This document shows positions 1 through 31,842 of a stretch of 31,842 nt of DNA, one piece after another (positions within the stretch are counted from its first letter, which is position 1; every line of letters begins with the position of its first letter). Both the position numbers and the translations under genes were made by a program. The notes beneath the pieces are model-generated. The model worked only from the letters and a program-made list of their open reading frames with translations, did no database searches and was not told the DNA's origin. Source of the DNA: a virus. Location: positions 1 to 31,842 of the IMG/VR virus record IMGVR_UViG_3300048930_000428. One strand, given 5' to 3'.

Positions 1-41
1 TAGGTGCGCCGGAACGCCCGCACTGCCGCCGTGGTTGCCAT
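1..41 (-). CDS. Start of a truncated gene after the first terminase pair (possible portal)
   Basis: Only the first 13 codons are in the window, reading MATTAAVRAFRRT before the edge. The start is supported by a GGAGG ribosome-binding site at positions 48-52, six bases upstream of the ATG; a second ATG lies one codon earlier. It follows the TerL stop by about 30 bases on the same strand. In many tailed phages the portal gene comes directly after TerL, so a portal is the likely product by position alone. The visible residues do not identify a family. Confidence 0.4.
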   Translation of the reverse strand, partial: MATTAAVRAFRRT

Positions 42-71
42 CATCAGCCTCCGCCATTGGTTTGCCATCGC

Positions 72-1535
72 CTATGCCCGCCATCCAAATGCCGTCACAA
101 TTGCCGACTCGTCCATCCCCTGCCCGCCGCGCGCTGCAGCTAGCGCCAACACCCATGCCCAGTATTTGTCAGCGTGGTACTTGGCATTGCGCTCCGCATC
201 GAAGACGACATTGCGGCTGGGCGTCACCATGCGCTTGATGCTGTGGATCTGATAGGCAATGTCCCGGTCGTTCGGAATAGGCGTCTTGCCTTGCTGGATC
301 AACATCTTGGCGTCGGTGCTCCATAGCAGCTTGCTCTCCGCCGTGAAATTCACGCCTTCGGCCTTGACCGGAAACGCCCGCTCTGTATCCTCGGCCAAGT
401 TTCTCCCCAATCCCGTCTGGTCAATCAAGCCCTTGACTATCGGCAGCCGCTCAAACACATAACGCAAGATCGCCCGCTGCGTCTCGAAGCTGCTCGCGTC
501 CAGGGTCAACGCCATGCGCAGCGGATACGTGCCACTAGGCGACAGTCCTACGGCATAGATCTCGGACGTATTACGGGTGCGCCCCACGTCCACTCCCAAC
601 GCCAAAGCCGCCTCAATCCGTCCGAGCCGGACTTCTTCGGCAACCCGATTCACCGCTTCCCGCAGTTCCCCATCACCGTCGCCGCGAATCTCTGCCAGTT
701 CGCACCATACGTTGCCTGCTTGCGCCGCCGCAATCTCCTCCCAGGTAATCCATGCTGTGCTTTCGTCGACGAAGACGCACTCATACTCCTGCTCAAAGTC
801 TTCGAGTGGCAGGTTGGCAAAGATGGCCTTGATGCGATCTTTGCCAAACAGGTCTACACGTTCCGCCGTGGCCAGCGTTGGTGCGAGTTGGCGCGCCTCA
901 CGCACGTTGGTGCAGAACGCCTGCACTTCCCACCATGGCGTGCGCTTGCGCGAGTAGCCTGGATACTGGCGGAAGCTCTCCGTCGCTACTTCCCAGAAGC
1001 GCCCACTGGCCCCCATCGGGCTAGAGGCCATCCGCAGCCGCCGATTGCCCTTGCTAATCATGGGCAGGGCTGCGGTGTAGATGATCACATCGTCGCGGAC
1101 ATGGGCGAACTCGTCTAGATAGACGTTCATCTGTGCCTTGCCACGCGGAGCCGTCGCTGGCAGGCTAATCAAGCGTGCACCGTTGGCGAACTCAATCTCA
1201 GTGCGATTGTCTGTCACCAACGCAGGGCGCATCACCTTAGGCAAGGCACCAATCACGTTCTTGGCGTAGCGGATCTTCTCTTTGGCCTCATCCAGATTGA
1301 TGCTCACAAAGACGCTACCCGTGCCGTTCAGGATGCCATCGGCAACCGCCTCGGCTGCACTCAGCCAGGACCAGGCAATCTGGCGGCTCTTGACCTCGTT
1401 GCGAAAAACGCTGTCGTCTTGCAGGTGGGCCAGTTGGAAATGCTCCCAGCGTGCCCCGTCATATCCGGTCGCCGCTGGGAGGTCGAGATTGTCAACTAGG
1501 AACTGGCATCGCTGCGTCTTGGCGGCCCATGTCAT
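72..1535 (-). CDS. Terminase large subunit, first copy (TerL1)
   Basis: This 487-residue protein looks like a complete phage DNA-packaging motor. Visible motifs are a Walker A-like KSRQIAWSW (49-57), a Walker B VYLDE with acidic residues D141 and E142, and the coupling-type motif MASSP (169-173). The C-terminal RNase H-like nuclease has candidate metal ligands D316 (GVDVGRT), D372 (LIDQTG) and D456. The style resembles the Mu gp28/Terminase_6 group. Its ATG overlaps the stop of the preceding small-subunit gene by four bases, so the pair is translationally coupled. It is not a duplicate of the other TerL at 7940-9457, because the ATPase motifs differ (KSRQIAWSW versus KARQLGLSW). Nothing looks broken. 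Confidence 0.88.
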   Translation of the reverse strand: MTWAAKTQRCQFLVDNLDLPAATGYDGARWEHFQLAHLQDDSVFRNEVKSRQIAWSWLSAAEAVADGILNGTGSVFVSINLDEAKEKIRYAKNVIGALPKVMRPALVTDNRTEIEFANGARLISLPATAPRGKAQMNVYLDEFAHVRDDVIIYTAALPMISKGNRRLRMASSPMGASGRFWEVATESFRQYPGYSRKRTPWWEVQAFCTNVREARQLAPTLATAERVDLFGKDRIKAIFANLPLEDFEQEYECVFVDESTAWITWEEIAAAQAGNVWCELAEIRGDGDGELREAVNRVAEEVRLGRIEAALALGVDVGRTRNTSEIYAVGLSPSGTYPLRMALTLDASSFETQRAILRYVFERLPIVKGLIDQTGLGRNLAEDTERAFPVKAEGVNFTAESKLLWSTDAKMLIQQGKTPIPNDRDIAYQIHSIKRMVTPSRNVVFDAERNAKYHADKYWAWVLALAAARGGQGMDESAIVTAFGWRA

Positions 1536-2068
1536 TCGTCATCGTCGAACATTGCTGCTGTCTCAGCGGCCTGCTGCCGGCGTCGTTCCTGTTCGGCCTT
1601 CCACTCTTCGACGGTCCATTGCACCGTGTGCTGTGGTTCCTCTTCCGAGCCGCCTCGCTCCAGAAGGCCATGCACCTTTGCGATGATTTCCCGCGCGGCA
1701 ACGGGATCATGGAACTCGACATTCACGCCCCAGCGGGTCGGCTTAATGCTCTTGATGAGATGCCCCTTGCCATCGGCAAGCAGCCTGGCTACATCCACCA
1801 CCGGATTCATAGCGGCATCCACGGTGAAATACTCGCTGTACTCCGCTCTGGCCTGTTCCGCAAACAGCGCCAGCACTTCGCCGCCGGTCATTGCCGATTC
1901 AGCGAAGTGCTGTTCGATGGCTTTGGCAATCTCGGGATGGCGCATGTTCTCGTAGCCACGCTGATATGCGCCCGCGTCCCCATACCCGGCACGCCGTGCC
2001 GCCTCGGTCGCGTTGCGACATCGAATGTATTCGATGACAAACGCCTGCTGTTTGCCGGTCAACGCCAT
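1532..2068 (-). CDS. Terminase small subunit, first copy (TerS1)
   Basis: This 178-residue protein begins with the usual TerS opening: a short helix with KQQAFVIEY, then NATEAARRAGYGD, which is the DNA-binding helix-turn-helix of the Terminase_2 family. The middle is the oligomerisation region, and the tail is charged and ends in MFDDDE. TerS recognises phage DNA and hands it to TerL, which begins inside its stop codon. The other small subunit at 9412-10002 has the same opening pattern but a quite different body, including an extra basic stretch. The two look like family members from different phages and not recent copies. Confidence 0.85.
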   Translation of the reverse strand: MALTGKQQAFVIEYIRCRNATEAARRAGYGDAGAYQRGYENMRHPEIAKAIEQHFAESAMTGGEVLALFAEQARAEYSEYFTVDAAMNPVVDVARLLADGKGHLIKSIKPTRWGVNVEFHDPVAAREIIAKVHGLLERGGSEEEPQHTVQWTVEEWKAEQERRRQQAAETAAMFDDDE

Positions 2069-2084
2069 GGATCAGATCCTGGTT

Positions 2085-2438
2085 CTACGCCTTCACCTTG
2101 ACCACGCGGCCCAAGACGCCCACGCTCACATTGCCGGACAGGTTGAGGTAGATGGCCCCATCGTCTGTGCCATCCCACCCGTTGCCAGCCTCCCAAGCCA
2201 ACCCAAACCCTGTGCGGCTGCTGTTGAGGGTTACGCTAGGAAACGTCTTTGTGCCGACCTTGAGCACGCATGTGACCGTGGTCGTCGGGTCGGTCAGGAA
2301 GAAGGCGATGTCCTCAACCCGCCACTTCCAGCCGGACCCCGCGGCGGCGGCCAACGCCGTGCCATCCCCCGAGGTCGCACGCGTGGCGAGGATCTCGGTG
2401 TAATCCTGTCGAATTGTTCGTGTCTGAACTGAGCTCAT
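2085..2438 (-). CDS. Small beta-rich phage protein, possible decoration or appendage protein
   Basis: This 117-residue protein starts at an ATG behind a strong GAGAGGGGGGA ribosome-binding site. It has no membrane segment. The C-terminal two-thirds alternates short hydrophobic strands with glycine and threonine turns, as in virion surface and head-tail proteins (for example AIYLNLSGNVSVGVLG near the end). It lies 16 bases upstream of TerS1. I do not recognise a family. Its position and composition suggest a structural role, which is inference. Confidence 0.65.
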   Translation of the reverse strand: MSSVQTRTIRQDYTEILATRATSGDGTALAAAAGSGWKWRVEDIAFFLTDPTTTVTCVLKVGTKTFPSVTLNSSRTGFGLAWEAGNGWDGTDDGAIYLNLSGNVSVGVLGRVVKVKA

Positions 2439-2460
2439 CTCATCCCCCCTCTCACGTTAT

Positions 2461-2479
2461 CCACACACGGTCTGTGTGG
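2461..2479. repeat. Inverted repeat between genes (CCACACA / TGTGTGG)
   Basis: Two perfect 7-base arms (2461-2467 and 2473-2479) flank a 5-base loop in the gap between the genes ending at 2507 and starting at 2438 on the minus strand. No run of T follows on the minus strand, so a classical intrinsic terminator is unlikely. It may be an mRNA processing or stability hairpin. Confidence 0.5.
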
Positions 2480-2506
2480 AAATAACTCCCAATATCGGCT
2501 CGCAGC

Positions 2507-2686
2507 CTATTTGGTCTTACGCTTGCCTGCCGTGTACTCGGCATCGCTCACGCCGTGCAACTCGCAGACCATTTGCGCCAACGCCTTAGTTTTGGCCTTG
2601 TTGACCCGTGTGGCTGAAAAGCCCCGTACCCGCAGCCATGCCTCTGCTGCCGCTTTGGTCGGCAATGTGACTGCTCTACTCGCCAT
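2507..2686 (-). CDS. Small hypothetical phage protein (59 aa)
   Basis: An ATG at 2686 opens a 59-residue frame overlapping the end of the preceding gene by 11 bases. The protein is basic and helical. It starts MASRAVTLPTKAAAEAWLRV, includes RVNKAKTKALAQMVCELHGV and ends in a lysine-rich tail, KRKTK. It has no recognisable catalytic motif. The alternating AWL-RVRG and AQMVCELHG helices are consistent with a small nucleic-acid-binding or connector protein, but this is inference. Translational coupling to the upstream gene supports it being real. Confidence 0.6.
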   Translation of the reverse strand: MASRAVTLPTKAAAEAWLRVRGFSATRVNKAKTKALAQMVCELHGVSDAEYTAGKRKTK

Positions 2687-2903
2687 CTAGCACCTCCACC
2701 ACCAAATAGCGGGCATCTGCGGCTAATGTGTCTAGCTGTGCATCGCTGCACCAGACCCGCACCATGCACGTCCCTTCGGTCGGCACTTGCCCCAGGCACG
2801 ACCAACCGCCGGTCCAAACGCCGTTGTCGTCGTACTGCAACTGCTCTAGACTCAGGTCAGGATTAGCGTTGACCACCGGAGCCACAATGATTGCCGATGC
2901 CAT
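2676..2903 (-). CDS. Small hypothetical phage protein (75 aa)
   Basis: This 75-residue acidic protein starts at an ATG preceded by GGGGAC. It carries two cysteines, in the segments SCLGQ and TCMVRVWC, and ends in the strand YLVVEVLDGE. It follows the LamG/CBM-like gene by eight bases and overlaps the next gene, so it lies in the same transcript. No family is recognised. Its place among appendage-like genes suggests a small virion or assembly component. Confidence 0.6.
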   Translation of the reverse strand: MASAIIVAPVVNANPDLSLEQLQYDDNGVWTGGWSCLGQVPTEGTCMVRVWCSDAQLDTLAADARYLVVEVLDGE

Positions 2904-2911
2904 AGCGTCCC

Positions 2912-3835
2912 CTAACTCGCCACGCAGCTAAACGCCGCTAGAGTGTTGCCGGAGTAGGTGTTGAAATAGCCGTGCAGGGTATTGGAAACAATGCCTGCAT
3001 CCGAGATCGTCTGATCTGTCCCGACCTGCGCGCCGTTGTAAAACAGTTGATAGGTGTTGCTTGAGGCCGTGCGCCGAATCTCAATCGCCGCCCCTGCCAC
3101 GTAGGTTGCCGCTGCGCTGATTAGCTCCGTGTACGTGCCTGCTACGCATTTGGTCAGGCGTGCCGTGGTGCCGTCGTGACTCGCAATCACAAAATTAGCC
3201 GGTGACGCTGCGCTGTCCAGGTTGGCAACCACCCCGGCCCGTGTCGCAGATACCACCGTCACGTTGGCTTTGGTCGTGGCGTGCGTTAGCCCATAGTCGA
3301 GCGTACCAAACAGGCTGGTGAGCGTTAGCGGTTTGAGTGACACATCGTCCGCCCGTACCTCTGCGCCAATCGTGGTCGAGTTAGTGACGACTCGCAGCGT
3401 ATCGCTGCCGGATGCCGCCCTAGCGGTGACAAACGCCTGTGCCCAGGTCGCAGATGTGGTAGTCGCCGTTACAGTGTTGCCGGTTGCCAGCCCACACGAC
3501 GCCGACGTGCTGACATTGACCCGCCGCAGCCACGCCGTCAGCAAATACCAGCCAGTGCTGGGCAGTGTGACGGACTGCTGTCCCCGCCCTACCGACGCTG
3601 CGCCATTGACGACCGACAACGCCTGTGCGCCGCTGCCCCCGGTGCGCTCATCGGCCACACCGTCCAACACGCCGCTGACTGCGGCGCTCCAACCAGTCGG
3701 TGGATCGCCAGTCTCCATGTTGCCGTTGGTGGCAATCTCTGCGCCCAGCACCGGCACAGGCACGCCAACGCCACTCCCCAGCCCCACCTGTGCGCCCAGC
3801 TTGCGCCCGAGCTTAAAGTCAAACCCTATACCCAT
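2912..3835 (-). CDS. Appendage-like protein with CBM-like and LamG-like domains
   Basis: This 307-residue protein has a short N-terminal stretch. A carbohydrate-binding-type module follows (about 30-165) with the familiar opening NGNMETGDPPTGW. The C-terminal region (about 170-307) resembles a concanavalin/LamG jelly roll, with LFYNGAQVG and a final strand near LAAFSCVAS. Such domains are common in phage tail fibres and other virion surface proteins that bind host glycans. It lies after the glycosyltransferase-like gene and before TerS1. The binding role is inferred from domain style, and no catalytic residues are evident. Confidence 0.7.
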   Translation of the reverse strand: MGIGFDFKLGRKLGAQVGLGSGVGVPVPVLGAEIATNGNMETGDPPTGWSAAVSGVLDGVADERTGGSGAQALSVVNGAASVGRGQQSVTLPSTGWYLLTAWLRRVNVSTSASCGLATGNTVTATTTSATWAQAFVTARAASGSDTLRVVTNSTTIGAEVRADDVSLKPLTLTSLFGTLDYGLTHATTKANVTVVSATRAGVVANLDSAASPANFVIASHDGTTARLTKCVAGTYTELISAAATYVAGAAIEIRRTASSNTYQLFYNGAQVGTDQTISDAGIVSNTLHGYFNTYSGNTLAAFSCVAS

Positions 3836-3882
3836 GTCACACCCGCCTAGCGATATTTGGCATTATCACGCTGACAGCCATG

Positions 3883-4323
3883 CTACACGTCCCGGCTGAT
3901 CAACGTGACATGCACGTCCATGTCGTCGGCAGCGGCATCCCCCCCAGATTTGACCAGCACCCGCAGCGTCTGGCCTGCCGCTAGCGGCAACTGCCCCATG
4001 CCTACCCCCAAATAGTCGGTGTCGCGAAAGGCCGAATCGTGCGAGACGTTGCCAAACTGGTAGTAGCGGGTGGCTCCCGCAGCCTGCACCGCCCCGCCCC
4101 GCACCTCCCCGATCACCGTAGTGCCGTCCGCGGCCAGAATTTGCAGCGCCATCTGGCGATTGCCGGCGGTGGCAGACGAGACGAGTTTGACGAAGACCCA
4201 CATCACCTGCCACTCGGTATCAGCTGGGACCACAAAATCCTTGGAAATGTCGTTGGCGACGACGTTGCTCTCGGTGCTAACCCGCCAGACTTCACTGGTT
4301 TTTGCCTCTGGAAACCGTGCCAT
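3883..4323 (-). CDS. Small beta-sandwich-like virion protein
   Basis: This 146-residue protein starts at an ATG behind GGGGAG. It is made of regular beta-type segments (WQVMWVFVKLVSS, RQMALQILAADG, QTLRVLVKSGGD, MDVHVTLISRDV) and ends in a strand, as small head-decoration, collar or fibre-tip proteins often do. It has no membrane segment or enzyme motif. It lies 12 bases after the glycosyltransferase-like gene's stop. No specific family is recognised, and the structural role is inferred. Confidence 0.6.
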   Translation of the reverse strand: MARFPEAKTSEVWRVSTESNVVANDISKDFVVPADTEWQVMWVFVKLVSSATAGNRQMALQILAADGTTVIGEVRGGAVQAAGATRYYQFGNVSHDSAFRDTDYLGVGMGQLPLAAGQTLRVLVKSGGDAAADDMDVHVTLISRDV

Positions 4324-4335
4324 ATTGCTCCCCTT

Positions 4336-5049
4336 CTACCCTTCTAAGACTGCGGGCGTCCATAGGTCCCGCGGCTGTTCGACCACCAGGGTCGGATCGA
4401 CCCACAACGTGCGTCCCTGCGCCCGCAACTGGCGGCAGAGGTCCAGCACCGCCCATTCCTCCATGTGGATCTGCGGCGCGTCCTCGCCATGCACCAGGAA
4501 GACCGTGCCAAACGAGTCCACCGGGAACGGGCTGTTCGGCGTGTAAACCGCATGGTAGGGCGGATAGCTGCTGAACCGCTGTCCCCCCCGCCGGAAGGCC
4601 CAGATGTCGTAGAACACCCGCCGCCCCGGTGCGATCTCCAGCACAGGCCAGGCCGCCAGCGGGCACAGCCCCCCTTCGGCCCGGGCCACCATGCGCGGCA
4701 CCAGGTCATGCGGGCTGCGGATGTCCGACTCATGCACCAGCAGATAGTCCGCCCCGTGCGCACAGCGGAAATACGTATTGGCCGTCGCACTCAGACGGCG
4801 GAGGCGGCTGCGCCCATCGCGCCCGGTAATGCCCGTGTCCTGCTCCACAATGCGCACCACATCCCGATAGCCGGCGATCAGGTCCCAGAGGGCCGCCCCG
4901 GTGCCGTCGTCGCTGTCACCGACCACCCACAGCCAGCGCAGGGCCTGATAACTGTCCCCCTTCGCCAGCAGGTGCTCGACCCGGTCGACCAACTGGCGCT
5001 GGGTATCGTTGCGCCACATGGAGCAGAGCAGGACAGACGGCTGGTGCAT
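4336..5049 (-). CDS. Glycosyltransferase-like protein (GT-A fold, Anp1/GT62-like pattern)
   Basis: The start is the ATG at 5049, two bases after the MuF stop and behind GGGGGGAGAG. The frame is open further upstream, but that stretch lies inside MuF. The 237-residue protein begins with a strand and turn (SVLLCSMWRND). It has an ALRWLWVVGDSDDG strand and a DYLLVHESDIRSPHDLVPRM block, where ESD occupies the place of the metal-binding DXD of GT-A enzymes. Later it has RVFYDIWAFRRGG. This order recalls Anp1/GT62-like transferases. A glycosyltransferase between head-assembly and appendage genes is unusual. It could modify virion proteins, phage DNA or host surface glycans; nothing here decides which. 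Confidence 0.6.
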   Translation of the reverse strand: MHQPSVLLCSMWRNDTQRQLVDRVEHLLAKGDSYQALRWLWVVGDSDDGTGAALWDLIAGYRDVVRIVEQDTGITGRDGRSRLRRLSATANTYFRCAHGADYLLVHESDIRSPHDLVPRMVARAEGGLCPLAAWPVLEIAPGRRVFYDIWAFRRGGQRFSSYPPYHAVYTPNSPFPVDSFGTVFLVHGEDAPQIHMEEWAVLDLCRQLRAQGRTLWVDPTLVVEQPRDLWTPAVLEG

Positions 5050-5051
5050 GG

Positions 5052-6161
5052 CTAGACTCTCCCCCCGGCCAGCACCGGCACCGGTGCCGATCCCGGCTGG
5101 GTGCGCACCATGCGCAGCGGTTGGCCCAGCAGTAGATCCGTAAAGCGGTCCACCTGGGCCGGGCCGATCAGGTTGCCCAGCGCCAACCGCTCGCGGCGGA
5201 TCTCGTCGCGCAGCTCGTCCAGGATCGCCTGGCTGTTTTCCGCCAGCACATAACGCAGGCTGCACAGACAGTGCGGATGCAGCGGCGGCATGTACTGGGC
5301 CGGAATGTCATCCTTGGGCCAGGGTCCGGCCCCGGCGGCCACATCGCAGATGTCGGGCCGGGGATGTCGGTGCGACAGGGCCACGCGCACGCCGGTCACA
5401 AACGGATTCATGTTGGCGCTGATGCGCTGGGCCTCCGCGTGTGCCCGGCTGATCTCCGTGCGGGCCAGCCGCATGGCATCATAGGAGGCGTCGCGGCCAT
5501 AGGGTGCGCCCGTGCGTTCCAGCAGCCGCCCCGGCACCAGGAACCGCTCCAGGTCGCGGGCAATATCCGCGGCGCTCCGGCCTGCGGCGATCGACTCCTC
5601 CAGCAGCCGGTCCACCTGCCGCCGCGTCGCCACACTCGACCGCCAGATGCGGTCGCTCAGCCGGTAGCCGTTGGGGTCCACCCAGGTATGTGGCGCGTCG
5701 TAGGTCGCCAGCGGGTTGGGGCGAAACGCCTGTTCCTGCACCAGTTCCCGCGCCGCCGCAAACGGGTCCAGCCGGGCCGTGCGCAGCCGCGCCCATAGAT
5801 CCTCGGGCAGCCGCTTGCGCAGCATGGCCGCGTTCTTCTCTACCGGGATGCGCACCACCGCGGCCAGGGATGTCCACAGCGCCGCCGCATAGGGCGATAG
5901 CGGGATCACCGCCCCGTTGGGCAGCTCGTCCAGCGCCGCCCACTCCTGGCGGCGGTTGAGGCCCAGGAACAGCCGCGTCACACGTTCGCCTGCGGCCTGC
6001 TGGAGACTTGTCAGCGCGGCCCGCGGCACCGTCCCGTCGGCAACGGCGCGGCGCGTCACCTCCCCGGCGATGCTGGTCGCCAGCTCGCCAAAGAGGGCGG
6101 TCATCTGCGCCTCGTTGTCCCGGACGGTAGCCAAAAAGCGGGCCTGGTACGTGCGTGCCAT
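5052..6161 (-). CDS. Phage head morphogenesis protein (MuF / SPP1 gp7 family)
   Basis: This 369-residue protein carries the MuF signature. An R-A-E-I-S-R-A-H segment is followed by LSHRHPRPDICD and then PPLHPHCLCSLRY (H295, C298, C300), a likely metal-binding cluster typical of the family. MuF proteins associate with the portal, are carried in the procapsid and in some phages are ejected with the DNA. The gene sits in the expected order, after the portal and a small coiled-coil gene. It appears complete, with a long helical N-terminal half and a basic C-terminus. No toxin-type C-terminal domain is visible. Confidence 0.82.
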   Translation of the reverse strand: MARTYQARFLATVRDNEAQMTALFGELATSIAGEVTRRAVADGTVPRAALTSLQQAAGERVTRLFLGLNRRQEWAALDELPNGAVIPLSPYAAALWTSLAAVVRIPVEKNAAMLRKRLPEDLWARLRTARLDPFAAARELVQEQAFRPNPLATYDAPHTWVDPNGYRLSDRIWRSSVATRRQVDRLLEESIAAGRSAADIARDLERFLVPGRLLERTGAPYGRDASYDAMRLARTEISRAHAEAQRISANMNPFVTGVRVALSHRHPRPDICDVAAGAGPWPKDDIPAQYMPPLHPHCLCSLRYVLAENSQAILDELRDEIRRERLALGNLIGPAQVDRFTDLLLGQPLRMVRTQPGSAPVPVLAGGRV

Positions 6162-6166
6162 AGAAT

Positions 6167-6409
6167 CTACTTACGGCCCTTCCTGGGCCGGGCTGTGCCA
6201 CTGGCGGGCGGTTCCGGTGTTGCCGGCGGCGGTAGGTGGGTGCGTCCGCCTGAATCTGAAATCACCGGCACCTGGGTGACATAGGTGCTGCGCGCCGGGG
6301 GGTCGTTCGGCAGGAACGAATCTGCCCCCAACGTCTGCACCAGTTCCGCCAGCAGCGCGTTAGTCTGCTTCAACTCTGCCAGGAGCGCCTCAAACTGTCC
6401 CTGGTTCAT
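6167..6409 (-). CDS. Small coiled-coil phage protein between portal and MuF
   Basis: This 80-residue protein has an N-terminal amphipathic coiled coil (FEALLAELKQTNALLAELVQTLG) and a proline-rich, basic tail ending PRKGRK. It overlaps the portal stop by four bases and ends six bases before MuF. It could be a small scaffold, a portal-associated factor or a minor head protein. Position and coiled-coil character are the only evidence, and no family is recognised. Confidence 0.65.
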   Translation of the reverse strand: MNQGQFEALLAELKQTNALLAELVQTLGADSFLPNDPPARSTYVTQVPVISDSGGRTHLPPPATPEPPASGTARPRKGRK

Positions 6410-7956
6410 GCGTCCGTCTCCTCGTCCTCATTGGCCGCGGTGCGCTCCGCCGCGCCCAACTGCCGGTTGAACGTGCCGGTGTCGCCGTCGGGGTAGAGCG
6501 CCGCCTGCCGTTCCGCCGCCTCCTCCTCTGCGGCTTCCACCTCGTCCGCCGGGTTTTCGACCAGGGACAGCAGGCGCAGCGCGGTCTCCCGCTGCAGCAG
6601 ACCGTTGAGCAGGGCCGTCTCGACCAACTTGCGCACCAACTCCCGGTCTTCGGCAATCGCCGCCGGCCATTTGGCCTTGAGTGCGCCGACGATCAGGCGG
6701 GGGTCGGTCAAGGCCCCCACCTGCAGCCGGATCTTGCACAGCCGCACCACCGCCCCGGCCACCTGCCGCTGCCACGCGCCGATGTCCTTCACAAACTGGA
6801 CCATCTGTGTGTCGGAGCTGGCGCGGGCGCTGGACAGTTCATTGCCCCAGATAAACTCGGGGATGCCCGTATGGTCGAGCAAGAGCAGGAAGAGCGTCTT
6901 CAGCGCCTGCTTGGTGTCCTCGGTAAAGCCCGTGGGCGGGGCCACGAATTTGGCGTCCCCGCCCTTGCCGATCAGCATCACCGCGTTGCTGTCCACGTTG
7001 AGCTGGGGCCGCTCCGCGATATTGCCGTCCTTGTCGGTGTACTCGTCCACCTGGGCCGGGTCGTTGGCGTTGATGACCTCGCTGATGTCTTCCATCCCCA
7101 CAAAGGCCAGGATGGGGTTGCCCAGGAGCTTCGCCCCGTCCAGCATCTTGAAGAGCACGTCGTCATACTGGTCATAGAGCGGCAGGAGCTGCTCGTGGAT
7201 GCTGTGCCCGTAGGTCTCATTGCCGGACATGCCGTAGGCGAAATGCACCACCGGGATGCGGCCAATCAGGTTCTGGTACTCGAAGCTCTCGGCGCGTTCG
7301 CCCTGCTTGATCGTCACCGTGCGCCCGTCGGCCCGGTATTCGTCCACGATGGCGTAGCCGTCCAGTTTGGTCGTCACCAGGACCGCCAGCATCCGGCGAT
7401 AGTCCAGCGGGTCGCGCTTGACCTCGACCGTGTCTGGGCTGGGCACGGAGAGCGTGCCGTCGGGGTTGACGATGACCCACTGGTCGCCCAGTCCCAGTGC
7501 GTCCCGATAGATGGACATGAGCAGGCTGGCGGTCGTATCCCGGTCCCAGTTCTCCTCGTCCTCGTCGGCGTCCAGCCCGGCGTCCAGCAGCCCCCGCACA
7601 AACTCGGTCAGGAAGTTATTGGTGTAGTCGCGCCGATCTTCGGGCAGTTCGTTGTCGTCGTCGCACAAGGCGATCTCGATGCCCTCGCCCAGCACCCAGG
7701 CGGCAATCACCCGTTCGATGCGGGTGGCAAAGAGCGCCCCCAGCTTGTAGCCGTCGGCCTTGCCCCGGCGCAGCCGGTCCCAGAACTCATAGTTCGGGAT
7801 CGTCTCGTCGATGGTCTTGGCGCGTGTGCGGGAGCGGTACAGGCCCATCTGGGCATCGCCGACCACATAGCGGCCAATCAGCTCGCGCACGGGCACCGTG
7901 GCCGCGGGGCGGCGCGTGGGGCGCACTTGGGCGCGATTCCTAGCGGCGACTGCCAT
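6406..7956 (-). CDS. Portal protein (SPP1 Gp6-like)
   Basis: The start is the ATG at 7956 behind CGGAGG, 17 bases inside the end of the TerL gene. The frame extends further upstream but without a ribosome-binding site. The 516-residue product matches SPP1 Gp6-like portals in length and pattern. It has an N-terminal YRSRTRAKTIDETIPN segment, an acidic insertion rich in DEDEEN, a VDEYRADGR beta-region and the late helix SSARASSDTQMVQFVKDIGA typical of the portal stem. The tail is very acidic and ends in NEDEETDA. The portal forms the ring through which the terminase pumps DNA. It belongs to the packaging module at 7.9-10.0 kb. Confidence 0.83.
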   Translation of the reverse strand: MAVAARNRAQVRPTRRPAATVPVRELIGRYVVGDAQMGLYRSRTRAKTIDETIPNYEFWDRLRRGKADGYKLGALFATRIERVIAAWVLGEGIEIALCDDDNELPEDRRDYTNNFLTEFVRGLLDAGLDADEDEENWDRDTTASLLMSIYRDALGLGDQWVIVNPDGTLSVPSPDTVEVKRDPLDYRRMLAVLVTTKLDGYAIVDEYRADGRTVTIKQGERAESFEYQNLIGRIPVVHFAYGMSGNETYGHSIHEQLLPLYDQYDDVLFKMLDGAKLLGNPILAFVGMEDISEVINANDPAQVDEYTDKDGNIAERPQLNVDSNAVMLIGKGGDAKFVAPPTGFTEDTKQALKTLFLLLLDHTGIPEFIWGNELSSARASSDTQMVQFVKDIGAWQRQVAGAVVRLCKIRLQVGALTDPRLIVGALKAKWPAAIAEDRELVRKLVETALLNGLLQRETALRLLSLVENPADEVEAAEEEAAERQAALYPDGDTGTFNRQLGAAERTAANEDEETDA

Positions 7957-9457
7957 AGAGTCCTCCGGTACGAGTCTTCTGAGCCGCCGGGCGCTGGGCG
8001 TTGGCCTGTTGGCGACTGCCGTAGAGAGAGGCGGCGCGCGGCGCAATCTGCACCGTGGACGCAGCCTGGAGTGACCGGGCAATATTCGCCAGCGCATAGC
8101 TGTCGGCGCGGTCGTCGTGTTCGCCGTCCGGGGCCAACAGCGTCGACCCCTCAATGCTCGCCAACTGGGTGTAGCCTGCGAAGCTGTGCAGGATCGTGTT
8201 GCCGTCCCGGAACGTCTCCGCCATGCTGTTGTAGAGCAATGTCTTGCCCAGCCGGTTGGACAACCAGCCCGGCTTGTCGTCGTCGCCCTTGAGCACGGTC
8301 AGCCGCGTGTGCTCCTCCCACCAGAGCAGCACCGCATGACCGTGGTTGTTGCGCTCCGACAGCAGCGCCGCATGGTTGTACCAGCGGCCCACCTGGTCGG
8401 CGTATTCGGCCAGCGTCGACGGCTCAAACTTGCCCGCCAGCGCCGCACACTCCTCGCCGGTGACGACATCCATCACACACAGGGCGCTGTCGTCGCTGGT
8501 CGGGTTGCCCTCTGCCGGGTCCGCCCCGATCACATAGCGGCGGCCTGGCTGGGGCAGCACATAGACCTCGAGACCGGGCAGCGCCGGGCCGGGGTGGCTG
8601 TCCAGCGGCTCCATCTCCACGTAGCATTGCTCGATCCATGGGGCGGGAATGCGCTTGTCCAGCGTGCGCGGGGCCAGGGCCTCCGTGTCGGTCGCCGGGT
8701 ATTCCTGGTGCAGATCGTCCAGCGCTCCGGTGCGCGCATACACGTCGGCTCGCTGCGCCACATAGAACGCCTCGTCGCGTTCGGGCCGGGCGTGCCAGGG
8801 CAGGAACACCGGCACCCATTCCGTATGGCCGCGCTTTGCCCCACGGTAGATGCGCTTGAACGGGCTTTGGGGCTTGCTCTTGTCGACCGTGGAAATCAGG
8901 ATGAGCTGCCCGCCCGCGTCCACGGTCGGCTTGACCGCATTCAGCAGGGCGTCCAGGTCCTGGATAAAATCGGCTTCGTCGACCAACACAATCGAGCCGG
9001 TGTAGGATCGCCCGCCCGTGGTCGGGAACGCCTTGGCGCTACTGCCGTTGGAGAGCGCCCAGGTATGCTTGTCGTCGGCCTGGATGGCCCGCGCCTGCAT
9101 CCAACTGGGCAGCCGCTGGTGGATGCCCTTGAGCCGGTTGTCGAGCAGCTCCACGGCCTCTTCGTCGCGCTTGGAGAAGATCAGAATGGTGGCCTCCTTG
9201 CGGAAGAGCATCTGCCAGAGCACATAGCAGAGCGTGAGCCACGACAGCCCCAACTGGCGCGCCTTGAGGATGATGAGCTGGTGGGTGTCCCGCAGCGTCT
9301 CCAGGGTCTCTACCTGGGCCGGCCATAGGGCAAAGGGCAGCCACTCGCGGGTGGTCGCGTTGTAGATCTGGACGTAGGTCTCGATCCAGTATTCAATCGA
9401 CTGGCTGCTTTTCAGCCATTCGATGTGTTCGCGCCGTTCTTCCGAGTTGCCAGCCAT
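7940..9457 (-). CDS. Terminase large subunit, second copy (TerL2)
   Basis: This 505-residue packaging ATPase/nuclease has a Walker A-like KARQLGLSW (65-73), Walker B SIVLVDEAD (D160, E161) and coupling motif LILIST (185-190). The nuclease domain begins at VIGADPAEG (D313) and has further acidic ligands near LLWWEEHT and DDRADSYALA. The gene overlaps the end of TerS2 by 46 bases and its own end overlaps the portal start, which is the classic packaging order. Sequence motifs differ clearly from TerL1 at 72-1535. Nothing indicates inactivation. Confidence 0.9.
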   Translation of the reverse strand: MAGNSEERREHIEWLKSSQSIEYWIETYVQIYNATTREWLPFALWPAQVETLETLRDTHQLIILKARQLGLSWLTLCYVLWQMLFRKEATILIFSKRDEEAVELLDNRLKGIHQRLPSWMQARAIQADDKHTWALSNGSSAKAFPTTGGRSYTGSIVLVDEADFIQDLDALLNAVKPTVDAGGQLILISTVDKSKPQSPFKRIYRGAKRGHTEWVPVFLPWHARPERDEAFYVAQRADVYARTGALDDLHQEYPATDTEALAPRTLDKRIPAPWIEQCYVEMEPLDSHPGPALPGLEVYVLPQPGRRYVIGADPAEGNPTSDDSALCVMDVVTGEECAALAGKFEPSTLAEYADQVGRWYNHAALLSERNNHGHAVLLWWEEHTRLTVLKGDDDKPGWLSNRLGKTLLYNSMAETFRDGNTILHSFAGYTQLASIEGSTLLAPDGEHDDRADSYALANIARSLQAASTVQIAPRAASLYGSRQQANAQRPAAQKTRTGGLYGSRR

Positions 9458-10002
9458 GCCTGTAGTTCTTGCTCCGCCTGCGCCAGTTCGTCGGCGCTCA
9501 GGTTCGGCACCTCGCGGTGCGTCACATCCAGTTTGTCGGACACCAATCCGTGATGCTTCGCCAGCAGCGCCTTGGCTGCGTAGGCGTCATACAGTTCCAC
9601 CTCGACCAAGGTCTCAGTGACTTCCGTCGGCGGCTCATCCTCATCGCCCGGCACCACCGTCTTGCGGGTCCGGGTCTTGAGCTTCTTGATGTGGTGCAGC
9701 TTTCTGGCCTGCTGCATGGCCTTGAAATCCCACTGCGGCGTGCCGTCGTCGGCAATCTGGAGATAGTCCCCCATGTCGCCGCGTGCCTGGTCGCTGATCC
9801 GCATCAACACTTCGTCCGCCGACATTGCCGTTGCCTGGAGTCGCTGCCGAATCGCTTCGGCGACCTCAGGTTTTCTCAGGGTCTCCCAGCCGGTCGAATA
9901 CGCGCTCCGTTCCGAGTAACCGGCGGCAATGGCCGCCTGCGTTGCGTTGTAGCTTTGGAGGTAGTGTTCGACAAACAACCTCTGTTTGGCTGATAGTCCC
10001 AC
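9412..10002 (-). CDS. Terminase small subunit, second copy (TerS2)
   Basis: This 196-residue Terminase_2-type small subunit opens MGLSAKQRLFVEHYLQ, followed by the helix-turn-helix NATQAAIAAGYSER. The middle has a basic helix (KLHHIKKLKTRTRK) and an acidic stretch (GDEDEPPTE). The C-terminal helix is LAQAEQELQAWLA. It binds the packaging initiation site and works with the overlapping TerL2. The body differs from TerS1 although the N-terminal pattern is shared. It follows the lysis genes directly. Confidence 0.86.
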   Translation of the reverse strand: MGLSAKQRLFVEHYLQSYNATQAAIAAGYSERSAYSTGWETLRKPEVAEAIRQRLQATAMSADEVLMRISDQARGDMGDYLQIADDGTPQWDFKAMQQARKLHHIKKLKTRTRKTVVPGDEDEPPTEVTETLVEVELYDAYAAKALLAKHHGLVSDKLDVTHREVPNLSADELAQAEQELQAWLATRKNGANTSNG

Positions 10003-10008
10003 AGGCCA

Positions 10009-10152
10009 TCACATCCCATGCGGCAGTGCCGCCAGCCAGACCAGCCCGAATGCCAGCCCGATCCACCAGCCGCGCCGCCGGGCATCCCCCCACGCGGCCA
10101 GGGTCAACAGTCCCAGTGCGTAGAGGACAAATGTCCCGGACGGCGCAAGCAT
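10009..10152 (-). CDS. Micro membrane protein in the lysis region (47 aa)
   Basis: An ATG at 10152 opens a 47-residue frame six bases before TerS2. It encodes two hydrophobic helices (FVLYALGLLTLAAW and WWIGLAFGLVWLAALP) joined by a basic turn, DARRRG. This is the shape of a very small hairpin holin or an accessory lysis protein. Its start lies four bases after the preceding stop, consistent with coupling. The function is inferred only from topology and its place after the endolysin and LL-H-like genes. Confidence 0.6.
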   Translation of the reverse strand: MLAPSGTFVLYALGLLTLAAWGDARRRGWWIGLAFGLVWLAALPHGM

Positions 10153-10155
10153 CCG

Positions 10156-10677
10156 TCATTCCACCAGTTCAAGCGAGTCGGCGCGCACGACCCCATCCGG
10201 CCCGATCTTGAGCCGCCAGGTCTTGCCCCGGAGGCTGTACTGCGGCCCGTACTCGGTGCGGAAGCCGTACAGGTGATCCGGCTCCACCTCCGTGCCGCTC
10301 ACGGCGTCGGCCTGGCCCGTGGCATCCACGGCCCCCTCCACCATCGGTTTGAGCCAGTAGACCGCGCCCTCGATCAGCGACAGGATCACATCGTCGTCTA
10401 GTTCGGGGTAGAGCGTCTCCACCTGGTCAAAGACCCAATCAAGGCGGCCATCCTTGTCGAGCTTGCCCGTGCGCCAGAGCTGTTCCGCCCCGGCCACCAG
10501 GTCGCGGATCACGGGAGCCGCGGCTGCGGCGAGCTGCGCCACGTCGGCGACGCTCTCGATCTGGGCCGGTGCCCCCTCCAGCTTCACCAGCCGGGGGTGA
10601 CGCATCACCAGCCAGGCCAACCCAAAGACCAGAGCACAGACGATCAGCAGGCCAAAGATTACGTCCGGGGATTCCAT
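10156..10677 (-). CDS. LL-H-like phage holin or lysis-associated membrane protein
   Basis: The start is taken as the ATG at 10677, which shares a base with the endolysin stop (TGATG). A GTG one codon upstream is possible. The 173-residue protein has one N-terminal membrane segment (about 7-25) and a helical soluble part. Its GAEQLWRTGKLDKDGRLDWV...LIEGAVYWL pattern resembles LL-H family holins. The C-terminal region is beta-like and longer than in ordinary members. It probably acts in the inner membrane together with the adjacent endolysin. A second holin candidate lies upstream at 12713-12946. Confidence 0.6.
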   Translation of the reverse strand: MESPDVIFGLLIVCALVFGLAWLVMRHPRLVKLEGAPAQIESVADVAQLAAAAAPVIRDLVAGAEQLWRTGKLDKDGRLDWVFDQVETLYPELDDDVILSLIEGAVYWLKPMVEGAVDATGQADAVSGTEVEPDHLYGFRTEYGPQYSLRGKTWRLKIGPDGVVRADSLELVE

Positions 10678-12713
10678 CACTTGCCTCCCAATTTGGCGTA
10701 GGCGGCTTGCAGCCGCGGGGTGTAGATGTGTTCTAGCCCGACCCCGTTATAGAGCCGGGTGATCGTGTCCCAGTCGCGGGCGTTGATGGCGGCGATTAGC
10801 TTGGGCCGCGCCAGGATGTAGTTATACATGGCTGCGAGCTGCGCCGCCTCGCTGCGCTGCATGGCGGCGAACATCGCCAACGGCGAGCCGTAGCCTAGAC
10901 TCTGCCAGTGGAACCCCATCACCTGGCCCAGCCCCATCGATGTACAGCGAATGGCCGCATTGGCGTCGATCATCCGTGCCACCTGAAACGCGCCCCACTC
11001 CCCGTCCTGCCCAGCGTGATAGGCGATCCACTCGGCGCGGGCGTCGGGCCGGTACCAGGCTTCCAGGAGGTTATCCCGGTTGATCTTGAAATAGGGTTGG
11101 AATGCGTTGGGATTGCCGTAGGTCGCGGACAGGAGCAAGTGCGCCTCCAGCCGGATCTTCAGCCGTCCTTCCCAAAACCCGCTTCCGCCCGATTCCACGG
11201 CGATCAGGGCCTCGAGGACCAATGGGTCGAGAGGGGTGGCCTGTGCCTGCGGTGGATTGCTCCCCAGTTCCGGTGCAGGCACAGGCGGGGGCGGGTCCAG
11301 CGGGGTTGGCGATGGGGCAGGTGGATGGGCTGGCGGCGCTGGTTCGTTCGCCGCCAGCCGCTGAAAATGCAGGACCGTCGACGTGTGGATGCCTGCGTTG
11401 CCGTTGGCCCCCATGCCGATGCCGGTCACGCGCTCCGACGGCTGCCCGTCGTCGACGCGGATAGAAAACTCGTTGAGGCTGGCGGACATGGGATAGTTGC
11501 CGCTGTACGGTTCGCCGGGCTTCGCTTCGGTGACAATCCGGCTGGAACCGCCCGGCCATTCGACCAGCAGCGGCACGCCGGGCACGCGGTTGCCCGCCTC
11601 GTCCTTGACATCCACATAGATGTGATGCCGTCCCTGGCTCTCCGCTTCGTCCAGCCAGCGGCCCATCGTCACCACCCAGCGAGGATTGGTGGGCGTCTCC
11701 ATCTTGACGCCGCGCTCCCCCAGCCGCATGTCCCAGATGCGCGGGCGGGAGACATTCTGCCGGTCGACCTCCAGCTTGGGCAGATGCACCGTGTGGACCG
11801 GCTGCGCCTGGGGCTGTGGGGCTGTGGCCTGCACGTCCGGGCCGGGATAGGCCCGCGCCGCGTGGGCAAACTCGCGGATCACCTCCGGCTTGGATTCCAT
11901 GCCGTACTCGTCATAGTCAGGCCAGCGGTAGAAGATCACCGCGTGGATCAACTGCCCGCCGCTGGCGTTCCAACGGCTGATCTCGCGCAGCATTTCGGGC
12001 ATCAGCCCGACGGCCTGCCACGGGCCGTTGCCGTTGGTCTCGGTCAGATAGACAGGGCGATTGCGTAGGCCCGGCGCAATGACCCCCAAATAGTCCTGGT
12101 AGACCGGGAACTCGAAGCGATGGCGATCAAACGGGCGATCCATGGTCGCCATCGACGTGACCAGCTTGGGGTCATAACCGTGGGTGTAGGCGTGCAGGCT
12201 GGAACCGTCAAACTGGTCGCCCAGCGCCGCCAGCACATCCCGCCAGTAGATCAACCAGTCGCCGGTGGGATTGCCGTCGTAGCGGAACTCCGCATTCCAC
12301 GGCCCCGGTGCGGCGATCAGCACCTCGTCCTGTTCGTGCCCGGCCACTTGGCGGATGGCCGTGCGGCAGACCGCATAACAGACCGCATAGTCCTGAGGGT
12401 GGATGGCCTGCCCATTGGGCCATTCACGGGGCAGGTTGGGTTCGTTGCCGATCACCCACCGGGAGCAGCCCCGGCTATTCCGCACATAGTCTGCGCAGCG
12501 CCTGGCAAAGTCCACATAGGCCCCACGCGGCGGGATGGTGCCGGTGGAGCCGTAGCCCCAGTTGAGGCGGGCGATCCAGTTGACCTTGAGTGCGATCTGG
12601 GTGTAGTCGGGCGCGGTCGGATTTTCAGACAGCGCGACCGTATCCACGCACCAGCCCCCGGCGGGGACCATGATCGCCCCCTCCCTGTCGTGCAAACCTG
12701 CCAGCAAGGCCAT
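10677..12713 (-). CDS. Modular endolysin: clan GH-A-like domain plus N-acetylmuramidase domain
   Basis: This 678-residue protein is about three times the length of a simple endolysin. Residues 1-300 look like a clan GH-A glycosidase: WVIGNEPN places the acid/base glutamate at E91, and VYLTETN places the nucleophile at E225. Residues about 330-465 form a beta-rich, Ig-like region. A proline-rich linker follows (about 468-495). Residues 497-678 match the DUF3380 N-acetylmuramidase type, with IAVESGGSGF (E507 as likely catalytic residue) and SMGLGQVMGFHW. It starts at the stop of a holin gene and has no signal peptide, so release probably depends on holins. Two glycosidase-type modules suggest it cuts two polymers, which is inference. 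Confidence 0.8.
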   Translation of the reverse strand: MALLAGLHDREGAIMVPAGGWCVDTVALSENPTAPDYTQIALKVNWIARLNWGYGSTGTIPPRGAYVDFARRCADYVRNSRGCSRWVIGNEPNLPREWPNGQAIHPQDYAVCYAVCRTAIRQVAGHEQDEVLIAAPGPWNAEFRYDGNPTGDWLIYWRDVLAALGDQFDGSSLHAYTHGYDPKLVTSMATMDRPFDRHRFEFPVYQDYLGVIAPGLRNRPVYLTETNGNGPWQAVGLMPEMLREISRWNASGGQLIHAVIFYRWPDYDEYGMESKPEVIREFAHAARAYPGPDVQATAPQPQAQPVHTVHLPKLEVDRQNVSRPRIWDMRLGERGVKMETPTNPRWVVTMGRWLDEAESQGRHHIYVDVKDEAGNRVPGVPLLVEWPGGSSRIVTEAKPGEPYSGNYPMSASLNEFSIRVDDGQPSERVTGIGMGANGNAGIHTSTVLHFQRLAANEPAPPAHPPAPSPTPLDPPPPVPAPELGSNPPQAQATPLDPLVLEALIAVESGGSGFWEGRLKIRLEAHLLLSATYGNPNAFQPYFKINRDNLLEAWYRPDARAEWIAYHAGQDGEWGAFQVARMIDANAAIRCTSMGLGQVMGFHWQSLGYGSPLAMFAAMQRSEAAQLAAMYNYILARPKLIAAINARDWDTITRLYNGVGLEHIYTPRLQAAYAKLGGK

Positions 12714-12946
12714 CAGTTCGCCACCTCCAGCTTCTTGCCGTCGACACTGCGCGGGTCGGCCACCGGCGTCACCAAACGCCGCTGGATGGAAGTGCCGACA
12801 ATGTCGATCAGGGCCATCAGGAGCGTCACGGTGGCCGCCTGTTGGATTTCAGTTAGCGGCCAGAGGTCCATGACGACCAGCCAGAGCACCAAGGCCCGGG
12901 CCACAAACTTGAGCGATTCAATAACTGCTACCGGCTCACGTCCCAT
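12713..12946 (-). CDS. Putative holin (77 aa, two membrane segments)
   Basis: This 77-residue protein has two hydrophobic segments (about 10-30 and 36-54) and a polar C-terminus with RRLVTPVADPRS. This pattern is common among small phage holins, in which an R-x-x-V-T-P motif follows the last helix. Its stop overlaps the endolysin start, and its start lies inside the end of the upstream membrane gene. It is the best holin candidate because it is directly coupled to the endolysin. Confidence 0.7.
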   Translation of the reverse strand: MGREPVAVIESLKFVARALVLWLVVMDLWPLTEIQQAATVTLLMALIDIVGTSIQRRLVTPVADPRSVDGKKLEVAN

Positions 12947-13286
12947 GTCGTTCCTCGCTGATCCGGATAAACCAGAGATACAAGCGTGTCGTCAGCGCCC
13001 GGTGGCTGTTGCGGCTGGCGGCGTAGCCGTCGGCGATCACCAGCGCCGACAGGGCGGCCACCGCCCACCCGGCCCGCTGCAGGGCAATCACCAGCAGCAG
13101 GTTGATGCGCGTCGTCGGCGAATACAGCCAGATGGTCGTAAAGGCCAGCCAGGCCAACGACCCAAACAGAAACATCATCATCAGCCCGGTCAGCCCCCGC
13201 ACCTGCCACCAAATCGCCGCGCTGTAGACCGCGGAAAAACAGAAGGCGGCACCGACCAGGCTGAAAAACCAGACGATAAACTCCAT
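12936..13286 (-). CDS. Three-helix membrane protein of the lysis cassette
   Basis: This 116-residue protein has three clear hydrophobic segments (about 3-27, 31-54 and 62-84), followed by a basic, arginine-rich tail. It starts two bases after the XhlA-like gene and overlaps the holin start by 11 bases. It may be a second holin, an antiholin or another membrane protein of the virion or lysis machinery. Topology and position are the only evidence. Confidence 0.65.
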   Translation of the reverse strand: MEFIVWFFSLVGAAFCFSAVYSAAIWWQVRGLTGLMMMFLFGSLAWLAFTTIWLYSPTTRINLLLVIALQRAGWAVAALSALVIADGYAASRNSHRALTTRLYLWFIRISEERHGT

Positions 13287-13288
13287 GA

Positions 13289-13543
13289 CTATGGCCCCAG
13301 TACCCCAGCGGCAAACAGGCTGCCGGCGGTCGCGATGATCGACACGATTAAAGAGAAGATGGAGATCGCGGTCTGGGGAAACCTGGCGTGCTCAGTCTCG
13401 ACGTTATCGAGCCTCTTGTTAATGTTGGCAATCTCGGACTTGTTGACGGCAGCCTGGGTTTGCAGCAGAGACACCGCCGCCTCAATCTGCCGGACCCGCT
13501 GCCGAATGTCCTCCACTGCGTCGCTTTCCATCTCTTCAATCAT
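13289..13543 (-). CDS. XhlA-like coiled-coil membrane protein
   Basis: I place the start at the ATG at 13543 (MIEEMESDAVEDIR), although the frame is open to 13651. No strong ribosome-binding site distinguishes the candidates, and an ATG at 13531 is an alternative. The 84-residue product has a long amphipathic coiled coil (RVRQIEAAVSLLQTQAAVNK and on to NKRLDNVE), then one C-terminal membrane helix (FSLIVSIIATAGSLFAAGV). This is the build of XhlA-type lysis proteins, which act with a holin. It is the first gene of the lysis and packaging transcript, just downstream of a terminator. Confidence 0.6.
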   Translation of the reverse strand: MIEEMESDAVEDIRQRVRQIEAAVSLLQTQAAVNKSEIANINKRLDNVETEHARFPQTAISIFSLIVSIIATAGSLFAAGVLGP

Positions 13544-13680
13544 GTCTGCGCCTGTGCGGCCTATCAGCGAGCGAGTTTTGGATAGGCGGGCGTTGTTTTC
13601 AAAACTCTTAGGGTCGCGACCTGACGCGGGTGAATAGAACCGCACGCACAACGCCCAAAGCGCGCGGAGCAGGCCCTATC

Positions 13681-13712
13681 AAAAAGGCGTGCTACCTCGA
13701 GAGTAGCACGCC
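13681..13712 (-). terminator. Intrinsic terminator ending the replication/middle operon
   Basis: Two perfect 10-base arms (GGCGTGCTAC at 13686-13695 and GTAGCACGCC at 13703-13712) enclose a 7-base loop. On the minus strand five Ts follow directly (13681-13685). It lies 27 bases beyond the winged-helix gene and before the lysis genes, so it separates two minus-strand transcripts. A promoter for the lysis and packaging genes must then lie between about 13545 and 13680, or readthrough must be controlled. Confidence 0.88.
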
Positions 13713-13738
13713 CTGGTCAACCAGCGGTTGATTCTGTT

Positions 13739-13945
13739 TTACTTCTCCATCCACTGCCATTTGCCGTCGATCTTCACGAGTGGGAAATCCGCCGCGAGGT
13801 CCAGCATCATCTGGTTCGCCCCCTGTTTCGTCAACTCGGTCATGCGCGCCACGTCCCGCTCACTCAATTTGCTGCCCTGCCAGAGCCACAGCAGCACCCA
13901 GCCGCGGCGGCGAATCGGCGTCCACTCGCGAGTGACGACTGCCAT
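13739..13945 (-). CDS. Small winged-helix DNA-binding protein
   Basis: The start is the ATG at 13945, overlapping the preceding stop (TAATG). The 68-residue protein fits a compact winged helix: GWVLLWLWQG, then LSERDVARMTELTKQGANQMMLDLAADF as the helix-turn-helix part, and a wing strand VKIDGKWQWME at the end. It is the last gene before the terminator at 13681-13712 and directly upstream of the lysis genes. A role in late gene control is possible, but only its position suggests it. Confidence 0.62.
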   Translation of the reverse strand: MAVVTREWTPIRRRGWVLLWLWQGSKLSERDVARMTELTKQGANQMMLDLAADFPLVKIDGKWQWMEK

Positions 13946-14337
13946 TAAGCGGCTACCTCCCACGCTGCCACCGTCCGCACCGGGTCGCAGATGCAGTCCC
14001 CATTGATCGCTCCGCAGCCGGGGCAGATGTGGTCATGGCTGCCCCAGATGAACCAGGGCACGCCGCACGCGTCCAGCAGGTCGGCGGTCGTCAGGTCAAG
14101 GGCAAACGACGCGCCGGGCAGCTCCAACAGCTCGATCATCAAATGCGCCAGGTGACGAGACTCTTCCGGGTCACTACCCACGGGCACGACGGGGATCGCC
14201 GGGGCCGCCTCCCCCACGGCGACCCCTTTGTCCTGGCGACCACCTGTCGCCACGGGATACCAGTAGAGCCGGTGCAGCGCACCGGCACGCTGCGCTTCGT
14301 CCAACACCTTGCGCTGCCAGGTGCGGTTAACGGCCAT
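13945..14337 (-). CDS. Hypothetical protein with C-terminal cysteine cluster
   Basis: This 130-residue protein has an N-terminal basic helix (MAVNRTWQRKVLDEAQRAG), a central hydrophobic helix region (LAHLMIELLELPG) and a C-terminal CPGC-x6-CIC cluster (about C105, C108, C115, C117) that could bind zinc. It is three bases downstream of another zinc-type gene. No family is recognised. The metal site is inferred from cysteine spacing. Confidence 0.6.
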   Translation of the reverse strand: MAVNRTWQRKVLDEAQRAGALHRLYWYPVATGGRQDKGVAVGEAAPAIPVVPVGSDPEESRHLAHLMIELLELPGASFALDLTTADLLDACGVPWFIWGSHDHICPGCGAINGDCICDPVRTVAAWEVAA

Positions 14338-14340
14338 AGA

Positions 14341-14562
14341 CTATTCCGAACCTTGGGCAAGATAACGATTGAAGGCGGTATAGGCACACCACCGGCAAAT
14401 AGACCCCGCCCCATACTCGTCTTCGCTGGAATCGATTTGCAGCACCGGCACGTTCTGTTCCTTGCACACATCGCACGTTCCCGTTGCCACCTCGATATAC
14501 CCCTGGCGGCTATAACCAGCATCAAACACCCCTACCCGCATTGGCGCTTTGTTGATTGCCAT
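14341..14562 (-). CDS. Small zinc-binding-type protein (73 aa)
   Basis: The 73-residue product has two CxxC pairs (C30/C33 in CDVC and C56/C59 in CRWC) separated by 22 residues, the layout of a treble-clef or zinc-ribbon fold. It starts five bases after the MazG-like gene. Small zinc proteins like this are common in phage middle operons and often bind nucleic acid or host proteins. The actual partner is unknown. Confidence 0.65.
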   Translation of the reverse strand: MAINKAPMRVGVFDAGYSRQGYIEVATGTCDVCKEQNVPVLQIDSSEDEYGAGSICRWCAYTAFNRYLAQGSE

Positions 14563-14567
14563 GCCCG

Positions 14568-15236
14568 CTACTCCACCGCTCCGGCCTGGGCGATCTGGGC
14601 GTCCTCAGCATCTGTGTCCTTGGCGGCCCAGACGCACCACTCGTCAAAGGGCAGCGTGCCATCGTACCCAAAGCGGTAGTTGTCGTAGACCCAGTGGATA
14701 TACGTGGGCCAATAGTCACTCCATTGCTTGACCTGCTTCCAGGCGATCCGGTCCAACCGGGTGGTCAGCCGGGCAGGCAGGTCGTCCACACGCGCGGCAA
14801 TGCGGAAGAATTCGCGTTGGCAACGGAACTTGATCATGACGTCGGCACATTGAGGATAGTCAGGGTGATTGGCATCCCACTCCAGATGGCGCATGTGCTC
14901 AGTTAAGTTTTTCGCGACTTCTGCCACGATCATCTCGAGGGATGACACCAACGAAGAGGGCCGAATGCTCCCGCTGCGTTGCGGCTCCGTCGGCCCCATC
15001 GCCGTGAGCAGCATCATAGCGCAGTCGGCTAACTCATCCTCCACCGACATATCCTTGTCATGGTTGCGTACATACCCGCCCTTGAGCCGGAGCCACGCGT
15101 CAAGTGCCTCCGACGCCTCTGTTACCGCAAACCGCAGGCTATTCAACGGGTCCGGCGTCGGCCACCAGCGTCCCAGCTTTTGCCGCCGCGTCCACACCAG
15201 CGCATGGCAGGCTTTGAGGGTTTCCAATGTCGTCAT
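14568..15236 (-). CDS. MazG-like nucleotide pyrophosphohydrolase-type protein
   Basis: The N-terminal third carries the MazG-type metal-binding pattern: EASE (E40, E43) in FAVTEASEALDAWLR, then EDELAD (E68, D71) in MSVEDELADCAMM. MazG-like enzymes hydrolyse nucleoside triphosphates to monophosphates, and phages use them to adjust nucleotide or alarmone pools. The protein is 222 residues, longer than a minimal MazG domain. Its second half is helical with many aromatic residues (WSDYWPTYIHWVYDNYRFG) and is unassigned. The gene lies in the middle operon. Confidence 0.7.
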   Translation of the reverse strand: MTTLETLKACHALVWTRRQKLGRWWPTPDPLNSLRFAVTEASEALDAWLRLKGGYVRNHDKDMSVEDELADCAMMLLTAMGPTEPQRSGSIRPSSLVSSLEMIVAEVAKNLTEHMRHLEWDANHPDYPQCADVMIKFRCQREFFRIAARVDDLPARLTTRLDRIAWKQVKQWSDYWPTYIHWVYDNYRFGYDGTLPFDEWCVWAAKDTDAEDAQIAQAGAVE

Positions 15237-15243
15237 ATTGTCC

Positions 15244-15582
15244 TCAGTTCAGACTCGCCACGTCGCCGCTGGGCAGCTTCAGCGTGGGCAGGTCGGCGAT
15301 CAGGGTCAGCTCATGCTTGCGCAGCGCGGTTTGGAGGGCAGTGATGCGCTCCGCCTGGGTTTCGATGGCCCGGTAGGCTGCGGCCGCGTTGGCCCGCTGG
15401 GTGCGCGCCTCCCGGTTCCACATCTCCGCCAGACGCGCATAGCTGTCGGTGCGCGCCTCTTCCACGTCCAACGCCCGCCGCAGGGCCTGACACTCGTCTG
15501 CCCTGTCCGTGCGCCAAGCCCAAACCAGCGCCGCCAGCAGCAGCAGGACCGCGACCATCAAGGGTATCCAAGAATGGTTCAT
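15244..15582 (-). CDS. Rz/i-spanin-like protein
   Basis: This 112-residue protein starts MNHSWIPLMVAVLLLLAALV, an N-terminal membrane anchor without a cleavage site. A charged, alanine-rich coiled coil follows (about 27-95). This is the architecture of an inner-membrane spanin subunit. It sits away from the lysis cassette, between a DUF1737-like gene and the MazG-like gene, so another role such as a membrane-tethered assembly factor is possible. No outer-membrane partner gene was found nested or downstream. A spanin would imply a diderm host. Confidence 0.45.
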   Translation of the reverse strand: MNHSWIPLMVAVLLLLAALVWAWRTDRADECQALRRALDVEEARTDSYARLAEMWNREARTQRANAAAAYRAIETQAERITALQTALRKHELTLIADLPTLKLPSGDVASLN

Positions 15583-16064
15583 GGGGTTGGTCCCTCCGCG
15601 GAAGCAGTTTCGATGGGGTGCGCCTCAAGGTAATTTCTCCACATGCGGTGCAGTTCGGGGTCTCCGCTCAAGTCATTTTCAAAAGAGGACCACCGTCCTA
15701 GTCTGCCGCGAACGGTTTGAAGGGCAAGACCTAAGCTTTGCGCGATCGAGTCAATGTCTTTGCCGGCTTCTTGCTGAACTCTGGCTTTGTAGCAACTATG
15801 CATGTGTCGGAAGCGGCCCACGAACCACTCCCTTCTTGCCGCCAGTGCACGTTGCCTTTCCTTCGCCAATTGATCGCGCACAACATGTTCCGGTACGCTC
15901 ACGGCCTGGTATGCGTAGCACCATGCCTCCTTAGGAAGAATCTGAGCCCCGCCCTGAGGAATCCAACCTGCCGCCATAAAACTGCTGACACTTCTCTCCA
16001 ACTTCTCGATCGCGTCACTCACGCCAGTTTCCGATAGCACCCAAATCACGCGATATGTATCCAT
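15579..16064 (-). CDS. DUF1737-like protein with helix-turn-helix-type C-terminus
   Basis: The start is the ATG at 16064 (MDTYRVIWVLSE), two bases after the upstream stop. The 161-residue protein has an N-terminal block in the style of DUF1737: a YRVI strand, a LERSVSSFMAAGWIPQGG helix and turn, and a second strand. The C-terminal half includes GKDIDSIAQSLGLALQTVRGRLGRW, a plausible helix-turn-helix. A DNA-binding regulator is possible. The GWxPQGG pattern is clear, but its biochemical role is unknown in the family. Confidence 0.58.
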   Translation of the reverse strand: MDTYRVIWVLSETGVSDAIEKLERSVSSFMAAGWIPQGGAQILPKEAWCYAYQAVSVPEHVVRDQLAKERQRALAARREWFVGRFRHMHSCYKARVQQEAGKDIDSIAQSLGLALQTVRGRLGRWSSFENDLSGDPELHRMWRNYLEAHPIETASAEGPTP

Positions 16065-16066
16065 CT

Positions 16067-16633
16067 TTAGTGCCCCTTTCGCTTGAGGACGGGCGGGCGC
16101 TTGCCCTTGCCCAAATAGGTCAACTGTGCCCGGTTGGCGAGTTCGCCCCAGCCGTCCAACCCCCAACGCAGGAGGATACCCTGCGCATTCGGCAAGTGGC
16201 CGGGCCGGTTGGCGTTCCAGTAGTCAATCGTGGGCATGATGTTGCCCACGGCCATCGTCTGCAGCTCCAAGAGGATTTCTCGATACTGGGCGCGGCGTGT
16301 CTCCGCGTCTAGGTCCGCCTTGTGGTGCGCCTGTTCCGCGTCCACCTCCGCCAGCGTGCGCGGCGGCTTGGTCAGGAGATCCGCCACCTCCGCGGTTTCC
16401 CCGCGCCCGTTGGGTTCGTTGTGCGCCGTGGGCGGGGTGCGCAGGGTGGACGCGCCGACGGGCCGCTCCAGACCGGGCAGCATTTTGCCCGCCTCAATCG
16501 CGGCCATCACCATGGCCGGGGTCATGGTCGGGGCCTGGTCGACCGGGAAGCCGAATAGGGCAAAGTAGGTGCGCAGCTTGTCATTGGCTGCGCCGGTGAG
16601 GGTTTCGATCTGGTCGAGTTCGAGCGAAAGCAT
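16067..16633 (-). CDS. Hypothetical protein (188 aa)
   Basis: This 188-residue soluble protein opens with a helical region (LELDQIETLTGAANDKLRTYFALFG). It has a proline- and glycine-rich linker (about 65-90) and a charged helix (LAEVDAEQAHHKADLDAETRR). It ends with basic residues (PPVLKRKGH). The C-terminal LLRWGLDGWGELANRAQL could be a small fold. It follows the sigma-factor gene by 18 bases. No family is recognised. Confidence 0.6.
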   Translation of the reverse strand: MLSLELDQIETLTGAANDKLRTYFALFGFPVDQAPTMTPAMVMAAIEAGKMLPGLERPVGASTLRTPPTAHNEPNGRGETAEVADLLTKPPRTLAEVDAEQAHHKADLDAETRRAQYREILLELQTMAVGNIMPTIDYWNANRPGHLPNAQGILLRWGLDGWGELANRAQLTYLGKGKRPPVLKRKGH

Positions 16634-16651
16634 GATGGCCTCCTGTGAATG

Positions 16652-17140
16652 TTAAGCCGCAACCTTTTGTAGCTTCTCGATGGCCCGATGCCGCCGGGCC
16701 TTAACGGTTTCCACGGAAACGTCCAGCGCCGCCGCCAGCGCGTCATACCGATAGCCGTCCACATACAAGGCGAGCACCTCGATCTGCTTGTCGGTCAGGT
16801 GCGCCCGCCGAATGGCAACCTGCGCGTCGATCTGCGCATGGGTGTCGTCGGCAAAGTCGCCGCAGGGCAGCGCATACTCCATTTCCTCCCAGTCGACATG
16901 CTGGGCTTTGCCCCGCGCCCGGTAGTGGTCGATCACCAGCCGCTGGGCCACGGTGTGCATGTAGGCGGCCCAGTTGCCGACCTCGACCTGGCGGTGCTCG
17001 GCATTGACCAACCGCACCCACACTTCCCCGGCCAGGTCGTCGGCCAGCTCCCAGTCGTTCACCTTGGAGGCGATCCAGGACCGCAGCTTGGCATGATGTT
17101 CGGCGAAGAGCCGCCGCCAGTTGACGGTGCGGTGGCTCAT
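16652..17140 (-). CDS. ECF-like RNA polymerase sigma factor
   Basis: The start is the ATG at 17140, overlapping the upstream stop (ATGA). The 162-residue protein has a sigma region 2 (about 15-80: LADDLAGEVWVRL and MHTVAQRLVIDHYRARG) and a region 4 helix-turn-helix (about 112-160: LTDKQIEVLALYVDGYRYDALAAALDV...ETVKARRHRAIEKL). Region 3 is absent, as in ECF sigma factors. It lies in the middle of the minus-strand operon, where a factor that switches on late phage genes would be expected. That target is inference. A helix-turn-helix protein with another role is less likely, since both sigma domains are present. Confidence 0.78.
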   Translation of the reverse strand: MSHRTVNWRRLFAEHHAKLRSWIASKVNDWELADDLAGEVWVRLVNAEHRQVEVGNWAAYMHTVAQRLVIDHYRARGKAQHVDWEEMEYALPCGDFADDTHAQIDAQVAIRRAHLTDKQIEVLALYVDGYRYDALAAALDVSVETVKARRHRAIEKLQKVAA

Positions 17141-17418
17141 GACCTGTCCATCCATTCGGGTTCGGTTAGCCGGTCGCCCAGCTCCGCTTCAATGTCCCAG
17201 ATGGCCTCCAGCTTGCGCCGGATGTCGAAGCGCAGCGCCTCAAGCTCTTCGGCGTTCGTGGTCGATTGCCTTTGGCTGCGCAGATGCCGCAGATCTTCGC
17301 GAAGCCCTTTGAGCTGTTCGTCTGGGTCTTCGCCGTGTTCTCTGATGTAGGCGGCGATGCACTTGTCCCGCTGCAGCAGCCGGTTCGCCTGCGGACTGCC
17401 AAAGATCAGGCGGCTCAC
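17137..17418 (-). CDS. Helical protein preceding the sigma factor (93 aa)
   Basis: The start is placed at a GTG at 17418 that overlaps the preceding stop (GTGA); the frame is open further upstream but inside the neighbouring gene. The 93-residue protein is strongly helical and charged (DPDEQLKGLREDLRHLRSQR, then EELEALRFDIRRKLEAIWDIEAELGDRL), suggesting a coiled coil. Its stop overlaps the sigma-factor start. It could be a partner of the sigma factor, such as an anti-sigma or assembly protein, but coupling is the only evidence. Confidence 0.6.
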   Translation of the reverse strand: MSRLIFGSPQANRLLQRDKCIAAYIREHGEDPDEQLKGLREDLRHLRSQRQSTTNAEELEALRFDIRRKLEAIWDIEAELGDRLTEPEWMDRS

Positions 17419-17681
17419 GGTTGCACCTGCCCGACGGTCAGCCGCCGCTCCAGCCAGTCGACCACCGTGCGCAGGCTGCCCCGCAGCGCCACGTCCAGCC
17501 AAATCCGGTTGGGGTGGTCGATCACCCGGATGGCCTCAGGCAGAGCCTCCAGCGCCGCCCGCAGGATGGCCTGCAGCTCGCGCACCCGCTCAGGGTCCAC
17601 CGCATCGAAGCGCATGGCGACCTGCCCGCTGCGTTCAGTGTAGGTTTCGACGACAGGAAGATCATCCAGCGATTGGGTCAC
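17415..17681 (-). CDS. Hypothetical protein in coupled middle operon (88 aa)
   Basis: A GTG at 17681 overlaps the upstream stop (GTGA). The 88-residue product contains ETYTERSGQVAMRFDAVDPERVRELQAILRAALEALP, followed by strand-helix segments and ending ERRLTVGQVQP. The overlap with genes on both sides shows tight translational coupling. No family is recognised. Confidence 0.58.
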   Translation of the reverse strand: MTQSLDDLPVVETYTERSGQVAMRFDAVDPERVRELQAILRAALEALPEAIRVIDHPNRIWLDVALRGSLRTVVDWLERRLTVGQVQP

Positions 17682-17953
17682 GCGGCCACCTCCGTCAGAA
17701 TGTCCCGCCGTGCCCACTGCAGCGTGCGCCCCAGCCGCGCCGCCAGGGCATTGGCCAGAAACACGTCGTTGATCGCCACGCCGGGGTGCGCCGCCAGGTA
17801 AGCCAGCAGCGCATCGGCTTCTTTGTCCGACAGGGCCGCCGCTTCCAGCATGGCGCTGCGCTTCCAGGATTCCCCACCCAGCCAGCGCAGCCGGATGGCG
17901 TCGGCGACGCGGTCGTGGATCAGTTTTGCCGTGTGCATTGCATGTGCGTTCAT
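17678..17953 (-). CDS. Hypothetical helical protein (91 aa)
   Basis: The ATG at 17953 lies behind a GAAAGGATAG ribosome-binding site. The 91-residue protein is alanine-rich and helical (LSDKEADALLAYLAAHPGVAINDVFLANALAARLGRTLQWARRD). The second half reads like a small helix-turn-helix, so a DNA-binding role is possible. It heads a chain of GTGA/ATGA-overlapped genes that ends in the sigma factor. Confidence 0.6.
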   Translation of the reverse strand: MNAHAMHTAKLIHDRVADAIRLRWLGGESWKRSAMLEAAALSDKEADALLAYLAAHPGVAINDVFLANALAARLGRTLQWARRDILTEVAA

Positions 17954-17970
17954 GATCTGCTATCCTTTCG

Positions 17971-18261
17971 TTAGAAACAGTTGACCGCTGTTGATGCCGA
18001 GACGGGGGCCGTATCCGCGGCCTCCGTCGCCTTCTCCTGCCCTTCCCACCAGGCGTAGACCTCGTCCCACAAATCCCGCCCGCACCAGGCGACCTGTCCG
18101 GCCTCGATCAGCGCCTGTGCCTCTGCCAAGCTCTGCCCCGTGCGCGCCCGGTCCTTCCACTCCAGGCGGCCCCGTCCTCCCAGCGTGTGGGCAATCGCCC
18201 AGACGTGGTCCGGCTGGGGCATGGGCCGGTGCTTCCAAAAGTTGCAGCCGAAGCGAGCCAT
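17971..18261 (-). CDS. Hypothetical protein (96 aa)
   Basis: The ATG at 18261 directly adjoins the DnaC-like gene's stop. The 96-residue product has an early cysteine and tryptophans (MARFGCNFWKHRPMPQPDHV), a helical centre (SLAEAQALIEAGQVAWCGRDLWDEVYAWWEG) and an unstructured tail. No family is recognised. Its place right after the helicase loader suggests, but does not show, a replication role. Confidence 0.55.
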   Translation of the reverse strand: MARFGCNFWKHRPMPQPDHVWAIAHTLGGRGRLEWKDRARTGQSLAEAQALIEAGQVAWCGRDLWDEVYAWWEGQEKATEAADTAPVSASTAVNCF

Positions 18262-19077
18262 CTACGCCCCCACCATAAAGGGCCGCATGTCCGGCCCGGC
18301 CATCTCGAGCACCACGGCCCGCCCGTCGCGCAGGCGGGATGCCACCTTGTCCGGCAGGCTGTTGACCCGGCTGTTGGTGGCCAGCAGCGTCAGGCAGCTC
18401 TCCATCCGCCGCCAGCGTTCGTCGATCAGCCGCAGAAAGCGCTCCATGGCCCACGGGGTCGAATTGAACTCGTCCAGCTCGTCCAGCGCCAGCACATCGG
18501 CACGCACCAGTAGATCCCAGCGGTCGTCAAAGTCGAGGCCCTCCCGGTGCGGGTTGTAGGCCGCCTTGAGGTAGTCCAGCAGGTCGGTCACGGTGGTGTA
18601 AACCGCCGGCACACCTGCCTCCCGCGCCGCGTTGACCGCACAGATGAGCAGCGCCGACTTGCCAAGGCCCGGCTTGCCGGTGAGTGTCACCATCCCCCGC
18701 CGGGCCATCAGGTGCGCCGTCACCACGTCGATGGCCGGGCCATTGTTGCGGCGCTCCAGCACACCAAAGCGCAGGGCACGCTCCTGATCGGTCAAGCCGT
18801 CGATGCGCAGCAGATAAGACCGGCGGCGTTCGGCCTGGGCGTTCGCCTGACAGGTGCAGCGGATCGCCTTGCCGAAGTCGGGATGTCCCACCGGCACATC
18901 GGCCAAGACAAACCCCTGGTCGCCACAGCGGGCGCAGGCCACCTCAGTGACTCGCCGCGGCGGCACGTTCGGCGGCCTGACGTCGGAAGAACTCTCGGTA
19001 GTAGGCATCGTCTTCGGCGCTGACGGCGGATTCATCTGCCGGAGCAGGGTCCGGGTTGCTTCGCCAACGGTTTGCAT
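18262..19077 (-). CDS. DnaC/IstB-type AAA+ helicase loader
   Basis: The start is the ATG at 19077 behind GAAAGGATC; ATG codons at 19035 and nearby are alternatives. The 271-residue protein has an N-terminal cysteine cluster (C48, C51, C74, C76), as in phage and Firmicute helicase loaders. Walker A is GKPGLGKS (134-141), Walker B is VLALDE (195-200), and TLLATNSRVNSLPDKVASRLRDG forms the sensor and arginine-finger region. Such proteins place the host replicative helicase on the origin. It overlaps the upstream initiator gene by 134 bases, a layout typical of O/P-like replication pairs except for the size of the overlap. Confidence 0.85.
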   Translation of the reverse strand: MQTVGEATRTLLRQMNPPSAPKTMPTTESSSDVRPPNVPPRRVTEVACARCGDQGFVLADVPVGHPDFGKAIRCTCQANAQAERRRSYLLRIDGLTDQERALRFGVLERRNNGPAIDVVTAHLMARRGMVTLTGKPGLGKSALLICAVNAAREAGVPAVYTTVTDLLDYLKAAYNPHREGLDFDDRWDLLVRADVLALDELDEFNSTPWAMERFLRLIDERWRRMESCLTLLATNSRVNSLPDKVASRLRDGRAVVLEMAGPDMRPFMVGA

Positions 19078-19906
19078 GGGGTTGATCCTTTCGTTGATGC
19101 TTATTGGGGACACCGTCTCGATACCAGTCGAAGATCAGTTCCAGGTTGCGCCGGTTCTTAAACCCGGCCCGGTCATACGCCTCAATCACCTGCCGAAGCC
19201 GGTCCAGGTCGGGGCACCGGCGCACCAGGTCATCCTCCTGGGGAAAGGTCAGCTTCTCCTCGCGGCGCTGAATGTCAAATCGCTCGTAGTAGACCTCTAC
19301 CGCGGTTGCGCCGGTGCCCACCGGCACATAGCCGGTCTGGGGGTCGAAGTGGCGCTTGTTGATGTGCCGGGACTTGTGGACCATTGCCCCGTTCTGGCTC
19401 ACCCTTGATGGCAGCGCGACCAGAAGGTCATCCGGGACGGGCGGGGCAGCCGGAGCTGCCCTCTCTTCCCTTTTCGGTTCTGTTGTTGGTTCTAAAGGTT
19501 CAGATCGCGCGTGTGAGTAATTCGCGTCGGAAATGTCCGCTTTTCCGTCAAAAATGTCCGCTTTTCCATGCACAAAATGTCCGCTTTTTCCGTCAAAAAT
19601 GTCCGCTTTTTGTTCTTTGTTCACGGACAAAATGTCCGCTTTTTCGTCGGGGAACAGACGATAGTGGGGGCGCTTGCCGCGGCCGATGGCTCGCTCTTCA
19701 ATGGCGAGATAGCCCTCAGTCGCCAGGGCGTTGAGCACGCGCCGGATTTGGCGGTCGGTGAGGCGGCTTTTCTCCATAAGGATGGGCATCCCCGGCCAGC
19801 ACTCGCCTTTAGCGTCGGCGTGCTCTGCCAAGGCCAGCATGACCAGCAGCTTGCCGCCTTTGAGTTTGCTTTGCTGCCACACCCGATCCCGATATTCTTT
19901 ACTCAT
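18944..19906 (-). CDS. Replication initiator protein with winged-helix N-terminus (O/DnaD-like)
   Basis: The start is taken as the ATG at 19906 (MSKEYRDRVWQQSKLKGGK); the frame is open a little further. The 320-residue protein has an N-terminal winged helix (about 14-85: LLVMLALAEHA, LTDRQIRRVLNALATEGYL). A repeat-coded low-complexity stretch follows (about 88-130, several KADI motifs), then a helical C-terminal part (about 210-270) like the DnaD/loader-contact domain. It precedes and overlaps a helicase-loader gene. The repeat stretch coincides with iteron-like DNA repeats, as in lambda O, so the protein probably binds within its own gene. Confidence 0.75.
   Translation of the reverse strand: MSKEYRDRVWQQSKLKGGKLLVMLALAEHADAKGECWPGMPILMEKSRLTDRQIRRVLNALATEGYLAIEERAIGRGKRPHYRLFPDEKADILSVNKEQKADIFDGKSGHFVHGKADIFDGKADISDANYSHARSEPLEPTTEPKREERAAPAAPPVPDDLLVALPSRVSQNGAMVHKSRHINKRHFDPQTGYVPVGTGATAVEVYYERFDIQRREEKLTFPQEDDLVRRCPDLDRLRQVIEAYDRAGFKNRRNLELIFDWYRDGVPNKHQRKDQPHANRWRSNPDPAPADESAVSAEDDAYYREFFRRQAAERAAAASH
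19531..19644. repeat. Five iteron-like direct repeats, candidate replication origin
   Basis: The unit AAAATGTCCGCTTTT(T) occurs five times, beginning at 19531 (one A short), 19551, 19574, 19596 and 19629. The core TGTCCGC is invariant, and the steps are 21, 23, 22 and 33 bases. The last copy also forms an inverted repeat with an upstream CGGACA (19624-19638). The steps of 23 and 22 move the third copy out of the coding frame of the initiator gene. It therefore encodes KSGHF, whereas the in-frame copies encode KADI. The DNA, not the protein, is thus what is repeated. Iterons inside the initiator gene are known for lambda-type phage origins. Confidence 0.8.
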
Positions 19907-19932
19907 CCCAATCCACCATCTCTCATTCCCTC

Positions 19933-20016
19933 GGGGGTGGGTGTCAGTCCCCACCCCCATCCACTAGAGGTCTCGCCGCGGCCCGACCAGTCTGGGCCGG
20001 ATCTACCTGGTCGGGC
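19933..20016. promoter_or_regulatory. Structured leader upstream of the replication initiator
   Basis: The roughly 205-base gap between the initiator and the next upstream gene holds two strong inverted repeats. GGGGGTGGG/CCCACCCCC (19933-19941 and 19950-19958) has an 8-base loop. GCCCGACCAG/CTGGTCGGGC (19981-19990 and 20007-20016) is a perfect 10-base pair with a 16-base spacer. No T-run follows on the minus strand. They may be operator or RNA control elements for the initiator. The rest of the gap (20017-20111) shows no gene. Confidence 0.55.
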
Positions 20017-20111
20017 ACCTTCCATCACAGGACGTCTACTCCACAAACCGCCCCGCCGGTCACTCAGGCTGCGGCAGATGGCAGGCGGGGCATTGCACCC
20101 CGCTGCGGGCG

Positions 20112-20339
20112 TCAACCCGCTGCCAAACCCATCTGGGTTGCGACCTGCACCAGCCCGATCGCCATCCCGACCGCCAGCACGAACCCGATCAGAATCACGA
20201 TGTACGCCACGATGTGCATTCCACCCTCGATGTCGTGCTGCTCTTCCTGCGCGGCGTCCGGCTCATCGTCCGCCGCCAGCGCCCCATCCACGTCCACCCC
20301 GTAATAGCGGGCGTCCATCTCGTCGACATGCCGGGTCAT
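20112..20339 (-). CDS. Single-pass membrane protein (75 aa)
   Basis: The ATG at 20339 overlaps the preceding stop. The N-terminal half is polar and acidic (DGALAADDEPDAAQEEQHDI). The C-terminal half is one membrane helix (MHIVAYIVILIGFVLAVGMAIGLV). It is the third of four small genes in a row that run between the integrase promoter region and the initiator. Its function is unknown. Confidence 0.6.
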   Translation of the reverse strand: MTRHVDEMDARYYGVDVDGALAADDEPDAAQEEQHDIEGGMHIVAYIVILIGFVLAVGMAIGLVQVATQMGLAAG

Positions 20340-20512
20340 CGCCGCACCTCGATCTCGTCCCACACGTACCCGGTGCCGTTGCAGGCCGGGCAAGTGCCGT
20401 TGCGTCCGGTGCCCAGACAGTCGGTGCACACCCGCTTGATGCGCCGCTTGTCGTGGGCCGCCATGAAGAGCACCAGCAGGATGCCAATCAGGGTTGCTGT
20501 GATTTCAGCCAT
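20336..20512 (-). CDS. Membrane-anchored microprotein with DnaJ-type zinc motif (58 aa)
   Basis: An ATG at 20512 overlaps the upstream stop (ATGA). The 58-residue product has an N-terminal membrane helix (about 3-19), a basic patch (DKRRIKR), then CTDCLGTG and CPACNGTG (C29, C32, C41, C44). These are two half-motifs of the CxxCxGxG type found in DnaJ zinc fingers and in TsaC- or CbbQ-unrelated rubredoxin-like knots. No J-domain is present. Its stop overlaps the next gene's start. A membrane-tethered zinc knuckle this small is unusual. The role is unknown. Confidence 0.68.
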   Translation of the reverse strand: MAEITATLIGILLVLFMAAHDKRRIKRVCTDCLGTGRNGTCPACNGTGYVWDEIEVRR

Positions 20513-20739
20513 CAGTCGCCTCCGTCCCGGTAGCGGAGCAGATCCTGGAGGATGCCGATCCGCTCGATCTTTGCCATCAAGAGCGCCGTGTATAGCGCCA
20601 ACTCCCGCGCCTTACTTGAATTGATTTGGACGAGCTGGCGTAGCGCCACCAACTCATCCTCCTCGCTACGGATCACCCGCCGCAGTTCCTCCCGCCAGAT
20701 ATAACCGCCGGCCACGCGGCGGTCAGGCGCATCAGGCAT
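20512..20739 (-). CDS. Helical hypothetical protein (75 aa)
   Basis: The ATG at 20739 overlaps the upstream stop (TAATG). The 75-residue product is a mostly helical, charged protein (EELRRVIRSEEDELVALRQLVQINSSKARELALYTALLMAKIERIGILQDLL), probably a coiled coil or small helical bundle. It is coupled to genes on both sides. No family is recognised. Confidence 0.6.
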   Translation of the reverse strand: MPDAPDRRVAGGYIWREELRRVIRSEEDELVALRQLVQINSSKARELALYTALLMAKIERIGILQDLLRYRDGGD

Positions 20740-21074
20740 TACTCTCTCACTTGGTCATTGACCTTCGGGAACGGCTGGTTCCGAATGAATCGCGTGACCA
20801 CGCCGATAGTGATGGGCAGCGCCGCCAGCCCCAACGCCACAAATACGACGACTGCATTCCCAATCCCGATCCAGGGAATCGTGATACCGATGGCAGTCCC
20901 GATTCCCAACGGCGAGCCGACTAGGTAGACAATCGTCTGGTCCCGCGCCGGCTGATCAAAAATGAAACCCAGCACCCGGTCATAGATCACGCCCAGCACC
21001 AGGAGAGACAAAATCGCCAGTCCCACGCTGGGAAGAGGAAACGTTGCCGGGGACCACTCTGCCGCAAAAGCCAC
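20739..21074 (-). CDS. Membrane protein, first gene of the minus-strand operon (111 aa)
   Basis: The start is a GTG at 21074 behind GGAGG. The 111-residue protein has an N-terminal hydrophobic helix (VGLAILSLLVLGVIYDRVLGFIF) and two more membrane segments in the C-terminal half (GSPLGIGTAIGITIPWIGIG and NAVVVFVALGLAALPITIGVV). A GCAAAAG/CTTTTGC inverted repeat (21064-21080) surrounds the start codon and could affect translation. The function is unknown. Confidence 0.6.
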   Translation of the reverse strand: MAFAAEWSPATFPLPSVGLAILSLLVLGVIYDRVLGFIFDQPARDQTIVYLVGSPLGIGTAIGITIPWIGIGNAVVVFVALGLAALPITIGVVTRFIRNQPFPKVNDQVRE

Positions 21075-21086
21075 TTTTGCCTCCAG

Positions 21087-21108
21087 TTCAATACAAATTC
21101 AGTACAGG
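21087..21108. repeat. Short tandem repeat between divergent operon and integrase
   Basis: TTCAATACAAA is followed directly by TTCAGTACAGG: two 11-base units whose first nine bases differ at one position. They lie in the 126-base gap between the minus-strand operon and the integrase start. They could be integrase arm-type sites or an operator. An 11-base step places them about one helical turn apart. Confidence 0.4.
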
Positions 21109-21200
21109 TTTGTTGCCTCGAGTACGCCCTTCCCTCACACTGGAAAGGGGCCACTACTGTTCAGGGATTGCACCGTTCCGAAAACCGGGGAGGAAACGTC

Positions 21201-22223
21201 ATGGTTACTACCTCACTCCGCATCCAATCCTTACCCCGAAGGGATCCTGAGGAAATGCTTGTTGTCTCTTTCGCCCCCGGCATCGAACAGGTAGATGCTA
21301 CGGCCCTGCCCCATCTACTGCCCGCCTACCTAGCCGACGCTCAAACCAACGGAATTGCAGATTCGACCTATGAACTCTATCGCCGCCAGCTCACCCCATT
21401 CCTCGAATTTCTGGGCGAGACCGTTGCCGCTAACGACTGGCACATCAGTCAACCCGCCCTGCGTCTTTACCCCGACTGGCTGCGCCGCCGCAGTCTCCGG
21501 GAGGCTACCGTGGAGACCTACTGCCGCCGCGCCCGCCAACTGCTCAAATGGCTCTACACCTCGGGCCGGCTGCCCATCGATCTCTCCCAGTGGCTGCCCA
21601 AACCCGCCGATCCCCCGGCCCGCACACGCGTGCTGCGCGCCGACGAGATCGTCAAGCTCTTTGCGGCTATCCCCGACAGTTTCCGGGTGCGCAACATGGC
21701 CCTGCTGGCGTTCCTGATCGAAACCGGGGCGCGGCGCATGGAGGCCGCCAACGTGCGCTGGCAGGACGTGGAGCACGCCGCCGATACCTATCGGGGCGCA
21801 GCCTATTTGCCCAAAACCAAAGGCTACCTGCGCACCGACAAGACGCGCACAGTGGTCTTTGGTGAGGTGACGGGAAAATTGTTGCAGATGCTGCGGGTGG
21901 TACAGTCCCCGTCCGCGGATGAACGGGTGTTTCGGATCAGCAATGTGGGCGTGCGCCAAGTGATGGAAACCCTGGCGGACCGGGCGGATGTCCGGTTTAG
22001 CGCTCATGACCTGCGCCGCACCTTCTCGACTTACTGGATGCGCACTTGTGTCGCCCCCAACCCGTCCCTGGCGGAACAACTGCTTAACTTTCAACTGGGC
22101 CACACCAGCGAACGCAAGGCGACCGTGGCCCGCAAACACTATATCGTGCTCGATCCGACCGATGTGCTGCGCTACTACGTCAGCCCGCTGGACGACGTGG
22201 CGCTGTCGGGCCTGAACCGCTGA
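21201..22223 (+). CDS. int: Tyrosine-type site-specific integrase
   Basis: The start is the ATG at 21201 behind GGGGAGGAAACGTC; the frame is open 11 codons further upstream. The 340-residue protein has an N-terminal SAM-like core-binding domain (about 38-125) and a catalytic domain (about 142-340). The full catalytic set is present: R178 in ETGARRMEA, K206 in LPKTKGYL, H269 and R272 in HDLRRTF, H301 in LGHTS and the nucleophile Y314 in RKHYIVLD. It would insert and excise the phage genome at an att site. A tRNA gene and a palindrome-rich gap lie directly downstream, a usual att neighbourhood. No excisionase was recognised. Confidence 0.9.
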   Translation: MVTTSLRIQSLPRRDPEEMLVVSFAPGIEQVDATALPHLLPAYLADAQTNGIADSTYELYRRQLTPFLEFLGETVAANDWHISQPALRLYPDWLRRRSLREATVETYCRRARQLLKWLYTSGRLPIDLSQWLPKPADPPARTRVLRADEIVKLFAAIPDSFRVRNMALLAFLIETGARRMEAANVRWQDVEHAADTYRGAAYLPKTKGYLRTDKTRTVVFGEVTGKLLQMLRVVQSPSADERVFRISNVGVRQVMETLADRADVRFSAHDLRRTFSTYWMRTCVAPNPSLAEQLLNFQLGHTSERKATVARKHYIVLDPTDVLRYYVSPLDDVALSGLNR

Positions 22224-22291
22224 AGTATTTAACCAATATCTGCGGGATAGAAGGATCACCAGAGTACGTCCTATTCCACGTTGATGATTAT

Positions 22292-22367
22292 GCGCCCGTA
22301 GCTCAGTGGATAGAGCACTTGGTTGCGGACCAAGAGGTCAGGGGTTCGAGTCCCTTCGGGCGTGCCA
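22292..22367 (+). tRNA. tRNA-Arg (anticodon GCG)
   Basis: This 76-base gene folds fully. The acceptor stem is GCGCCCG with CGGGCGT, ending in a G-U pair. The D-arm is GCTC/GAGC. The anticodon stem is CTTGG/CCAAG with loop TTGCGGA, so the anticodon is GCG at 22325-22327. The T-arm contains TTCGAGT, and CCA is encoded. It would read CGC and possibly CGU. Most bacteria read these codons with an ACG tRNA modified to inosine, so a GCG anticodon is uncommon. It lies 68 bases after the integrase, so it could be an attachment-site gene or a phage-borne tRNA. Confidence 0.93.
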
Positions 22368-22630
22368 ATGACATAGCGCGCGGCAACGCCGCTGGTCAGT
22401 CAATTCCTCACCTACCGTTCGGGTCGCCAAACTTTTGCGGTAGGTGAGGACGCTTTATTTTGCTCAGTTCAAGTTTTCGTGCGGTTCCCCTGTGGGCCTA
22501 GATATAAAGTCGGGTATATTTGTGGCGGATGTATATCTAGATACATAGCCGCCGGGGGTTTAGATGCGCTAGGATGTCGAACATCCCCCCATGCGCCCCT
22601 AGACCGTCGGCTTTCCCCCGAGAGGCCACC
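22368..22630. other. Noncoding, palindrome-rich stretch after int and tRNA (candidate attP or control region)
   Basis: No gene is visible. A perfect 12-base inverted repeat CCTCACCTACCG/CGGTAGGTGAGG (22406-22417 and 22438-22449) has a 20-base spacer and is followed by CTTTATTTT, so it may end the tRNA transcript. A second element at 22524-22553 pairs GGCGGATGTAT with ATACAT-AG-CCGCC around ATCTAG. The stretch around 22440-22550 is AT-rich compared with its surroundings. CAGTTCAA occurs here (22465-22472) and also just before the integrase (21083-21090). Confidence 0.5.
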
Positions 22631-23122
22631 ATGCGCTATCACCCGTTTGCACCGACTGAGCGCCGCCCGTTTACCCTAAGCCGTGTGACCCATCACCCCT
22701 TCACCTGGATCGTCGTGGGGTATTTGGTGATCAGCTTCCTGGTGCGGGGATCGCCCCCGGCCGCGTCGGCTGGGTTAACGCCGACGGACTATATGGCCCA
22801 GGTTTCGCCGCAGATGGACGCCGTGTTCGCCGTCCTCGACCAGCTCACCGGCCTGCTGGCCGCCCCGCTGCCGGAACGTCCGGCCTGGCGGGAACAGGTG
22901 GATGCGCATGTGGCTGTGGTCCGGGCCGCACGGGCCGAAATTGCCGCCCTTGCCCCGCCCGCCAGTTTCCAGGAGTTCCATGTCGATCTGCTCATGGCTC
23001 TGGCGACCTGTACCGCCATTCCCAACGGTCTGCCCACGGGAACGGCTTCGGACCAACTGCTCACCTGCACGGAGGAGCTTTACCGGGTCGCCCAACAGGC
23101 CGACACGCTCCATCCCGATTAG
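22631..23122 (+). CDS. Hypothetical membrane-anchored protein (163 aa)
   Basis: The start is the ATG at 22631 after GAGAGGCC; the frame is open 19 codons further upstream. The protein has a polar N-terminus, one membrane segment (FTWIVVGYLVISFLV) followed by an alanine-rich turn, and then a helical extracytoplasmic-type domain with two cysteines (in LATCTAIPNG and LLTCTEELY). It sits between the att-like region and the regulator gene, where lysogenic conversion genes (morons) often lie. It ends shortly before a terminator. A moron role such as exclusion is speculation. Confidence 0.6.
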   Translation: MRYHPFAPTERRPFTLSRVTHHPFTWIVVGYLVISFLVRGSPPAASAGLTPTDYMAQVSPQMDAVFAVLDQLTGLLAAPLPERPAWREQVDAHVAVVRAARAEIAALAPPASFQEFHVDLLMALATCTAIPNGLPTGTASDQLLTCTEELYRVAQQADTLHPD

Positions 23123-23183
23123 TTCCCCTACTCCGCCGCCGGCCAGCTCGCCAAAGTGAGCGGCGACGGAGTTACACACACAG

Positions 23184-23213
23184 GCGCTTCAACCTTGGGG
23201 TTGGGGCGCTTTT
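23184..23213 (+). terminator. Intrinsic terminator with an alternative overlapping hairpin
   Basis: GCGCTTCAACC (23184-23194) pairs with GGTTGGGGCGC (23199-23209), allowing two G-U pairs. The loop is TTGG and four Ts follow, so it should end plus-strand transcription of the gene at 22631-23122. The right arm also pairs perfectly with GCGCCCCAACCC (23222-23233) as a 12-base stem starting at 23198. The two hairpins exclude each other. Confidence 0.75.
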
Positions 23214-23250
23214 GCATTAGTGCGCCCCAACCCGCATTCGTTTGGTCACA

Positions 23251-23556
23251 TTACGCGTAGGCTGCTTGCGATTCTTCTGCGAGCTGGGGCCGCGCGTGTG
23301 TGTGGGTCATGCTTCCCTCTGTCGTCTCCGACTGCCACCCGCGCACTATATCCGCAGGCTGGCACCCCAACACAAAACACAACGCTTCCAGCTTCTCACG
23401 CGACCAGTTCTCGCCGTTGACCATGTTGTAAATGGTCCGGGCGCTGAGTTTCAGGCCACGCTTCCGGGCATCGTCCGCCACGTCGTCATAGTTGGCGAAT
23501 CCGGCCCGTTCCATCTGCTTTTCCAGCAACTGCTTATCGAGCTTCAATAGAATCAC
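23251..23556 (-). CDS. Small XRE/Cro-type transcriptional regulator
   Basis: The start is a GTG at 23556 behind AAAGGGGGTGAG. ATG codons at 23580 and 23583 fall within the -10 region of the promoter at 23579-23607 and are therefore not used from it. The 101-residue product is mainly one helix-turn-helix domain (about 8-68), with SARTIYNMVNGENWSREKLEALCFVLGCQPADIV closing the fold. There is no peptidase or dimerisation domain. It faces the early operon across a region with three matching operator half-palindromes, so it most likely represses both its own and the early promoter. No partner regulator gene is seen across the divide. Confidence 0.82.
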   Translation of the reverse strand: MILLKLDKQLLEKQMERAGFANYDDVADDARKRGLKLSARTIYNMVNGENWSREKLEALCFVLGCQPADIVRGWQSETTEGSMTHTHARPQLAEESQAAYA

Positions 23557-23578
23557 GCGCTCACCCCCTTTCGCCTTC

Positions 23579-23607
23579 ATCATACCGCAATATTTTGCGG
23601 GCGTCAA
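23579..23607 (-). promoter_or_regulatory. Promoter of the XRE regulator gene
   Basis: On the minus strand TTGACG (23602-23607) and TATGAT (23579-23584) are separated by exactly 17 bases, one mismatch each from the sigma70 consensus. The expected transcript starts near 23572, giving a short leader before the GTG at 23556. The operator at 23587-23598 lies between the two hexamers. Confidence 0.82.
23587..23598. promoter_or_regulatory. Operator O1 within the regulator promoter
   Basis: GCAATATTTTGC lies between -35 and -10 of the minus-strand promoter. Extended to 23583-23598 it is the exact reverse complement of the 16 bases at 23657-23672. Its central position means a bound repressor would block RNA polymerase. 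Confidence 0.78.
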
Positions 23608-23635
23608 GAGGGATCATGAAATACGTTGCGAACAT

Positions 23636-23647
23636 GCAAGATATTGC
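23636..23647. promoter_or_regulatory. Operator O2 just upstream of the early promoter
   Basis: GCAAGATATTGC matches the other operators at 11 of 12 bases (compare GCAAAATATTGC). Its centre is 21 bases from O3, two helical turns, so two bound dimers would lie on the same face. It ends directly before the -35 hexamer of the early promoter. Confidence 0.72.
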
Positions 23648-23676
23648 TTGACAAATGCAAAATATTGCGGTATACT
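23648..23676 (+). promoter_or_regulatory. Early operon promoter
   Basis: TTGACA (23648-23653), a perfect -35, and TATACT (23671-23676) are separated by 17 bases. The 12-base operator O3 (GCAAAATATTGC, 23657-23668) fills most of the spacer. The architecture mirrors the regulator promoter: TTGAC, four bases, operator, GG, then TAT. The transcript should begin near 23684, about 85 bases before the first early gene. Confidence 0.88.
23657..23668. promoter_or_regulatory. Operator O3 within the early promoter
   Basis: GCAAAATATTGC sits between the -35 and -10 hexamers of the early promoter, at the same offset that O1 has in the divergent promoter. Confidence 0.78.
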
Positions 23677-23716
23677 AGGGACAGGCACGGCAAACGGGCC
23701 GCAGCCCACAAAAAAT

Positions 23717-23748
23717 GCCCAGGTCGGAGTCGTAACCTCCGCCTGGGC
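23717..23748 (+). promoter_or_regulatory. Leader hairpin of the early transcript
   Basis: GCCCAGG-T-CGGAG (23717-23729) pairs with CTCCG-CCTGGGC (23737-23748) around a 7-base loop, with one bulged T. It is 12 base pairs long and lies between the promoter and the first early gene, ending 20 bases before the start. No T-run follows, so it is probably a stabilising or control structure and not a terminator. Confidence 0.65.
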
Positions 23749-23768
23749 CAGTCCCCGAAAGGACCACA

Positions 23769-23987
23769 ATGAACACTCAGATTATCGCCCCGGTGCAGTT
23801 CGTTGTCAAGACCCGCACGGCTGCGGAGCACTGGGCCGCCTGGCACGAGGGCTTCCGGGCTTTCTGCAAGGGCGCCAGCTTAGCGGACCTGACCGACCCG
23901 GACGAGATCCGCGGCTGGTGGGCAGCGCTCGACGGGCAGGCCTACGCCGAAACGTCCGCCTATCTGGTCAGCCAGGGGAGCCGCTAA
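23769..23987 (+). CDS. First early gene, hypothetical (72 aa)
   Basis: The ATG follows GAAAGGACC. The 72-residue product is acidic and rich in tryptophan and alanine (HWAAWHEGFRAFCKGASLADL). It has no helix-turn-helix, so it is not a Cro-type regulator. As the first gene behind the repressed early promoter it may act at once on induction. No family is recognised. Confidence 0.62.
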   Translation: MNTQIIAPVQFVVKTRTAAEHWAAWHEGFRAFCKGASLADLTDPDEIRGWWAALDGQAYAETSAYLVSQGSR

Positions 23988-23988
23988 G

Positions 23989-24258
23989 ATGAATACGGCG
24001 ACTCCGCAGCAAGTGGTAGTGGTGGTGGGCCGCAAGGCCCCCACCGCAGTCGAGTTCGTGCTGGCGGTCGACTGGGCGCACCAGTTCAGCGACTACAACG
24101 CCGGGTGTCTGCTCCGCTTGCACCGCCAGCCCATTGCGGCGTGCGAGAATGGGGCACAGCGGTTTGGCTGGTGGTCGGAACATGCCCGCCTGACCCACCG
24201 CATCAAGGCCCGGCGCTACGACCTGACGACCGTGACCGTCGAAGATCTGCCCTACTAG
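23989..24258 (+). CDS. Hypothetical early protein (89 aa)
   Basis: It starts one base after the upstream stop. The 89-residue protein has a strand (QQVVVVVGRKAP), a helical middle (AVEFVLAVDWAHQFSD) and a C-terminal TVTVEDLPY. No motif is recognised. It lies in the early operon, before the Rad52-like gene. Confidence 0.6.
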   Translation: MNTATPQQVVVVVGRKAPTAVEFVLAVDWAHQFSDYNAGCLLRLHRQPIAACENGAQRFGWWSEHARLTHRIKARRYDLTTVTVEDLPY

Positions 24259-24268
24259 ACGACGAACT

Positions 24269-24292
24269 GGGGCCGGCCACCACACCGGCCCC
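24269..24292 (+). promoter_or_regulatory. Intercistronic GGGGCCGG hairpin 1
   Basis: GGGGCCGG (24269-24276) and CCGGCCCC (24285-24292) form a perfect 8-base stem with an 8-base loop in the gap before the Rad52-like gene. TTTC follows. The same stem type recurs at 25267-25289 and 25735-25758. Confidence 0.7.
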
Positions 24293-24310
24293 TTTCAGGA
24301 GCAACGACCT

Positions 24311-25105
24311 ATGTGTGATAGCAAGCAGACTGCGGACCTCTCCCGGATGATGGATGAGCTGCGCAAGCCGTTTCACCCGTCGCAGATCACCTGGAAGCCC
24401 GGCGCGGTCAAGGGCGATCGGGCACTGGCGATGGCCTACGCCGACGTGCGGGCCTACATGAACCGGCTTGACGAGGTGTGTGGCCCCAGTTGGGCCGTGG
24501 CCTATGAGCCGTGGGGTGATGACCGGCTGATCTGCCGGTTGACCATTCTGGGGGTGACCCGGAGCAGCACCGGCGAAACGACCAACGAGTCGGAGCGGTC
24601 GGAGATCGGCGGCACGGTGGCAGAGGCGCAAGCGTTCAAGCGCGCCAGCGCCATGTTTGGCCTAGGTCGCTATCTCTACACGCTGCCGACCGGCTGGGCC
24701 GACTATGATCCCGGCAAGAAGCAATTCACCGACAAGGCGAAAGCCAAACTGACGGGTATCCTGGTACAGCACTACCGCCGGGTGGTCGGCAAGGCTCCGG
24801 GTGCGCCCACTGAGGCGGATGAGATCGGCCCGGTAGACGCACCCGCCTCCCCGGCCCTGGAGCGGCTGGACAGCCAAGGCCGGGCCGTATTCGGCACCGA
24901 CTGGGAAATGGCGACCGGCTGGCTGGTGTCCAAATGGACCGCCAAGATGACGCCGCAGAATACCCGCAACAATGCCGCGGAACTGAGCGACGACGAGCGG
25001 GACATGCTGGCGGACTATATGGCGGCGCAGGCGTACAACTTGCAGAAGGTGTGGCCCAACCAGCGGGCGATCATGCTCCAGACCGCGGGCGAGGTGGCCT
25101 CATGA
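24311..25105 (+). CDS. Rad52-family single-strand annealing protein
   Basis: The 264-residue protein carries the Rad52/22 signature: an N-terminal PFHPSQITWKPGAVKGDRAL block and a central beta-hairpin region. The helix EAQAFKRASAMFGLGRYLYT (about 100-119) is the most typical motif of the family. Rad52-like phage proteins anneal complementary strands for recombination. The C-terminal part (about 165-264) is helical and specific to this protein. It lies early, with a very small gene coupled to its stop, as phage recombination genes often do. No exonuclease partner was recognised. Confidence 0.85.
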   Translation: MCDSKQTADLSRMMDELRKPFHPSQITWKPGAVKGDRALAMAYADVRAYMNRLDEVCGPSWAVAYEPWGDDRLICRLTILGVTRSSTGETTNESERSEIGGTVAEAQAFKRASAMFGLGRYLYTLPTGWADYDPGKKQFTDKAKAKLTGILVQHYRRVVGKAPGAPTEADEIGPVDAPASPALERLDSQGRAVFGTDWEMATGWLVSKWTAKMTPQNTRNNAAELSDDERDMLADYMAAQAYNLQKVWPNQRAIMLQTAGEVAS

Positions 25106-25254
25106 CCCGCGTGGGCACCATCAACCGCCTGGTCTACTGGTGCGGCGCAGGTTACTACATGCCTGTGATCGCCGACGGGGTGACACGCTGGCACAAGGTC
25201 GCCGCAGGCTATCCCGAGAGCATCTACGCCGACGATCCGTTCGAGCTGCTGTAA
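25102..25254 (+). CDS. Small hypothetical protein coupled to the annealing protein (50 aa)
   Basis: The ATG overlaps the stop of the Rad52-like gene (ATGA). The 50-residue protein starts MTRVGTINRLVYWCGAGYYM and ends YADDPFELL; that hydrophobic acidic tail resembles an SSB-type tip. It might be a partner of the annealing protein, but only the coupling supports it. Confidence 0.6.
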   Translation: MTRVGTINRLVYWCGAGYYMPVIADGVTRWHKVAAGYPESIYADDPFELL

Positions 25255-25266
25255 GCGAATTGATAC

Positions 25267-25289
25267 GGGGGCTGGGTAAACCGGCCCCC
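25267..25289 (+). promoter_or_regulatory. Intercistronic GGGGCCGG-type hairpin 2
   Basis: GGGGGCTGG (25267-25275) pairs with CCGGCCCCC (25281-25289) with one G-U pair and a 5-base loop, in the gap before the next gene's ribosome-binding site. Confidence 0.68.
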
Positions 25290-25312
25290 AATCTCCAACG
25301 AAGGACGGGAAC

Positions 25313-25717
25313 ATGAACGTGCAAGAGGCAGTTGCCCAACAAGTGGCGAAGATCGAACAGCGGGAACTGGAAGCGGCCGCGAAGCGGGCGGCGCTGATCG
25401 CTCAGGAAGAGGCCGCGTGCGAAGAGTTTCGCCAGGCCATGCGCGAACGGATTGAGCTGGAGTATGGGTTGGCGTTTACCGGGGGCGAGGTGTTCCCGTG
25501 GGAAGTGAAGGCCACCGGAAACAACTGCGGGCGGCTTTTCAGCTTCCGCATGGCTTTCGACAACGGCTATGTGGAGGCTCGCTATGACTATCGGCTGGCG
25601 GACGTCACGCCGCCGGGACAGAAGCTGGAGTGGCGGGCCGCAGGGTACGGCGTGGTTATCGATTTCGGCGACGACCTGATCGCCGCCCTCACCTACGTGA
25701 TCACGGGCAAGCAGTAG
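25313..25717 (+). CDS. Hypothetical early protein with N-terminal coiled coil (134 aa)
   Basis: The 134-residue protein opens with a charged coiled coil (about 5-55: VAKIEQRELEAAAKRAALIA). A beta-rich domain with FSFRMAFDNGYVEARYDYRL follows, and it ends AALTYVITGKQ. The gene is preceded by GGACGGG and stands between two GGGGCCGG hairpins. No family is recognised. Confidence 0.62.
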   Translation: MNVQEAVAQQVAKIEQRELEAAAKRAALIAQEEAACEEFRQAMRERIELEYGLAFTGGEVFPWEVKATGNNCGRLFSFRMAFDNGYVEARYDYRLADVTPPGQKLEWRAAGYGVVIDFGDDLIAALTYVITGKQ

Positions 25718-25734
25718 ACCCTGTATCGACCGTC

Positions 25735-25758
25735 GGGGCCGGTCCTGGGACCGGCCCC
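25735..25758 (+). promoter_or_regulatory. Intercistronic GGGGCCGG hairpin 3
   Basis: GGGGCCGGTC (25735-25744) and GACCGGCCCC (25749-25758) form a perfect 10-base stem with a CTGG loop, just before the AGGAGG ribosome-binding site of the next gene. Confidence 0.7.
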
Positions 25759-25781
25759 ACACTTACCCCCAGGAGGGGATC

Positions 25782-26151
25782 ATGCTAGACACTGAGTACA
25801 TGACGCCTGATCAGGCGGCCCAGGCGCAAGCCCCGGCCAGCAAGCCCATCCCGACCGCCCTGCAGCTCGCGCAGGCCGAACTGGCGACCGCCCAGGAGCA
25901 TCACGCCCGCGGCCTGGCGTCGGCGAGTTCCGTCCGCCGCCGCCGCCGGTGTCGCCTTCTTCATGAAACAGATGGGCAGCGGCTGGGCAAAGGCCAACGG
26001 GTTGACCGGCAAAGGTGACGAGCTGGCGCAAATCCCGCCCGACCTGCGCGTGCGTGAGTTCCCCCAGTCGGCGGCGCAGGCCGCACTTGCGGCGGGAGGG
26101 CAGGCAGAGTGCAGACCGCAGTCCAGCGACAGTTGGAGGAGGCATAGATGA
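25782..26151 (+). pseudogene. Fused remnant: orphan N-terminus joined out of frame to the tail of a DUF5131 (Gp37/Gp68) gene
   Basis: An ATG behind AGGAGG opens a 78-residue frame that stops at 26018. Its first 48 residues look protein-like, but from about residue 49 it turns into arginine runs (SSVRRRRRCRLLH). From about 25930, the next frame (continuing to 26151) reads AAAAGVAFFMKQMGSGW...IPPDLRVREFPQ. This matches the end of DUF5131 phage proteins (AGVPFFFKQWG style, ending in DLRVREFP). The two pieces appear joined by a deletion or frameshift. The second frame overlaps the next gene's start (ATGA), so it was probably the original gene end. Whether the 78-residue product is made is unknown. 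Confidence 0.68.
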
Positions 26152-26531
26152 GCGAGCTACTATGGAGCGACGAACGCATTATGAGCGGAATGTACCCGCT
26201 ACTGTCAGAAGTCAATGATCCGAACATTAGTGACCAAGAAGCCTACATGTTGCACCCGACACTTGCGCTGAAACTGGTCTACCAGATGCGCGGCGACTAC
26301 GAAGCCGAACTCGCCAAGCTGCGCGCCGAGGTGGAGCGGCTCCAGGCTGCGGCAGGGTGGCAGCCGGTGGAACTCCCAGAACAGAACCGAGTGATTACCT
26401 CGTTTGATGACACCGTTAACATTGACGACGCATTGATCGGGGACACATACATTTTGATTGACACCTACGACACGCGTGTCGAGTTACCCGACGGCTACGC
26501 CATCTGCAAGCGCCAGGAGGTGACAGAGTGA
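26148..26531 (+). CDS. Early protein with coiled coil and WxPVE module (127 aa)
   Basis: The ATG overlaps the upstream remnant's stop. Residues 1-45 are helical, 48-68 form a short coiled coil (YEAELAKLRAEVERLQ), and 71-122 form a module opening WQPVE and closing LPDGYAICKR. The following gene begins with the same kind of module. Its end overlaps the next start, and the ribosome-binding site AGGAGG lies inside its last codons. The function is unknown. Confidence 0.62.
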   Translation: MSELLWSDERIMSGMYPLLSEVNDPNISDQEAYMLHPTLALKLVYQMRGDYEAELAKLRAEVERLQAAAGWQPVELPEQNRVITSFDDTVNIDDALIGDTYILIDTYDTRVELPDGYAICKRQEVTE

Positions 26532-26836
26532 CTAACTACGTGTGGAAGCCGGTGGAATGCGACTGCACCGGGGATGATGGTATGCGAATTGTTGCCGATG
26601 ACGTGGCGATCAGTATCGGAGATGGTGATTTGTGGCTAGCAACTGTGGCTCTCCCCGACGACCTGCGCCTCTGTCGCCGCACCCCTGCGCCGGATGTGCC
26701 GGTGGAGGCGTTGGACAAAGTGGTTGCCCTCGCTATGGCAATGACCATGATCTTGGCGCAGGGCGTTGACGGTGCTGCGGCTGAGGTTGCCGCTATCAAT
26801 ACGGTTAGTGCCTGGCTCGACCAACAGGAGGCGTAG
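26528..26836 (+). CDS. Early protein starting with a WxPVE module (102 aa)
   Basis: The 102-residue protein begins WKPVE (6-10) and reaches LPDDLRLCRR at 42-51, which aligns in order with the module at 71-122 of the upstream protein but is shorter. The rest (about 55-102) is a helix pair (ALDKVVALAMAMTMILAQGV and AAINTVSAWLDQQEA). It overlaps the upstream gene by four bases. Confidence 0.6.
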   Translation: MTNYVWKPVECDCTGDDGMRIVADDVAISIGDGDLWLATVALPDDLRLCRRTPAPDVPVEALDKVVALAMAMTMILAQGVDGAAAEVAAINTVSAWLDQQEA

Positions 26837-26840
26837 ACAC

Positions 26841-27083
26841 ATGGATCGTGTGAATCGCAACATGGCAGGCAGACGGATTTTGTATCGCCCTAACCAGTGG
26901 TCCGATACGGTGATCGAGGCGACCGTAGATGAGGTTTCGGCCAATGGCGAGTACGTCAAACTGAGCGGCATGTGGCGTCAGGCCGAGGGGCTAATCGTTG
27001 TGGATGTGTTGCCCCACAAGCCGCTACGGTCAGCACTGAGCAGATTACTCCGCAAGATGCGGCAACAGGAGGCAAGCAAGTGA
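26841..27083 (+). CDS. Small basic early protein (80 aa)
   Basis: The ATG at 26841 follows CAGGAGGCG; the frame is open earlier but overlaps the previous gene. The 80-residue protein is basic, with a beta-like core (ATVDEVSANGEYVKLSGMWRQ) that resembles a small barrel and a basic C-terminal helix (LRSALSRLLRKMRQQEASK). A small nucleic-acid-binding barrel is possible. Confidence 0.58.
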   Translation: MDRVNRNMAGRRILYRPNQWSDTVIEATVDEVSANGEYVKLSGMWRQAEGLIVVDVLPHKPLRSALSRLLRKMRQQEASK

Positions 27084-27391
27084 TCTATGACGAGTGGTAC
27101 GCCAAAGGGAAAGAGTTGTTCGGGGACGACACGATGCAATGGCGTTTCGTCTGTCCGGCTTGTGGGCATGTCGCCAGTGCGCAGGACTGGAAAGACGCAG
27201 GTGCGCCGGAAGCAGTCGTGGCGTTTTGCTGCGTTGGCCGCTATCTGCCCAACCCCAAAGAGGCTTTCAGTGGCGACGGTGGGCCGTGTAGTTACACGGG
27301 TGGTGGGCTGTTCCGGCTCAACCCGATTGATGTGGACGGACGCCCGACGTTCGCCTTTGCGGAACCAGTGCCGCAACAGGAGGCACGATGA
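27080..27391 (+). CDS. VVA0879-like zinc-ribbon protein (103 aa)
   Basis: A GTG at 27080 overlaps the upstream stop (GTGA). The 103-residue product has WRFVCPACGHVAS (C25, C28), AFCCVGRYLP (C50, C51), GGPCSYTGGGLFRLNP (C70) and a final FAFAEP. This order matches my memory of the small VVA0879 family of phage-associated proteins. Cysteine spacing suggests a bound zinc. The biochemical role of the family is not established. It is coupled to genes on both sides. Confidence 0.7.
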   Translation: MIYDEWYAKGKELFGDDTMQWRFVCPACGHVASAQDWKDAGAPEAVVAFCCVGRYLPNPKEAFSGDGGPCSYTGGGLFRLNPIDVDGRPTFAFAEPVPQQEAR

Positions 27392-27801
27392 TCCCGCAGG
27401 ACGTGAGAGAGACACTATTACACGCAATACAGCGAGAGGAGTTACGTGCCGCAGAGGACTCCTGCTCCCCGGTAGACACACGGTCATTGGCGGCGGTTCG
27501 GGTCGCAGAGAATATCAGACGGTACATTGCCGAACTGAACGCCGCCCGCACCTGGCTCGACTCGCAGCCGCAGATGCCGCAGCCGGACTGGTCGAAGGCT
27601 CCCGCTCTCGCTACGCACCATGCGTTCACCCCTAAAGGCGGGGGGTGGTGGCTATCCAACCTGAGCGATAATCCGATCTATGGAGGGAATTGGAACGCCT
27701 GGCATATGGGGCCATCGGGCATCGACCTCCCCATCGGCCTGGACTGGCGCACGACCTTGCAGCAGCGCCCGCAGGGGCAGGGGACGCAAGATGAGCAATA
27801 G
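27388..27801 (+). CDS. Early protein with PDWS...GLDWR module, copy 1 (137 aa)
   Basis: The 137-residue protein has a helical N-terminal part (1-60). A module follows running from PDWS (66-69), through GGGWWLSN, to LPIGLDWR (114-121) and QRPQGQG (126-132). The next gene carries the same ordered motifs. It overlaps its neighbours at both ends. No function is known to me, although PDWS...W modules seem common in environmental phage proteins. Confidence 0.6.
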   Translation: MIPQDVRETLLHAIQREELRAAEDSCSPVDTRSLAAVRVAENIRRYIAELNAARTWLDSQPQMPQPDWSKAPALATHHAFTPKGGGWWLSNLSDNPIYGGNWNAWHMGPSGIDLPIGLDWRTTLQQRPQGQGTQDEQ

Positions 27802-28114
27802 CCCCATCCCCGACAAACTGCGGAGAATGATCGAGAAGTCGTTAGCCGTAGCCCCCACCCCTGATTGGTCAATCGCGCCTGACTGGGCACAATGGTGGGC
27901 CGTTAATAGCGATGGGGCTGCCATGTGGTACGAAAACAAACCGCAACTGGTGCATGTATCGCATCGGGCTTTCGGTGGCTTTATGACATGGATGCCTAAT
28001 GGTGGGCAAGGGCAATGGGACAGGTCGTCACCCGTTGCGTTGTCCTTACCCTATGGATTGGATTGGCGATTGTTCAGGTATCAGCGCCCCACGCAGGGGC
28101 AGGAGGAATCATGA
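27791..28114 (+). CDS. Early protein with PDWS...GLDWR module, copy 2 (107 aa)
   Basis: The ATG at 27791 overlaps the upstream gene by 11 bases. The 107-residue protein has PDWS at 24-27, DWAQWWAVNSDG, MWYENKP, GLDWR at 89-93 and QRPTQGQ at 98-104. These are the same order and spacing style as in the previous gene, so the two are diverged tandem paralogues. The N-terminal helices differ. The function is unknown. Confidence 0.6.
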   Translation: MSNSPIPDKLRRMIEKSLAVAPTPDWSIAPDWAQWWAVNSDGAAMWYENKPQLVHVSHRAFGGFMTWMPNGGQGQWDRSSPVALSLPYGLDWRLFRYQRPTQGQEES

Positions 28115-28512
28115 CCGACACGACGTATCCCGATGGGCCGTACCTATTCACCGGCACGGATGCCCTGAATCGCAAGCATACCAACAAGTTGGTGATGATC
28201 GATGCGGACGCCATCGTGTTTACCGGCGCTTCGTACTGGTGCGCCGTGACAGACTGCCGGATTGAGAGCCTCACCCCCCTGGTTCCCAAGACCGGGCCGA
28301 CGATGGAGGAGATGATCCTGAGCATTGCCGCACGGACACGGGGCATGTTAAAGCTGCGGATTGATGTGGATGCAGACGGGCGCACCACACTGCATTGGCG
28401 AGAGATGTCGGGCAATCCCATGTACCCTGTGGCGTACCAAGAAGCGCATGGCAGCGCACCAAGTGAAGCAGTCCGTGCCGCCTGGGAAGCTGTGACGGGA
28501 GGAAAGTCATGA
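28111..28512 (+). CDS. Early protein with C-terminal SEAVRAAW module (133 aa)
   Basis: The ATG at 28111 overlaps the upstream stop and follows AGGAGGAATC. The first half is beta-rich (YLFTGTDALNRK, LVMIDADAIVFTG) with two cysteines (SYWCAVTDC). The second half has MEEMILSIAARTRGMLKLRID and ends SEAVRAAWEAV. That ending resembles EEALRSAWASL in the next protein, and both are preceded by a similar strand pattern. The function is unknown. Confidence 0.58.
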   Translation: MTDTTYPDGPYLFTGTDALNRKHTNKLVMIDADAIVFTGASYWCAVTDCRIESLTPLVPKTGPTMEEMILSIAARTRGMLKLRIDVDADGRTTLHWREMSGNPMYPVAYQEAHGSAPSEAVRAAWEAVTGGKS

Positions 28513-29093
28513 TCTATACACACCGCAACGGGGAGGCTGAGCCGCCCAGCGTGCCCGGCGAATACTGGTTCGACGGTGCGATCTTGGGTGACAATGGGCC
28601 ACTGTCTGCTTTCCCGCCAGGGACTCACATCCGTGATCGGGTGAAAGTCGAGCAGCCCAGATGGGCGCGGGAACCCGGCCTACTGGTCGAACTACCCTAC
28701 GGTGAATTGCCGGAGTGTTTCCCCCCCTGGCAGGTCGTAGGCCGCTGGTGGGGGCCGATTGTCCAGCCGTGGGAGGCAACCACGCCGGACCCGGTGCGGG
28801 GAACGCTTTCAGCCCGGCCATTTACGGCGGAAGAAGTGCGCGTCGTGGCATCCTTCGAGTTCGACGGCGAAACGTGGCAACCCATGCCTGACCCCACCCC
28901 CACCCCGAACGCGATGATCGCCGCCCTGTGCCAGATCGGGGCAGTCGAGTTCGAGCAGGACGGCGACCAGATCGCCTGTTGGGTCTACGCAGAGACGCTG
29001 CCCTATGGCTGGGACGTGTTTGTCGGCGCAACCCCCGAGGAGGCGCTGCGCAGCGCCTGGGCGAGCCTCTGCCAGCCCACAGCCCCGGCCTGA
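28509..29093 (+). CDS. Early protein with PGEYWFDG N-terminus and EEALRSAW C-terminus (194 aa)
   Basis: It overlaps the upstream gene by four bases. The N-terminal half (1-95) has VPGEYWFDG, VKVEQ and WGPIVQPWE. The C-terminal half (about 125-190) has ALCQIGAVEFEQDGDQIACWV and TPEEALRSAWASL, the module shared with the preceding protein. A 94-base gap follows. It contains the frame ALEAAWSELPDLAGVDVF, which looks like a broken further copy of the module's end. The function is unknown. Confidence 0.58.
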   Translation: MIYTHRNGEAEPPSVPGEYWFDGAILGDNGPLSAFPPGTHIRDRVKVEQPRWAREPGLLVELPYGELPECFPPWQVVGRWWGPIVQPWEATTPDPVRGTLSARPFTAEEVRVVASFEFDGETWQPMPDPTPTPNAMIAALCQIGAVEFEQDGDQIACWVYAETLPYGWDVFVGATPEEALRSAWASLCQPTAPA

Positions 29094-29187
29094 AGAGCCG
29101 CCCTGGAAGCCGCCTGGTCGGAGCTGCCCGACCTGGCAGGCGTCGATGTGTTCGCCCACCTGGGCGCACCGTATGGAGAGGATCACA

Positions 29188-29451
29188 ATGGATCGCTTGA
29201 TGGACCTGGCCCGCGAGACCGCCAATCACACCAACGGGCATGAAGAGTATCGGCTGGAAGGCAACGATCTGCTGGAGGCGGCGATCATCGCTGTGGAAAA
29301 AGCCGCCCACTGGATGAACCCTCAGTTCTTCCATCCGGGCAATTACGAACACGCCCGCGACATGGCGAACCTGCGGGTAGGCGTAGCGCTCGCCGTCGAA
29401 ATGCGGGCGCTGCGCAAGGTTCTCGAATCTCGCCAGGAGCCGTCCCCATGA
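29188..29451 (+). CDS. Helical early protein (87 aa)
   Basis: The ATG at 29188 follows GGAGAGG. The 87-residue acidic protein is helical (LLEAAIIAVEKAAHWMN and RVGVALAVEMRALRKVLE). Its last codons overlap the next gene's start. No family is recognised. Confidence 0.6.
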   Translation: MDRLMDLARETANHTNGHEEYRLEGNDLLEAAIIAVEKAAHWMNPQFFHPGNYEHARDMANLRVGVALAVEMRALRKVLESRQEPSP

Positions 29452-29648
29452 GCCTGGTCCGCACTGCCTACACCCTGGCCTGCGACCGCTGCAATGCGCG
29501 CTTCGCCCACGGAGCCGACACCCCAGCCCGGGTGCGCGCCAACGCCAAACGGCACGGATGGGCGCGCGTCCATCTGAGTCACCAGGATTGGTGGCGCAAG
29601 AGCGACCTGTGCCCCAAGTGCCTGGAGCAGTGGCTGCGGGAACAGTAG
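29448..29648 (+). CDS. Small zinc-finger-type protein (66 aa)
   Basis: Two CxxC pairs (C12/C15 in CDRC and C55/C58 in CPKC) are separated by 39 residues. The central part is basic (RANAKRHGWARVHLSH). This is a common layout of small phage zinc proteins that bind DNA or host factors. The gene overlaps the upstream stop (ATGA). Confidence 0.65.
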   Translation: MSLVRTAYTLACDRCNARFAHGADTPARVRANAKRHGWARVHLSHQDWWRKSDLCPKCLEQWLREQ

Positions 29649-29677
29649 CCGCCGCGCCTACCCTAATCAAATAGATT

Positions 29678-29707
29678 GCCCTGGCGGTGTTGGAAGCACC
29701 CCAGGGC
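29678..29707 (+). promoter_or_regulatory. Hairpin before the last early gene
   Basis: GCCCTGG-C-GGTG (29678-29689) pairs with CACC-CCAGGGC (29697-29707), giving an 11-base-pair stem with one bulge and a 7-base loop. It sits in the 87-base gap before the gene at 29736 and, like the other gap hairpins, is not followed by a T-run. Confidence 0.6.
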
Positions 29708-29735
29708 GTGAGCAAACCTAGCTAGGAGGCTTGCT

Positions 29736-30500
29736 ATGCACCAGTATACACACAATCGGGACGCGCGCCCCAACGCGTTTGTCCCGGCCCTGCCCGACAT
29801 CCTCGACCCACCGCCCGATCCCAAACCCGTCGATAGCCCGGCCGCGCCCCAGTTGGACGTGGGGCTGGGCTGTGTCGTGATCAGCGCCAATGTGCTGGTG
29901 ACGGTGGTGATCGTGGTCGGCGTCTGGATCGACTCGTCCGAAGCCGGCCGCGCCATCCTCAGCGGCGCGTTGTACTTTGGCATCACCACGCCGGTCTACG
30001 TGTCGATGGTGACCAATACCCTCACCAGCGTGGTTGCCACCTGGCAGCGCGAGCGGACTGAGCGTCACCGCATCGACGCCTACACGGATCTCTCCGAGTT
30101 GGCGCTGCGCTATCGCATCCGTGTCGAGCGCAATGAGACCCTGCGCCTGCGCCAACAGGTCGCCCTGCCCCCGCCCCCCGCAGACCCTCCGCAGGGGGTC
30201 TCCCCGTCTCCCCGCTTTGTTGCGCCCTACGCCGATGGGGACCGGGCCAAACAGGAGGCGATCACCTGGCTGGCCGGCCTGTACGGGGAGGACGGTCTGC
30301 CCGACCCGCGCAAGGTATCGACCAACGGCACACCCCCCGGCTGGTTGAAGATCAGGATGCTGGGCAGCACCCGCGGCGGCGGCTCGCGTGAGGCCGGGCT
30401 GTGGCTGCTGCACCAGGGCATCGTGCAGAAGCACGACCGCAACTACCGGCTCAATTTGGGTCGCTACCCCAACCGCATGACCCTGCGCGACCTGGCGTAG
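29736..30500 (+). CDS. Membrane protein with helix-rich C-terminal domain (254 aa)
   Basis: The ATG follows TAGGAGG. The N-terminal 40 residues are proline-rich and polar. Two membrane segments follow (about 42-64 and 73-97). Next comes a charged helical region (RERTERHRIDAYTDLSELALRYRIRVERNETLRLRQQV), a proline-rich linker and a C-terminal domain (about 185-254) that resembles a winged helix (REAGLWLLHQGIVQKHDRNYRL). It is the last gene of the early operon, ahead of two hairpins. A membrane-anchored DNA-binding protein is possible. Confidence 0.62.
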   Translation: MHQYTHNRDARPNAFVPALPDILDPPPDPKPVDSPAAPQLDVGLGCVVISANVLVTVVIVVGVWIDSSEAGRAILSGALYFGITTPVYVSMVTNTLTSVVATWQRERTERHRIDAYTDLSELALRYRIRVERNETLRLRQQVALPPPPADPPQGVSPSPRFVAPYADGDRAKQEAITWLAGLYGEDGLPDPRKVSTNGTPPGWLKIRMLGSTRGGGSREAGLWLLHQGIVQKHDRNYRLNLGRYPNRMTLRDLA

Positions 30501-30508
30501 CGCACTCC

Positions 30509-30538
30509 GGGGTGCAGGGGTGATCACCCTCGCACCCC
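30509..30538 (+). repeat. Hairpin after the early operon
   Basis: GGGGTGC (30509-30515) pairs with GCACCCC (30532-30538), and the perfect palindrome GGGTGATCACCC (30518-30529) lies between them. It starts nine bases after the last early stop. No T-run follows, and the true terminator lies at 30560-30590. Confidence 0.55.
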
Positions 30539-30559
30539 ACCCCCACCCCCGACACACGG

Positions 30560-30590
30560 CCCCGGCCACCTCAGCGCCGGGGCTTTTGTT
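30560..30590 (+). terminator. Intrinsic terminator of the early operon
   Basis: CCCCGGC (30560-30566) pairs with GCCGGGG (30576-30582) over a 9-base loop and is followed by CTTTTGTT. It lies 60 bases after the last early gene. Confidence 0.82.
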
Positions 30591-30829
30591 TGGTGTGCTA
30601 TCTTGTACAGAGGTTCGATTTCAAGCGAGGTGGATGCAAGTGGAAGGTTCTACGAGGGCAGAGGCACAGGCACTCTACGGCTCGCCTGTGTCATGACGCT
30701 CAGATCGCTGCTTCCCAACAGGATGCCCCAGGAGTTAGTGGACCTGGAGTAGTGGGACAAAAAACACGCGGCCGGGGAGTGATCCCCGACTGTGTGGTGA
30801 TAAATAGACGATTATCGGTCGATAACAGC
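30591..30829. other. Gap without a supported gene
   Basis: Frames here are short or lack coding character. A hairpin CGGGGA-GTGA-TCCCCG (30773-30788) and a TTATCG-GT-CGATAA inverted repeat (30812-30825) are visible. A 20-codon frame beginning MQVEGSTRAEAQ (from about 30632) could be a gene remnant but is too short to call. Confidence 0.5.
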
Positions 30830-30862
30830 AAGCCCCACCGGGTAAGGGTGGGGCTTCTCTTT
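30830..30862 (+). terminator. Second intrinsic terminator
   Basis: AAGCCCCACC (30830-30839) pairs perfectly with GGTGGGGCTT (30847-30856) over a 7-base loop, followed by CTCTTT. It may back up the terminator at 30560-30590 before the convergent minus-strand tail genes, or end an unseen small RNA made from the gap. Confidence 0.75.
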
Positions 30863-30917
30863 GCCTGCTTATCAGTTGGTGCGCTGTGCCCACTGTAGCC
30901 CCTCTACAGGCCGTTCC

Positions 30918-30951
30918 CGTCCGCACCGGACACACGTCCGCACCGGACACA
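30918..30951. repeat. Tandem 17-base repeat, each unit a small hairpin
   Basis: CGTCCGCACCGGACACA occurs twice in direct succession (30918-30934 and 30935-30951). Each unit contains GTCCG-CAC-CGGAC, a perfect 5-base stem with a 3-base loop. The repeat lies in the convergent gap, about 65 bases beyond the stop of the minus-strand gene at 31017. Confidence 0.72.
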
Positions 30952-31016
30952 CACACGACAACGGGGCGGCGACCCGTCTACGCCCCTCCTGTTGCCTTGC
31001 GCCTAGCCCGGTTTGG

Positions 31017-31271
31017 CTACTCCCAGGTCAGGCTGTCCAACTCCGTCTGCGCCGCGGCCGCAGCTTCGGCCTTGACGACGTTGGCGCGGTGGATCTGCGC
31101 CTGCGCCTGCATGTGGCGCACCAGCGCCGCAGCCACCGCATCGGCGCGCTGCTTGTTGGTCCCCGTCGCGCCGATGCTGTCGGCATAGGCACTCAGCAGC
31201 GCCGCGGCTTTGCCGTCCGGGCCGCTGGCCGTGCCGGTCAGTGCGCCGATGGTAATGGTCAGGTTTGCCAT
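31017..31271 (-). CDS. Small tail-associated or hypothetical phage protein (84 aa)
   Basis: The ATG at 31271 follows an 11-base G tract that serves as, or replaces, its ribosome-binding site. The 84-residue protein opens with a strand (NLTITIGALTG), then is alanine-rich and helical (RADAVAAALVRHMQAQAQIHRANVVKAEAAAAAQTELDSL). It directly follows the tail-fibre-like gene, five bases beyond the A of its stop codon TAG across the G tract. A chaperone or small accessory protein of the fibre is a guess. Confidence 0.6.
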   Translation of the reverse strand: MANLTITIGALTGTASGPDGKAAALLSAYADSIGATGTNKQRADAVAAALVRHMQAQAQIHRANVVKAEAAAAAQTELDSLTWE

Positions 31272-31275
31272 GTGT

Positions 31276-31286
31276 CCCCCCCCCCC
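31276..31286. repeat. Homopolymer C11 (G11 on the coding strand)
   Basis: Eleven Cs lie between the stop of the tail-fibre-like gene and the ATG of the next gene. On the coding strand this is an 11-base G run at ribosome-binding distance (four bases) from the start. Such tracts slip easily during replication. Confidence 0.85.
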
Positions 31287-31842
31287 TAAATGAAATAAAA
31301 CCCGGTGGCATTGATAAAATCGCCCGCGGCCAGGTCGCTGATCTGCACCCCGGCCCCGGCCCCGTCATCCTGCGAGGAGGCCAGTGTCAGATAGGCCACG
31401 TTGCTGGAGATATGGCCGGTCAACATCGTCGCCGTGCCGGGAAAATTGACGCCTGAAACATAGACCGTGCAGCGGGCGCGTGCGCCGACGGAATTGAGCG
31501 ATGTGACCGGCAGCGAAAAGCGCGCGTCACCACCGCCACCGCTGATGGTGTTGATCTGCAAAAGGAAGGAGAACAACACGACATTAGCAATGCGCGTATA
31601 CGTGCCGCTGTTGGCGGTGTAGGCGATGGTTGGGTTGCTGCTGCTGCCGGTCACGACCGGCGACCAGGTTGCCGCTTCGTCCGCCCCCAGGCCGATGTTA
31701 GCGCCAAACGTCTGTTTGGCGTTCCATGTCGCCGCCAGGTCCAACACGCCGAACTCGGACAAGGCGATCTTCTTGTCCTTGTCGGTCGGGTCTGACACAT
31801 CCCGCACCAGCAGCAAATCTCCGGTCGCCGGCGCGGTGAGCG
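31286..31842 (-). CDS. Tail-fibre or receptor-binding-like protein, truncated at the window edge
   Basis: The frame is open to the right edge, so the true start lies outside. Visible residues begin LTAPATGDLLLVRDVSD, then DPTDKDKKIALSEFGVLDLAATWNAKQTFGANIG, the style of phage fibre repeats. The C-terminal region (about 140 residues) is beta-rich and resembles a C1q/TNF-like trimeric tip (YTRIANVVLFSFLLQINTISGGG, and YLTLASSQDDGAGA near the end). It ends FINATGFYFI, a strand, as trimeric fibre tips do. It would bind the host surface. If the genome is circular, this gene joins the late operon leaving the left edge. Confidence 0.7.
   Translation of the reverse strand, partial: LTAPATGDLLLVRDVSDPTDKDKKIALSEFGVLDLAATWNAKQTFGANIGLGADEAATWSPVVTGSSSNPTIAYTANSGTYTRIANVVLFSFLLQINTISGGGGDARFSLPVTSLNSVGARARCTVYVSGVNFPGTATMLTGHISSNVAYLTLASSQDDGAGAGVQISDLAAGDFINATGFYFI

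Follow-up and report, generated by a model that had tools for sequence, protein, structure and literature searches.

Why one phage record should hold two sets of packaging genes, and whether the two sets were joined in nature or during assembly, is the question raised by this locus. The window, that is, the whole stretch of DNA analysed here, is an entire IMG/VR virus record and spans 31,842 bases; it comes with no completeness value and may represent an incomplete genome.

Two terminase pairs on one strand

The first-pass annotation had reported two intact pairs of small and large terminase genes (TerS-TerL) on one strand. This was confirmed, since all four ORFs were present and Pfam and PHROGs agreed on them. 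The first pair consisted of TerS1 (9412..10002) and TerL1 (7940..9457), and the second of TerS2 (1532..2068) and TerL2 (72..1535), all on the minus strand. Both TerL proteins scored above the PF03237 cut-off of 22 bits. TerL2 matched this family with an E-value of 5.5e-14 (52.8 bits) and PF17289 with 2e-5, and TerL1 matched PF03237 with 1.9e-6 (28.1 bits) and gave no match to PF17289 in Pfam. The Pfam E-values of TerS2 and TerS1 for PF03592 (Terminase_2) were 3.8e-22 and 3.5e-28, respectively, and both proteins belonged to phrog_51. Moreover, the start overlaps that had been described were real, with 4 nt for TerS2/TerL2 and 46 nt for TerS1/TerL1. Thus, both TerS genes were assigned as small terminases by the profile match together with the overlapping position before TerL.

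The ATPase and nuclease residues had been noted as kept in both TerL proteins, and the presumed catalytic positions were indeed invariant in both alignments, which held 9 TerL1-type and 12 TerL2-type sequences with the window protein counted in each. These invariant positions are labelled here as Walker A, Walker B and nuclease acids, which we take to be their roles; the nuclease acids were D316/D372/D456 in TerL2 and D313/E368/D452 in TerL1. The AlphaFold models were of moderate quality, with a pLDDT of 75 for TerL2 and 77 for TerL1. The best PDB match of both models was T4 gp17 (3cpe), with E-values of 2.3e-12 for TerL2 and 1.5e-29 for TerL1. The whole-chain TM scores against 3cpe were low (0.29 and 0.41, respectively), the match being by domains, and the nuclease domains of both models matched G20c nuclease structures. 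By profile, nuclease residues and fold, TerL1 and TerL2 are both T4 gp17-like large terminases (Terminase_6N/6C).

The two pairs had also been called unrelated-looking. This was true of the TerL proteins, which were 22% identical over 212 aa (pairwise E 4e-7), but not of TerS1 and TerS2, which shared PF03592 and phrog_51 and were 35% identical over 154 aa. A recent duplication of one pair, against which the annotation had already argued, was ruled out by these identities together with the lack of any common 15-mer.

The gene order on the strand of the terminases was a replication O-like gene, a DnaC-like loader, a sigma factor, an endolysin, TerS1, TerL1, an SPP1-type portal and MuF, followed by a glycosyltransferase-like (GT-like) gene, o146, o307, o75, o59, o117, TerS2 and TerL2. 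The integrase, a tRNA-Arg and an Erf-like gene were located on the opposite strand. By the gene list of this analysis, the coding share was 97.5% over positions 72-12713. The term "one late operon" refers here to the common strand and the tight packing; promoter- and terminator-like sites over positions 1-14000 were no more frequent than in shuffled sequences. Furthermore, the placement of the two pairs was unequal: TerS1-TerL1 was followed by a portal and MuF, and TerL2 by a gene cut by the contig end.

Module 1, the junction and module 2

The genes behind TerL1, all on the minus strand, were portal1 (6406..7956, start ATG at 7956), the small ORF o80 (6167..6409) in the interval between portal1 and MuF1, and MuF1 (5052..6161), a minor head or head morphogenesis protein (phrog_1657, 3e-35). 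The SPP1-type portal was recognised by PF05133 (3.4e-15) and phrog_64 (1.9e-20), both run with the longer ORF 6406-8154. They were followed by the GT-like cargo gene (4336..5049), which was named by eye, the structural-type cargo gene o146 (3883..4323), the fibre-like gene o307 (2912..3835), also named by eye, and o75 (2676..2903), with which the assignable genes of module 1 end. The ORFs between MuF and TerS2 matched no Pfam or PHROG family, o59 having been compared with PHROGs only, and o80 had no relative among the loci compared.

Relatives of module 1 were obtained by several searches. The portal1 search led to locus L013, the portal1 alignment search to L013-L020, and the TerL1 alignment search to 16 loci (L009 and L103-L117), the last four at 20-22% only. 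The TerL1 relatives in L103-L112 were 50-60% identical. In addition, TerS1 was 46% identical over 105 aa to a TerS near the portal1 relative in L013; in L103 and L112, the ORFs before TerL gave no PHROG match. In L103, TerL1 type (58%), portal1 type and MuF (48%) came first, followed by a gene that shares the o307 C-terminus (47%, 86 aa) and by a hexapeptide acyltransferase. Behind these were a GT-like gene (29%) and a small ORF, and after them a phrog_3219 protein and a major head protein. In L112, TerL1 type (60%), portal (29%) and MuF (33%) preceded a gene with the o307 C-terminus and a homologue of o75 (52%); a phrog_3219 protein and a small ORF then led to a Phage_capsid_4 protein. The record of L112 also contained an Erf gene 46% identical to that of the window. 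Similarly, a portal1-type gene and MuF were followed by a phrog_3990 major head protein in L015 (57% and 56%, respectively) and in the bacterial MAG locus L132 (40% and 31%, respectively). These gene orders place the window genes through o75 in module 1 and predict capsid-side genes behind them.

The cargo between MuF and the capsid genes varied. The GT-like gene, which had no Pfam or PHROG match, was 24-29% identical to genes of L013, L015, L103 and the record of L112 that are found near MuF and capsid genes; it was placed before o307 and o75 in the window, after the fibre gene in L103 and behind the capsid gene in the record of L112. The o146 protein had a 46% identical relative (residues 18-123) about 5 kb behind the tape measure gene in L102. 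The C-terminal 86 aa of o307 were 44-47% identical to genes behind MuF in L103, L104 and L112, and the remainder of the protein had no match in these three loci. The o75 protein was 52% identical over 75 aa to its relative in L112; it was intact and was the sole ORF of the junction stretch with a full-length relative.

At the point where capsid-side genes are expected, the window instead had o59 (2507..2686), o117 (2085..2438), TerS2, TerL2 and a new gene. The small ORF o59, read from the sequence at the module border, had no PHROG match. The o117 ORF, directly upstream of TerS2, had no Pfam or PHROG match, and no relative was found by an exact-peptide scan of viral contigs or among the loci compared. 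It was considered as a paralogue of o146 and rejected, as 816 of 1000 shuffles scored as well. The border between the two blocks was within 2069-2675, and non-coding positions made up 92 of the 913 nt in the junction stretch 2000-2912. A likely join site is the 68-nt gap at 2439..2506, which contains a hairpin and one DnaA-box-like 9-mer. Both signals were dropped, the 9-mer occurring in 25 of 100 shuffles and the hairpin having a z of -1.5. The relatives changed across the border, from L103 and L112 for module 1 to L003-L006 and L052/L044 for module 2, as in a mosaic.

An ATG 3 nt past the TerL2 stop opened a frame of 22 codons that ran to the contig end (1..68, minus strand). When this start was compared with 1093 N-termini of large ORFs from the loci collected, its two best matches were the genes directly behind the TerL2 relatives in L052 and L044. 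The top score was reached by 0 of 300 and then by 0 of 3000 shuffles. The equivalent gene of L057 came third, tied with unrelated genes. The family to which these genes belong had a size of about 500-530 aa, weak sub-cut-off Pfam portal matches for L044 and L057 and none for L052, and no PHROG match; hhalign gave no sign of homology to the portal1 family (probability 0.2%). Judged by position and size from these 22 codons only, the frame is probably the beginning of a second portal gene, portal2. Accordingly, TerS2-TerL2 appears to open a second head module instead of being a lone spare terminase. A stand-alone spare pair was less likely because the gene 3 nt after TerL2 matched genes that follow TerL2 elsewhere. 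TerS2 and TerL2 types also adjoined each other in L003-L006, and L003 and L004 continued with portals of other families.

A natural join or an assembly error

A real join, with all readings that accept one pooled, is likely and is favoured about two to one. Among them, the explanation to which we give slightly better than even chances is a natural mosaic, in which a foreign TerS2-TerL2-portal2 head module was joined behind the resident module 1 of a temperate tailed phage. The resident set would be TerS1-TerL1-portal1-MuF1 and the cargo genes, and the join, presumably made by illegitimate recombination and close to or exactly at a gene border, would lie where the capsid genes would otherwise start. 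The record would then be contiguous in nature, and the capsid genes past the contig end would belong with portal2. Furthermore, TerL2 would be the working motor and TerL1/portal1 a superseded set being lost, and the two-module state may be a passing stage in the TerL/portal reassortment of the group. This reading was drawn from the module 1 relatives, which reach capsid genes where the window runs into TerS2-TerL2 and a new gene, from the reassortment of TerL and portal types and a second double-terminase record, both described below, and from the tightly packed junction, the intact o75 and the precedent of phage SpaA1. Of the three readings offered by the annotation, that of a phage carrying the packaging module of another fitted best, but what was carried seems to be the opening part of a head module, TerS2-TerL2 and the probable portal2, placed at the capsid site.

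Some observations count against the natural mosaic. The junction is known from one contig, and module 2 is at the contig end, where assemblers err. The cargo order differs from that of L103 and L112, and o59 and o117, which are without relatives, and o307, which has relatives at its C-terminus only, are no more than presumably complete. In addition, the first 4.3 kb have the most atypical composition of the window, and portal2 was called from 22 codons, in a family with no PHROG match and a negative hhalign result.

The chief competitor, which we regard as rather unlikely, is an assembly chimera in which the last 2.1-2.5 kb (o117, TerS2, TerL2 and portal2) came from another phage of the same sample and were misjoined. 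All that the record holds of module 2 is these 2.1-2.5 kb at the contig end, and a short foreign module in that place is what a misjoin would give. The composition, which was most divergent there, was compared with 80 ends of 40 comparison loci. By z-score correlation just 10 of the 80 ends were lower, as expected of a chimera, but by plain tetranucleotide correlation 27 of the 80 were lower, so that such a shift is common at locus ends and the composition was not decisive as proof. Since records with two TerL genes were rare (2 of 78), even a low chimera rate would compete. However, the join keeps the strand, occurs in a tightly packed stretch between recognisable functional blocks and leaves no demonstrably broken gene. 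Moreover, positions 1-2510 shared no stretch of at least 15 nt with the rest of the window; a repeat common to the window and an unseen genome may exist.

Two adjacent prophages, or a remnant and its neighbour, would imply that the module 1 prophage lost its capsid and tail genes and that module 2 opens the neighbour; this is improbable. Bacillus pumilus 15.1 offers a known case of neighbouring prophage regions that differ in their terminases: according to the accessible text (PMC8347963), a 98-kb region resembles the window in having two different terminases in one stretch, one in a PBSX-like region and one in a 60-kb prophage region; unlike the window, it has no adjoining same-strand head modules. 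The fused pair of prophages suggested in the annotation was not supported. The PHROGs scan of 30 window proteins found a single integrase, a single replication set and a single endolysin, and the tRNA-Arg beside the integrase had no repeat of at least 12 nt elsewhere in the window, the record itself being incomplete. In addition, as the ORFs from MuF to TerS2 matched no Pfam or PHROG family, nothing there marks bacterial DNA.

That both modules are kept, with resident capsid and tail genes beyond module 2 and two complete sets and motors in use, is very improbable: neither TerL protein departs from its family at the invariant positions and the packaging ORFs are uninterrupted, but no precedent was found in the accessible literature. 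Still more doubtful is the idea that two intact motors and two portals are kept on purpose so that packaging might be started by either, for instance at two recognition sites or into two prohead types. For a genome able to package two kinds of DNA, the third reading of the annotation, no evidence was found.

A capsid-forming satellite (cf-PICI type) carries its own integrase and replication genes, capsid and packaging set as one element. Module 2 is truncated where the contig stops; no integrase or replication gene was found near it, and there was no capsid gene among the 30 window proteins scanned. A DNA search of window positions 1-6200 gave no match in named phages. In named plasmids, TerL2 matched 7 records, all below 30% identity.

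Exchange of terminases and portals in related phages

The search for TerL2 relatives gave 101 candidate stretches, from which 80 loci were kept. The portal1 family was found behind four TerL kinds, which were at best 27% identical to each other: that of the window and L103, that of L013, that of L015, L017 and L019, and the TerL2 type in L054. The TerL of L054 was 46% identical to TerL2, and the gene behind it was a member of the portal1 group. In L132, the portal1 family followed a fifth TerL kind of the phrog_38 type, which was not matched by the other TerL proteins at E 1e-3. Genes behind the TerL2 relatives, found in 69 of the 80 loci, formed 7 groups of two or more and 9 singletons; the family search confirmed portals among them only in L003, L004 and L054. 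Because portal1 stands behind several TerL kinds and varied genes stand behind TerL2, TerL and portal families are seen to be often exchanged in this phage group. Such an exchange may pass briefly through a genome with two sets.

Two TerL genes were found in 2 of 78 records, the window (which is counted) and the record of L026 (G018). These 78 records were scanned whole with PF03237 or phrog_2, 31 further viral loci being left out, and the value is a lower bound, since many records are fragments and other TerL families are missed by PF03237 and phrog_2. L026 (IMGVR_UViG_3300033518_000555, 17.5 kb) resembled the window in having two complete, unlike TerS-TerL pairs in one record, TerS (phrog_6299)-TerL (phrog_38) and TerS (phrog_4102)-TerL of the TerL2 type. 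It differed in that the pairs were on opposite strands and no portal was directly behind either in the ORF listing, so that a TerS-TerL2 pair does stand there by itself; ParB-like and partition proteins were nearby. Two further candidates were rejected. The second match in the record of L021 (G013), obtained with phrog_2, was an FtsK/SpoIIIE-like protein that also had a weak TerL PHROG match (6.6e-5), and the second match in G063 shared the reading frame of the TerL there.

A first scan of genome contigs with TerL2 gave no match. TerL2-type genes were present on contigs of two Anaerolineales MAGs (47%). At E 1e-30, the TerL2 type occurred in 2 of 396 genomes of the class Anaerolineae, one of them the query genome itself, and at E 1e-20 the portal1 family occurred in 4 of the 396, L132 among them. 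Our guess is that the host is possibly a member of Chloroflexota (class Anaerolineae). The highest TerL2 identity in a bacterial contig counts against this: it was 66%, over only 98 residues, and was found where a Sphingorhabdus MAG contig ends.

The accessible text of PMC3398947 treats SpaA1/BceA1 with the structural module of MZTP02; in situ recombination, as its authors infer, displaced TerL by itself. SpaA1 is like the window in that a foreign module of TerS, TerL, SPP1-type portal and minor head protein is on the backbone of another phage, and unlike it in that one terminase set is described there, against two at once in an uncultured, incomplete record. As far as the text of these sources was accessible, other reports of more than one terminase gene were of different kinds. 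For instance, the two TerL annotations of phiPDS1 are one TerL split into two domains and two CDS (PMC10773633), the TerL genes of Enterococcus phage vB_EfS_SE are parted by a homing endonuclease (PMC11510935), and Xanthomonas jumbo phages have tandem TerL homologues with no TerS found (PMC11273794). "One or two terminases" in phage genomes are mentioned without detail (PMC5099504), and a second TerS was called unheard of and then a probable misannotation by its authors (PMC9409062). One TerS with two TerL ORFs is also on record. In the accessible open literature, no description was found of two complete TerS-TerL sets in one late region or of an intermediate holding both head modules.

The exchange of phage head genes as modules is a known process, of which two head modules side by side would be a variant. 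If real, the window and L026 would illustrate the replacement of a packaging motor, in which the incoming set first stands next to the old one and the old one disappears later. Moreover, they make a question testable, namely which TerL goes with which portal and capsid among phages where both are often reassorted.

Cargo genes and the right end

The head gene cluster of this phage group was found to hold glycosyltransferase-like, acyltransferase or methyltransferase-like cargo genes, as in the window (4336-5049, minus strand) and in the relative loci L013, L015, L054, L103 and L112. Such cargo genes were located either between the MuF minor head gene and the capsid gene or 3' of the capsid gene. 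A family match was obtained for the L103 acyltransferase only, and the others were named by eye. At the right end of the window, the C-terminal part of a fibre-like gene (31286-31842), also named by eye, was truncated by the contig end and had no family match.

Integrase, replication and sigma factor genes

The integrase gene was followed, after a spacing of 68 nt, by a tRNA-Arg gene with anticodon GCG and an encoded CCA (22292-22367), and no repeat of this tRNA gene of at least 12 nt was present elsewhere within the window. The replication O-like gene contained five iteron-like repeats of 25 nt each (19520-19643; common core AAATGTCCGCTTTT), which are possibly the replication origin. The late strand also encoded a sigma factor of the sigma-70 family (16652-17155), in which both region 2 and region 4 were present.

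Related terminase loci

In L008, a 941-codon frame (9929-12751) encoded a terminase related to TerL2, the large terminase of the window's second pair (72-1535, minus strand). A LAGLIDADG-containing insert (PF14528) followed approximately TerL residue 254, and it is most likely an intein inside the packaging motor. In addition to the window, one other record, L026 (IMGVR_UViG_3300033518_000555, positions 1-17469), carried two TerS-TerL pairs that were unlike each other. Besides these pairs, L026 encoded a partition protein (phrog_691) as well as one resembling ParB, which suggests that it is a phage-plasmid.

Follow-up and report, generated by a model that had tools for sequence, protein, structure and literature searches.

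The results described here point to a replication origin that lies inside the gene for its own initiator in an uncultivated phage. The window analysed, one linear IMG/VR record of 31,842 bases, contains five direct repeats within a gene for an HTH_36 replication initiator, and it is very likely, as far as sequence comparison can tell, that these are iterons for the initiator encoded there and that the core of the phage replication origin consists of them. The repeats themselves, their retention across reading frames and the co-variation between the recognition helix of the initiator and its sites are directly observed. The features concerned are as follows.

18262..19113, minus strand: DnaC/IstB-type AAA+ helicase loader (PF01695, E = 2.9e-8; PHROG 50 'DnaC-like helicase loader', E = 5.6e-23)
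18944..19906, minus strand: replication initiator gene, 320 aa (PF13730, PHROG 391; the listed ORF runs from 19960)
19715..19756, minus strand: recognition helix, residues 51-64 (helix in the AlphaFold2 model; D-R52-Q-I-R55-R56-V)
19514..19633, no strand: AT-richest 120 nt of the contig, candidate unwinding region (58% AT against a mean of 37%)
19530..19544, plus strand: iteron 1, GAAATGTCCGCTTTT, first base G; in frame, KADI
19551..19565, plus strand: iteron 2, AAAATGTCCGCTTTT; in frame, KADI
19574..19588, plus strand: iteron 3, AAAATGTCCGCTTTT; out of frame, reading K-S-G-H-F
19596..19610, plus strand: iteron 4, AAAATGTCCGCTTTT; in frame, KADI
19629..19643, plus strand: iteron 5, AAAATGTCCGCTTTT; in frame, KADI
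19624..19638, no strand: palindrome CGGACAAAATGTCCG, CGGACA-AAA-TGTCCG, composed of iteron 5 and a mirror half-site

The original prediction of a winged-helix initiator followed by a DnaC-type loader is borne out by the domain matches of both proteins. The initiator (E = 1.1e-9 and 38.3 bits against PF13730, above the curated cut-off of 25; E = 6.5e-14 against PHROG 391, 'replication initiation O-like') consists of an HTH_36 winged helix, a disordered linker coded by the iterons, and a helical C-terminal part. Because the alignments of its relatives begin at Met19 of the listed ORF, the likely start is at 19906 (320 aa) and not at 19960. AlphaFold2 gives a confident winged helix for residues 1-90 (pLDDT >90 over residues 1-70, 86-88 over 71-90), predicts the iteron-coded linker to be disordered (pLDDT about 41-59) between more ordered parts, and predicts the C-terminal helices weakly. 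The family profile of the initiator domain matches the DnaD structure 2vn2 (E = 3.7e-4), and Foldseek places the domain near DnaD (2v79) and the Rep/initiator structures 4pt7, 4pql, and 5kbj at weak E values of 1e-3 to 8e-3, the match of the initiator to DnaD_N (E = 0.0015) being under the curated cut-off. Domain searches up to E = 10 returned just PF13730 and the weak DnaD_N, with no match to Phage_rep_O or to RepA_N (PF06970), and the full initiator used as a single query against IMG/VR gave no close relative. The loader gene lies directly downstream and overlaps the 3' end of the initiator gene; the loader matched IstB/AAA and the DnaC-like PHROG 50 alone, and not the lambda P family. The overlap between the loader ORF and the initiator gene (18944-19113, minus strand) amounts to up to 170 nt in a different frame, the loader start being uncertain, with internal ATGs at about 19077 and 19005.

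The five iterons, (A/G)AAATGTCCGCTTTT, span 19530-19643 in a single (plus) orientation, antisense to the initiator gene, with start-to-start steps of 21, 23, 22, and 33. With a tolerance of three mismatches, a search of the 31.8-kb contig retrieves these five and nothing else, whereas dinucleotide shuffles (n = 100) gave a mean of 0.26 matches and a maximum of 2, and 0/100 reached five. The presence of five copies inside the initiator gene, as originally predicted, is thus well above the expectation from shuffling; as copies of one unit they need a qualification, in that iteron 1, with its first base G, is not an exact copy of the 15-mer, and the predicted span of 18944-19644 contains the array but also covers the rest of the gene. 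The third copy had been described as lying out of the coding frame, at steps of 23 and 22, and the mirror half-site had been placed at 19624-19638; both descriptions are accurate, and the palindrome is perfect. The AT-richest 120 nt of the contig falls on the iteron array itself, not beside it. The GC skew of the contig, which showed no clear origin sign at the array and is confounded by the coding strand, was set aside because its sign follows that strand. The iteron array as a blastn query against phages retrieved nothing beyond one chance match of 23 nt.

The location of an origin inside the initiator gene is an arrangement already known. In lambda O/P, the iterons likewise lie within the initiator gene and the initiator is followed by the loader, and in the Stx-phage variants of this system the initiator binds its own iterons (PMC7466680). 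In the present phage, however, no Phage_rep_O domain was detected, the loader is a DnaC/IstB AAA+ protein and not P, the 15-nt sites are mostly without dyad, and the AT-richness lies within the array. The lambda-like character originally assigned to the locus therefore holds for the mode of working and not for kinship: the proposed function is supported at the level of sequence, and the kinship is corrected to an HTH_36/DnaD-like initiator with a DnaC-type loader. The initiator is not a homologue of lambda O, and the nearest systems in logic are the RepA_N and pPR9 plasmids. RepA_N plasmids such as pSK41 share with it a DnaD-like N-terminal DNA-binding domain and have their origin within rep past this domain, where the candidate origin of the phage also lies, the linker of the pSK41 Rep being dispensable (PMC5703833); they differ in that the phage initiator is without PF06970 and the phage has its own DnaC-type loader. 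In pPR9, a PF13730 domain and the origin have replaced the RepA_N module as one unit, and a mini-replicon replicates (PMC5703833). The pPR9 Rep joins a PF13730 N-terminus to a pSK41 C-terminus; its likeness to the phage initiator lies in the N-terminal domain and the position of the in-gene sites. The HTH_36 (PF13730) O-like phage initiators of PHROG 391 and its relatives share with the present one the domain, the place of the iterons past the HTH, and the mixed-frame copies.

These precedents bear on the strongest of the alternative explanations, namely that the sites bind the initiator but act chiefly as an operator or incompatibility element in autorepression or copy control, and that the origin is elsewhere. 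Autoregulation is common among initiators, in-gene sites could block transcription into the loader, and the GC skew bears no origin mark at the array; on the other hand, the sites are located 260-370 nt within the gene and not at a promoter, no stretch of the contig is richer in AT than the array, and in the nearest systems studied by experiment sites placed in this way inside the gene act as ori (PMC5703833). On balance, we regard a mainly regulatory role as improbable.

Whether the repeats are kept as DNA or as protein was judged from the reading frames, both here and among relatives. Iterons 1, 2, 4, and 5 share one frame, and their K-A-D-I is always coded by AAA GCG GAC ATT; given the codon usage of the window, three further KADI copies would use exactly this set of codons with a probability of 1.9e-6, although a recent duplication of the unit would also yield the same pattern. 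The relatives were collected by protein alone via HTH-domain alignments, drawn from the best 80 per search among >400 HTH_36 matches in IMG/VR, with a few motif-found extras tracked separately; redundancy was lowered to <65% or <80% HTH identity, related sequences still being non-independent. When the stretch past the HTH-coding part was searched with a mismatch-tolerant finder and compared with 20 codon shuffles, repeats exceeded all 20 shuffles in 133/152 non-redundant initiator genes among the matches listed. Comparable in-gene repeats just past the HTH-coding part were present in 124 of the 139 protein-found genes among the matches listed (a count that takes in L202, added by hand), so that relatives keeping the protein without the repeats are a minority (15/139). 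Of the 114 genes with three or more copies on one strand, 100 had them spread over two or more reading frames. From these counts, DNA-kept in-gene iterons are concluded to be the rule in this family, which lends strong independent support to the retention at the DNA level that had been read from the off-frame iteron 3.

It is therefore very improbable that the DNA repeats are a by-product of selection for a KADI protein linker or of recent tandem duplication, an explanation that is already largely refuted. It draws on the presence of KADI in 4/5 copies and on the 25 identical nt common to iterons 2 and 4; it conflicts with the other frame of iteron 3, the mixed frames of the relatives' genes, the predicted disorder of the linker, and the occurrence of the same word in the divergent initiators L006 and L202, where it is also predicted by the helix. 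Among 95 contigs, arrays of step-11 and step-12 tandem repeats and several others were rejected as non-initiators; they are either simple tandem repeats or genes of unrelated kinds. An HTH_36-like initiator with in-gene repeats was also seen, together with an annotated RepA, on the Corynebacterium mustelae plasmid pCmus45274 (L283), which is perhaps a phage-plasmid.

Strong independent support for the prediction that the repeats are the initiator's own sites comes from the co-variation of the iteron sequence with the recognition helix. With the conserved Arg of the helix taken as r7, the third residue after it as r10, and the next as r11 (R52, R55, and R56 in the present initiator), the code reads as follows: R-x-x-R-R goes with TGTCC, R-x-x-Q-R with TGTCA, and K at r11 with TTCA/TTCC. 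The present phage has R-x-x-R-R with TGTCC, as the code predicts. RR helices were associated with GTCC and Q helices were not (10/12 versus 2/47, p = 6e-8), the two RR exceptions being those without Arg at r7; in protein-found genes with Arg at r7, R7..R10R11 was accompanied by GTCC in 5/5 versus 2/47 others (p = 8e-6). In the called, protein-found cases, Q at r10 corresponded to A in 14/15 and R at r10 to C, that is, to G on the opposite strand, in 9/9, while R at r11 corresponded to GTC in 12/12 and K or another residue to TTC in 11/12. Combined, the r10 and r11 rules, which were framed after the data had been seen, hold in 46/48 checks, with 0/20,000 permutations as good; a callable [GT]TC[AC] core was present in 28 of the 54 R7 initiators, the other 26/54 being without one. 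Motif-free counts over the linker regions agree, with TGTCA 37 versus TGTCC 5 for Q-type helices and 4 versus 27 for R-type helices.

The combination of the iteron word TGTCC with the helix DRQIRR is rare among HTH_36 initiators. Besides the present phage, the RQ[IV]RR initiators among the matches listed are L006, with AAATGTCCGC, and L202, the array of which contains GGACAAAATGTCC, the same as the palindrome of the present phage; L202 came from protein searches alone, L006 first from the motif and later again from a protein search. A scan for further RQ[IV]RR initiators mostly returned these two again. Two RR helices were examined prospectively, of which L374 fits the code and L370, with weak repeats, does not. 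Further departures are L199 (VRHVRR), in which TGTCC is absent, against the code; L305 (ERQVQR), with Q at r10 and five sites reading TGTCG, not TGTCA, an unexplained exception; and L212, with Q at r10 and TTCC. In L287 (TRHVTR), for which the transposase rule described below predicts TGTCT, neither TGTCT nor clear repeats were found. A pair of similar initiators, L203 (PRAVQK, with CGGGGTTTC) and L205 (PRAVRK, with CAGGGTTTC), differs by one residue and one base. In the open-access literature searched, no description of a helix-iteron code in HTH_36 initiators came up.

The same word leads to a second group of proteins. Doubled at 24-25 nt, AAATGTCCGCTTTT occurs in 38 bacterial loci, many of them at contig edges and ISNCY ends among them; the transposase ORFs found in the fetched paired-word loci are ISNCY-like, the family being confirmed for L007. 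The ISNCY transposases beside AAATGTCCGCTTTT ends with a readable helix all have xRQ[IV]RR (6/6; motif-selected, with L086 being a viral contig). As these six loci were selected by motif, further ISNCY elements were collected through the similarity of their proteins to shTnsB, and among them the helix RQVQR (Pantoea, Klebsiella) is accompanied by two TGTCA sites 24 nt apart and the helix RQITR (Acinetobacter) by two TGTCT sites 24 nt apart. The change of Q to A followed the initiator rule, whereas that of T to T was unpredicted. In the IS1202 family, the transposase is TnsB-like and has a second site, an internal one, close to either end (PMC10132070). Two arginines of the shTnsB helix S-L-R77-T-V-Q80-R81, R77 and R81, make base contacts in the solved structure with DNA (PMC9527255). 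In our alignment, R77, Q80, and R81 of shTnsB stand opposite r7, r10, and r11 of the initiator (R52, R55, and R56), and we infer that r10 contacts a base.

The initiators and the ISNCY/IS1202 and TnsB proteins are thus alike in the xRQ[IV]RR helix paired with AAATGTCCGCTTTT and in the r10 rule by which R, Q, and T go with C, A, and T. They differ in that the transposases have two N-terminal HTH domains and a DDE core, and the likeness is not a family relation. An ISNCY transposase as a single-sequence query had no PDB match, an ISNCY HTH alignment as the query matched TnsB, and the initiator HTH matched the ISNCY model weakly (E = 0.017, under the cut-off). The similarity of the two HTH domains may reflect convergence or distant kinship, and the helix and site in common may be convergent. 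We consider it rather probable that the r7/r10/r11 code is common to HTH_36 initiators and TnsB-like transposases, and that the initiator genes, each with both a DNA-binding domain and its own target sites, amount to a natural, self-annotated library of specificities from which origins are predictable.

The identity of the word with that at ISNCY/IS1202 ends, the presence of ISNCY ends among the 38 paired-word loci, and the weak HTH match just mentioned would also suit an array that is the relic or decoy of such an insertion sequence. This we hold to be highly improbable: no transposase gene or remnant was noticed in the window, the array has five copies at steps of 21-33 nt versus a pair of sites 24-25 nt apart at each of the inverted ends, the gene is open, the arrangement is a family rule with many other words, and helix and site co-vary in initiators with unrelated words. 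Spacing, copy number, and the open gene led us to reject an insertion sequence as the source of the array. A partition (centromere-like) site or host-factor binding array is just as improbable, since, although parS and host-protein arrays also have direct repeats spaced by about two helical turns, the proteins examined showed no par gene and the word follows the recognition helix of the initiator itself.

For the preferred reading, that of iterons forming the core of an origin, the simplest mechanism is the following. The DnaD-like winged helix would dock on TGTCC through its recognition helix (R52-Q-I-R55-R56), which would enter the major groove, R55 reading the G opposite the last C of TGTCC and R56 the G of TGTC. 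The initiators would gather on sites about two helical turns apart, within the most AT-rich stretch of the genome, and would open the duplex in this AT-rich array; the opened duplex would then be passed to the DnaC-type loader, the product of the next gene downstream. Any sequence that the DNA sites impose would be tolerated by the linker that the iterons encode, which is predicted to be disordered. We infer physical binding, unwinding, loader recruitment, and use as the actual origin.

Elsewhere in the contig, two complete terminase pairs are present within 31.8 kb (72-2068 and 7940-10002, minus strand).

72-1535 (large) and 1532-2068 (small), minus strand: terminase pair 1, small subunit matching PHROG 51
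7940-9457 (large) and 9412-10002 (small), minus strand: terminase pair 2, small subunit matching PHROG 51

The presence of both pairs could reflect a true duplication, a chimera made in assembly, or two prophages lying side by side. A phage-borne sigma factor (Sigma70 r2 and r4, PHROG 1740) is encoded near the replication module at 16652-17155, minus strand.

As a probable origin, the array described here adds a clean uncultivated example of an origin inside the initiator gene. More generally, it belongs to a large phage family in which the gene itself shows the DNA word that is read, and in which two or three residues of the helix predict that word, and the code connects phage initiators with the TnsB-type recognition of transposon ends. 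Of all the results, this base-level rule of initiators and transposases most deserves to be followed up, and it is of wider use than the origin itself. If it is true, the mutation R55Q would move the preference of the present initiator from TGTCC to TGTCA, and for many uncultivated phages both the origin and the specificity of the initiator could be read from sequence.
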